From Chromobacterium haemolyticum DSM 19808 (lineage in GTDB: Bacteria; Pseudomonadota; Gammaproteobacteria; Burkholderiales; Chromobacteriaceae): a DNA stretch of 45,078 nucleotides. The translations under genes were made by a program, and so were the position numbers. Each line of letters begins with the position of its first letter. Position 1 is the first letter of the stretch. The stretch covers positions 1-45,078 of the forward strand of contig NZ_JONK01000037.1 in NCBI RefSeq assembly GCF_000711885.1, given 5' to 3'. Below the pieces are notes generated by a model. The model was not told the DNA's origin, did not search any database, and saw only the letters and a list, made by a program, of their open reading frames with translations. Positions 1-45,078 of this stretch are shown here, one piece after another.

Positions 1-247
1 GTAGGCGGTCCCAAATGCCTAGCGCTTGCCAATCGCGCAGTCTTCGCCAGCAGGTCATACCGCTGCCAAAACCGAGTTCCTGTGGGAGGTCCTCCCAAGG
101 AATGCCGGTAGTGAGAACAAACAAGATGCCGTTGAGGGCGGCAAAATCATCCAACCGCGGCCGCCCACCCCGGCGGGAACGCGGTGGTGGAGGAAGTAGT
201 GGTTGCAATGACTTCCAGAGCTTCTGACTGACGACTTTCCGTTTCAT
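1..247 (-). CDS. IS5-family transposase, N-terminal part (partial)
   Basis: The first 82 codons of a transposase reading off the left edge of the window; start codon ATG at 247-245. The N-terminus MKRKVVSQKLWKSLQPLLPP, followed by RRGGRPRLDD and then GILFVLTTGIPWEDLP, is the DUF4096-type N-terminal domain typical of IS5-family transposases, which binds the element ends; the later DDE catalytic domain would lie outside the window. No stop or frameshift is seen in the visible part. The family assignment rests on recognised motifs and on the adjacent IS end. Confidence 0.8.
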   Translation of the reverse strand, partial: MKRKVVSQKLWKSLQPLLPPPPRSRRGGRPRLDDFAALNGILFVLTTGIPWEDLPQELGFGSGMTCWRRLRDWQALGIWDRL

Positions 248-301
248 CTTCGCCAAATGCGGGCATACGCATCTGACATCAAGAGGTTTTGTTAGCGGGT
301 C
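1..301 (-). mobile_element. IS5-family insertion sequence, one end only (cut by window edge)
   Basis: The end of an insertion sequence whose transposase reads leftward out of the window. The probable outer terminus is at 301: the end sequence GGTTTTGTTAGCGGGTC (285-301) is followed by TAA, which fits the 3-bp TNA target duplication of the IS1031 group of IS5. The same 17-bp end recurs as the terminal inverted repeats of four short dispersed repeats further right in this window, which independently marks position 301 as an element boundary. The other end lies outside the window, so intactness cannot be judged. Confidence 0.75.
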
Positions 302-332
302 TAAATAGGGTATAGCTATGACAAAACAAAGG

Positions 333-364
333 CAAAAAAAATGCCCCTTCAAGGGGCATTTTTG
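333..364. terminator. Bidirectional intrinsic terminator
   Basis: ATGCCCCTT / AAGGGGCAT form a 9-bp stem around a two-base loop, flanked by an A-run on the left and a T-run on the right, so it could stop transcription in both directions. The gene it served is not visible; the IS5 element has inserted about 30 bp away. Confidence 0.75.
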
Positions 365-650
365 AGGTAAGAAAGCTCTTTATCCGCTAACTATGTATTC
401 CTTCTTGGGGGGAATAACTAATAAGTGGGCTTTTTTGTATTAATTCAACAGTGGTTTTAGGTGTGGCAATAGGGTTGGCGATCAATGGGCTGCCAAAGTG
501 TCGATACAGAAATGGGTTGTCAGAGTCGTAGAGATAGTCCGATAGATGCTTGATGGGTGTGTGTGCCTGGTAGGCATTTTTTATAGCACTTTCTAAAATT
601 TTCTATTGAGCCAGGCAGTGTGATTATTTATCATCGTCAGCGGTGCTTTT
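365..650. other. AT-rich intergenic stretch without a gene
   Basis: About 290 bases without a convincing reading frame. The only structure seen is a widely spaced 7-bp inverted repeat, TGCCTGG (564-570) and CCAGGCA (611-617), whose loop is too long for a clear terminator. Confidence 0.4.
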
Positions 651-678
651 TTGAGACCATGCCTTTTTTAAATATAAC
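651..678 (+). promoter_or_regulatory. Candidate sigma-70 promoter for the DcrB-like lipoprotein gene
   Basis: TTGAGA (651-656) and TATAAC (673-678) are separated by 16 bases and lie just ahead of the ATG at 697, implying a very short leader. This is a match to the general consensus only. Confidence 0.35.
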
Positions 679-696
679 TGTGAATAGGGTCAGTAA

Positions 697-1281
697 ATGA
701 GTTTGCGCTTTGTCTTGGCTTTAGTGGGCATGGTATCTGCTTTTACTCTTGCTGCTTGTAGTGGTGATGTAAGTAAAAACGATACCAAAAAAATAAATGC
801 TAGCAATGCTGGTGCTGAAAACAACCAAAAGGGGGTTGCTATTTTAAACGGCAAGGCAGAAGTAGCCATGCCTAAAAAATTTACAAAGATGCCCCAGTCC
901 ATTTTAGACGTTAAATATCCAGCAACGAGTAATAGACCTCAAGAAGCGTGGTTTGATGCTGAGGTGGACGGTAAAGTCTCGTTTGCTTTTAATTTGACAA
1001 ATACATCGGCCAAAGAAGAGCAGTTGCCCATGCTGGCAGAAGCATTGCAAAATCAAATGAGCGCATATTCTCCAGTTGTAAAAGATGTAGAAGTGAATGG
1101 CAAGAAAATGATGCGCCTAGAAATGACTACACCTGCGGGCGATGATGTTAATATTTTTAATGTCATGCAGATATCTAGTCTCGATGGAAAGCTACTAATA
1201 TCAACGTTTAATGTGACAGAAGATATGAAGAAAAAATATGCCGAGATGGGCAAGCAAGTTCTTTCAACTTTGGTATATTAA
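697..1281 (+). CDS. DcrB-like lipoprotein
   Basis: A 194-residue predicted lipoprotein. The N-terminus has a hydrophobic signal sequence ending in the lipobox LAAC (Cys at residue 21), so it should be lipidated and held in the cell envelope. The mature part follows the layout of E. coli DcrB: an 'LNGKAEVAMPKKFT' strand near residue 50 (DcrB 'LDGKLSFSLPADMT'), a helix 'LPMLAEALQNQMSAYSP', then 'VNGKKMMRLEM', and a C-terminal 'GKQVLSTLVY' resembling DcrB 'AENIINTLVIQ'. DcrB is an envelope protein needed for phage C1 adsorption in E. coli; whether that role applies here is unknown. The ribosome-binding site is weak (AGGG). Codon use is AT-rich, unlike the chromosome right of 14 kb, so it belongs to the accessory region. 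Confidence 0.65.
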   Translation: MSLRFVLALVGMVSAFTLAACSGDVSKNDTKKINASNAGAENNQKGVAILNGKAEVAMPKKFTKMPQSILDVKYPATSNRPQEAWFDAEVDGKVSFAFNLTNTSAKEEQLPMLAEALQNQMSAYSPVVKDVEVNGKKMMRLEMTTPAGDDVNIFNVMQISSLDGKLLISTFNVTEDMKKKYAEMGKQVLSTLVY

Positions 1282-1370
1282 TTTATGGGGTTTCTGTAAT
1301 CTTTGCTTCAAGGAGATTCGTGCGGTAATAAGTTATTGTAGTGAAAAGTAGTGCGTGATCTTTGTTTCTC

Positions 1371-1421
1371 CTCCACGGCTTTGCGCGCATATTCATATGC
1401 GCGCTTTTTTTAGCGTGGAGA
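1371..1421 (+). terminator. Strong intrinsic terminator
   Basis: The perfect 10-bp stem GCGCGCATAT / ATATGCGCGC (1383-1392, 1395-1404) with a two-base loop is followed by seven T's. An outer arm CTCCACG / CGTGGAG extends the hairpin. It probably ends the DcrB-like transcript. Confidence 0.8.
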
Positions 1422-1769
1422 GTGATCAGTTTAGGATTTGAAAGCGGTTTTATAGAATAAAACATGTGCCCATGCGTAATGAGGTGCGATAGTTGTATGT
1501 AAATTTTCTGGCATCTATTTTGACTCGGATACATTAAGTGGGCAAGGCTGCTCATACTTTAGTTATCAATAGTAATATTTCTGTTTGATCTTATTTTGAT
1601 AAGATGTTTAGGGGGCAATTTCTCTAAACGGTAACGCCGCGCTTTGTTACCTATTTGAAGGCTTCAATCTTGAATGCTTAGAGGGGCGCCAGTTGCTCAT
1701 GACTCCTCTTTCTCAAAGCTAGTGTGAGGCTTTCGTGGTATCTAGGAAAGCGAGGATGATTCAGGATGT
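1422..1769. other. Intergenic stretch without recognised gene
   Basis: About 350 AT-rich bases. I see no convincing ORF, RNA gene or repeat in it. Confidence 0.4.
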
Positions 1770-2075
1770 TTGAAAATATATGAAAAGGATTTTTTCGATA
1801 TGTGGTGTGCAATTATTTCTTTTTTTATAAGTTTTTTTTCTGTTGTTTATCCTATAACCACTCTTGGTCTTTATGCTAGCTTTGATGGTTCTCATTTTGG
1901 AGTGTCGCTGCTTTTTTCCATAATTGGCTTAATCATGGCAGCCATTTCAATAGTAAAAAATAAACCATTGGGTTGGGTGGCTAGAATAGGAGTAATCTAT
2001 GCATCCTCTGCCTATGCAATTGTTATTTCTGTGTTGGTCTTTAGATTTTTTATTGCTAGCATGGGTTATCTGTAA
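1770..2075 (+). CDS. Small hypothetical membrane protein
   Basis: A protein of 101 residues with three probable membrane helices (about residues 12-33, 43-61 and 70-93) and few charged residues. I do not recognise the family. The start is uncertain: the TTG at 1770 gives a natural charged N-terminus but its AGGA is only 3 bases away. The ATG at 1800 has AAGGA at a better distance (10 bases) and would give 91 residues. The gene is AT-rich like its neighbours. The IS3-family element inserted only a few bases after its stop codon. Confidence 0.5.
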   Translation: MKIYEKDFFDMWCAIISFFISFFSVVYPITTLGLYASFDGSHFGVSLLFSIIGLIMAAISIVKNKPLGWVARIGVIYASSAYAIVISVLVFRFFIASMGYL

Positions 2076-2125
2076 GCGAGCCTGATCTGCCCCCTCCAGC
2101 CATACCAGCGATAAGGAGAGAAGTC

Positions 2126-2965
2126 CTAGGTTTGCATGGTAGTGGTACTGCTTGATAGTTCGGTGGTCCGCTGCTGGCGATAGCGTGCCGCAAACACTGC
2201 TGGTGGTATGCGGCCAATCGAACCGTGTGGGCGAACCTGGTTGTAGTCGTCCCGCCAAGCCGCAATGATCTGCCGCGCTTCTGCCAACGAATCGAAGACA
2301 TGTTCATTCAGGCACTCATCGCGGAATCTGGCGTTGAAACTTTCAACGTAACCATTCTGCATCGGTCGACCCGGCTGAATCAGAATGTGCCGGATACCAT
2401 GCGTTCGCGCCCACCCCATAAACACACGACTGGTGAACTCTGGCCCATTATCCGTCCTGACTGCCAACGGATAGCCGCGAAATTGCGCTACCTGATCCAG
2501 CATGCGCGTGACGTATTGGCCAGACATCGAGAAATCTACCGCAACCTGCTCCGCCTCGTGGCTGAAGTCATCGGCTACCGTCAGGCATTTCAAGCGTCGG
2601 CCACAGGCTAACTGGTCGCTGACAAAATCCATGCTCCACACCTCGTTCAACTGCGTGGCCGCCTGCAGTGGCGTACGCACGCCAGTGAGCTTGCGCCGGC
2701 GGTTGTGTCGCCTGACGGCCAGGCCCTGCTCGCGGTACAAGCGGTAAACCCGTTTGTGATTGATGCCAGGGAATTCGTGACGCAGCAGATCATGCACCCG
2801 CCGGTAGCCAAAACGGCGGCGTGTCTGCGCGATGTTGACGATGCGAGCCGTCAGCTGATACGTCAGCGCATCCGCCTGTGGCGGATGCCGCCAGGCATCT
2901 CGGGAGAGTCCCACAAGCCGGCTGGCGCGGCGCTCTGAGAGCGTTAATCCACTGCTCAACATCAC
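2126..2965 (-). CDS. IS3-family transposase OrfB (DDE catalytic subunit)
   Basis: Catalytic part of the IS3-family transposase. After an HTH_21-like region (RRRFGYRRVHDLLR) comes the rve integrase core with the DDE residues in 'SMDFVSD', 'RTDNGPEF' and 'NGYVESFNARFRDECLN', and the family-typical 'RPHGSIGRIPPAVFA' near the end. In IS3 elements OrfB is made mainly as an OrfAB fusion by -1 frameshifting. Here the OrfB frame continues upstream without stop to the end of orfA ('PQAKRQAISVML' precedes the first start codon) and lies in the -1 phase relative to orfA. It is therefore most likely translated as part of a fusion that begins at 3264. Confidence 0.9.
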   Translation of the reverse strand: MMLSSGLTLSERRASRLVGLSRDAWRHPPQADALTYQLTARIVNIAQTRRRFGYRRVHDLLRHEFPGINHKRVYRLYREQGLAVRRHNRRRKLTGVRTPLQAATQLNEVWSMDFVSDQLACGRRLKCLTVADDFSHEAEQVAVDFSMSGQYVTRMLDQVAQFRGYPLAVRTDNGPEFTSRVFMGWARTHGIRHILIQPGRPMQNGYVESFNARFRDECLNEHVFDSLAEARQIIAAWRDDYNQVRPHGSIGRIPPAVFAARYRQQRTTELSSSTTTMQT

Positions 2966-2994
2966 GCTAATGGCCTGCCGCTTGGCCTGCGGGG

Positions 2995-3264
2995 CTAACG
3001 CTTTACCCCGAAGGCGACCTTGAGGGCTTCAATGTCGAGATGGGCCTCGGCCAGCAACTTCTTGAGACGGGCGTTCTTGGCCTCCAGATCTCGGGCGCGC
3101 TGAAGCTCGGAGACATTCATGCCGCCGTATTTACTGCGCCACTTAATATAGAAGGTGGCCTCGGAGAAACTGCCCTGCCGGCAGACCTCTTTGATGGCCA
3201 TGCCCAGTTCGGCCTGCTTGAGAAAGCCAATGATCTGTTCTTCGGTGAATCTGCTCTTCTTCAT
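2995..3264 (-). CDS. IS3-family transposase OrfA (HTH subunit)
   Basis: An 89-residue DNA-binding subunit: an HTH_Tnp_1 domain (KKSRFTEEQIIGFLKQAE, GMAIKEVCRQGSFSEATFYI) followed by a leucine-zipper-like helix (RDLEAKNARLKKLLAEAHLD). I chose the second ATG (3264) because the AGGAG sits 9 bases ahead of it and only one base from the first ATG at 3273. It ends AFGVKR-stop at 2995, at the zone where a -1 shift on GGT-AAA-G would join it to orfB. Confidence 0.85.
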   Translation of the reverse strand: MKKSRFTEEQIIGFLKQAELGMAIKEVCRQGSFSEATFYIKWRSKYGGMNVSELQRARDLEAKNARLKKLLAEAHLDIEALKVAFGVKR

Positions 3265-3550
3265 GTCCGTCATTCTCCTTCAGTGACGGACTTCTCTCTA
3301 CTTTTGATTGGTAAGGCCTAAGGGGAACAGATCAAGCCGCCTTCAGCTTGGCGTAACGGAATGATATGTGAAACATAACCTGTGTTTTTTCGAAAATAAT
3401 ATATGGAAATATTTTTCACAACTGACTATATTGTGCCCTTGGTTTCTTGGTGTGGTGAAGACTTTTTGATATGCACCATATTGGAAGGCATATTTTAGAT
3501 TGTTTTTGCCGATCAGAAGTGTATTGTTTGCGTAATAGATGGAGAGTGTC

Positions 3551-3961
3551 GTGACAAATAAAGTTGTTGTAAGTCAAAACCTAGGTCGTGATTTGAGCTC
3601 ATTCGGTTGGTTTGTTTTTGCACTAAAAAATTTTGCAAATTTTAACGGGCGAGCCAGGCGGAAAGAATTTTGGTATTATACGTTGTTTTCAGGTGTAGCA
3701 ATCATGTTGATTTCTTTGGTTTCACAGGCGATTGCATTGTCTGCCCTAGCTTCACAGGAAATTGGCGGTGTTATTACGCTTTTTATTTGCCTTCCTTTGT
3801 ATTTTGCCTCATTCAGTGCTTTTATTCGTAGACTTCACGATGTAGGCCGTAGTGGTTGGTGGGTGTGGGTGCCTATAGTCCCCTTTGTTTTTGCTTTTTT
3901 TGATTCGGAAGCAGGAACGAATCAGTATGGCCCAAGTCCGAAATATGATTTAGTTAAGTAA
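3551..3961 (+). CDS. DUF805 family membrane protein
   Basis: A 136-residue inner-membrane protein of the DUF805 family (E. coli YhaH-like). Family hallmarks are visible: 'NFNGRARRKEFWYY' near the N-terminus, then two to three membrane helices, 'RRLHDVGRSGWWVWVP', a last hydrophobic segment, and 'GTNQYGPSPK' near the C-terminus. The biochemical role of the family is not established. I chose GTG at 3551 because GGAGAG lies 4 bases ahead of it; an in-frame ATG at 3539 without a ribosome site is the alternative. AT-rich composition groups it with the accessory genes on the other side of the IS3 element. Confidence 0.8.
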   Translation: MTNKVVVSQNLGRDLSSFGWFVFALKNFANFNGRARRKEFWYYTLFSGVAIMLISLVSQAIALSALASQEIGGVITLFICLPLYFASFSAFIRRLHDVGRSGWWVWVPIVPFVFAFFDSEAGTNQYGPSPKYDLVK

Positions 3962-4065
3962 ACTCAACAATACGTTGTGGTGCCAAAAATGCTTGGCTGT
4001 TTTGTGATAAAGTTGCAAAATGAACAAAGCTGAATGGCACCACTTTAATTGTAGAAGTTCAGGCT

Positions 4066-4470
4066 TGATCTGACAGCCTCTCGGTTTGACGGCGGCCGAT
4101 TGTCAGATCAATTTAGCTTGTTGACCTTTTTCCTCGATTCCGATTTGCCTTCGATAAAGGTTTGCAACGGCGTACGGCCGCATCACATCTTTCCCTGGAG
4201 GGTTGGTTCTGTATTGTAGTGGTGAGTACCGCACTCGGTCAGGATGCGCAGTACGCCCATCTAATGCTCAGCAAGAAACGGCAGGACTCGGTCGTTGAGC
4301 AGATCCGTTCCGATACTCGGTGTCTTGGTGGTGTACTGCTTGGCACAGGCTACGTTGCTGTAGGAATCGACGAAGGTCTGCTGGTAGATTCGCCCGACGC
4401 CTTTGATCGTACCTAAGAATTGCTGGCGGAATTCATGCGAATACTCAGGTATGGCTGGAGGGGCAGATCA
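4066..4470 (-). pseudogene. Decayed IS481-type transposase remnant
   Basis: A 405-bp relic with IS-like ends (TGATCTGACAGCC at 4066; ...GGGGCAGATCA at 4470). Read on the minus strand it encodes fragments of an IS481-type transposase: 'GTIKGVGRIYQQTFVDSY', 'LLNDRVLPFLAEH', an in-frame stop, 'LRILTECGT', then a large internal deletion and the family C-terminus 'PLQTFIEG' ... 'KKVNKLN'. The DDE core is mostly gone, so it cannot encode an enzyme. Its right end (TGATCTGCCCCTCCAGCCATACC read inward) is almost identical to the left end of the IS3 element at 2083, suggesting that end comes from an IS3 copy. Confidence 0.7.
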
Positions 4471-4512
4471 GGTTTCTTGGAAACTGAGTTTACTTCATCG
4501 ATTGTGAGCCAA

Positions 4513-5001
4513 TTAGCATTGGTATGGTAAGTGAAGATGGCCAGCATGGGCTCGCCAAGCGGCAAGAAAAGCGCGTGCATCATGCAAAGCATGGTGCCAA
4601 GCTTGGCCTGGCACTGCATGGTAGGCGGAGACCGTGCGATGAAACGGAGCTTCCAACTGACTCAGATCCAGCCGTGACGTTAAGTTGGCAGGTAAGCTGC
4701 CATCAAGCGCATCAATAAGCAGTTCATAGTCGACCTGATGATCACAGGCGAGTGTGACCGCTTCAGATAGTTCTGCAAACCATTGCTTGATGACTTGGCG
4801 CAGCCGATCCCGGTCCAGGACTGGTACGCCGGGCCGAGCAAGCCGCGGCAGTACTGCTTCTCGGGTAAACGCGCTGCAGCGCTCTACACCAAAGTCGCTT
4901 CGCTCGATGTACAGCTCTCGGCCATCTTCTGTCACCAGCGCAATGCTGATTAGCTCGATATCAATGAAGTCAGTAAACTCGCAGTCGAGGAAAACCACCA
5001 T
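4513..5001 (-). CDS. DEDD-type 3'-5' exonuclease
   Basis: A 162-residue protein of the DEDDh exonuclease superfamily (RNase T/DnaQ fold). 'VVFLDCEFTDF' at the N-terminus supplies the first Asp-x-Glu pair, the Asp-rich segment 'LACDHQVDYELL' near residue 85 the next acidic residue, and 'HHALHDARAFLAAW' near residue 140 the His and last Asp. The enzyme would remove nucleotides from 3' ends of RNA or DNA. It resembles the small stand-alone 3'-5' exoribonucleases (PF16473-like). I chose the ATG at 5001, with AAAGGA upstream, because the frame further upstream (to 5241) overlaps the preceding gene and does not look like protein. It lies 217 bp downstream of an AbiEi-type gene on the same strand, where an AbiEii toxin would normally be. 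Confidence 0.7.
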   Translation of the reverse strand: MVVFLDCEFTDFIDIELISIALVTEDGRELYIERSDFGVERCSAFTREAVLPRLARPGVPVLDRDRLRQVIKQWFAELSEAVTLACDHQVDYELLIDALDGSLPANLTSRLDLSQLEAPFHRTVSAYHAVPGQAWHHALHDARAFLAAWRAHAGHLHLPYQC

Positions 5002-5218
5002 CTCATCGATTCCTTTACAAATTGCTCTTATATGAGGCGTGGGGACTCGCTGCTCACGCTGGTTATGATCTGTTATGAATTTAGCATTAAATGGCCGGTA
5101 AATCGCAAGCTGTAGGGTTGGCTCCTGCCTTAATAGAAGGAGGGCTTCCGCTACAGCCCGGACCTTCATCGGAATAACTAGGTCAGCTTTTTGATGGTGT
5201 GATCTACTCGAGCAATTT

Positions 5219-5902
5219 CTACAAGCCTCGCGCCCAGTCATACCCTGACTCGCGGCGCAGTTTGCAAACCATCCTGACCACGGTCACTTTTGTGCAGTGC
5301 TCGAGCATCTCGTCAAGAATGGTCCTCCTTAGGTTGCGCATCGTCAGCATCAGGTTTCGAACCTCTTCTAGTGATTGCCCCCGTCCCAGTTGGCTGACCA
5401 ACTCAACAAGGGCCCGCTCAGGAAGTGACACCATTACATCGGGGTGTCGACCAGGTACAGGCTTTAGCCATTTTCCATAGGGCACCCCATCGTCGAATAG
5501 CCGGGTAGTTTGGTAGTCATAGAGCGTGACATTTCGTATCCAGGCAGGAAACGGGTAATGGGCCTGCCCCCACAGGACGAGCCGCTCCCTGAACATGACG
5601 TTATGGCGAACTCCTTGCCAATCAAGCGCCGTTTTGCCCCCCACATGAAGGCCGGAGATACGCCGGCTCAGATACGCGATGGTACCCTCTGGGGAGGGGG
5701 CATCGCCGGTCAATAGATAGGCACCCACCGACAGCCGATATAGCCACCCCAGCTTAACCAGCTGTAAAGCCAGCGGGACGCTTACCCCTAGATCTCGTAG
5801 TAAACGGGAATCCATGGGCTGACTTCTGGGGGCCTCACGCATCAGCCGTTGCACCACCATAGCAATCTGCGCCGGTTCGAGCAGGGCTAATGGCTTGGAC
5901 AC
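5219..5902 (-). CDS. AbiEi-type antitoxin / transcriptional regulator (orphan)
   Basis: A 227-residue protein resembling AbiEi antitoxins of type IV toxin-antitoxin systems. It has an N-terminal winged-helix domain (about residues 20-70: 'PMDSRLLRDLGVSVPLALQL', 'LGWLYRLSVGAYLLTG') and a C-terminal AbiEi_3-like domain containing 'LHVGGKTALDWQGV' and 'LPERALVELVSQLG'. In known systems AbiEi represses the operon and neutralises AbiEii, a nucleotidyltransferase encoded immediately downstream. No AbiEii sequence follows here; a DEDD exonuclease does. The start is GTG at 5902 with GGAAAG ahead. It could be a decayed toxin-antitoxin locus or a regulator with a new partner. Confidence 0.7.
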   Translation of the reverse strand: MSKPLALLEPAQIAMVVQRLMREAPRSQPMDSRLLRDLGVSVPLALQLVKLGWLYRLSVGAYLLTGDAPSPEGTIAYLSRRISGLHVGGKTALDWQGVRHNVMFRERLVLWGQAHYPFPAWIRNVTLYDYQTTRLFDDGVPYGKWLKPVPGRHPDVMVSLPERALVELVSQLGRGQSLEEVRNLMLTMRNLRRTILDEMLEHCTKVTVVRMVCKLRRESGYDWARGL

Positions 5903-6006
5903 GGGCTTCTTTCCGAAGGGCCTCGATATTTACTGGCTGCTTGCGAAACCCGTTTGCCAATCCGTTTGTCGGGCTCACTGGCAATATATCTAAGCGGTAA
6001 TATCAT

Positions 6007-6186
6007 TTATTCATAGCCGGTCCCCTGCGAGTAGTAGATCCCATGTGAAAGCCGCTGCAGCCTGCCGGCTTTTACCATGTAGGTCGCCTGCGCAGGGTAG
6101 ACACCGAAGTCACGTAACATGCCGATATCGATTGGCAGCCCATGTGGAGCTGTTTGCATCAAGTGCTGTGCGGTCCTGTTTGCCAT
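6007..6186 (-). pseudogene. Truncated AbiEi-like N-terminal domain (59 residues)
   Basis: A short frame from ATG 6186 to TAA 6007. Its residues 18-57 ('LPIDIGMLRDFGVYPAQATY', 'KAGRLQRLSHGIYYSQGTG') align with the winged-helix part of the AbiEi-like protein at 5219-5902 ('PMDSRLLRDLGVSVPLALQL', 'LGWLYRLSVGAYLLTG'). Everything after this domain is missing. I read it as the stump of a second AbiEi-type gene, although a stand-alone small DNA-binding protein cannot be excluded. Confidence 0.55.
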
Positions 6187-6272
6187 GCTTTCGTGATGTT
6201 ATTTACTTGCTGTTGCTTGAAAGATTTTTCTAACTATTGGGATTTTTTAACGCAACGTTGACCTGAACGTAA

Positions 6273-7226
6273 TTAATAGTAGATGTACTTTCGTTCCCAA
6301 ATCATGGCACCAAAGGAACCGTCTTTATGCACATCGTACTCCTGCACCAGAACTTTACGCGTGTTGTTGCCGCGGCGGTCCGTTAGAAAAGTGTAAACCT
6401 GACGCAAATTGACTTGGCCTTGCTTATCGACCTCATGCTCGGAGCGGATTTTACCTTGTGGGGTGTACTCCTTGATCGAGGATGGTGTCGCCGCCCAACG
6501 CTGCCATTGGCCGTCGATAAACACCTCAGTGAAAGTACTCTGTTGCCAGTTGCCATCGGACAGTGGAGCACGTAGCCAAGACGAGCGAATTTGCAGGCGC
6601 CGATTCAATGTATGCAGCCCTGTTATGGTCTCGACTTGCAAAGGGCCGCCACCAGGCCCAGGTGTCATTTCCCACTGGCGAGACTCCAACTGGCAGTCTC
6701 GTCCATACATCGCTATTTCTCGTTCTCCCACCTTATAACGACGACTCGGATCATAGACAGCGGTAGTAATCGAGGTTTTCTGCCACTTTCCATCGCCGAG
6801 TTGGGACACTGTTACGGCTTCAGAGTCCAGCCGATCACCGCCATTGATGGTGTAATGGTAGTCGTCCTGATAGGTCACGGGCTGGTTTAGATAGGTCGTT
6901 AGACGTCCTTGTGTGTTGTAGCCAAACTGGTCTGGTTGACCACCCTCCCGGCTCCTACGAATCAGCCGGCCGTGAGCGTCAAAGTCGTACTTGTCCTGCC
7001 AAATCTTTTTTTTCTTCCTCAGTAAGCCGACATTTGGCTTGAATCCTGTTTCGTACAGCGTTTCAACCATATGCTTCACACCTTGCGGCTGTTTTCCTTC
7101 GTTTTCATATGCTAGTTCAACCCAGTCAGGTGTCGGCAACATGCACCATGGAAGTTCAGCCGCTTGAGCTAGGGCAGGCAAAGCAGCACACATCATAGCT
7201 CGGAAAGTATTGGCAATCAGACTCAT
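6273..7226 (-). CDS. Exported hypothetical protein with YD/RHS-like repeats
   Basis: A 317-residue protein with a signal peptide (MSLIANTFRAMMCAALPALA, cleavage likely after AQA), so probably periplasmic or secreted. The body contains degenerate YD-type repeats of the RHS kind, such as 'YDFDAHGRLIRRS' and 'GYNTQGRLTTYLN', and beta-rich sequence throughout. There is no recognisable toxin domain or enzyme motif. The ATG at 7226 was chosen for the AGGA 8 bases upstream and because it begins a proper signal peptide. It follows a cysteine-rich protein gene on the same strand by 85 bp, and the two probably form one operon. Function unknown. Confidence 0.55.
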   Translation of the reverse strand: MSLIANTFRAMMCAALPALAQAAELPWCMLPTPDWVELAYENEGKQPQGVKHMVETLYETGFKPNVGLLRKKKKIWQDKYDFDAHGRLIRRSREGGQPDQFGYNTQGRLTTYLNQPVTYQDDYHYTINGGDRLDSEAVTVSQLGDGKWQKTSITTAVYDPSRRYKVGEREIAMYGRDCQLESRQWEMTPGPGGGPLQVETITGLHTLNRRLQIRSSWLRAPLSDGNWQQSTFTEVFIDGQWQRWAATPSSIKEYTPQGKIRSEHEVDKQGQVNLRQVYTFLTDRRGNNTRKVLVQEYDVHKDGSFGAMIWERKYIYY

Positions 7227-7311
7227 GAGAAATTCCTGAATCAACAATGAAGGAGAAAGGGAGGAACTGCCGATTCTTGATCAGTAGCGCTACTGCACAA
7301 GCACATGGGGA

Positions 7312-7794
7312 TCAAGGCTGACAGAGGCAATCATGGGGCGGTTCATAGACAACGGGAACATCCAGTACCGGCTCACAAGTCCATTCGGTAAACCACTCGG
7401 CAGGGGCTTCCGGTCTGGGTTGCCAAGGCTGGCAAGGCTGAGCAACCCCGTCAACTCCGAAGTGGCAGAACCAAGTCACTCCGTTGACACGGTAACTTCT
7501 GATGGAGTGGATCAGTTCAAGTCGACTAACCTCGTCGCCTCCACCTGACATATGCAGCCGATACACCCGGTAGGTTCCGTTACACAATTGGCGGACTATC
7601 TCGAACAAATGTTCGGGCGACGGCACCAAGAAGCTATTCAGCAAATCCCGTTCATCTCGCTGATCGTGGCGACACTCGACCAAGAAACAGGGCGACTCAG
7701 AGGAAACCCCAACGCAGCGCCAGGGTAGGTAGGGTTGAACCAACCGTCGCCGCGTGGGCTGTTCCTCTGCCCAACTGGGCGTGGTTAACAACAT
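7312..7794 (-). CDS. Cysteine-rich hypothetical protein
   Basis: A 160-residue protein with many cysteines, including 'WRCVG', 'PCFLVEC', 'LCNG', 'WFCHF', 'PCQPW', 'TCEP' and a C-terminal 'DCLCQP'. I do not recognise the family. The ATG at 7794 has a good ribosome site (AAAGGA). A GTG at 7824 would add ten residues and create a signal-like segment (RGQSKELLMLLTTPSWA), which would fit an exported disulfide-bonded protein. It lies 85 bp upstream of the exported YD-repeat-like gene and probably is co-transcribed with it. Confidence 0.45.
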   Translation of the reverse strand: MLLTTPSWAEEQPTRRRLVQPYLPWRCVGVSSESPCFLVECRHDQRDERDLLNSFLVPSPEHLFEIVRQLCNGTYRVYRLHMSGGGDEVSRLELIHSIRSYRVNGVTWFCHFGVDGVAQPCQPWQPRPEAPAEWFTEWTCEPVLDVPVVYEPPHDCLCQP

Positions 7795-7824
7795 CAGTAA
7801 TTCCTTTGATTGGCCGCGCAACAC

Positions 7825-7949
7825 ACTCTCGTTGTGCGTCTCACAAAAAATAGAACACTATAGGTGGCAATGCCACATTGTGAGATGTTAACAGAATGCG
7901 CCGATAAGACCACCATTCTTGTGGTTAACAGACATCAGGCGTCGTTTCA
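7825..7949. promoter_or_regulatory. Divergent promoter region with operator-like repeats
   Basis: The intergenic region between the leftward cysteine-rich gene and the rightward XRE regulator holds several symmetric sequences. These are an inverted pair TCTCACAA / TTGTGAGA about 40 bp apart, the palindrome TGGCAATGCCA, a direct repeat GTTAACAGA at 7887-7895 and 7924-7932, and ACCAC-N7-GTGGT. They are plausible binding sites for the XRE protein, but this is inference. Confidence 0.35.
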
Positions 7950-8306
7950 GTGACTGGACAGAATGAGAGGGAATTTGCCAGAAGTCTTGGGCGATCAATT
8001 GCAGATGCAAGGCGTGCAAAAGGGCTGACGCAAGAGAAGTTGGCAGACGTTATCGGTGTGGAGCAGGAGAGCATCAGTCGGCTAGAGCGAGGGGTAACGT
8101 TACCTTCCTTATCGCGGTTAATGCACATCGCGGATGTCTTAGCGGTACCTATTGCCAGCTTGATCCGCTCCAGTTCTGGAAGGTCTGTCGATCAGGCCCA
8201 AGACTTAGTGGAAAAATTGAATGAACTCAGCGGGGAGGATCGGGCTTGGGTGCGCCGCTGGGTCGACGAAATATGTAGCAAGTTGGCTTTACAAAATAAG
8301 AAGTAG
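7950..8306 (+). CDS. XRE-family transcriptional regulator
   Basis: A 118-residue protein with an N-terminal lambda-repressor-like helix-turn-helix (about residues 13-70: 'LGRSIADARRAKGLTQEKLA', 'GVEQESISRLERG', 'LPSLSRLMHIADVLAVP') and a short C-terminal helical tail. It likely represses its own promoter and perhaps the divergent cysteine-rich/YD-repeat gene pair. The start is GTG at 7950; its ribosome site is weak. Confidence 0.8.
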   Translation: MTGQNEREFARSLGRSIADARRAKGLTQEKLADVIGVEQESISRLERGVTLPSLSRLMHIADVLAVPIASLIRSSSGRSVDQAQDLVEKLNELSGEDRAWVRRWVDEICSKLALQNKK

Positions 8307-8499
8307 CCGTCGTATGAGAATACCGGTTGCTTGGCCTTGGCAAGACTGGGGCAGCAACGACTTACAAAGCAGTCAGCCACCGACCATTGCGTGCCCGCCT
8401 GCACAACGAAGTCGTCAACTGTAGGGTAGGATTGCCTACAGTAGCCGGGGCGATTTGGTGGGTAGGGCAATGCTGCTTGTCGTCACTACTGTCAGGAGG

Positions 8500-8512
8500 A
8501 TACTCTGTGTAA
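8500..8512 (+). repeat. Left 13-bp terminal inverted repeat of the candidate SE
   Basis: ATACTCTGTGTAA, 13 bases left of the srap stop codon, is the exact reverse complement of 13933-13945. Both copies point inward to the four-gene operon. Confidence 0.6.
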
Positions 8513-8525
8513 ATTGGAATCAGCC

Positions 8526-9017
8526 TCAGGAGTTTTTACCTTTCCTCTGCTTATGCTGGCTGTTTTTCAAAAGCGGGTCTGTCTGTTGGCGGGATGGGGG
8601 AGTGAGGGGGTGCTCCAATTGCTCTTGAGTAACACCATAACGAATAGCATTGCCTAAATAACACAATAGCAGCTCATCGTATTCATGCAACCTGGCTTGC
8701 AGTTCTTCATTTTCATTCTTCAATTGCTCCAACTTCTGCTCAAGCACAATGTGCTCTGGTAGGCGCTGTGGAGGTTTTTTTCCGGTTTTGAGTTGAGAAC
8801 GACAGGCCGCAATCTTATTTTCATACGCCTGCTTGATCTGTGGATGTGACTGAAGAGTTTGTCGGCTCCATTGGTGATGTAACTCCTGCGCGACAAGGCT
8901 AACTATTTTTTCCCATGTCGGCGGAGTTGGGTTTGCCCACTCTTTAATCAGGGTGGCAATGTGCAATATTTGTCGTTCGGTCAAGTGTCGTCGCTGAGCA
9001 GACTTTCGAAGCGGCAT
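8526..9017 (-). CDS. srap: Small recombination auxiliary protein (Srap-like)
   Basis: A 163-residue basic protein, last gene of the recombinase operon, starting 2 bases after the intB stop codon. The N-terminal half looks like a helix-turn-helix (LTERQILHIATLIKEW ... WSRQTLQSHPQIKQAYENKI). It is followed by a coiled coil (HIVLEQKLEQLKNENEELQA) and a polar, lysine-rich tail. The layout is like TnpC of Tn554-type elements and Srap of SEs, accessory factors for recombination that have no catalytic motif of their own. Assignment is by position and architecture. Confidence 0.65.
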   Translation of the reverse strand: MPLRKSAQRRHLTERQILHIATLIKEWANPTPPTWEKIVSLVAQELHHQWSRQTLQSHPQIKQAYENKIAACRSQLKTGKKPPQRLPEHIVLEQKLEQLKNENEELQARLHEYDELLLCYLGNAIRYGVTQEQLEHPLTPPSRQQTDPLLKNSQHKQRKGKNS

Positions 9018-9019
9018 GT

Positions 9020-11047
9020 TTATTCCGTTTCTACTGAAATAGAAGGTTTTGGATCGCCTAAATGAATTAGCGTGCCGTCCGGTATATTTTGATCGTTATG
9101 CAAGTTAATGATGGTATCCAGTCGGCTAAGTGCAATTTTTTGGTGCTCAAGCCAATTATTTACTCCGTAGGCCTGTACTTCCTCTGCAGACTCCGCCAGA
9201 TTTAGCAGTACTTCTGTATCCTGTTTCAGGGCAAGGGCACGAATCTTCTGATCTTCATTTCCTTTGTCAACTAAGTGTTCATCACATGTCATGCAAGACC
9301 GATGCTTCGGGCAGGGGAGGGCTGACCAATCGTGTAGGCAAATCCCTAGATCGGTTACGTGTGCTGTAGTTGTCAATGAGCTGATAAATTCGTCACGTCT
9401 TACCGGGTCTTTAATGCGAATGATGGTGTCCTGCATTAATCCTTTTATTTCAATATTTTGTAGTTTATTATGAATGCTTGCTGCGAGTTGTACCCCGGTC
9501 ATGTGATTGTAGGCTGAATTTTGCCTGATATCCTTTCGGCCCATCCAGCGTGCGATTTCTAGCTGAGAGAGCCCCCCTTCGTTAGCCAAGGTATTCAGCC
9601 AGTGGCGAAACTGATGTGAGGTGACCATGAGTGGTTCACCATTTTTTTCGTAATAGCCTAATCTGTCAAAAATCGATAAGCCCATATTGCGACCCACGAT
9701 ATAGTCACTGATCTGTCCATCGGTTAGCAGTGTTGCCGTACCATTCAATGTTCCTCTTTGTGACCCCAGGAAATTAATGCCTACCACAAATAGACACTCA
9801 GACAGACCATAGTGCCCTTGTCCTTGCGGGAAAATATCTTGTTGCCCGGACTGCAAAGCGAGATAAAATTCTAAGTCGCTTTTAGCGATAGCTTGGATTA
9901 AGCGCTCTTTTCCTTGCTTTTTAACTAATGGTAGATTAGTTGTTTTGACGAACAGTCTGGCTGATGTATGATTTGCGAGGCCGACGATTTGTGCAACTTC
10001 ATCCATACTGAATAGAGAGCCGGGCGGCGTCGAATGCCATGGTTCAGGTAGCAAAGTTCTATTCGGATTGCTCGCGATAAACTGAGCGATGGCCCAAAAT
10101 GGTTCGGTAATGCGTTGAATGTCATTAATTGCCCGCTTGGCCACATCCACCATGACGGTTGGCAGCCATTTGGTTTGCGTCTCGGTGTGCCCCCCTTTTT
10201 CTGGGATGTAACGTATTCCACATCGCACTGCGAGTTTTCCGTTCTGGTCAAGCAGCGGGACGTTATTCGTATCCTTCAGTTGTTCTTCCCGCCAACATTC
10301 ACGGGGTATGGTCAACAATTCGTTGATGCGAAATCCTCCACAGACAAGCAGATCGATTGCTCGTTGACGCAACAGATCACGATCTTCCAAATCCTTTCTA
10401 TTGGAGATGTCCGCCAGGGCATTCATTACTTCTTCAGATGGTAGTTTGCGGTTGCGGTGTTCGTTAAATTCCTTGCCCACTCGAGCCCCGATGGCGCCAC
10501 TAGCGTCGCTATTGCGTGGCACCGGATTTTTCCAATCAATCCGTATAGGAACCAGGCGATGCTTGTCTAGTAGCTTGGCTATTTCCGAAAGTTTGATGCC
10601 AATGCGATAAGCTGAGGAGTGCTGCTCCGACTGCAAGCAACGGTTGATGGCGTTATCAAAGTCCGCAGGAACCAATGCCGTCGGTGTATTTCCTCTATCC
10701 CTTAGTGCCTCGAGCAGGTAGCGCTGGGCACGTATTGCGACCATATGATCCAATGTCGCCAATCCTTTTTTCGCATGGCTCTCCCGGTAGCAAATAAAAG
10801 ATTTCACGAATGAAGAAAAAGGCTCTGGAAATGGTTCCGCGTTTTTTGCTGTAGTTTTTGTGGCGAAATTGGCATTGAACCAAATTCGTTCAATCTTGCG
10901 ACCACTACTGGCTCGTGATTTTTTTGGCACTTCCCAGTACATGGCATCCCAATGGATTGGGCCAAAAGGAATATTGGAGCGGGAAGTGTCGATAAACTTT
11001 ACCAAGTTGAGCTCGGCCGCCTTATGCGCTGCTGTTTGAAATTTCAT
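9020..11047 (-). CDS. intB: Tyrosine recombinase IntB
   Basis: A 675-residue tyrosine recombinase, much longer than phage integrases (about 350-400), as is usual for IntB/TnpB-type enzymes. Catalytic features are visible: Arg in 'CGGFRINELLTIP', His-x-x-Arg in 'TSHQFRHWLNTLANEGG', and the nucleophile Tyr in 'QNSAYNHMTG'. A cysteine/histidine cluster ('CLHDWSALPCPKHRSCMTCD') towards the C-terminus looks like a zinc-binding element. It should cut and rejoin the element ends together with IntA. The ATG at 11047 overlaps the tfp stop codon (ATGA), so the two are probably translationally coupled. Confidence 0.85.
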   Translation of the reverse strand: MKFQTAAHKAAELNLVKFIDTSRSNIPFGPIHWDAMYWEVPKKSRASSGRKIERIWFNANFATKTTAKNAEPFPEPFSSFVKSFICYRESHAKKGLATLDHMVAIRAQRYLLEALRDRGNTPTALVPADFDNAINRCLQSEQHSSAYRIGIKLSEIAKLLDKHRLVPIRIDWKNPVPRNSDASGAIGARVGKEFNEHRNRKLPSEEVMNALADISNRKDLEDRDLLRQRAIDLLVCGGFRINELLTIPRECWREEQLKDTNNVPLLDQNGKLAVRCGIRYIPEKGGHTETQTKWLPTVMVDVAKRAINDIQRITEPFWAIAQFIASNPNRTLLPEPWHSTPPGSLFSMDEVAQIVGLANHTSARLFVKTTNLPLVKKQGKERLIQAIAKSDLEFYLALQSGQQDIFPQGQGHYGLSECLFVVGINFLGSQRGTLNGTATLLTDGQISDYIVGRNMGLSIFDRLGYYEKNGEPLMVTSHQFRHWLNTLANEGGLSQLEIARWMGRKDIRQNSAYNHMTGVQLAASIHNKLQNIEIKGLMQDTIIRIKDPVRRDEFISSLTTTAHVTDLGICLHDWSALPCPKHRSCMTCDEHLVDKGNEDQKIRALALKQDTEVLLNLAESAEEVQAYGVNNWLEHQKIALSRLDTIINLHNDQNIPDGTLIHLGDPKPSISVETE

Positions 11048-12639
11048 CGATCATCCTCCATGTTGCGGGACATTTGGCATTGCAGAACTACCTGAGCGAC
11101 AGCGCGAATGGTGGTGTCATGCATTTGAGTCATTTTTGGATCTGCACCACGTGAAAGATGCGCATCTCGATCAGCAATAAGCCAATCCAGTACTGCTTCA
11201 TGTGGTGCATCGTGCCAAGCTTGAAATTTAAAGCACGTATAGCAAGCGATGGGTGCCGATAAGCCGCAAAATCCAAAACTGCCACAGGTGCCGATGTTTT
11301 TCAATTGATGATCATTGTGGTCCAAGAATTTGATACGACTGGCGGGGTCATTGCCGCGGGGTGCTTCGCTTTCCGAGGGGATCAGCATGCCCATGAATGC
11401 CTGCGCCACAGGGGCTAATCGTAGCGCCAAGGCCTTGTCGAGGCGCACGACAACATCCGAACGTGTATTGAAATACACCATGACGTGCTGGAGGTCGGTG
11501 TGATCCAGTGCCTCGGCCAGCTCCATAGGGGAGGCCCCTTCCTGTACCAGTCGGGTTGCGAAGGTATAGCGCAAGCGGCGAGGGGTCAGGTGGAGTGGTC
11601 CTCCAGCTGCCGATTTGAGATCAAGAGTGGTTACGATAAGGTAGAGTGCATTATTGAACCATTGGTTATCTCTGCGATATGCATCGGATTCGAAGTCAGT
11701 GTCCAGAAGAGCCTCTTTAGGGACTTCACGTCGGAATAGCGACTGGGCAAAGCGAATTGGATTGTGCTCTAGCAAAGCCAATCGTCTAGCGCGGGTATTT
11801 TGCTCGATCAATTGCTCCAGTAACTGACCGATTTCCGGTACTAGCGAGCGGGTTTTGAAACCACTGCGCTCATTGACGTGGCCTTTCTTGATTCGTGGCA
11901 GGCGGAGCTCATAAATAAAGCTACCGTCAGCCTGCTTGGTTGTGAGCAAGTCCTCCTCGTTCAGGAGGATGAGATTTTTGGGATTTGTACCAAAAGCAAT
12001 AAACAGCCATGCTGCCGCAAGCAGCTCAATACTCAGTGTGGCGGTTTCACCAGCACGGTGCAGGTGTGCTATCAGGGCTTCTATTTCAACCTGACGCAGG
12101 GGGCCCTCATCGGGATCGTCGCGTAATACTGCCGCACCTTTCAGGTTGCCACCAATGGTGCGGTTCTCCAGTTCCGCTGCGACTTCTTCGTCGAATCCTT
12201 CGCATTGGGCATCGGTGCACCACAGATACCAACGACGGTATGCGTCTAGGTAATTAGAAACTGTTCCTAAAGAAACGGTTTCTCTCAAGTGCTTGTGCAG
12301 CACTTCAAATAATATAATGTCGTATTTCGTGGGGTCATTAATATTGGTGGCTGTATTACTTGCGGCAATGAAACATGCCTTTAGCCAATTGAATTGTCCA
12401 AAAACATAGCGTGGGTTGCTTCGGCGAATGAAATTTCGGAAGTACGCCTCAGTGGATATTAATATGGGGCCTTGCTGTAACGGCATTAGATCCCAGTTCA
12501 ACACTTCCATCGCACTCAACCGCCATTGTGTACCCGAGGTATCGATGCTTGCACCTGAAAGGGCAATGACCGCCGTCTGGTCATCGGCTTCCGATGAGGT
12601 ATCGGTGGAATTGAATGTAGATTGCATAGAGTGATTCAT
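11044..12639 (-). CDS. tfp: Tyrosine-recombinase-fold protein (Tfp-like), catalytically degenerate
   Basis: A 531-residue protein with the tyrosine recombinase fold. The box II region 'LTPRRLRYTFATRLVQEGAS' and the terminal 'LDHTDLQHVMVYFN' align with integrases and keep one Arg and the Tyr. However, the first His of His-x-x-Arg is replaced by Arg, and the box I Arg appears missing ('AFGTNPKNLILL'). It ends with a Cys cluster ('GTCGSFGFCGL', 'ACYTCFKF') that may bind zinc. It is therefore probably a structural partner of IntA and IntB rather than an active recombinase, as described for Tfp of SEs. The ATG at 12639 overlaps the intA stop codon (ATGA). Confidence 0.75.
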   Translation of the reverse strand: MNHSMQSTFNSTDTSSEADDQTAVIALSGASIDTSGTQWRLSAMEVLNWDLMPLQQGPILISTEAYFRNFIRRSNPRYVFGQFNWLKACFIAASNTATNINDPTKYDIILFEVLHKHLRETVSLGTVSNYLDAYRRWYLWCTDAQCEGFDEEVAAELENRTIGGNLKGAAVLRDDPDEGPLRQVEIEALIAHLHRAGETATLSIELLAAAWLFIAFGTNPKNLILLNEEDLLTTKQADGSFIYELRLPRIKKGHVNERSGFKTRSLVPEIGQLLEQLIEQNTRARRLALLEHNPIRFAQSLFRREVPKEALLDTDFESDAYRRDNQWFNNALYLIVTTLDLKSAAGGPLHLTPRRLRYTFATRLVQEGASPMELAEALDHTDLQHVMVYFNTRSDVVVRLDKALALRLAPVAQAFMGMLIPSESEAPRGNDPASRIKFLDHNDHQLKNIGTCGSFGFCGLSAPIACYTCFKFQAWHDAPHEAVLDWLIADRDAHLSRGADPKMTQMHDTTIRAVAQVVLQCQMSRNMEDDR

Positions 12640-13819
12640 TTCTTCCAACCCTTCTGCTGCATTCGCAATAGTTTCTTGTTGGCGGCATTCCGTATGGCGC
12701 GTCTGGCATAGCGGAGTGGCATCGTTGAAGCTGGGCTCCAGCCCATCGCATATTTTTGATCGCGCAGACTTATTTCTGGATCACCGCCTTCTTCCTCATT
12801 CAATTCGACCCAGCGATCGTTCCAGTCATGACGCAAAAGGTGATGGCACAGACCGGCCAGGATCGGATAATGGCGACGTAGCTTCTCAACGACTTTACGG
12901 AAACCGCGGCTGCCTAGCGGTTCGCCACGATTATTGACAAAGAGGTATGGATGCTTGGCTGCCGCAGGAAACTGCTGCCGATTTGCCCGGTGGCGCGTGA
13001 TCCATTCATCAAGCAAATCACGCAGCTTGGTATCAAGGAGTAGCAGGCGTCCGAAAGTCTTGGTTGCAGGTGCGGGGGTGCGGGGCTCTTCCGGATCATC
13101 GTGGCGGCGATGAATGGTGAGCGATGCTGGCTCGACACTGAAGTCCACATCCCTTGTCTTGAGTCCGAGCACTTCGCCGCCGCGTGGGCCAAGCTCAAAC
13201 TCGAGTTGCAACATCACGTAATTACGGAATTGGAGCTGCGGCTTGAAAGGGTTGTCACAACAGCCAGGCTCGATGACCCGTAAGAACAGTGCACGTTGCT
13301 CTGGCGTGAAGCCTAGGCGCTCTCCAGGGACGACTGAAGCATCTCGCCGTCGACGGTGCGTGCGCGCTGGAGAAAGCTCTGCAGGGCTCCCAATGCGGCA
13401 TCCCGGCGTGAGTCGTCAACGATCCGCGAAATGATGGGTTCGGGTACCCAGCGAATGTAATCGGTAGCCACCCGAAATCGTAGCGCTGCATAGCCAGGGC
13501 CGACTACGCGTAGTGTCCCAATCTTCTGCGTCCGGCGACAGTAATCGGATAGTGCTACCAACTCCTCCTGGCTTAGGAACTGACGTTTGGCTGCCCGTTC
13601 GTCGAGCTGGATACCATGCTTAGCAAAGAAAGTGTAAGCAAGGGCTAAGGCGGAGAGCCGTTGGCGGATGCTGCTGGCTTTCAGGCCCTTTGGCCGGAAC
13701 TGGGTCAGGACAAAACGGGTTGCGATGGGAACCGGTAGTCCGAGGGGGCTACCGGACACGAGCAGGGGGATGTGTTCACCGGACTGCATCCGCACTTCTC
13801 GAATGAAAAACGTGGTCAC
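12636..13819 (-). pseudogene. intA: Tyrosine recombinase IntA, frameshifted
   Basis: Two abutting reading frames together encode one recombinase of about 393 residues. The N-terminal SAM-like core-binding part (GTG at 13819, preceded by AGGAG) ends at a stop at 13313. The catalytic part continues one phase away with 'LGFTPEQRALFLRVIEPG'. It has Arg in 'GPRGGEVLGLK', His-x-x-Arg in 'HHLLRHDW' and Tyr in 'LRYARRA', and ends at 12636. The break sits in GGAGAGCGCC (about 13315-13324). Removing one GA dinucleotide restores an uninterrupted frame and makes the length (1,182) divisible by three. The simplest reading is a 2-bp duplication that inactivates the gene; a programmed shift or an assembly error remain possible. 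Confidence 0.8.
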
Positions 13820-13932
13820 CGCACTTCTCCTGACTCATCAGATGACAGGACTTTACGACAGCAGCACGGTTCCGGTGATGTGAATTATGGGCGTAAAGAA
13901 AAAGACCGGAAAAACCAAGTGCAATCTATTGA

Positions 13933-13945
13933 TTACACAGAGTAT
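13933..13945 (-). repeat. Right 13-bp terminal inverted repeat of the candidate SE
   Basis: TTACACAGAGTAT is the exact reverse complement of 8500-8512. It lies 114 bp upstream of the intA start and 37 bp from the ssb stop codon. A 9-bp direct repeat GGTTCCGGT (13868-13876 and 13975-13983) flanks it, the outer copy touching the ssb stop codon. Confidence 0.6.
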
Positions 13946-13982
13946 TTCCAGTCTAATTTAACAATCTAACATGTGGTTCCGG

Positions 13983-14456
13983 TTAGAACGGAATGTCGTC
14001 GTCCATATCGTCAAGCTGTTTGGGCGCCGGGCGCGGCTCTTGGCGACGGGGCGCGGCCGGGGCCTCCTGGCGCGGGGCCGGGGCGTTGTAGCCGTAGCCG
14101 TCGTCCATGCCGCCTCCGCTCATGCCGCCGCCGGAGCCGCCCATCTCATTGCGGCCGCCTTGCAGGCTCAGCTCGTTGACGCGCACGTCCGGGGACAGGC
14201 GCTTGTTGCCCTCCTTGTCCTGCCATTCGCGCAGGGTCAGTTGGCCGTAAACGGTAACCTGCTGGCCTTTGGCCAGGTAATTCTTCAGCGATTCACCGCG
14301 CTTGCCCCATACCTGGCAGCTGAACCAGTTGGTGCTCTTGCGCTCGCCAAAGCCGATGTCGCTGGCTACGCGGAACGACAGTACCGGCTCACCGCTGGGG
14401 GTGTAGCGCAGTTCGGCGTCGGCGGCCAGACGGCCGTCAAAGGTGATGCTGTTCAT
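13983..14456 (-). CDS. ssb: Single-stranded DNA-binding protein
   Basis: A 157-residue SSB. The N-terminal OB-fold (residues 1-105: 'MNSITFDGRLAADAELRYTP', 'NWFSCQVWGK', 'QQVTVYGQLTLREWQDKEG') is followed by a glycine/proline/glutamine-rich linker and the conserved acidic tip DDDIPF that recruits repair and replication proteins. It coats single-stranded DNA in replication, recombination and repair. First chromosomal gene to the right of the mobile region; it keeps an intact C-terminus, so integration next to it did not damage it. It lies 46 bp downstream of the yajR-like gene on the same strand, with uvrA divergent beyond that. Confidence 0.95.
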   Translation of the reverse strand: MNSITFDGRLAADAELRYTPSGEPVLSFRVASDIGFGERKSTNWFSCQVWGKRGESLKNYLAKGQQVTVYGQLTLREWQDKEGNKRLSPDVRVNELSLQGGRNEMGGSGGGMSGGGMDDGYGYNAPAPRQEAPAAPRRQEPRPAPKQLDDMDDDIPF

Positions 14457-14502
14457 CGATGTCTCCGAATAAAAATCTAAATATTTGGCCTGTCGCCGCG
14501 GC

Positions 14503-15864
14503 TCAGAAGGTGGCTCCGATCAGGCGCTGCACCGTCGCTTCATCCCACTGTTGCTGCGATACCTTCAGATAGGCCACGCGGTCTTCCAACACGACCACGG
14601 CTTCATGCACGCCGGCCACGCCGGCCAATTGGCGGGACAGGTCGCCGGCATCGCCCCGCCAGTCCTCGCCGATGTGAAACATCACCGAGCGCACCGGCTT
14701 GGGCGGCCGCATGGCCAGCGACCACAACAGCCAGGTCAGCATCAGCAGGCTGGTGAAGCCGAACACGCCGGCTGGGCCGAAGCGGGTGTACAACCAGCCG
14801 CCGGCCGCCGCGCCCAGGAACAGGCCAAGGGATTGGGCGGTATTATACACGCCAATCGCGGTTCCCTTGGCATCGGCCGGAGCGATCTTGGAAATCAATG
14901 AGGGGAGCGTGGCTTCCAGGATATTGAAGGCGATGAAATACAAACCCAGCCAGATCACGATCTGCCAGAAGCTGTCCAGCGCCATCGCCATGCCCATCTG
15001 TGCGGCGGCCATCAGCGCGATGGCGCCGACAAACACTTGCTTGAGCCTGGCTTTTTTCTCGCCGTAGATAATGGCCGGGACCATCAACAGGAAGCCGATT
15101 ACCGTAACAGGCAGGTACACCTGCCAGTGTTGGGTCTTGTCCAGGTGAGCGGTCTTGATCAGCGCGAAGGGAATGGTGACGAACATCGCCATCTGCGCCG
15201 CGTGCAGCGCGAAGATACCGTAGTTCAGCTGCAGCAGTTGCGGGTCTTTCAAGACCGCGGGCAGCCGCTTGGCGTTGGCTTCGGTGTCCGAGTGAAAACG
15301 CGAGCTGACCGGGTCCGGAATGATCAGCCACACGCCAATCAACGCCGCCAGCGACAGCGCGCCGGTGAGCGCGAAAATGCCGTTGACGCCGATGTACTTG
15401 GCCAGCAGAGGCCCCAGCACCAGGCTGGCGGCGAAGGTGGTGCCGATGGACATGCCTATCATCGCCATCGCCTTGGTGCGGTTTTCCTCGCGGGTCAGGT
15501 CCGCCAGCAGCGCGGTGATGGCGGCGGAAATGGCGCCGGCGCCCTGGATGACCCGGCCCACGGTCAGGGTGGCGATGTCGTGCGCGCCGGCGGCGACGAA
15601 GCTGCCCAGCGCAAACAGCAGCAAGCCGCCGTAAATCACTTTTTTGCGGCCTATCTTGTCGGACAGCATGCCCAGCGGCAGTTGCAGCAGGGCCTGGGTC
15701 AGGCCGTAACTGCCCAGCGCGATGCCGATCAGCGTGTGGTTGTTCGCGCCTTCCAGGGTTTGGGCGTACAGGGCGAATACCGGCAGGATCAGGAACATGC
15801 CCAGCATGCGCAGGGCGTAGATGCCGGCGAGGCCAAGGCTGGCCCGGAGTTCTGTTGCGTTCAT
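14503..15864 (-). CDS. yajR: MFS transporter of the YajR type
   Basis: A 453-residue major facilitator with 12 predicted membrane helices. Motif A is seen as 'GMLSDKIGRKKVI' between helices 2 and 3, and 'GRVIQGAGAISAAITALLAD' in helices 4-5. After helix 12 a soluble C-terminal domain of about 65 residues (from 'KPVRSVMFHIGED' to 'VQRLIGATF') matches the ferredoxin-like YAM domain of E. coli YajR (454 residues). It is a proton-driven exporter of unknown substrate in the inner membrane. It forms an operon with ssb and is divergent from uvrA. Confidence 0.8.
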   Translation of the reverse strand: MNATELRASLGLAGIYALRMLGMFLILPVFALYAQTLEGANNHTLIGIALGSYGLTQALLQLPLGMLSDKIGRKKVIYGGLLLFALGSFVAAGAHDIATLTVGRVIQGAGAISAAITALLADLTREENRTKAMAMIGMSIGTTFAASLVLGPLLAKYIGVNGIFALTGALSLAALIGVWLIIPDPVSSRFHSDTEANAKRLPAVLKDPQLLQLNYGIFALHAAQMAMFVTIPFALIKTAHLDKTQHWQVYLPVTVIGFLLMVPAIIYGEKKARLKQVFVGAIALMAAAQMGMAMALDSFWQIVIWLGLYFIAFNILEATLPSLISKIAPADAKGTAIGVYNTAQSLGLFLGAAAGGWLYTRFGPAGVFGFTSLLMLTWLLWSLAMRPPKPVRSVMFHIGEDWRGDAGDLSRQLAGVAGVHEAVVVLEDRVAYLKVSQQQWDEATVQRLIGATF

Positions 15865-15983
15865 TCTTGTGTGCGTCGTTTGTGTTGCTGGCGGGCTGCG
15901 GCCTGAGGGCCGCGCCCCATGGTTCTAGTAACGGTCCGGCGCCGTTCCGGATGACGCCGCGCGTTAAAGATCTGGTGGAGTCA

Positions 15984-15996
15984 GACTTGCCAAGTC
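15984..15996. promoter_or_regulatory. 13-bp palindrome in the yajR-uvrA divergent region
   Basis: GACTTG-C-CAAGTC is a perfect palindrome, 46 bp upstream of the uvrA ATG and directly before an AT-rich TATATTAA that could be a -10 region. It is a possible operator. It does not fit the CTGT-N8-ACAG LexA pattern. Confidence 0.3.
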
Positions 15997-16042
15997 AGGT
16001 ATATTAACAGGTTCCCTGACCGACGGTGAGTTACGCTCCAAT

Positions 16043-18874
16043 ATGGACAGCATTCGCATTCGCGGCGCACGCACGCACAATCTGAAGAACATCAACCTGG
16101 ATTTGCCCCGCCACCAATTGATCGTGATTACCGGCCTGTCCGGCTCCGGCAAATCCTCGCTGGCCTTCGACACCCTGTACGCGGAAGGTCAGCGCCGCTA
16201 TGTGGAAAGCCTGTCCGCCTATGCGCGCCAGTTCCTGCAATTGATGGAAAAGCCGGACGTGGACCTGATTGAAGGCCTGTCCCCGGCGATCTCCATCGAG
16301 CAGAAGGCCACCAGCCACAATCCGCGCTCCACCGTCGGCACCGTCACCGAAATCCACGACTACCTGCGTCTGTTGTACGCGCGGGTGGGCGAGCCGCATT
16401 GCCCGGAGCACGGCGTGCCGTTGTCCTCGCAAACCGTCAGTCAGATGGTGGATCACGTGCTGGCGCTGCCGGAGGAAAGCCGGGTGATGATCCTGGCCCC
16501 GGTCATCGTTGGCCGCAAGGGGGAGAATCTTGACCTGTTCGAAGACCTGCGCGCCCAGGGCTTTGTGCGGGTGCGCGTGGACGGAGAAGTGTTTGAAATC
16601 GACGCCGTGCCCAAGCTGGACAAGAACAAGAAGCACACCATCGAGGTGGTGATAGACCGTCTGAAAGTGCGCGAGGACATGAAGCAGCGGCTGGCGGAAA
16701 GCTTCGAAACCGCGCTGCGCCATGCCGAAGGCCGCGCCATCGCCGTGGAAATGGATAAGGGCGAAGAGCACTGGTTCTCCGCCAAGTTCGCCTGCCCGGT
16801 GTGTTCCTACAGCCTGCCGGAACTGGAGCCGCGGCTGTTCTCCTTCAACAACCCGATGGGCGCCTGCCCCAAGTGCGACGGCCTGGGCGAAATCACTTTC
16901 TTCGATCCGCGCCGCGTGGTGGCGCATCCGGAATTGAGCCTGGCCGCCGGCGCGATCAAGGGTTGGGACAAGCGCAATCAGTTCTATTTTCAGATGCTGA
17001 TGTCGCTGGGCGAGCATTACGGCTTCTCCGTGGCCGAGCTCGCCTTTGAAGACCTGCCGGAAAAAGTGCGCAATGTGGTGTTGCATGGCTCTGGCCGAGA
17101 CAGCATCGAATTCAGCTATATGTCGGAGAAGGGCACTAAGTTCAGCCGCGCGCACCCCTTTGAAGGCATCATCCCCAACCTGGAGCGTCGCTACCGCGAA
17201 ACCGACTCCGCGGCCGTGCGCGAAGAACTGGCCAAGTATCAGAACAACCAGCCCTGCCCGCATTGCCAGGGCTCGCGGCTGCGCCTGGAGGCGCGCCACG
17301 TCTTTGTCGGTGAAAAAACCCTGTACGAGATCAACCAGATGCCCTTGAAGGAGACCGCGCTCTTCTTCGCCCAACTGGCGTTCAGCGGTCAGAAGCAGGC
17401 GGTGGCGGAAAAAATCGTCAAGGAAATCAGCGAGCGGGTGTCCTTCCTCAACAATGTGGGCCTGGATTATCTCAACCTGTCCCGCTCCGCGGACACCCTG
17501 TCCGGCGGCGAGGCGCAGCGCATCCGCCTGGCCAGCCAGATCGGCTCCGGTCTCACCGGCGTGATGTATGTGCTGGACGAGCCGTCCATCGGCCTGCACC
17601 AGCGGGACAACGACCGCCTGCTGGCCACCTTGATGCGGCTGCGGGATCTGGGCAACAGCGTAATCGTGGTCGAGCACGACGAAGACGCCATCCGCGCCGC
17701 GGACTATCTGGTGGATATGGGGCCGGGCGCGGGCGAGCACGGCGGCGAAGTGCTGGTGGCCGGCACCCCGGCCGAAGTGGCCGCCTGCGGCCATTCCATC
17801 ACCGGCGACTACCTGTCCGGCCGCCGCCGCATCGCGCTGGGCGGGGAGCGCCGCAAGGTGGACCCGGAGCGCATGCTGCGTCTGATCGGCGCCAGCGGCA
17901 ACAACCTCAAGAACGTCACCCTTGAACTGCCGCTGGGCATGCTGGTGTGCATTACCGGCGTGTCCGGCTCCGGCAAATCCACGCTGATCAACGACACCTT
18001 GTACAAGATTACCGCGCGGGAACTGAACGGCGCCAGCGAAGAGCCCGCGGCCTATCAGGACATCCAGGGCCTGAAGCAGCTGGACAAGGTGATCAATGTC
18101 GACCAAAGCCCGATCGGCCGCACCCCGCGCTCCAACCCGGCCACCTACACCGGCCTGTTCACCCCCATCCGCGAGCTGTTTGCCGGCGTGCCGCTGTCGC
18201 GCGAGCGCGGCTACGGCCCGGGCCGCTTCTCCTTCAACGTCAAGGGCGGCCGCTGCGAAGCCTGCCAGGGCGATGGCATGATCAAGGTGGAAATGCACTT
18301 TCTGCCGGATGTCTACGTGCCCTGCGACGTTTGCCACGGCAAGCGCTACAACCGCGAAACCCTGGAAGTGCAATACAAGGGCAAGAACATTCACGAGGTG
18401 CTGGAAATGACGGTGGAGCAGGCGCTGGATTTCTTCAGCGTGGTGCCCACCGTGGCGCGCAAGCTGCGCACCCTGATGGAAGTGGGCCTGGGCTACATCC
18501 GGCTGGGGCAGAGCGCCACCACCCTGTCCGGCGGCGAGGCCCAGCGCGTCAAGCTGGGGCTGGAGTTGTCCAAGCGCGACACCGGCCGCACCTTGTATAT
18601 CTTGGACGAACCCACCACCGGCCTGCATTTCCATGACATCGATCTGTTGCTGCAGGTGCTGCACCGCCTGCGCGAAAGCGGCAACACCGTGGTGGTGATC
18701 GAACACAATCTGGACGTGGTCAAAACCGCGGACTGGCTGATAGATTTGGGGCCGGAAGGCGGCGCCGGAGGCGGCCAGATCATCGCCACCGGCACGCCGG
18801 AACAAGTGGCGGCCAATCCGGTCAGCCATACCGGGCGCTATCTGCAGCCCTTGTTGCAGCGCGAGCAAGCCTGA
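16043..18874 (+). CDS. uvrA: Excinuclease ABC subunit A
   Basis: A 943-residue UvrA, the ATP-driven damage sensor of nucleotide excision repair that loads UvrB. Two ABC modules are visible: Walker A '[20 protein letters not shown]' near residue 31 and '[16 protein letters not shown]' near residue 640; ABC signatures 'LSGGEAQRI' and '[12 protein letters not shown]'; Walker B '[13 protein letters not shown]' and '[13 protein letters not shown]'. Zinc fingers are seen as 'CPVCSYS' with 'CPKCDGLG', and '[10 protein letters not shown]' with '[10 protein letters not shown]'. Length is normal for the family. A strong ribosome site is not evident before the ATG. It is divergent from yajR. Confidence 0.97.
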
Positions 18875-19014
18875 TGGCAATCAAGTACAATGCGCGGATA
18901 GACAGCTTGCTGTTATAAAGAAATACCGGCGGCGGCAAGGGGAGAGCAGTGTCGCCGCCCCGTGGACGGCGCCTTGCCCAAGGGCCATCGCATCAAAAAC
19001 AATATGAGGAAGTC

Positions 19015-19461
19015 ATGCTGACTTTAGGCAAGATCGATCACATCCACATTCGTGTGACTGACGTGCCCAAGGCCCTGAAATGGTATCAGCGCGTGCTGGC
19101 CATGGCCCCGGACCCGCGCTACAAGCATATGCGCGAAGGCCCGCACGGAGCGGTAATGCTGGCCAACGCCAACGGGGCGGTGCGCCTGGCGATGAGCGAG
19201 GACAAGAGCGGGGCGGCCAACCATCAGGGCGATATCGCTTTTGTGGTGAGCGGCCAGGATTTTCTGGAGTGGATAGACCAGCTGGCCGGCGAACGCGTCA
19301 CTAATCGCGACGGCCAGACCATCGCTCGGGATTCCGTGCGCGACCATCGCTTTTTCTGCTCGTTGTCCTTCGTCGACCCCTTCGGCAACCCGTTCGAGAT
19401 CGTCAGCTACGATCACACCTGGCTGGTGGGCAAGCTCAAACTGAACGAACAGTTGGAGTGA
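19015..19461 (+). CDS. VOC-family (glyoxalase-fold) protein
   Basis: A 148-residue protein of the vicinal oxygen chelate superfamily: 'IDHIHIRVTDVPKALKWYQR' starts the first beta-alpha-beta module, and 'LSFVDPFGNPFEIVSYD' is the characteristic C-terminal strand with its metal-binding Glu. Members are dioxygenases, glyoxalases or antibiotic-binding proteins; the substrate cannot be deduced. I chose the ATG at 19015 because GAGGAAG lies directly upstream; an upstream in-frame start at 18949 would add a basic stretch unlike the family. Confidence 0.75.
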   Translation: MLTLGKIDHIHIRVTDVPKALKWYQRVLAMAPDPRYKHMREGPHGAVMLANANGAVRLAMSEDKSGAANHQGDIAFVVSGQDFLEWIDQLAGERVTNRDGQTIARDSVRDHRFFCSLSFVDPFGNPFEIVSYDHTWLVGKLKLNEQLE

Positions 19462-19480
19462 AAACCGCTGATCGCCATTA

Positions 19481-19510
19481 AAACCGCCGGCTTTGCGCCG
19501 GCGGTTTTTT
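19481..19510. terminator. Bidirectional terminator between convergent genes
   Basis: AAACCGCCGGC / GCCGGCGGTTT form an 11-bp stem with a 5-base loop and a T-run. It lies between the VOC gene and the convergent HD-GYP gene. Confidence 0.85.
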
Positions 19511-19516
19511 ATGCGC

Positions 19517-20863
19517 TCAAGACAAGGCGCCTTCCTGGCGCAGCACCTGTTCCAGCGCGGCGAAACAGGCCGGGTCGATGGCGCTGCCCACGTGCCGGCG
19601 CATGATGTCCAGCGTTTGCGGCGCCGGGGTAGCCGGGTGGTAGGGGCGTTCCGCGTTGATGGCGTCGAAGATGTCCGCGGCGGTGATGATGCGGGTTTCC
19701 AGCGCGATGGCGTCGCCGGACAGGCCGCGCGGGTAGCCGCCGCCGTCCGGGCGCTCGTGATGGGCGCCGGCCACCCAGGCCAGTTCGGCGAAGTGTTCGA
19801 TGCGGCCCAGAATGGCCTCGGTGTAGCCGGCGTGGCGTTTGACCGCCTCCCATTCGTCCGCCTCCAGCTTGCCGGGCTTGTCCAGTATGGTGTTGCTGAC
19901 GCCCAGTTTGCCCACGTCGTGCAAGAGCGCGCCGCGTTTCAGCCAGCGTCGCCGCGCCTGGCCCAGTTCCAGCTCCGCGGCGATCTGGTCGGCGTAATGG
20001 CCCACTCGCTGGCTGTGGCCGGCGGTAAAGGGGCTTTTGGAGTCCACCACCTGGCCGAAGCCTTCGGCGATTTCATCCAGATAATCCTCGTCCAGCGGCA
20101 CCGCGCATTGGGCCGGCTCCAGCCTCAGCACCGCCTGATCGATGTCGTCGGCCTCCAGTTGCCGCCAGAAATCCGGCCTGGCGCTGACCCGGCGAAAGGC
20201 GGCCACCAGTTCCGGGTCGAACCATCCGCCGGCGCGGCGCAGCGCTTGGTCCAGCGCGGCTTGGCGGCCATGGGTGATGTGGAACACGTCTATCACCTGA
20301 GCCAGCAGGGCGATGCGGGAGTTCAGCGGGATGGCGTCGCCGCGCAGGCCCAGCGGCCTGCCGGAGCCGTCCCAGTGTTCGTCCAGCGATTGGATGCCGC
20401 GCGCCACGTTTTCATTGAAGCGCAGTTGGCGGGCGATGTCGGCGCCGCGGTGGCAGCGGGTGTTGATCAACTCGTCCGCCATCGCTTTGCCGTGGCGCAG
20501 CACGTTGAGGATGGAGGCCGCGCGCCGCGCCCAGCCCGCGCTGTGGGTGCCGGTGTTCTTGAACACAAAACCCAGCATTTGCGGCAGGCTGGCGCCCACT
20601 TGCTTGAAGTCCTGTTTGAAGCTGCGGTCGTCGGTTTGGTACAACTCGCTGATGCGCGCCGCATTGCTGCTGCAGCCCAGGTCTTTGAGCAGGATGGCGT
20701 AGTACAAATCCCATAGCGGCTGCGGGGCTAGGCCTATGCTTTGGCCGATATGCATGCCAATCCAGCAACTGCGGATGCAATGGCCTTCCGGCTGGCCTTC
20801 GGTGATGTCCAGCGCATAGCTTAGCGAGCTGATCAGTTCGGACAGCTTCAGGGTGGCGGCCAT
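19517..20863 (-). CDS. HD-GYP domain protein, predicted cyclic-di-GMP phosphodiesterase
   Basis: A 448-residue protein. The C-terminal half is an HD-GYP domain: 'HSQRVGHYADQIAAEL', 'LLHDVGKLGVSNTILDKPGK', 'HHERPDGGGYPRGLSG' and 'IITAADIFDAI'. All metal-binding His/Asp motifs and the GYP triad are present, so it should hydrolyse cyclic-di-GMP. The N-terminal half (from 'LKLSELISSLSYALDITEG', with 'LLKDLGCSS') looks like a degenerate second HD domain. It is cytoplasmic, with no membrane helices. The ATG at 20863 was chosen over an upstream in-frame start (21037) because GGAG is well placed and the upstream stretch is a dispersed repeat. Confidence 0.85.
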   Translation of the reverse strand: MAATLKLSELISSLSYALDITEGQPEGHCIRSCWIGMHIGQSIGLAPQPLWDLYYAILLKDLGCSSNAARISELYQTDDRSFKQDFKQVGASLPQMLGFVFKNTGTHSAGWARRAASILNVLRHGKAMADELINTRCHRGADIARQLRFNENVARGIQSLDEHWDGSGRPLGLRGDAIPLNSRIALLAQVIDVFHITHGRQAALDQALRRAGGWFDPELVAAFRRVSARPDFWRQLEADDIDQAVLRLEPAQCAVPLDEDYLDEIAEGFGQVVDSKSPFTAGHSQRVGHYADQIAAELELGQARRRWLKRGALLHDVGKLGVSNTILDKPGKLEADEWEAVKRHAGYTEAILGRIEHFAELAWVAGAHHERPDGGGYPRGLSGDAIALETRIITAADIFDAINAERPYHPATPAPQTLDIMRRHVGSAIDPACFAALEQVLRQEGALS

Positions 20864-20900
20864 GAGCGCTCCATGGGGTTGAGGCGAGCGGGAGGGGTTA

Positions 20901-21005
20901 TGGCGGAGCCGCTCGCAGATAATCTGGAGCAAGGCGCGTTGACGCAGGCGGTTCATTGAGTATGGCAAGCCGGCGCAACGCAGCCTCTTTGTGAGCGGCG
21001 CTACC
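20901..21005 (-). repeat. MITE-like dispersed repeat, divergent copy
   Basis: This 105-bp stretch shares the core 'GAGCAAGGCGCGTTGACGCA' and 'GGCGCAACGCAG' with the repeats at 32332, 33238 and 40233. Its ends (GGAGCCGCTCGCA and TGTGAGCGGCGCTACC) are inverted but degenerate (about 12 of 16 pairs match). It is flanked by TTA on both sides (20898-20900 and 21006-21008). It occupies the space between the HAD phosphatase and HD-GYP genes. Confidence 0.5.
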
Positions 21006-21033
21006 TTATTTATCCTTGGCGAAGCCTGCTTTT

Positions 21034-21813
21034 TCAATCCCGCCGCGCGGGCGAGGGGGCGCGGCTCAGCCGCGCGATGGTGTCCACCAGCCGCGCTTCA
21101 ATGTCCTGATCCAGCGGCAGACGTTCGCTGGCCAGTTCCGCCAGCCGCGGGTGGGCGCCCACCTGCACCGAGTGACCGGCCTCCAGAAACATGCTGACGT
21201 CGTTGCTGTCGTTGCCGAAGCAGATCAGCTCATCGGCGTCGATGCCGCATTGGCGCAGCGCGGCCATCTTGCTGACGCCGGTGGCGGTGATGTCGAAGAT
21301 CTGTTCGTCGGAATGGTGGTGCAGTTCCACGCCGGCGTGAGCGTCCAGCTTCCGGCGCAGGCCGGGGACATCGGCGCAGGCGGTGATCAGCAGCTTGGCC
21401 GGCTGGCGGATGTCTTCCGCGCCGACATGGCTGGCCAGCTTGCCTGGGTCCACTTTGGCCAGGAAGGGATGGCCGGCGTCGCCGCTGTAATGGTAGTCCC
21501 AGCTGAGGTCCACCAGATAGGACGCGGCAAAGCGTTGCGCCAGTTGGGTGATGTCAGCGAATACCGGGTCCGGGATAGGGGTCAGCCGCCGCAGCTCGCC
21601 TTGCTGATGGCTCATTGCGCCGTTGGCGCCGATGATCAGCGCGTCGTGGAAGCGGGCATCCAGCAGCGGCAGGATGTCGCGGTAGGGGCGGGCGGAAGCG
21701 AAGCCTAGCTGGTGGCCGTGTTGGCGCAAGCCGTCCAGCGCGCCCTGGATGGCTGGGCTGATGGTTCTGCCGTTGAAGCAAATGGTGCCGTCGATATCGA
21801 AAATGAAGTGCAT
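21034..21813 (-). CDS. HAD-family hydrolase (Cof-type, class IIB)
   Basis: A 259-residue phosphatase-like protein. HAD motif I 'FIFDIDGTICFNG' is at the N-terminus, motif II is in 'LGFASARPYRD' (Ser near residue 40), the conserved Lys in 'VSKMAALRQCGI' is motif III, and motif IV is 'ICFGNDSNDVSMF'. The cap is of the IIB (Cof) type. Such enzymes dephosphorylate sugar phosphates or nucleotides such as pyridoxal phosphate or FMN; the substrate is not predictable here. It reads into the repeat upstream of the HD-GYP gene. Confidence 0.85.
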   Translation of the reverse strand: MHFIFDIDGTICFNGRTISPAIQGALDGLRQHGHQLGFASARPYRDILPLLDARFHDALIIGANGAMSHQQGELRRLTPIPDPVFADITQLAQRFAASYLVDLSWDYHYSGDAGHPFLAKVDPGKLASHVGAEDIRQPAKLLITACADVPGLRRKLDAHAGVELHHHSDEQIFDITATGVSKMAALRQCGIDADELICFGNDSNDVSMFLEAGHSVQVGAHPRLAELASERLPLDQDIEARLVDTIARLSRAPSPARRD

Positions 21814-21996
21814 GGGGTCTCGCTGCGGGAAGGTGGCGACGGCTGGTTTTTAGCGCCGTTTTATGATGTTTGTATTCTAACTGTCTTGCCCGTTCGGGTG
21901 AAGCCGCCGGGTTAAATCGAATGCCCTTGGACTTGTCAGCGAGAGGTGTCGCCCACATTTCCCGTGTATGACCGTTCAACCTGGAGAGTGCCGCGC

Positions 21997-22506
21997 ATGA
22001 GCCAAAGCGTTTGTCTGGAGCCGTTGACCTCCGCCGATTTCCCCGTCTTGGCCACGCTGGCCGGCGAGATCTGGCATCAGCATTTCATCAGCATGATCAG
22101 CCGCGAGCAGATCGAATACATGCTGGCCGGCCGTTATGTTCCGGAGAAGCTGTCCGCCTATCTGGACGCGCCGGACCGCTGGTTCGGCCTGCTGAAGCTG
22201 GATGGCCGGGCGGTGGGCTATTGCAGTTACGCGCTGACGGCGACGCCGGGGGAGATGAAGCTGGAGCAGCTGTATTTATTGGCGGAAATGCGCGGTCGCG
22301 GCCTGGGCGCTTATATGTTGGATGCGGTGGAACGGGCGGCGCGGCAGCGCGGTTGCCATACCCTGGTGCTGACGGTGAACAAACACAATGCCGGTTCGAT
22401 CGCGGTGTATCAGCGCCGCGGCTTCCTGGTGCGCGAGGAGGCGGTGTTTGATATCGGCAACGGCTTTGTGATGGACGATTATGTGATGGAGAAGCGGCTG
22501 GTTTGA
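21997..22506 (+). CDS. GNAT-family N-acetyltransferase
   Basis: A 169-residue protein with GNAT motif A 'EQLYLLAEMRGRGLGAYMLD' (acetyl-CoA pyrophosphate loop RGRGLG) and the C-terminal motif 'NKHNAGSIAVYQRRGFLV'. The layout resembles small-molecule or peptide N-acetyltransferases; the acceptor is unknown. The ATG at 21997 with GGAG upstream is preferred over the ATG at 21967 or the GTG at 21946. It is divergent from the HAD gene. Confidence 0.85.
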   Translation: MSQSVCLEPLTSADFPVLATLAGEIWHQHFISMISREQIEYMLAGRYVPEKLSAYLDAPDRWFGLLKLDGRAVGYCSYALTATPGEMKLEQLYLLAEMRGRGLGAYMLDAVERAARQRGCHTLVLTVNKHNAGSIAVYQRRGFLVREEAVFDIGNGFVMDDYVMEKRLV

Positions 22507-22530
22507 GGCGTGGGGAGCCGCGCCATGAAG

Positions 22531-22561
22531 AAAGCGCAAGGCGGGGAGCCTTGCGCTTTTT
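22531..22561. terminator. Bidirectional terminator between convergent genes
   Basis: A 12-bp stem AAAGCGCAAGGC / GCCTTGCGCTTT with a 5-base loop and a T-run separates the GNAT gene from the convergent selO. Confidence 0.9.
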
Positions 22562-22595
22562 GCTTGGTTGGCCGTGTGTGGCTTGTTGATGCGTG

Positions 22596-24071
22596 TCAGG
22601 TGCCGCAGAAGGTCCGATACCCCTGCGCCACTTCCGGCGCGGCCGGCAGCGTGTAGCGCTCCAGGCCGGCGCGTTCGGTGAAGGGCTGTCGCAATACGTC
22701 CAGCAGCGTCAGCGTCGGCCCCATATCGCCATGATCGCTGGCGGCGGCCAGCGCTTCTTCCACCAAGTGGTTGCGCGGGATATAGAGGGGGTTGGCCTGG
22801 CGCAGAGCGGCAGCGCGCTCGGCGGCGGCTTGCGGCTCGGCGTCCAGCCGTTGGCGCCAGCGGGCCAGCCACGGTTCGGCGGCGGCGGGGTCGTTGAAGA
22901 GCTGGGTCAGTGCCTGGTCGCGGCCCTCGGCGGCGTCGGCCAGCCGGCGCCAGGCCAGAGTGTGGTCGGCGTCCTGGCGCGCCAGCAGCGCCAGCCAGTC
23001 TTCGGCCAGCTCCTGGTCGATGTCCTGCGCCTGGCTCAGGCCCAGCTTGCGGCGCGCCTGTCGCAGCCAATGCGCCTGGTAGCGCTCGGCGAAGTCTTCG
23101 ATGACGGCGGTGGCCGTCGGCACCGCGTTCTTGGGTTCGTCCGGGTCCAGCAGCGGCAGCAGGGTTTCCGCCAGCCGGGCCAGGTTCCATTGGGCGATGG
23201 CCGGCTGGTTGCCGTAGGCGTAGCGGCCGCCGCTGTCTATGGAGCTGAACACGGTGGACGGGTGGTGGACGTCCATGAAGGCGCAGGGGCCGTAGTCTAT
23301 GGTTTCGCCGCTGGGCGCCATATTGTCGGTGTTCATCACGCCGTGGATGAAGCCGGCGTGCATCCAGCGGGCGATCAGCTCCGCCTGGCGTTCCGCCACC
23401 GCTTGCAGCAGCGCCAGATAGGGCTGCTCGGCGCCGGCCAGTTGGGGGTAGTGGCGCGCCAGGGTGTAGTCGGCCAGCCGGCGCAGCATGTCCCGTTCGC
23501 CGCGGAGGGCGAAGAACTGGAAGGTGCCGACGCGCAGGTGGCTGGCGGCGACGCGGGTCAGTACCGCGCCGGGCAGCGCCTGTTCGCGGTAGACGGTTTC
23601 GCCGGTGGCGGTGACGGCCAGCGCGCGGGTGCTGGGGATGGCGAGCGCGTGCATGGCTTCGCCTATGATCAGTTCGCGCAGCATCGGCCCCACCGCGGCT
23701 TTGCCATCGCCTCGGCGCGAGAACGGGGTGCGGCCGCTGCCTTTGAAGGCGATGTCGCGGCGCTGGCCGTTGCGGTCCATGACTTCGCCCAGCAGCAGCG
23801 CGCGGCCGTCGCCCAGCGAGGGGGATAGTCCGCCGAACTGGTGGCCGGCATAGGCTTGGGCCACCGGCCTGGCCCCGGCCGGCAGCGCGGCGCCGGAGAA
23901 GGCGGCGGCCAGCTTCGCGGTGTCGGCCTGGCTGCTGTCCAGGCCCAGTTCCTCCGCCAGCGCGGCGTTCCAGTACAGCAGAGCCGGCGCGGGCGGGGCG
24001 TCGGGCTTGACCGGCATGCAGGCGTCGGGCAGGTCGCGGGCGTAGCTGTGGTCGAAGTCGATGTGGATCAT
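22596..24071 (-). CDS. selO: SelO/YdiU family protein adenylyltransferase
   Basis: A 491-residue pseudokinase of the SelO family, which transfers AMP from ATP to Ser/Thr/Tyr of target proteins during redox stress. Conserved parts: 'AQAYAGHQFGGLSPSLGDGR', 'LLGEVMDRNGQRRDIAFKGS' with 'GRTPFSRRGDGKAAVGPMLR', 'GFIHGVMNTDNMAPSGETID' with 'YGPCAFMD' (metal-binding DN and D), and 'ANPLYIPRNHLVEEALAAA'. The C-terminus 'TFCGT' has Cys where some eukaryotic members have selenocysteine. Length is normal. Confidence 0.92.
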   Translation of the reverse strand: MIHIDFDHSYARDLPDACMPVKPDAPPAPALLYWNAALAEELGLDSSQADTAKLAAAFSGAALPAGARPVAQAYAGHQFGGLSPSLGDGRALLLGEVMDRNGQRRDIAFKGSGRTPFSRRGDGKAAVGPMLRELIIGEAMHALAIPSTRALAVTATGETVYREQALPGAVLTRVAASHLRVGTFQFFALRGERDMLRRLADYTLARHYPQLAGAEQPYLALLQAVAERQAELIARWMHAGFIHGVMNTDNMAPSGETIDYGPCAFMDVHHPSTVFSSIDSGGRYAYGNQPAIAQWNLARLAETLLPLLDPDEPKNAVPTATAVIEDFAERYQAHWLRQARRKLGLSQAQDIDQELAEDWLALLARQDADHTLAWRRLADAAEGRDQALTQLFNDPAAAEPWLARWRQRLDAEPQAAAERAAALRQANPLYIPRNHLVEEALAAASDHGDMGPTLTLLDVLRQPFTERAGLERYTLPAAPEVAQGYRTFCGT

Positions 24072-24100
24072 GGCGGGCTCGCTGGGCGGGGTATGGGGTT

Positions 24101-24236
24101 GAGAAGCTATTTACGATCTGCTACGTGTCGGCGATGCGGCGTTAAAAACAAGCTCACAATGCTCATGTACCCTTGTGCATGCCGCTTTTCCGCTTGTTTT
24201 CGCCTTGGCTCGCGAGATCGTATATTAGGTTCTGAG
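24101..24236. repeat. Dispersed intergenic repeat, second family, copy A
   Basis: About 136 bp with imperfect terminal inverted repeats (GAGAAGCTATTTACGATCT on the left; the right end read inward is CTCAGAACCTAATATACGATCT). It shares 'ACAAGCTCACAATGCTCATG' (one mismatch), 'CGCTTGTTTTCGCCTTG' and 'CTCGCGAGA' with the copy at 39899-40044. It lies between selO and the ygiQ-like gene. Confidence 0.6.
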
Positions 24237-24275
24237 ACGTCGGCGGCGGGGTAAAGTGCCCGGCCGCCGGTCGGC

Positions 24276-24298
24276 AAAAAGCCGCCCGTGGGCGGCTG
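24276..24298 (-). terminator. Intrinsic terminator of the YgiQ-type gene
   Basis: GCCGCCC-GT-GGGCGGC forms a 7-bp stem; read on the minus strand it is followed by five T's, just after the ygiQ stop codon. Confidence 0.75.
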
Positions 24299-24301
24299 GA
24301 T

Positions 24302-26587
24302 TCAACGGCTGCGGCCCTTGCCTGCGCCTGCCGGTTTGCTGCCCGGTTTCGTGGGCTTGCCGCGTCCGGCCGGCGTTTGGCCGGCGTGGGGCTTGGCCGC
24401 GGTTTTGGTCTGCGCGGGTTTGCCGCGCTGACCGTGTCCGGCGGGGGCCGCGGCGCGTTGGCCGGGCGCTTTGTTGCGCGACAGCGGCGCGCCCATGCGG
24501 TGGCGCACGGCGGCGGCCTTGTCGCCCGGCGGCGTTGGCGGAATCAGACAGTGCTTGCTGTGGCCGATCAAGTCCGCGCGGCCCATCTGGATCAGCGCGT
24601 CGTGGAGGATCTGCCAGTTGTCCGGATGGTGATAGCGCAAGAAGGCCTTATGCAGCTTGCGGCGGTAGCCGTCGCGCACCACATCCACTTTTTCCGAGCT
24701 GCGGCTCAAGCGCTTGAGCGGGTTGCGGCGGGTGTGCCACATGGTAGTGGCCATCGCCATCGGCGTGGGGGTGAAGGTTTGCACCTGGTCCAGGCGGAAG
24801 TTGTTCTTCTTCAGCCATAGCGCCAGGTTCATCATGTCTTCGTCGCTGGTGCCGGGGTGGGCGGCGATGAAGTAGGGGATCAGATATTGCTCCTTGCCGG
24901 CCTGACGGCTGAAGCGCTCGAACAGTTCCTTGAACTTGTCGTAAGCGCCCATGCCCGGTTTCATCATCATGGACAGCGGGCCGTCCTCGGTGTGCTCCGG
25001 GGCGATCTTCAGATAGCCGCCCACATGGTGCTGCACCAGTTCCTTGATGTATTCGGGTGAGCGCACGGCCAGGTCGTAGCGCAAGCCGGACTGGATGTTG
25101 ATCTTCTTCACCCCCGGCAGCGCGCGCGCCTTGCGGTAGAGCTGGATCAGGTGGCTGTGGTCGGTGTTCAGGTTTTCGCAGATGTCCGGGAACACGCAGG
25201 ACAGCTTCCTACAGGAGCGCTCGATCTTCGGGTCCTTGCAGGAGAGGCGGTACATATTGGCCGTGGGGCCGCCCAGGTCCGAGATGTGGCCGGTGAAGCC
25301 CGGGGTTTTGTCCCGGATTTCCTCGATTTCCTTGAGGATGGATTCCTCGGAACGGCTCTGGATGATGCGGCCTTCGTGCTCGGTGATGGAACAGAAGGTA
25401 CAGCCGCCGAAACAGCCGCGCATGATGTTGACCGAGTACTTGATCATTTCCCAGGCCGGAATGTTGGCGTCGCCGTAGCTGGGGTGCGGATTGCGGGCGT
25501 AGGGTAGGCCGTAGACGTGGTCCATTTCCTCGGTGGTGAGCGGAATGGGCGGCGGCGTCAGCCACACGTCGCGCTCGCCGTGCATCTGCACCAGAGCGCG
25601 GGCGTTGCCGGGGTTGGATTCCAGGTGCAGGGTGCGGCTGGCGTGGGCGTACAGCACCGGGTCGTGGGCCACGGCCTCGTAGGCCGGAATGCGGATCACG
25701 GTCTTGGCGCGTTCGGCGCGGCGCTTGGCCAGGCGCTCTTCGCGCGATTCGATGCGGATGACTTGCGGTTTGGACGGGTCCTGGTCCTTGGTGGCTTCGG
25801 CCGCCTGTTCCGGGATTTCCTGGTAAGGGTTGAGGTGGGCGTCCACCTTGCCCGGCAGATCCACCACGCTGGAATCCATCTCCTGCCATTCTTCGTCCGG
25901 ACGCCAGCCGTGCGGCACGATGAAGGCGGTGCCGCGCACGTCGCGGATCTCGCTGAGCTTTTCGCCCCTGGCGGCGCGATGCGCCACTTCCACCAACGCG
26001 CGCTCGGCGTTGCCGTACAGCAGCAGGTCGGCCTTGGAGTTGATCAGCACCGACGGGCGCACTTTCTCGCTCCAGTAGTCGTAGTGGGCGATGCGGCGCA
26101 GGCTGGCCTCAATGCTGCCCACCATCACGCCCACGCCGGGGTAGGCCTCGCGGCAGCGTTGAGCGTAGACGGTGACGGCGCGGTCCGGGCGCTTGTTGGC
26201 CGCGGCGTGCGGGGTGTAGGCGTCGTCCGAGCGCGGACGGCGGTCCGCGGTGTAGCGGTTGATCATCGAATCCATATTGCCGGCGGTGACGCCGAAGAAC
26301 AGATTGGGCTTGCCCAGCTCGCGGAAAGCGTCCGCGGAGTGCCAATCCGGCTGGGAAATGATGCCCACGCGGAAGCCTTGGTCTTCCAGCAGCCGGCCCA
26401 CCAGCGCCATGCCGAAGCTGGGGTGATCGATATAACCGTCGCCGGTGACCAGGATGATGTCGCAGGAATCCCAGCCCAGCTGGTCCATCTCGGCGCGGGT
26501 CATCGGCAGGAACGGGGCGGGGCCGAAGCGGCTGGCCCAGTACTTGCGGTAAGAGGTGATCGGTTTGGCGGCGTGTGCGGTCGTCAT
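24302..26587 (-). CDS. ygiQ: YgiQ family radical SAM protein
   Basis: A 761-residue protein of the YgiQ (UPF0313) radical SAM family. The N-terminal domain has '[20 protein letters not shown]', a B12-binding-like Rossmann start. The radical SAM cluster is '[18 protein letters not shown]' (Cys-x3-Cys-x2-Cys), and later parts include '[20 protein letters not shown]' and '[18 protein letters not shown]'. The reaction is not known. A low-complexity Lys/Ala/Pro/Gly tail of about 70 residues follows. The ATG at 26587 is preferred to an upstream TTG (26614), although neither has a strong ribosome site. Confidence 0.9.
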
Positions 26588-26966
26588 GCTGGCAATGGAC
26601 TGAAGTTCGAGCAACCCGACATTATGCCATAGTTGCGCCTTGCTTGTGGAATAAGCGCTTGTTTTTTATTGAGAATTGCCTTGGTTGCAGTAGGGTTTTG
26701 CCGAAGGGGCGGTTTTGCTCATCAAAATCAAGGCGCTGCGCGTCCTGGCCGCAGGAACGGGAGGCGACGGTTTCGGCATGACATTCTCCTGCCGCGGGCG
26801 TATCCTAGCGGCCCATTCGCCAGACCGGAAACGGCTTGCCGAGCAGCCGCCATGGCGCGGCCGGAGGAGGAGGGGGCGGGTAAAACCGGGCAGGCCTCGG
26901 CGTCAGTTCCGTTGTTTCCGCCATTCCCTCCGTGAAGGAAATCATTGTTTTAGGCAGGAGCTCAAT
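26588..26966. other. Divergent intergenic region, ygiQ-kdoO
   Basis: About 380 bases without a supported gene. The frame running through it into kdoO lacks a good start. A weak promoter-like pair TTGAGA (26669-26674) and TAGGGT (26691-26696) points toward kdoO. Confidence 0.3.
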
Positions 26967-27821
26967 ATGACGAGCCAGATCGTATTGGTGGATGAGGCGG
27001 CGCAAGGCCGCTATGTGGATGAATTGGAGCGGGGCAAGGTTTTGTATCTTCCCCGTTTCGACTTCCAGCTGCTGGCCGAGGAGGGGCGCTTGCTGGACCC
27101 GGCCATCGCCGATCCCAAGCGCAAGAACATCAGCCTGGAGCCGGGCAACGGCGCCTTGCACGGCGTGGTGGGCGGAGCGGAGCGGGAGGCGGAGGCGCGC
27201 GGCTTGATCTCGCGTTACCAGCGGGCCGCTGCCGATCTGGCCTCGAGGCTGCTGCCGGAGTACCAAGGCAAGCTGCGCGCCGCGCCCACCAGCCTGCGGC
27301 TGATGCGGGTAGAGGAGCGCCGGACTTCCTGGCGCAAGGACGACAGCCGGCTGCACGTGGACGCGTTTCCGTCCCGCCCCAATTACGGCGAACGCATTTT
27401 GCGAGTGTTCTGCAATATCAACCCGCATGGCGAGCCCAGAGTGTGGCGGGTGGGCGAGCCCTTCGTCGACATGGCGCGGCGCATGCTGCCGCGGGTGCCG
27501 CGGCAATGGCCGGGTTCGGCGGCCTTGCTGGCGGCCTTGAAAATCACCAAGCGCAAGCGCAGCGCTTACGACCACATCATGTTGCATCTGCACGACGCGA
27601 TGAAGGCGGATTTGGATTACCAGCGCCAATGTCCGCAGGAAACCATGCCGTTTCCGCCCGGCTGCGCCTGGGTCTGTTTCTCCGATCAGGCGTCTCACGC
27701 GGTGATGTCCGGCCAGTTCATGCTGGAGCAGACTTTCTGGCTGCCGGCGGCGGAGATGGCGCAGCCGCAACAGTCGCCGCTGGCGCTGTTGGAACAGTTG
27801 ACGGGCAAGGTCTTGGTGTAA
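26967..27821 (+). CDS. kdoO: Kdo hydroxylase (Fe(II)/2-oxoglutarate-dependent)
   Basis: A 284-residue protein matching the 3-deoxy-D-manno-octulosonate (Kdo) hydroxylase family. 'LVDEAAQGRYVDELERGKVL' and 'LPRFDFQLL' are at the N-terminus, the metal-binding His-x-Asp is in 'DDSRLHVDAFPSRPNYGERI', and the distal His is in 'SDQASHAVMSGQFMLEQTFW'. The enzyme converts a Kdo residue of the lipopolysaccharide inner core to Ko (D-glycero-D-talo-octulosonic acid), using oxygen and 2-oxoglutarate, at the cytoplasmic side of the inner membrane. The start ATG at 26967 has AGGAG upstream. Confidence 0.85.
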   Translation: MTSQIVLVDEAAQGRYVDELERGKVLYLPRFDFQLLAEEGRLLDPAIADPKRKNISLEPGNGALHGVVGGAEREAEARGLISRYQRAAADLASRLLPEYQGKLRAAPTSLRLMRVEERRTSWRKDDSRLHVDAFPSRPNYGERILRVFCNINPHGEPRVWRVGEPFVDMARRMLPRVPRQWPGSAALLAALKITKRKRSAYDHIMLHLHDAMKADLDYQRQCPQETMPFPPGCAWVCFSDQASHAVMSGQFMLEQTFWLPAAEMAQPQQSPLALLEQLTGKVLV

Positions 27822-27917
27822 GGCGATCAAACGGGAGGCGGGCGTGGCCGGTCCGCTCCCAGTCGGGGCGAAATCGGTTACAATCTTCGATTAGTCATAA
27901 TCGCACTGCACAAAACA

Positions 27918-29603
27918 ATGAGCACGGAAAACAACGCGCCGGTTGTCAGCAATTTCATCCGCAACATCATTGACGAGGACCTGGCTTCCGGCAAGCATAG
28001 CGGCATCGTCACTCGCTTCCCGCCGGAGCCCAACGGCTACCTGCACATCGGTCACGCCAAATCCATTTGCCTGAACTTCGGCCTGGCCGATGATTACAAG
28101 GGCAAGTGCAATCTGCGCATGGACGACACCAATCCGGAGAAAGAGTCCGACGAGTTCGTGCAGTCGATCAAGGACAGCGTGGAGTGGCTGGGTTTCCACT
28201 GGGACGGCAACGTCCGTTTCGCTTCTGATTATTTCGAGCAGCTTTACGGCTACGCGGTGGAGCTGATCCAGAACGGCAAGGCCTTCGTCTGCGATCTGAA
28301 CGCCGAAGAAATGCGCCAGTACCGCGGCAGCCTGACGGAGCCGGGCAAGAACAGCCCGTTCCGCGATCGCAGCGTGGAAGAAAACCTGGACCTGTTCGCC
28401 CGCATGCGGGCGGGCGAGTTCCCGGACGGCAGCAAGACGCTGCGTCTGAAAATAGACATGTCTTCCGGCAATGTGAATCTGCGCGATCCGGTGATCTACC
28501 GCATCCGCCGTGCGCATCATCACCGCACCGGGGACGCGTGGTGCATCTATCCGATGTACGACTACACCCACTGCATTTCCGACGCCATCGAGGGCATTAC
28601 CCACTCCTTGTGCACGCTGGAGTTTGAAGACCACCGCCCGTTGTACGACTGGGTGCTGGACAATATCAGCATCGGCTGCCACCCGCGCCAGTACGAGTTC
28701 TCGCGGCTGGAGCTGCTGTACGCGCTGACTTCCAAGCGCAAGCTGCAGGCGCTGGTCAACGACGGCCTGGTGAGCGGCTGGGACGACCCGCGCATGCCCA
28801 CGGTGGAAGGCATGCGCCGTCGCGGTTTCAGCCCGGCCGGCATCCGCCTGTTCGCTCAGCGCATCGGCGTGTCCAAGGGCGAGAACATCATTGACATGAG
28901 CGTGCTGGAAGGCGCGGTGCGGGAGACGCTGGAAAACGACTCTCCGCGCGTGATGGCGGTGGTGAAACCATTGAAAGTGACGTTGACCAACTACGACGCC
29001 GCCGTTACCGCCAGCCGCAGCGCGCCCTTCCATCCGCATCATCCGGAGTTTGGCGAGCGCGAAGTGCCGATTGCCCGCGAGATCTGGATTGAACAGGACG
29101 ATTTTGCCGAAGTGCCGCCGCCGAAGTGGCAGCGCCTGACCGCCGGCGGCGAAGTGCGCCTGCGCTATTCCTACGTGATCAAGTGCGAGGAAGTGGTCAA
29201 GGACGCGGCCGGCAATGTGGTGGAACTCAAGTGCAGCATTGACCACGACACCCTGGGCAAGAACCCGGAAGGCCGCAAGGTCAAGGGCGTGATTCACTGG
29301 GTGTCCGCCGAACACGCGATCCAGGCCGAAGTGCGCTGGTACGAGCGTCTGTTCACCGAGCCGCGCCCGGACGCGGTGCGCGGCGAAGACGGCGAGTATG
29401 TCGATTTCCGCCAGTTCCTGAACGGCGAATCGCTGAGCACCGTCACCGCCTATGTCGAAGACGCCGTGTTGAAGGCCGAACCGGAGTCCCGCTTCCAGTT
29501 CGAACGCCTGGGCTACTTCGTCACCGACCGCCACGACCACCAGGCCGGCAGCAAGGCGGTGTTCAACCGCACCGTGGGCCTGAAGGATAGCTGGAGCAAG
29601 TAA
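27918..29603 (+). CDS. glnS: Glutaminyl-tRNA synthetase
   Basis: A 561-residue class I aminoacyl-tRNA synthetase that charges tRNA-Gln. The HIGH motif is in '[20 protein letters not shown]', the KMSKS-equivalent is '[11 protein letters not shown]', and '[20 protein letters not shown]' and '[17 protein letters not shown]' are typical of GlnRS. The C-terminal beta-barrel anticodon domain follows. A ribosome site is not evident before the ATG (CTGCACAAAACA). A TTACAAT at about 27878 could be its -10 region. Confidence 0.97.
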
Positions 29604-29657
29604 GCGCCGGCGCCTGGCTGGACGCTTTGCGCGTCCGGCTGGTGAATCACTTCCAGC

Positions 29658-29687
29658 AATGGCGGGCCCGCGGGTCCGCCATTTTTG
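29658..29687 (+). terminator. Intrinsic terminator after glnS
   Basis: AATGGCGGGCC and GGTCCGCCATT pair around GCG-rich bases and are followed by a T-run. Confidence 0.75.
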
Positions 29688-29730
29688 CGGCTTGCGCAAG
29701 CCGCCGCCTGCATAAGAACGAGGATTAACG

Positions 29731-31377
29731 ATGAAACTGTCCGTGAAACCGATTGCCCTGTCCCTGCTGGCCGCCGGCCTGCTCTCCGCCTGCGCCGCCA
29801 CGCCGGGCAAAGGCAATTACGTCGAAGACAAGACTTACAAAATCACAATCCTGCACACCAACGACCACCACGGTCGTTTCTGGCCCAATAGCGACGGCGA
29901 ATACGGGCTGGCCGCGCAAAAGACGCTGGTGGATCAGGTGCGCGCCGAGGTCAAGGCCGACGGCGGCTACATGCTGCTGCTGTCCGGCGGCGACATCAAC
30001 ACCGGGGTGCCGGAATCCGATCTGCAGGACGCGGAGCCGGACTTCCGCGGCATGAGCCGCATCGGCTACGACGCGATGGCGGTGGGCAACCACGAGTTCG
30101 ACAAGCCGGTGCCGGTGCTGATGAAGCAGCGCCAGTGGATCAACTTCCCCATGCTGTCCGCCAATATCTACCAGGATGGCAAGCGCATGTTCGATCCCTA
30201 CGCGATGTTCAATCTGGGCGGGGTGAAAGTGGCGGTGCTGGGCCTGACCACCGACGACACCGCCAAGATGGTGAACCCGGAGCAGGTCAAGGGCATCGAG
30301 TTCCGCAGCCCGATCGCCGAGGCCGGTAAACTGGTGCCTGAACTGCGCCAGAAGGCCGACATCGTCATCGCCGCCACCCATATGGGCCATTACACCGATG
30401 GCCAGCACGGCGTGAACGCGCCGGGCGATGTGGAAATGGCGCGCGCGGTGAAGGGGCTGGACCTGATCGTGGGCGGCCACAGCCAGAACCCGGTGTGCAT
30501 GAAGGCGGAGAATCAGCGCGACGACGCCTACGTGCCGGGTGCTCCCTGCGCGCCGGATCGCCAGAATGGCGCCTGGATTGTGCAGGCGCACGAGTGGGGC
30601 AAATACGTGGGCCGCGCCGATTTCGAGTTCCGGAACGGCAAGCTCAAGCTCTCCAAATATCAGTTGATGCCGGTGAATCTGAAAAAAACCGTCAAGGGCG
30701 AGGACGGCAAGGAACGAAAGGTGCCGTATACCCAGTTGATCGAGGAAGACGGCAAGTTGCGCAACTTCCTGCAAAACTATCAGAACAAAGGTCAGGCGGC
30801 GCTGGATGTGCCGGTGGGCCGGACCAGCGCCAAGCTGGACGGCGATCGCGGCGTGGTGCGCAGTCAGCCCACCAATCTGGGTGTGTTCGTCGGCAAGGTG
30901 ATGATGGACAAGGTCAAGGCGGACTTCGCCGTATCCAATTCCGGCGGCATCCGTGATTCGTTGCCGGCCGGCGCGATCAACTACCGCGACGTGTTGAAGG
31001 TGTTCCCCTTCGGCAGCACCCTGGCCTATGTGGACCTGAACGGCCAGGAGGCGCTGGACTACTTGAAAGCCGCCGCGAGCATGACGCCCGGCGCGGGCGC
31101 CTTCGGCCAATTTGCCGGCGTCAAGCTGCGCATCGTCGGCGGTCAGCTGCAGCAGGCGCTGATTGGCGGTCAGCCCATCAATCCGGCCAAGACCTATCGG
31201 ATGGCGATCAACAGCTTCATCGCCGCGGGCGGTGACCGCTATCCGCTGATGAACAAGCATCCGGGTTACGTCAACACCGGCTTCGTCGACGCCGAGATGC
31301 TGCGCGAGTACATCGCCGCGCATTCGCCCATCGACGCCGCGGCTTACGCGCCCGGCGACGCGGTGACGCGCAACTGA
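29731..31377 (+). CDS. ushA: Lipidated 5'-nucleotidase/UDP-sugar hydrolase (UshA-like)
   Basis: A 548-residue metallophosphoesterase of the UshA/NutA type. The signal peptide ends in a lipobox LLSAC (Cys at residue 21), so it is anchored as a lipoprotein, unlike the soluble periplasmic UshA of E. coli. Metal-site motifs are 'LHTNDHHGRFW', 'LSGGDINTG', 'AVGNHEFD', 'AATHMGHY' and 'IVGGHSQNP'; the C-terminal nucleotide-binding domain carries 'NSGGIRDSLP' and 'FPFGSTLAYVDLNG'. It would strip phosphate from external nucleotides for uptake. It stands alone between two terminators. Confidence 0.88.
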   Translation: MKLSVKPIALSLLAAGLLSACAATPGKGNYVEDKTYKITILHTNDHHGRFWPNSDGEYGLAAQKTLVDQVRAEVKADGGYMLLLSGGDINTGVPESDLQDAEPDFRGMSRIGYDAMAVGNHEFDKPVPVLMKQRQWINFPMLSANIYQDGKRMFDPYAMFNLGGVKVAVLGLTTDDTAKMVNPEQVKGIEFRSPIAEAGKLVPELRQKADIVIAATHMGHYTDGQHGVNAPGDVEMARAVKGLDLIVGGHSQNPVCMKAENQRDDAYVPGAPCAPDRQNGAWIVQAHEWGKYVGRADFEFRNGKLKLSKYQLMPVNLKKTVKGEDGKERKVPYTQLIEEDGKLRNFLQNYQNKGQAALDVPVGRTSAKLDGDRGVVRSQPTNLGVFVGKVMMDKVKADFAVSNSGGIRDSLPAGAINYRDVLKVFPFGSTLAYVDLNGQEALDYLKAAASMTPGAGAFGQFAGVKLRIVGGQLQQALIGGQPINPAKTYRMAINSFIAAGGDRYPLMNKHPGYVNTGFVDAEMLREYIAAHSPIDAAAYAPGDAVTRN

Positions 31378-31440
31378 GCCCGTTTGGGCAAGCCTTGCCG
31401 GAGAGGCGGGGCTTGCTTGGTCTCTTGCCTCCAGTTGAGC

Positions 31441-31462
31441 AAAGCCCCCGTTCGGGGGCTTT
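31441..31462. terminator. Bidirectional terminator
   Basis: AAAGCCCCCG-TT-CGGGGGCTTT is a perfect 10-bp stem between the convergent nucleotidase and yqjH-like genes. Confidence 0.85.
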
Positions 31463-31479
31463 GTCGTTTGAGCCGCTGC

Positions 31480-32289
31480 TCAGTCTTCCAGGGTTTCGTG
31501 GCTGGCGGCCTTGCCCTCGCGCCAGTAGCTGGCGGCGCGGATGCGGCTCTTGTCGATGCCGCGCTCCTCGCGCAGGTGCAGGCGCACCGCGCGGATGGCG
31601 TGGTATTCGCCGGCAGCCCAGACAAAGCCTTCGCCCGCTGGCAGCGCCAGTTGCTTGAGCGCGGAGAGCAGAGCCGGTTCCGAGTCGGCGACGTCCTGAT
31701 GTACCCAGCGGATGTCGGCGTTGGGGTGGGGCGGCAGTTCGCAGCGCTCGTCCGCCTCGCTGGTTTGCAGCAGAGCCATGATCTTGGCCGTGGGCGGCAG
31801 TTCGGCCAGGCGGCGGCGGATAGCCGGCAGCGCGGATTCGTCGCCGATCAGCAGGTGCCAGTCGAAGTCCGCCGGGATGACGAAGGAGCCGCGCGGGCCG
31901 CCGATGCCCAGATATTGGCCGGGCTTGGCCTGAGCCGCCCAGCTGGTGGCCGGGCCGGCTTCATGCAGCACGAACTCCAGGTCCAGTTCCTGCCGCTCAG
32001 GATCGAAGCAGCAGGGGGTGTAGTCGCGCGCGGTCGGGCGGGGCTGGCCCTCGGGGTAAATCAGGGTTTCGTCCACCAGCGTCGGCAGCACGGGCTTGCC
32101 GTCCGGGTGTTCTGGAAAGAACACTTTAAGGTGGTCGTCGAAGGAGGCGGTGGTAAAACCGGCCAGGTCTTCGCCGCCCAGGGTGACGCGGAGTAGTTTA
32201 GGTCCGAGCTGGCGGGTGGCGCGCACTTGCAGCAGGCGGAAGCGCAGCGGGTGGCGCAGGCGTTGCACGGTCAGATTGGGTGTGGTCAT
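31480..32289 (-). CDS. yqjH: Siderophore-interacting FAD protein / ferric-chelate reductase (YqjH-like)
   Basis: A 269-residue flavoprotein of the SIP/ViuB family, which reduces ferric siderophores in the cytoplasm with NAD(P)H to release iron. An FAD-binding motif is seen as 'PTARDYTPCCFD', then 'GQYLGIGGPRGSFVIPADFD' and the NAD(P)-domain start 'WHLLIGDESALPAIRRRL'; 'VWAAGEYHAIRAVRLHL' is near the C-terminus. The start ATG at 32289 has AGGA upstream. The gene directly upstream on the same strand encodes a YqjI-like regulator, the same pairing as E. coli yqjI-yqjH, but here a MITE separates them. Confidence 0.88.
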   Translation of the reverse strand: MTTPNLTVQRLRHPLRFRLLQVRATRQLGPKLLRVTLGGEDLAGFTTASFDDHLKVFFPEHPDGKPVLPTLVDETLIYPEGQPRPTARDYTPCCFDPERQELDLEFVLHEAGPATSWAAQAKPGQYLGIGGPRGSFVIPADFDWHLLIGDESALPAIRRRLAELPPTAKIMALLQTSEADERCELPPHPNADIRWVHQDVADSEPALLSALKQLALPAGEGFVWAAGEYHAIRAVRLHLREERGIDKSRIRAASYWREGKAASHETLED

Positions 32290-32331
32290 CGGGTGTCCTG
32301 TCTTGATGTCGTGGCTGGGCGCGTGGGGTTA

Positions 32332-32443
32332 GAGCCGCTAACAAAACCGCGCAGCGTACCTGAGCCAAGGCGCGCTGACGCAGGCAGTACAAGTAGTACG
32401 ACAAGGAGGCGCAACGCAGGATCAGGGGTTTTGTTGGCGGGTC
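32332..32443. repeat. MITE-like dispersed repeat, copy 1 (in the yqjI-yqjH interval)
   Basis: A 112-bp element with 17-bp imperfect terminal inverted repeats (GAGCCGCTAACAAAACC; the other end read inward is GACCCGCCAACAAAACC). It is flanked by TTA target duplications at 329-331 and 444-446 of the 32-kb segment. The right TTA is the complement of the yqjI stop codon TAA. It has no coding capacity. The ends match the IS5-family end at 285-301. Confidence 0.85.
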
Positions 32444-33073
32444 TTAGCCGGTGTCGCCCAGAATTTGCTCACAGGCCTGCCGCAGAATAGCAGCGATGCG
32501 GCGCTGTTCATCCTCGTCTACGTTGGCGGTTCGCATCAGCGCTTGCTTCAATTCGCCGCGGGCGCGGGTCAGCTCCGGAATCCAGCTGCCGGCGGCGTCG
32601 TCCGGCGGCGGCATTTCTCCGGTCAGCGCACGGCGGATGGAGTTCATCTTGCGGGCGATGTGCTGCAGCCGCGCCATCATCCATTCCACTTGCTCGCGGT
32701 TCTGTTCCAGAGACACGCGACCGGCCTCCGCCAGCGCATAACATTTGCGGTTGCCTTCCTGGCTCACGGTGACGTAGCCCAATTTTTCCAGATAAGTCAG
32801 CGCCGGGTAGACCATGCCTGGGCTGGGGCTGTAAAAGCCGTTGCTGCGACTTTGCAGCGCCTTGATCAGTTCGTAGCCGTGGCTGGGCCGTTCTTCCAGC
32901 ATCGCCAGCAAGAGCAGTTGCAGTTCGTCGGAGCTGAATTTGCGGCCGCGGGTCATGCTTTCGTCGTCACCGCCGCCGAAGCCGCCGTGGCCGTGTCTGG
33001 CCATCGCGTGGGGGCGATGACGCGCATGGCGCCCGCCAAAGCGGCGGAGAAGGGTGTCGAGGCGGTGAGGCAT
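32444..33073 (-). CDS. yqjI: PadR-family metal-responsive repressor (YqjI-like)
   Basis: A 209-residue PadR regulator. The N-terminus is rich in His and Gly (GGRHARHRPHAMARHGHGGF), as in E. coli YqjI, where it binds nickel or iron. The winged-helix domain follows ('LLLLAMLEERPSHGYELIKA', 'YSPSPGMVYPALTYLEKLGY', 'NRKCYALAEAGRVSLEQNRE') and then a C-terminal coiled helix. E. coli YqjI represses itself and yqjH. The start ATG at 33073 has AGGAG ahead. An AT-rich palindrome directly upstream is a good auto-operator candidate. The stop codon coincides with the target duplication of a MITE. Confidence 0.85.
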   Translation of the reverse strand: MPHRLDTLLRRFGGRHARHRPHAMARHGHGGFGGGDDESMTRGRKFSSDELQLLLLAMLEERPSHGYELIKALQSRSNGFYSPSPGMVYPALTYLEKLGYVTVSQEGNRKCYALAEAGRVSLEQNREQVEWMMARLQHIARKMNSIRRALTGEMPPPDDAAGSWIPELTRARGELKQALMRTANVDEDEQRRIAAILRQACEQILGDTG

Positions 33074-33092
33074 GGCGGCTCTCCTATGGAAA

Positions 33093-33122
33093 ATATATCT
33101 TAAGATATGTTTTTAGATATAT
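33093..33122. promoter_or_regulatory. Candidate YqjI operator/promoter
   Basis: A perfect 14-bp palindrome ATATCTTAAGATAT (33095-33108) is followed at 33115-33122 by a half-site AGATATAT. It is about 22 bp upstream of the yqjI start codon. It is strikingly AT-rich in a high-GC region and resembles PadR-type operators with ATAT arms. Confidence 0.6.
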
Positions 33123-33192
33123 AAAAGTCAAGTTCACGCTGCGGGAACGGTGTTGGATTGTGGTGTTTTTGGCGCAAGGCAGGGGCGGTTTA

Positions 33193-33220
33193 CAAAGAAA
33201 AGCCGCCCAGAGGCGGCTAT
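33193..33220 (-). terminator. Terminator of lolA, displaced by a MITE
   Basis: AGCCGCC / GGCGGCT stem (33201-33207, 33212-33218), followed on the minus strand by TTTTCTTTG. Without the MITE at 33238-33348 it would lie about 30 bp after the lolA stop codon. Confidence 0.6.
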
Positions 33221-33237
33221 TAAAGAGGGGCGGTTTA

Positions 33238-33348
33238 GCGTCGCTAACAAAACCACGTAGAGAATCTGAGCCAAGGCGCGCCGACGCAGGCAGTAAAGTG
33301 GCGCGACAAGGAGGCGTAACGCAGGATCGGGGGTTTTGTTGGCGGGCT
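33238..33348. repeat. MITE-like dispersed repeat, copy 2 (at the lolA stop codon)
   Basis: A 111-bp element with inverted ends GCGTCGCTAACAAAACC and GGTTTTGTTGGCGGGCT, flanked by TTA at 33235-33237 and 33349-33351. The right TTA is the complement of the lolA stop codon TAA. It is about 80% similar by eye to the copy at 32332. Confidence 0.85.
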
Positions 33349-33969
33349 TTAATCGCCGCTGACCACGTCCACGCCCTTGGGCGGAACGAAGGCGAAGCGG
33401 GAGGCGGTCAGCGGCGGGTTCTGCCGCGGCGCGCTGAAGCTGACCTTGGTGTGGTTGCCGAAGCTGTCGGTCAACTCCATTTCCACCAGCATATTGGCCT
33501 TGAAGCCCATGCGGATGGCGCTGAAGCTGTTGTCGGCCTGCTTGGGGCTGGCGGACAGCCACTCCACCTCGCCGGTTTTGCCGGCTTCCTTCAGTTGATA
33601 GTTCTGTTCGATGGCGTTGTTGCCGGCCAGCAGCGCCGCAGGGCTGGAGCCCAGGGCCGCGCCCTGCGCCTTGCGAGTGACTTGCGCCAGGTCTTTGTCG
33701 TAGACCCACAGCGTCTTGCCGTCGCCGACGATCAATTGTTCGTAGGGCTTGTTGTACTCCCAGCGGAATTTGCCGGGACGGGCGATTTCCAGCCGGCCGC
33801 TGGCTTCCTCGCGCTTGTTCTTGTTGCTGACCACTTGTTTGAAGTCGGCGCTCAGGGTTTTGTTGCCGGCGACGAAGGCCTTGAGCTGAGCGATGGCGGC
33901 GGCGTTGACGACCGCCGGCAGCGCCAGGGCGGCGAGGATGAGTGTGGCGGAGATCGGTTTCATCTTCAT
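33349..33969 (-). CDS. lolA: Outer-membrane lipoprotein carrier LolA
   Basis: A 206-residue periplasmic chaperone that receives lipoproteins from LolCDE and delivers them to LolB. Signal peptide MKMKPISATLILAALALPAV (cleavage after NAA or VNA), then 'LKAFVAGNKTLSADFKQVV', 'ARPGKFRWEYNKPYEQLIVG' and 'DGKTLWVYDKDLAQVT', typical of LolA. The ATG at 33969 was chosen because AAGGA lies upstream and it starts the signal peptide; the long upstream extension is not protein-like. The TAA stop is also the target site of a MITE. Confidence 0.88.
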   Translation of the reverse strand: MKMKPISATLILAALALPAVVNAAAIAQLKAFVAGNKTLSADFKQVVSNKNKREEASGRLEIARPGKFRWEYNKPYEQLIVGDGKTLWVYDKDLAQVTRKAQGAALGSSPAALLAGNNAIEQNYQLKEAGKTGEVEWLSASPKQADNSFSAIRMGFKANMLVEMELTDSFGNHTKVSFSAPRQNPPLTASRFAFVPPKGVDVVSGD

Positions 33970-34079
33970 GCGGGGAAATCCTTGCGGTGGGCGGCCCGGG
34001 CCGCGTGACCAAGATGGGACCGCCGGCGCGGCGCGGGGTTTCTTCGAGCGGGCCGGCGGTGTTGCTGGTTTGTTAGCGA

Positions 34080-35186
34080 TTATTGCGGGGCGGCGTTTTC
34101 CACTGCCGCGGCTTCGTCGCCGGCCGCCGGCGGCTGGTTGAGCGCGTGCAAGGCCAGACCCAGCGATTTCAGCCATTCCGGCTTGTCCAGGCGCTCCAAG
34201 TCCAGGATGTCCGCTTCGGCGGGCTGGAAGGCGAACACGGGCTTGCCCAGATGGCTGTAGCGGATGTCGGCGTGGGCCTGGCCGCGGACGCGCGGGCTGT
34301 CGAAGCGTATGGTCTGGCGGATGGCCAGCAGGTCGCCGCCCCGGCTGACGTACAGATCGCTGACGGTATTGCTGTTCAGCGGGTTGGCGTCGGAGGCCTT
34401 GATCAGGCTATCAATCAGTTGCAGCAAGCTTTCGCTGCCCAGCGGGCCGGGCTTGATCTCCGGCTTGCGCGCGGCTTCCTGGCGCGCCACCTGGATCAGG
34501 CCGGCGATAATCTGGGAAGCCAGCTGGTTTTCCTGGGCGCGGCTCATGGCGATGCGTAGTCGGTAACGCGCGCCCAGTTCCGCCGCGCGCGGGTCCAGCG
34601 GCTGGAAGCTGAAGGCCTGTTTGTCCACTTTGGCGTAGGCTTCGTCCAGCAGTTTAGGCATGGCCTGGTACATGGCCTGGAGCGGGAAGTTGTCGGCCAC
34701 GCGCTGCGGCAGCCGCACGCGCAGGAACTTGCCCTCGTAGGCTTGCATCTCCGGTACAAACAGGTAGGCGGCGGACGGATCCACCAGCAAGGACAGGTCC
34801 TTGGCGTGGAATTGCAGCGGCAATTGCACGCTGGTCAGCAAGTTGCGACGTTCCAGACGCAGCGCCGGAATCAGTTCCAGCTTGCCGCCTGGCACGTCCA
34901 GCGCGGCCTTGATGTTGAGGCGCATGCTGCGGGCGATTTGATCGGCGGCGGAGGCGGCCGCCTGCTCCAGCTGGCCGCCGTCTTCCTTGGCCTTGTCGAC
35001 GTCGGCGACCTTCAGTTCGTCGAAGCCGATGTCGGCGTCGATGTTGTAGCCCTTGCTGTTCCAGTTTTGCAGCATGATCTTGCGGACGGCCTGGTCGGCG
35101 CTCTTGTTGGCGAGGGGCGAGACACAGCCAGTCAGCAGGGCGATGCCGCACAGCGCGGCGCATAGTCCCGATTTCTTCAGACGCAT
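34080..35186 (-). CDS. Hypothetical lipoprotein
   Basis: A 368-residue predicted lipoprotein: signal peptide with lipobox LTGC (Cys near residue 21), start ATG 35186 with AAGGAA upstream. The body is mixed alpha/beta, without recognised catalytic motifs; 'VSRGGDLLAIRQTIRF' and 'ADIRYSHLGKPVFAFQPAEA' stand out as beta-strand regions. I do not recognise the family. It lies 110 bp upstream of lolA on the same strand, and the two may be co-transcribed, which would fit an outer-membrane lipoprotein. Confidence 0.6.
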   Translation of the reverse strand: MRLKKSGLCAALCGIALLTGCVSPLANKSADQAVRKIMLQNWNSKGYNIDADIGFDELKVADVDKAKEDGGQLEQAAASAADQIARSMRLNIKAALDVPGGKLELIPALRLERRNLLTSVQLPLQFHAKDLSLLVDPSAAYLFVPEMQAYEGKFLRVRLPQRVADNFPLQAMYQAMPKLLDEAYAKVDKQAFSFQPLDPRAAELGARYRLRIAMSRAQENQLASQIIAGLIQVARQEAARKPEIKPGPLGSESLLQLIDSLIKASDANPLNSNTVSDLYVSRGGDLLAIRQTIRFDSPRVRGQAHADIRYSHLGKPVFAFQPAEADILDLERLDKPEWLKSLGLALHALNQPPAAGDEAAAVENAAPQ

Positions 35187-35313
35187 GATGTTTCCTTGAG
35201 CGAGATTCGGCGCGGGGCGGGCGGAGACGATCCGGCGCGAGCCGGACATTTTAACGCATCCGGCATCGCCTATGTCATGCGGCGCCGGGGCGCGGCGGCC
35301 CCGGCTGCGGGCG

Positions 35314-36906
35314 TCAGCTGAATTTATTGGTGATCGGGTAGCGCCAGTCCTTGCCGAAGCCGCGGTGGGTGACGCGCGGGCCCACTGGCGCCTGGCGGCG
35401 TTTGTACTCGTTGATCTTCAGCAGCCGCACCACGCGGCGCACATCGGCTTCGGCGTAGCCTTCGGCGATGATGGCGTCGGCGGACAGGTTTTCCTCCACG
35501 TAGCGCGCCATGATGGCGTCCAGCACCTCATAGGGCGGCAGGCTGTCCTGGTCGGTCTGGTCCGGGCGCAATTCCGCCGACGGCGGGCGGGTGATGATGC
35601 GCTCCGGGATGATCTCGCCTTGCAGGTTGCGCCAGCGGCACAGTTCGAACACCAGGGTCTTGGCCACGTCCTTGAGCACGGCGAAACCGCCGGCCATATC
35701 GCCGTACAGGGTGCAGTAGCCGGTGGTCATTTCCGATTTGTTGCCGGTGGTGAGCACCAGCTTGCCGCTCTTGTTGGACAGCGCCATCAGCAGGGTGCCG
35801 CGGATGCGCGCTTGCAGGTTTTCCTCGGTGGTGTCTTCGGACAGGCCGGCGAAGCTGGGCGCCAGCGCCTGAACGAAGCTTTCGTACATCGGCCAGATTT
35901 CGATTTCGTCGTACTTCACGCCCAGGCGGTTCACCATGTCGCGGGAATCGGTCACCGAGATGTCCGCGGTGTAGCGCGAGGGCATCATCACCGCGTGCAC
36001 CTTGTCCGCGCCCAGCGCGTCCACCGCCACCGCCAGCGTCAGCGCGGAGTCTATGCCGCCGGACAGGCCCAGCAGCGCGCCGGGGAAGCCGTTTTTGCCG
36101 ATGTAGTCGCGCACGCCGGTCACCAGCGTCCGGTAGACGCTTTCCAGCGGGCCGGGCAGCGCCGCTTTGGCGCCGGGCAGCAGGTCGCCGTCGTCGAAGT
36201 CGACGATCAGCAGCTCGTCGTTGTAGGCGGCGGCCTGGGCCACCACCTCGCCGGCGCGGCTGACGGCGAAGGAGGCGCCGTCGAACACCAGTTCGTCCTG
36301 GCCGCCGGTGAGGTTGACGTAGGCGAAGGGCAGGCCGGTTTCCTCGGCGCGGAAGCGCAGCACGTCGTGGCGGGTTTCAATCTTGTTGCGATGGAAGGGG
36401 GAGGCGTTGAGCACCACCACCACGTCCGCGCCGGCGTCCGCGGCCTCGGCGGCCGGGTCGACGGACCACACGTCCTCGCAGATCAGCACGCCCACCTTGG
36501 CGTCGCCCTGTTGGAACACCAGAGGCGCCGCGCCGGGGGTGAAGTAGCGGCATTCGTCGAACACTTCGTCGTTGGGCAGCAGCATTTTGTGATACTGGCC
36601 CAGGCGGTTGCCGTCGCGCAGCACAGTGGCGGCGTTGAAGCGCTCCGCTCCCATCCGGGCCGGGTGTCCCACCACCAGAGTGATGCCGTCCAGCTCCAGC
36701 AACTCGTCCAGCGCCTGGCTGCAGGCGCGGTAGAAGCTGTCGCGCAGCAGCAGATCTTCCGGGCTGTAGCCGGTCAAGGCCAGCTCCGGCGTGACCAGCA
36801 CGTCCGCGCCCTGGGCGATGGCGGCGTGGGCGAGGTCGAGGATTTTGCGGGTGTTGCCGGCGATATCGCCGACAACGGGGTTGAACTGGGCGAGCGCGAT
36901 ACGCAT
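35314..36906 (-). CDS. nadE: Glutamine-dependent NAD+ synthetase
   Basis: A 530-residue two-domain enzyme. The N-terminal nitrilase-type amidohydrolase (residues 1-260) has catalytic Glu in 'LVTPELALTGYSPEDLLLRD', Lys in 'YHKMLLPNDEVFDE' and Cys in 'VGVLICEDVWS', and releases ammonia from glutamine. The C-terminal ATP-pyrophosphatase domain has the P-loop 'LGLSGGIDSALTLAVAVDAL' and later 'TTGNKSEMTTGYCTLYGDMA'. It makes NAD+ from deamido-NAD+. Length is normal for the glutamine-dependent form. Confidence 0.95.
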   Translation of the reverse strand: MRIALAQFNPVVGDIAGNTRKILDLAHAAIAQGADVLVTPELALTGYSPEDLLLRDSFYRACSQALDELLELDGITLVVGHPARMGAERFNAATVLRDGNRLGQYHKMLLPNDEVFDECRYFTPGAAPLVFQQGDAKVGVLICEDVWSVDPAAEAADAGADVVVVLNASPFHRNKIETRHDVLRFRAEETGLPFAYVNLTGGQDELVFDGASFAVSRAGEVVAQAAAYNDELLIVDFDDGDLLPGAKAALPGPLESVYRTLVTGVRDYIGKNGFPGALLGLSGGIDSALTLAVAVDALGADKVHAVMMPSRYTADISVTDSRDMVNRLGVKYDEIEIWPMYESFVQALAPSFAGLSEDTTEENLQARIRGTLLMALSNKSGKLVLTTGNKSEMTTGYCTLYGDMAGGFAVLKDVAKTLVFELCRWRNLQGEIIPERIITRPPSAELRPDQTDQDSLPPYEVLDAIMARYVEENLSADAIIAEGYAEADVRRVVRLLKINEYKRRQAPVGPRVTHRGFGKDWRYPITNKFS

Positions 36907-36980
36907 CTTGATAGGGAACCGAATGTTTCGAGATAGATGGAATTTTACCTGATAGACGGCGCAAACGCCCGAGAGGAATC

Positions 36981-38114
36981 ATGGTGTCGCTGCAATTGCA
37001 TGAGAGAGTGGGCGCCTGGAGCGTGGAACAATGGGCCGGGCTGGGGGAGAGCGGCAACCTGTTCATGGGCCGCCCATGGTTGGAAGCGCTAGAGAGGGCC
37101 GCTTGCGTGGGCGAGGCCAGCGGCTGGCAGCCCTTGCCGCTGGCAGTGGAGCGGGAGGGCCGCTTGCAGGCGCTGGCGCCGGCTTATTTGAAGCGCCATT
37201 CGCGCGGCGAATACGTGTTTGACTGGGCCTGGGCCGAAGCCTATGCGCGCGCCGGGCTGCAATACTATCCCAAGCTGGTGGTGGCGTCGCCGTTCAGCCC
37301 GGTGAGCGGCCGCCGGTTGCTGGGCGCTCCGGAGGCCTGGCCGCAATTGATCGCCGGCCTGGAGCAGGTTGTGGACGAGCACGGCTTGTCGTCGGCCCAT
37401 GTGCTGTTTCCCACGCGGGAGGAGGCGCAAGCGCTGGGCGAGGCCGGCTGGCTGTTGCGCGAGGGCGTGCAGTTCCATTGGCGAAACCGCGGCTACGCCG
37501 ACTTCGACGCCTTCCTGGCCACGTTGAGCCGGGACAAGCGCAAGAAAATCCGCCAGGAGCGGCGCAAGGTGGCGGAGGCGGGCGTCAATGTGCGGGCTCT
37601 GCGCGGCGAGGCCATCCATGCCGAGGATTGGACGTTTTTCTACCGCTGCTACCGCCAGACTTATCTGGAGCATCGCTCCGCGCCCTATTTGAACCCGGCT
37701 TTCTTCGCGCTGCTGGCGGAGCGGCTGGGTTCGCATTGCCTGATGTTCGTCGCCGAGCGGGACGGCGCGCCGCTGGCGGCCAGCCTGTGTCTGGAGCAGG
37801 ACGGCGTGCTGTACGGACGCTACTGGGGCGCGTTGGTCGATATTCCTTGCCTGCATTTCGAACTGTGCTACTACCAAGGCCTGGAATACGCGATCCGCGC
37901 CGGCCTGCAGTGCTTCGAAGGAGGCGCCCAGGGCGAGCACAAACTGGCGCGCGGTTTTGAACCGGAGCGGACATGGTCCGCCCATTACATCGCCGACCCG
38001 CGTTTCCGCGCGGCGATCGCCGGCTGGCTGCGGCGCGAACGAGAAGGGGTGGGCGAGTATGTCGACGCGCTTTTTTCTCATTCCGCTTACAAAACACTTG
38101 CGCCGGATGGATAG
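36981..38114 (+). CDS. FemAB/GNAT-like acetyltransferase family protein (PF04339-like)
   Basis: A 377-residue protein of the family of large GNAT-related proteins (DUF482/PF04339): 'NLFMGRPWLEALERAACVGE' near the N-terminus, 'YVFDWAWAEAYARAGLQYYP', 'SPFSPVSGRRLL', 'FLATLSRDKRKKIRQERRKV' and 'YYQGLEYAIRAGLQCFEGGA' with 'QGEHKLARGFEP'. The length and motifs are family-typical. The acceptor is unknown. Ribosome site GAGAGGAA directly before the ATG. It is divergent from nadE and followed by tRNA-Ser. Confidence 0.8.
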   Translation: MVSLQLHERVGAWSVEQWAGLGESGNLFMGRPWLEALERAACVGEASGWQPLPLAVEREGRLQALAPAYLKRHSRGEYVFDWAWAEAYARAGLQYYPKLVVASPFSPVSGRRLLGAPEAWPQLIAGLEQVVDEHGLSSAHVLFPTREEAQALGEAGWLLREGVQFHWRNRGYADFDAFLATLSRDKRKKIRQERRKVAEAGVNVRALRGEAIHAEDWTFFYRCYRQTYLEHRSAPYLNPAFFALLAERLGSHCLMFVAERDGAPLAASLCLEQDGVLYGRYWGALVDIPCLHFELCYYQGLEYAIRAGLQCFEGGAQGEHKLARGFEPERTWSAHYIADPRFRAAIAGWLRREREGVGEYVDALFSHSAYKTLAPDG

Positions 38115-38176
38115 GGCTTATATACTGCGCAGCCTCTGTGAACGAAACGCCAAGCGCCTTGTTTCGCAGAGATTCT

Positions 38177-38267
38177 GGAGAGGTGGATGAGTGGTTTAAG
38201 TCGCACGCCTGGAAAGCGTGTTTAGGGTAATACCCTAACGGGGGTTCGAATCCCCCCCTCTCCGCCA
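38177..38267 (+). tRNA. tRNA-Ser (anticodon GGA)
   Basis: A 91-base class II tRNA with encoded CCA. Acceptor stem GGAGAGG / CCTCTCC, anticodon stem-loop CACGC-CTGGAAA-GCGTG giving anticodon GGA, a long variable arm (TTTAGGGTAATACCCTAA) and T-arm GGGGG-TTCGAAT-CCCCC. It reads serine codons UCC and UCU. Confidence 0.97.
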
Positions 38268-38275
38268 AAGCAAGC

Positions 38276-38309
38276 AAAAAGCCCTGACTGTTTCAGTCAG
38301 GGCTTTTTT
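38276..38309. terminator. Terminator after tRNA-Ser (bidirectional)
   Basis: Long stem AAAAAGCCCTGACTG / CAGTCAGGGCTTTTT with a 3-base loop and T-run. It also serves the convergent thioesterase gene. Confidence 0.92.
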
Positions 38310-38323
38310 GCGTTCGGCGTTTC

Positions 38324-38761
38324 TCAATCCAGCGCCTGAAAATCCTCGGTGCGCTCCGCCCAGGCGAAGATGGCGCTCAGTTCCGGCGGCGGCGTGGTCA
38401 GCTTGCGCAGGGTCAGGTCTATCCATGAACCGCTGACTTCGTGACGCGCGGCCAGCCGGCCGTCCTCTTTGTAGATTTCGTGGCGGATGCAAAAGCGTTT
38501 GCCATCCTGGCTGAGGCCGGCGATGGCCAGGCGCACGTGGATACGCTCGCTTAGCCGCAGTTCCTTGAAATACTCGGTCCACTCCTTGAAAATGACCGGG
38601 CCAAAGCCCAGCGCCTGAAATTGTTCAAAGCCGAAGCCCTGGCCGCGCAGCCATTCGATGCGGGCATGAGTGCAGAAATCGGCGTAGGCGGTATGGCGGA
38701 CGTGCTGGTTGGCGTCGCAGTCGGACCAGCGCACTTCCAGCGGATGGCAAAACGGTTCCAA
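38324..38761 (-). CDS. Acyl-CoA thioesterase, hotdog fold (4HBT/YbgC-like)
   Basis: A 145-residue single hotdog-domain thioesterase. 'LEVRWSDCDANQHVRHTAYA' contains the Asp of the 4HBT/YbgC type, followed by the central helix 'DFCTHARIEWLRGQGF' and strands 'SERIHVRLAIAGLSQDGKRF' and 'RLAARHEVSGSWIDLTLRKL'. It would hydrolyse an acyl-CoA; the substrate is unknown. The start is TTG at 38761, supported by GAGGAG 6 bases upstream and no better ATG. Confidence 0.82.
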   Translation of the reverse strand: MEPFCHPLEVRWSDCDANQHVRHTAYADFCTHARIEWLRGQGFGFEQFQALGFGPVIFKEWTEYFKELRLSERIHVRLAIAGLSQDGKRFCIRHEIYKEDGRLAARHEVSGSWIDLTLRKLTTPPPELSAIFAWAERTEDFQALD

Positions 38762-39147
38762 ACCAATCTCCTCAAGCGGCAGCGGTTAGCATGAAGGCGG
38801 GGCGATTCATGATCTTGGCATTGCCCGCGCGCGGGGGTCAAGCGCTTTGCCGTTGCCCGCTTCAGCTTAGGCGGTGGCGCGGGAAGGCCGTTGTTCCCGG
38901 TGAGATAGAAGATGGACGGTATCCAGCAGCGCCATAAGGTTCCAGGACGATTCGATCGGCGGGCTCGCGATTTTCATACGTGGTTTCGCGGAAAGGAGAG
39001 GCCGCGGTGCTGATGAGGGCGTCTTGACTAGAAAAGCTGTCGATATTAAGCGTGGCTAGGGAACCGCACGTTGGCAGCGGGCGATTGTTGGCGAGCGGCG
39101 CTTGTCCATTGTCGGGCCGTGTCGTTGCGGTGGAGAAGGGGATACAG
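38762..39147. other. Intergenic region without supported gene
   Basis: About 385 bases between divergent genes. Frames here lack good starts. No terminator or repeat was noticed. Confidence 0.35.
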
Positions 39148-39900
39148 ATGCAAGCGTGGTTTCGACGAATCTTGTGTGCGGTCCTGCTCGCCGTGGCGGC
39201 GCAAGCGGACGCATCGCCTCCGTCTCTGCTTATCGCCGTGGAGGATGACTGGCCGCCGTATTCGGAGCGTGGCGCCGATGGCGCGCCGCAGGGGCTGGCG
39301 CCGCAACTGGCGCGGGAGGCCTTCCGCCGCCAGGGCGTTTTGGTCAGCTTCGTACTGGTGCCGTTTGCACGTTGTTTGATGTTGGCGCGGGTTGGCCGCG
39401 TTGCCGGGTGTCTCAGCGCCACCATTACCGACGATAATCGCGGGCAGTTCTGGTGGCATCCAACGCCGATGTTCACCGAGGAGCTGGCCATCTTTTCGCT
39501 TGCCGCCGCCGATGCCGGGCTGAGTCTGCGGGACTTGGCCGGACGAAGAGTGGGGATTACTCAGGACTACACCTATCCCAGCGCTTTCATGAGAGATTCC
39601 AAAATCATAAAATCCGTGGCGCATTCGGATGACGACCTGATTCGCATGCTCTTGGCCCGCCGCGTGGATTGTGTCTTGATGAACACGCGTCCCGGCCAGT
39701 TGCGCATCCGCGGCAACCCCGCCGCCGCGGGCCGCATTCGCAAGGTGGGGAGCATCAGCCAGGATGGCTTTTGGCTGGCTTTCTCCAAGGCGCGGCCCAA
39801 GGGCCGTGAGAACGCGGCGAAATTCGAGGCCGGCCTGAGCGCAATGCGTGGGGACGGCAGCTATGAGCGTCTATTGAAAGCCTTTCAGCCTCTGCCATAG
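39148..39900 (+). CDS. Periplasmic solute-binding protein (SBP family 3-like)
   Basis: A 250-residue exported protein with a signal peptide (MQAWFRRILCAVLLAVAAQA, cleavage after ADA). The body resembles family 3 amino-acid-type binding proteins: 'LLIAVEDDWPPYSERGADGA' at the start of lobe I, 'VPFARCLMLARVGRVAGCLS', 'LRDLAGRRVGITQDYTYPSA' and 'DDDLIRMLLARRVDCVLMNT'. There is no permease or ATPase nearby, so it may work as a sensor or with a distant transporter. The ATG at 39148 follows a GGAGAAGGGG ribosome site. The stop codon abuts a dispersed repeat. Confidence 0.78.
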   Translation: MQAWFRRILCAVLLAVAAQADASPPSLLIAVEDDWPPYSERGADGAPQGLAPQLAREAFRRQGVLVSFVLVPFARCLMLARVGRVAGCLSATITDDNRGQFWWHPTPMFTEELAIFSLAAADAGLSLRDLAGRRVGITQDYTYPSAFMRDSKIIKSVAHSDDDLIRMLLARRVDCVLMNTRPGQLRIRGNPAAAGRIRKVGSISQDGFWLAFSKARPKGRENAAKFEAGLSAMRGDGSYERLLKAFQPLP

Positions 39901-40044
39901 AGCTTGTTCAAAGTCTGCTGCGCTTCGTGAAGCGTTGCACGGTGAGTACAAGCTCAAAATGCTCATGTACCACTCGACCACTCCGCTTTTTCGCTTGTTT
40001 TCGCCTTGTCTCGCTCTTGCTCGCGAGACTTTAGAACAGGCTCT
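39899..40044. repeat. Dispersed intergenic repeat, second family, copy B
   Basis: About 146 bp with inverted ends AGAGCTTGTTCAAAGTCT and, read inward from the right, AAGAGCCTGTTCTAAAGTCT. It contains the blocks shared with the copy at 24101-24236. It starts within the stop codon TAG of the solute-binding protein gene. Confidence 0.65.
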
Positions 40045-40232
40045 TAGCGATGGTGATAGTTGGCGGCGCGGCTTGAAACCGCAAAAACGGCTCGTCGCGA
40101 TCGTCATTATAGATTTGATTCGCATTCACAACTTTTTACACCGTTTTCCCGTGAATTTACCCGCAATTTACAAAAACGGCTGTTTTCAAAAAAAACACTT
40201 CATAACAGGCTGTTCTAATGGGAGGCGGTTTA
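40045..40232. other. AT-rich spacer between two repeats
   Basis: No gene seen. It is notably AT-rich for this chromosome and holds an inverted CCGTTTT / AAAACGG pair about 25 bp apart. Confidence 0.3.
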
Positions 40233-40323
40233 GAGCCGCTAACAAGCCCTCGTAGAGAACCTGAGCCAATGCACGCCGACGCAGGCAGTGCAAGCAGGCT
40301 CAACGTGAGGGGGTTAGCGGGTC
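40233..40323. repeat. MITE-like dispersed repeat, copy 3 (shortened)
   Basis: A 91-bp element with ends GAGCCGCTAACAAGCC and GGGGGTTAGCGGGTC, and the shared core 'CTGAGCCAA' ... 'CGACGCAGGCAGT'. It is shorter than copies 1 and 2 because the 'GACAAGGAGGCGCAACGC' part is missing. The flanks are TTA on the left and TTC on the right, so the duplication is imperfect. It lies just ahead of the efflux operon. Confidence 0.75.
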
Positions 40324-40450
40324 TTCAGCCGCTTCCAAACAGGACTGCCGCGCCTCTGGTTCAGAGCAGTCCGCTTGACCCTACAAGGTTTCCGCTTGCG
40401 CCTGGGTTGGCCCGCCCATCCTGAATACCCGCTCATATGGAGAAATAATA

Positions 40451-41593
40451 ATGCGCTATTCGCCGCGACAGCTATTGTCGTTTGCCCTGCTATTGTCCTC
40501 GCCCGTTTGGCTTGCCGCCTGCGGCTCGCCGCAGCAACAGGCTGCCGTCGTACCGCAAGTCACCGTGGAAACCGCTGTGCCCGGCGACGTGCCCATGACC
40601 ATGGAACTGGTGGGCGAAACCGCCGGTTACCGTGATATCGAGGTGCGCGCCCGCGTGGGCGGCATTTTGCTCAAGCGCACCTATGTGGAAGGCCAGCCGG
40701 TGAAGCAGGGCCAGACGCTGTTCCAGATCGATCCCGCCCCTTACCAAGCGCAGCTGGGACAGGCGAAGGGCGCGCAGGCGGTGCAGTTGGCCGCGCTGCA
40801 AAAAGCCGAAGCCGATCTGGAGCGCATCCGTCCGCTGTACCAGGAACAGGCGGTTTCCAAAATGGACTACGACAACGCGGTGGCGGCTCTGAACTCCGCC
40901 AAGGCGGCCAAACAATCCGCTGACGCCAAGGTCAAGGAAGCCCAGCTCAACCTGGACTACACCCGCGTCGCCGCGCCGATTCCCGGCTTGACTAGCAAGC
41001 AGGTGCAATCCGAAGGCAGCCTGATCCGCGTGGACGCCGCCGAGCCGCTGACCACCATTTCTCAGCTCAATCCCATCTACGTCAATTTCTCCATTTCCGA
41101 GCAGGACAGCCTCAATTACGAGCACAGCCTGTCCACCGGCAAAGTGAGCGCGGATGACGGCACCCTCCACCCGGTTCGCATCCGTCTGGCGGACGGCCGG
41201 GTCTACGCGCAAAGCGGCAAGCTGGATTTCCGCGACAACCGCGTGGATCCCAAAACCGGCACCATCAGCGCTCGGGCGCAATTTCCCAATGAGGACGAGC
41301 GTTTGCTGCCGGGCCAGTTCGTGCGCGTGCTGCTGGATCTGGGCGTGCGCAAGAATGTGCTGACCGTGCCGGAGCAGGCTGTGGTTCAGGCTCAAGCGGA
41401 CAATCAACTGATGGTGGTGGGCGCGGACAACAAAGTGCAGGCCAGGATGGTCAAGCTGGGCGCTCAGGTGGGCGGCCGGGTGGTGATCGAATCCGGCCTC
41501 AAGGCCGGCGAGCGGGTGATTGTCGATGGCCTGATGCAAGCTCGTCCCGGCACGGTGGTCAAGCCGGTGACCGCCGCGCCGGCCAAGGCGTAA
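40451..41593 (+). CDS. RND efflux periplasmic adaptor (membrane fusion protein)
   Basis: A 380-residue lipoprotein adaptor of the AcrA/MexA type: lipobox LAAC (Cys near residue 24), the lipoyl half-motif 'VRARVGGILLKRTYVEGQPV', alpha-hairpin ('AVQLAALQKAEADLERIRPL', 'SKMDYDNAVAALNSAKAA'), the second lipoyl half ('LNLDYTRVAAPIPG'), then the beta-barrel and membrane-proximal domains ('LLPGQFVRVLLDLGVRKNVL'). It links the inner-membrane pump to the outer-membrane channel. First gene of a three-gene operon; AUG preceded by GGAG. Confidence 0.93.
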   Translation: MRYSPRQLLSFALLLSSPVWLAACGSPQQQAAVVPQVTVETAVPGDVPMTMELVGETAGYRDIEVRARVGGILLKRTYVEGQPVKQGQTLFQIDPAPYQAQLGQAKGAQAVQLAALQKAEADLERIRPLYQEQAVSKMDYDNAVAALNSAKAAKQSADAKVKEAQLNLDYTRVAAPIPGLTSKQVQSEGSLIRVDAAEPLTTISQLNPIYVNFSISEQDSLNYEHSLSTGKVSADDGTLHPVRIRLADGRVYAQSGKLDFRDNRVDPKTGTISARAQFPNEDERLLPGQFVRVLLDLGVRKNVLTVPEQAVVQAQADNQLMVVGADNKVQARMVKLGAQVGGRVVIESGLKAGERVIVDGLMQARPGTVVKPVTAAPAKA

Positions 41594-41603
41594 GGAGAGG
41601 CTT

Positions 41604-44600
41604 ATGTTCTCGCGTTTCTTCATTAATCGCCCCATCTTCGCCAGCGTGTTGTCCATCGTCGTCGTGCTGGCCGGCCTGGCTGCGATGCGCGCGCTGCCGG
41701 TGGAGCAGTATCCGCAGATCGTTCCGGCCGTGGTGTCGGTGTCGGCCAATTACCCGGGCGCCACGCCGGAAACCATCGCCCAAACCGTGGCCGCGCCGCT
41801 GGAGCAGCAGCTCAACGGCGTGGAAAACATGCTCTACATGCAATCCAGCGCCGCTTCCAACGGCCAGCTCAGCCTCAATGTCTATTTTGCCGTGGGTACC
41901 GATCCGGACCAGGCCACCATCGACGTCAATAACCGGGTGCAGGCGGCGATGAAGCAGCTGCCGGACGAGGTGCAGCGCCAGGGTGTCACGGTGCGCAAGA
42001 AGTCCACCTCGGTGCTCAGCGTGATCTCCATCGGCTCGCCCACGGGCCAGTACGACCGCAACTACCTGTCCAATTTCGCTCTGCTCAACGTAATGGATGA
42101 GCTCAAGCGCATTCCCGGCGTGGGCGATGTGGCGATGATGGGCGGCACGGATTACGCGATGCGGCTGTGGCTGCGGCCGGACCGCATGGCCCAGCTGGGC
42201 CTGACCCCGTCCGACGTGGCCAAGGCGGTGCGAGAGCAGAACGCTCAGTTCGCCGCCGGCAAGATCGGCGCTCAGCCCACCAGCGCGCCCATCAGCTTTA
42301 CTTATACGGTCAACGCCAAGGGCCGGCTCAGCGAACCCAAGGAATTTGAGAACATCATCGTGCGCTCGATGCCGGACGGCTCCAAGATCCGCGTCAAGGA
42401 TGTGGCGCGGGTGGAAATGGGCGGCAACGACTACGATGTGCTCGGCACCCGCAACGGCAAGCCCAGCGTCGGCATCACCACTTATCTGCAACCCAGCGCC
42501 AACGCGCTCAAGGTATCCGCCGCCATCGCCGCCAAGATGGAGGAGCTCAAGGCCCGCTTCCCGGCCGGGGTGGACTACACCATTCCCTTCGACACCACCA
42601 AGTTCGTCAAGGTCTCCATCCACGGCGTGGTGGAAACCCTGCTGGAAGCCACGGTGCTGGTGTTCCTAGTGGTTTATTTGTTCCTGCAGAATTTCCGCGC
42701 CACGCTGATTCCCTGCATCGCGGTGCCGGTGTCGCTGATCGGCACCTTCGCCGGCATGCTGCTGTTGGGCTTTTCCATCAATCTGCTGACCCTGTTCGGC
42801 ATGGTGCTGGCCATCGGCATTGTGGTGGATGACGCCATCGTGGTGCTGGAAAACGTCGAACGCATCATGAGCGAGCGGCGCTGCAGCGCCAAGGAGGCCG
42901 CGGTGCTGGCGATGGGGGAGGTGTCCGGCGCCTTGGTGGCCATCGTGCTGGTCTTGTGCGCGGTCTTCCTGCCGGTGGCCTTCATGGGCGGCATGACCGG
43001 CGTGATGTACAAGCAGTTCGCCGTCACCATCGCCATGTCGGTGATCATCTCCGGCATTGTCGCGCTGACGCTGACCCCGGCATTGTGCGCTTTGTTGCTC
43101 AAGCCCGGCCATCATCAGCCGCCGCGTTTTTTCCAATGGTTCAACCGCGCTTTTGAACGCTTGACCGGCCGCTATGTGTTGGGCGTGCTGTTTCTCAACC
43201 GCCGCGTCGGCGTCGCTTTCGGCCTGATTGCCGTTATTCTGGCGGCCACGGTCGGTTTGTACCAGAAAGTGCCGGGTTCGTTGGTGCCTAATGAAGATAT
43301 GGGCACCTTGTTCGCCAGCACCGCGCTGCCGGACGCGGCCGCGTTGACTCGCACCGCCAAGGCCACGGCGGAATTCGACCGGCTGATGATGGCCAACCCC
43401 AATGTGGAAAGCGTCACCACCTTCACCGGTTTCGACATCCTGTCCGGTTCCAAGCAGACCAACCGCGGCACCAGCTTTGTTACCCTCAAAGATTGGGACC
43501 AGCGCAAGGCCAAGGGCGAGGACTCTTTCTCCGTGTCCGCCGAGTTCAATCGCCTGGGCCGCACCGTGCAGACCGGCGTGATGAGCGCTTTCAACCCTGC
43601 GCCCATCATCGGCATGTCCACTACCGGCGGCCTGGAGGCTTATCTGCAGGACCGCGGCGACCATGGCGCGCAAAAGCTCAGCCAGGCGGCGGAGAAACTG
43701 CTGGCCGCCGCGCGGCAGCGGCCGGAGTTCGCCAGCGTGACCACCACCTTCCGCGCCAACGTGCCGCAGAAATACCTGGACCTGGACCGTGAAAAAACCA
43801 AGGCGCTGGGTGTGGACATCAACCAAGTGTTCGACACCCTGCAAGCCACCTTCGGCCAGCTTTACGTCAACGACTTCAACAAGTTCGGCCGCACCTACAA
43901 GGTGCAGTTGCAGTCCGAGGCGGATTTCCGCGCGCGGCCGGAGGACATCGCCAATATCTATGTGCGTTCCACCGAGGGGGTGATGGTGCCGCTGTCCAGC
44001 CTGGTGGAAGTCAAATCCAGCTACGGGCCGGAGCTGGTGGACCGCTTCAACATTTTCAATGCCGCCAAGATACTGGCCCAGCCGGCGCCCGGCGTCAGTT
44101 CCGGCCAGGCCATCCAGGCGCTGGAAGAGGTGACCCGGCAAGTATTGGGCAACGACTATGCGCTGGCCTGGAGCGGCAGCGCCTATCAGGAAAAACTGGC
44201 CGGCGGCACCGCCGCCACGGCTTTCCTGTTCGGCATCCTGATGGTGTTCCTGATCCTGGCGGCGCAGTATGAACGCTGGAGCCTGCCGCTGGCGGTGGTG
44301 ACCTCGGTGCCCTTCGCGCTGTTCGGCGCTTTGCTCGCCGCCGTCATCGGCCATCAGGACAACAACGTCTACTTCCAGATCGGCGTGGTCACGCTGGTGG
44401 GCCTGGCGGCCAAGAACGCTATCTTGATCGTGGAGTTCGCCGTGCAGCAGCGTCAGCAGGGCTTGCCGTTGATGGACGCCGCGCTGGAAGCGGCGCGGCT
44501 GCGTTTCCGCCCCATCGTGATGACTTCGATGGCTTTCATCCTGGGCTGCGTGCCGTTGGTGATTTCCAGCGGGGCCGGTTCCGCCAGCCGTCGCGCGTTG

Positions 44601-44738
44601 GGCACCCCGGTGGTGGGCGGCATGCTGGCCGCTACTTTCATCGCCACATTCTTTGTGCCGATGTTCTTCCGGCTGATCATGCAGGCGTCCGAGCGGCGCA
44701 AAAAGCCGGTTGCGGCGGAGGAGGCCGACCATGTTTAA
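41604..44738 (+). CDS. RND multidrug efflux permease (HAE1 family)
   Basis: A 1,044-residue inner-membrane proton/drug antiporter of the AcrB/MexB type. The N-terminus is '[20 protein letters not shown]', the periplasmic porter domain starts '[20 protein letters not shown]', and the proton-relay Asp-Asp of helix 4 is in '[20 protein letters not shown]'. Near the C-terminus '[20 protein letters not shown]' and '[20 protein letters not shown]' mark helices 10-12. It starts 10 bp after the adaptor gene with AAGGAGA as ribosome site. The substrates cannot be read from sequence. Confidence 0.95.
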   Translation: [1044 protein letters not shown]

Positions 44739-45078
44739 GCGCGCCCTGATTCCCTCATTGGTGGCGCTGGCGCTGACCGCTTGCGCGGTTGGCCCCGACT
44801 ACAGCCGCCCCAAACTGGAGCTGCCGGACAGCGCCCAGGTCCAGAGTCCGGCCATCGCCATGGACTGGTGGAAACAGTTCAACGATCCGGTGCTGGACCA
44901 GCTGATCGCAGAGGCCCTGGAACACAACCAGGACCTGGCCGCCGCCGCCGCCCGCGTCGACGAAGCCGCGGCCCAGGCCGGCATCGCCCGCGCCCAGTTG
45001 CTGCCGGCGTTGAACGCCAACGCCGGCTATCAGCGCGGCCGCACCTCCACGGCGACAACCACGCCGGGCGCGCCGCTG
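44731..45078 (+). CDS. Outer-membrane efflux lipoprotein (OprM/NodT family), N-terminal part
   Basis: The first 116 residues of an outer-membrane factor, cut by the right window edge. Lipobox LTAC (Cys near residue 18) is followed by the family sequence 'AVGPDYSRPKLELPDSAQ', 'DWWKQFNDPVLDQLIAEALE' and 'HNQDLAAAAARVDEAAAQAG', the start of the helical channel. Its ATG lies inside the end of the permease gene (8-base overlap), so the three genes form one tightly coupled efflux operon. Confidence 0.93.
   Translation, partial: MFKRALIPSLVALALTACAVGPDYSRPKLELPDSAQVQSPAIAMDWWKQFNDPVLDQLIAEALEHNQDLAAAAARVDEAAAQAGIARAQLLPALNANAGYQRGRTSTATTTPGAPL

Follow-up and report, generated by a model that had tools for sequence, protein, structure and literature searches.

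What kind of element carries the four leftward genes next to ssb in Chromobacterium haemolyticum DSM 19808, and where does it end? The window, that is, the whole stretch of DNA analysed, comprises 45,078 nucleotides of contig NZ_JONK01000037.1. An initial annotation had noticed a 13-bp inverted repeat on both sides of the operon and offered two readings, a cargo-free strand-biased circularizing integrative element (SE) of 5.4 kb bounded by the repeats, or a larger island reaching further left in which the repeats are internal. GInts are Genomic Islands with three Integrases, and the locus is probably the left part of a GInt-type island at the 3′ end of ssb. We based this assignment on the islands at ssb-yjcB of E. 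coli, on NF041502 matches and on how frequent the operon is, rather than on direct comparison with reference GInt proteins. The choice between the two readings thereby falls on internal repeats within a GInt-type island whose target is already known.

The operon and its proteins

The four leftward genes (8526–13819) were confirmed, including the ATGA-type overlaps and the 2-bp gap, and their minus-strand frames end at 8526, 9020, 11044 and 12636:

12636–13819, minus strand: ginA-like tyrosine recombinase gene with a broken frame; catalytic part matches Pfam Phage_integrase with 38.7 bits
11044–12648, minus strand: ginB-like protein, 534 aa; NF041502, 349.6 bits (cut-off 350)
9020–11047, minus strand: ginC-like long recombinase, 675 aa; R240, H478, R481 and Y513 kept
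8526–9017, minus strand: small ginD-like protein of 163 aa; the fourth genes of other loci are its homologues

The roles originally assigned to them (recombinase, degenerate recombinase-fold protein, long recombinase and small protein) are about right, except that the split of the first gene had been overlooked: its N-terminal part spans 13819–13313, and the catalytic part is open only at about 13415–12636 in another frame. With the ginA-like frame interrupted, this copy has probably lost the ability to move by itself, and the island, judged from its sequence, is probably immobile now.

The ginB-like protein keeps the Tyr, has Asn in place of Arg I and lacks His II, and the ginC-like protein retains R, H, R and Y, with R240 invariant among 10 aligned sequences. 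The third GInt protein has been described as lacking the first Arg (PMC5385486), a described and not a defining trait, whereas here it is the second protein that lacks Arg I, in contrast to the published wording on GinC; this suggests that the wording on the catalytically incomplete gin protein should be checked for this branch. A degenerate second and a complete third protein are the pattern described for SEs, which counts against the GInt reading. Structure models were of low confidence (mean pLDDT 62 and 56); the model of the ginC-like protein is similar to Cre, Tn1549 Int and XerH, at E 0.0023 for the best match, and its best matches in the PDB comparison were recombinases, none of them at E ≤0.001.

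Relatives of the operon

Homologues of the four-gene operon keep the same order in other loci, and the second and third proteins are about 30–41% identical to the relatives found. A homologous operon is present in 378 of 5,426 E. coli genomes (7.0%), near the 7.5% of Escherichia replicons given for GInts and far from the 0.3% given for SEs (PMC10214605), which supports a GInt. It lies behind ssb in all four E. coli chromosomes opened, in two plasmids and in Variovorax, and it starts behind ssb in seven of the eight family genomes that have the second gene (our own genome included), the eighth having it about 20 kb behind ssb; one target, the ssb end, is used in both the host's family and E. 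coli. For a Bosea relative, ssb was not seen beside the operon.

NF041502 covers the length of the second protein and scores 678, 609 and 245 bits for the counterparts in E. coli, G019 and a P. aeruginosa plasmid, respectively; the SE proteins gave no NF041502 match. Searches across the order (399 genomes) returned the third protein in two and NF041502 in five genomes, our own included, and a contig scan with the third protein found one relative, Variovorax. The plasmid search with ginA DNA gave no match, and none of the papers searched contained both whole words Chromobacterium and GInt.

Position of the left end

13983–14456, minus strand: ssb, target of the insertion, with CCGTTCTAA of its stop region (about 13983–13991) as the putative left attachment core
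13892–13985, minus strand: putative left end with a terminator-like hairpin behind ssb (stem 13938–13919)

Five homologous islands with empty sites (three in E. coli, one each in G019 and G077) begin at the ssb stop, and the empty sites now give both their left and right ends, with sizes of 11.9, 19.5 and 13.8 kb in E. coli, 18.6 kb in G019 and about 25.6 kb in G077. In the window, ssb is intact and its product unaltered, as expected for site-specific insertion with attL at the ssb end, and the homologous islands use the same site. By comparison with these islands, the left end here would lie close to 13986 and roughly 40 bp beyond the repeat, which argues against the repeats as element ends. 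A copy of the same left end occurs in G016 at a non-ssb site, where homology with the window reaches 13991. Because a related hairpin also stands behind ssb in the gin-less genomes G002, G004 and G018, the left end could instead sit just inside the hairpin.

The 13-bp inverted repeat

8500–8512, plus strand: left copy of the 13-mer ATACTCTGTGTAA, between ginD and the cargo block, with the attachment core absent nearby
13933–13945, minus strand: right copy, overlapping the hairpin stem 13938–13919

The exact inversion of the 13-mer was confirmed, and its position just outside the operon is correct, although its right copy shares bases with the stem of the terminator-like hairpin behind ssb. The initial annotation held that a frequent 13-mer would speak against its proposal; the 5.03-Mb genome contains only these two exact copies, and one site with a single mismatch. 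Allowing up to two mismatches, the expectation for the window is 0.26 matches, and two were reached in 2 of 100 dinucleotide shuffles. When the 166 nt preceding the first gene were compared with the 300 nt that follow the fourth, stretches that were picked post hoc, thirteen inverted bases arose in none of 100 mononucleotide shuffles, nor in any of 60 shuffles with slightly different stretches. The first 16 kb of the window hold seven exact 13-base inverted pairs no more than 6 kb apart, compared with a mean of 1.4 in 50 shuffles, and the pair at 8500 and 13933 is the only exact one between 5,000 and 16,000.

The equal test on 10 relative loci, of which L048 and L105 carry the same operon, yielded longest inverted pairs of 6–9 bases, none of them unusual. 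At known island ends, G019 has a 15-base inverted pair containing one mismatch, which none of 60 shuffles equalled, and the E. coli island L105 a 10-base pair, equalled in 4 and 6 of 60 shuffles in two runs. For the E. coli islands L140 and L141, 60 and 57 of 60 shuffles were as good, so that no pair above chance exists in two of the three E. coli islands whose ends are known, and inverted repeats were rejected as a general end feature of such islands. The 13-bp inverted repeat is real, yet it is not the terminus of the island.

DNA to the left of the operon

From the contig end to 13985, the GC content is 0.39–0.58, compared with 0.64–0.67 in the host part, and the low-GC DNA left of the operon comprises:

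6018–8325, no strand assigned: putative cargo block with 84–87% DNA identity to G036 and to the ssb-linked island of G063
7950–8306, plus strand: XRE-type regulator, in the cargo block
7312–7824, minus strand: gene in the cargo block
6273–7247, minus strand: gene in the cargo block
304–6017, no strand assigned: further low-GC DNA with AbiEi-like and exoribonuclease-like genes (4513–5902), IS3-type transposase genes (about 2126–3290) and small genes
1–303, no strand assigned: insertion sequence end at the contig stop; the same end opens contig C5

The DNA at 304–6017 is probably cargo and insertions. Low-GC DNA left of 8500, together with the recurrence of 6018–8325 in the G063 island, fits best with the second of the original readings, a larger island reaching further left with the repeats inside it.

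The right end of the island would have the form GGTWNNNNNAACCNTTYTGA. Searches of the window and of the genome yielded neither a right end nor a direct repeat, and the low-GC island DNA runs to the contig end; presumably the island extends past the contig or its right end no longer exists. The right-end pattern matched once in the genome, compared with six matches for the reversed-pattern control, and was not used. The direct-repeat search with the ssb end gave six places in the window at up to three mismatches, with three expected, and the best candidate (230–243) was rejected for lying on the other strand and within an insertion sequence. A right end near 8420 was rejected for want of a core, and no attachment core was found near 8326–8500, nor a second left end or core in window positions 1–8526. 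When the stretch 3340–8600 was sought in 399 genomes, its part 8326–8600 matched none except our own genome, and none of the relatives searched had a locus joining DNA next to 8499 with DNA next to 13946, the empty site predicted for an element ending at the repeats.

Comparison with known systems and alternative explanations

Overall, the locus resembles the GInts (also Tn6571 family) of the ssb-end type, which are inserted at the 3′ end of ssb, have their four-gene operon on the left, carry varied cargo and finish in a short AT-rich right end. Low-GC DNA that includes the block shared with G063 is the probable cargo here; the homologous operon at E. coli ssb-yjcB carries Avs4, or DRT3 and Hachiman, as cargo. 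The ginABCD-type operon of three recombinase-type genes and a small one is present here, and the differences are the broken first gene, the right end that was not found, the catalytic residues described above and the limited identity of the second and third proteins to the relatives found. Site-specific recombination would have placed the island at the 3′ end of ssb with its left end at the stop codon, and the island would bring a hairpin that may act as terminator of ssb, followed by the operon, the cargo and the right end. Tested GInts and SEs suggest by analogy that the four proteins would circularise and integrate the element by acting together on the core TTCT(A/G)A. A circular intermediate and a requirement for all four genes are features of GInts. 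As a new GInt-type member the locus is ordinary. GInts at ssb ends have already been published (PMC5385486).

The earlier proposal of an SE, a type that circularises with strand bias and without an empty site, rested on the order intA-tfp-intB-srap. This order fits the catalytic state of the proteins (a recombinase, then a degenerate recombinase-fold protein, a long recombinase and a small protein) but is not matched by homology to the SE core proteins (Tfp and Srap of the pAQU1 set). In the SE comparison, which used one SE (pAQU1) whose four genes were assigned by their order beside blaGMA-1, BLASTP of the four proteins gave no significant match (best E 0.17). The plasmid records listed for SE Tfp (40 of 50) and for the second protein (listed among 109) have none in common, and on these two grounds SE membership was rejected. 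A cargo-bearing SE in place of a GInt, which would keep the island and change only its family, is accordingly improbable: the catalytic pattern of the second and third proteins and the pairing of the weak best matches in SE order (first gene with IntA, second with Tfp, third with IntB) favour it, but E values of 0.17–0.45 are not significant, the frequency in E. coli fits GInts, and the proteins differ in length, mainly the first two, from those of the pAQU1 SE (545, 614, 671 and 161 aa).

Still further down in our estimate is an SE-like element without cargo, about 5.4 kb long, that ends at the 13-bp repeats and was inserted in older island DNA. The exact pair just beyond the operon was unmatched by 100 shuffles, the conserved cargo block stops at 8307–8325, which implies some junction between it and ginD, the proteins follow the catalytic and degenerate order of SEs, and published SEs have terminal inverted repeats of 13–19 bp, the smallest known one being without cargo at 6,353 bp (PMC10214605). 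Set against this are the lack of significant BLASTP matches, the low-GC DNA that continues leftward and the target ssb, with a left end at its stop rather than at an inverted repeat; the SE motifs C and C′ are inverted repeats at the element ends, and here no right end is seen at 8500. Moreover, the left-end copy in G016 starts at 13991 and not at 13945, no core lies near 8326–8500, relatives with the operon lack such a pair, and in two of the three E. coli islands no inverted pair at the ends exceeds chance. It is equally hard to credit that a self-contained operon bounded by the repeats moved into an older ssb island as an intermediate, SE by catalytic order and GInt by sequence and target.

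More plausible than either, though still unlikely, is a composite of tandem GInts or their remains behind ssb, cut by insertion sequences, in which the operon and the leftward cargo belong to different elements. In G016 the same left end, with a truncated ginA, occurs both at ssb and at another place, G014 and G020 retain only the left end with a ginA fragment, and in G063 about 20 kb separate ssb from the operon behind it, with the shared block in between and the order reversed. The abrupt end of that block at 8307–8325 and the insertion sequence ends at the edges of contigs C34 and C5 point the same way, but 1–8526 yielded neither another left end nor another core, and ordinary cargo of a GInt-type island explains the same DNA in fewer steps.

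RIT elements and Tn554 likewise have several adjacent tyrosine recombinases, and we set them apart by their descriptions only: RIT proteins have 315–410 aa and 34-bp terminal repeats, and Tn554, with a small third protein and a footprint of 6 bp, has no Tfp counterpart (PMC10214605). In a profile comparison, the family of the first gene matched SE IntA weakly (E 0.003, probability 10%), which may reflect just the shared recombinase domain.

A probable ssb-end island and its operon

The four recombination genes of the window probably belong to the left part of an ssb-end island of the GInt (Genomic Island with three Integrases) type. The host assembly is a 5.03-Mb draft in 63 contigs, of which the window is one entire contig (C34). 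The four leftward genes of the initial annotation were recovered as minus-strand frames downstream of ssb.

Features of the operon and its surroundings
14456-13983, minus strand, ssb
end at 12636, minus strand, first gene (ginA-like)
end at 11044, minus strand, second gene (ginB-like)
end at 9020, minus strand, third gene (ginC-like)
end at 8526, minus strand, fourth gene (ginD-like)
8500-8512, ATACTCTGTGTAA
13933-13945, inverted copy of the same 13-mer

Homologues of the second gene were found in eight of 61 family genomes, the window genome included, and in seven of these eight the operon begins behind ssb. Among those seven, the first-gene frame opens about 115-915 bp past the ssb stop; in G007 no first-gene match was found, and its second-gene frame opens about 590 bp past that stop. 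In the eighth genome, G063, about 20 kb separate the operon from ssb. It stands behind ssb in all four E. coli chromosomes that were opened and in Variovorax, and no ssb match was found beside the Bosea plasmid relative. According to PMC5385486, 6 of the 11 GInts chosen for analysis there lie inside a homologue of ssb.

An operon of this kind also follows plasmid-borne ssb on a P. aeruginosa plasmid (L047) and on an E. coli IncN plasmid (L048), the latter carrying Avs4. The E. coli ssb-yjcB islands (loci L105, L140, L141 and L142) share this kind of operon and differ in their defence cargo, which comprises Avs4 with AbiGi, DRT3 with Hachiman, or a dGTPase-containing set.

Comparison with SEs

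The operon had been proposed to be a cargo-free strand-biased circularizing integrative element (SE; intA-tfp-intB-srap). The comparison covered one SE, on pAQU1, identified by its gene order next to blaGMA-1 and encoding proteins of 545, 614, 671 and 161 aa. BLASTP of the window proteins against these gave a best E of 0.17, with the weak best matches still pairing up in SE order, and a profile comparison of the first-gene family with IntA gave an E of 0.003 and a probability of 10%. The second protein matched NCBIfam NF041502 over its full length with 349.6 bits, narrowly missing the cut-off of 350; its counterparts scored 678 (E. coli), 609 (related genome G019) and 245 (P. aeruginosa plasmid), while the four SE proteins gave no match. 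Among 5,426 complete E. coli genomes, 378 carry the E. coli relative of its gene (32.8% identity over 82% of the query). For Escherichia replicons, PMC10214605 puts GInts at 7.5% and SEs at 0.3%, and PMC10121019 describes GInts bearing defence systems at E. coli hotspots. The island is an ordinary one, its novelty being that of one further member.

The description of a recombinase-fold protein followed by a long recombinase agrees with the residue patterns. In alignments, Arg II and Tyr are present in the second protein, which has Asn at the Arg I position where most relatives have Arg, and lacks His II, as do all 12 aligned rows, whereas R240, H478, R481 and Y513 of the third protein are kept in 10 of 10 aligned sequences. 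The third protein thereby differs from the third GInt protein as worded in PMC5385486 (without the first Arg) and PMC10214605 (without the catalytic Tyr). For about 9890-10060 of the third gene, a structure search with a low-confidence model listed possible small MerR/Xis-like DNA-binding domains (BldC, RacA, phage Xis; all with E of at least 0.8) beside recombinases, and a Pfam search of this stretch returned nothing.

Island ends and the 13-bp repeat

The match between E. coli K-12 and AR_0162 runs to K-12 locus position 2660 and resumes at 2654, with 11,895 bp between, which places the crossover in or adjoining CCGTTCT at the ssb end. Two further E. coli islands (19,533 and 13,778 bp), an 18.6-kb island (G019 versus G028) and one of about 25.6 kb (G077 versus G022) agree with this crossover; an insertion at ssb in G061 versus G032 was not counted because G032 has additional DNA of its own. 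All five right ends (L105, L140, L141, G019 and G077) read GGTWNNNNNAACC(G/C/T)TT(C/T)TGA, a pattern that may be a recombinase binding site. Beyond the directly observed position, homology, island ends and broken first gene, the four proteins would, by analogy with the GInts tested in PMC5385486, jointly carry out recombination between the circular form of the element and a core at the ssb stop.

The left end of the window island is common to G016, G014 and G020 and takes in a hairpin behind ssb, which would act as a terminator for ssb. A second left-end copy in G016, at an ssb-free site, is homologous with the window up to 13991. Because a related hairpin lies 3′ of ssb even in three genomes that gave no gin gene there (G002, G004 and G018), the left end could lie just inside the hairpin. 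On whichever side it falls, 13945 is not an end, and the repeat does not bound the element as had been suggested. The 13-mer and its exact inversion are present, have no further exact copy in the genome and match one other place with a single mismatch. When the 166 nt that precede the first gene were compared with the 300 nt that follow the fourth (stretches picked post hoc), 0 of 100 mononucleotide shuffles reached thirteen inverted bases. The first 16 kb hold seven exact 13-base inverted pairs at most 6 kb apart, against a shuffle mean of 1.4 (50 shuffles), this pair being the only one between 5,000 and 16,000. The repeat could have arisen by chance or be the remnant of a binding site.

The broken first gene

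The first gene is split into an N-terminal frame (13819-13313) and a catalytic part open in a different frame from about 13415 to 12636. In the G020 homologue (74% DNA identity over 863 columns), itself cut off further on, a single frame continues through the break, and the window has a net 13 nt fewer there. The break may be genuine or an assembly error, and the window copy of the island is probably stuck. Solitary left ends with ginA cut at varying points (L062 3445-3883 of G016, L039, L040 and L091) occur next to ssb and, in one case, away from it; this looks like recurrent decay of such islands.

DNA left of the operon

From the contig end to 13985 the GC content is 0.39-0.58, against 0.64-0.67 in the host part. 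Positions 6018-8325 recur at 84-87% DNA identity in two of 398 other genomes, G036 and G063, the latter with the block 4-8 kb behind ssb in reversed order; 10 additional genomes matched other parts of the query, over short stretches only. Because the common block stops at 8307-8325, a junction of some kind separates it from ginD, and the 200 bp in between held no attachment core.

Searches of the window and of the whole genome did not reveal a right end of the island. No gin match lies behind ssb in G018, G013 or G004. An NRPS-like gene, called from sequence, starts 966 bp past the ssb stop in G018, and in the window genome the same gene lies at the beginning of contig C5. C5 opens with the IS end also present at window 1-303. 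Both contigs begin with this IS end (window 1-303; L081 1-357 for C5) in the same orientation, so joining them through a single IS copy is impossible.

At 4513-5902, a gene for an AbiEi-like antitoxin (164 bits, PADLOC) overlaps an RNase AS-like exoribonuclease gene, which occupies the expected place of an AbiEii toxin and whose RNase AS likeness (44 bits) is under the cut-off. These two genes and the RHS-repeat, 7312-7824 and XRE genes (4513-5902, 6273-8306) recur as a set in G036 and G063, with the exoribonuclease-like gene at a different place.
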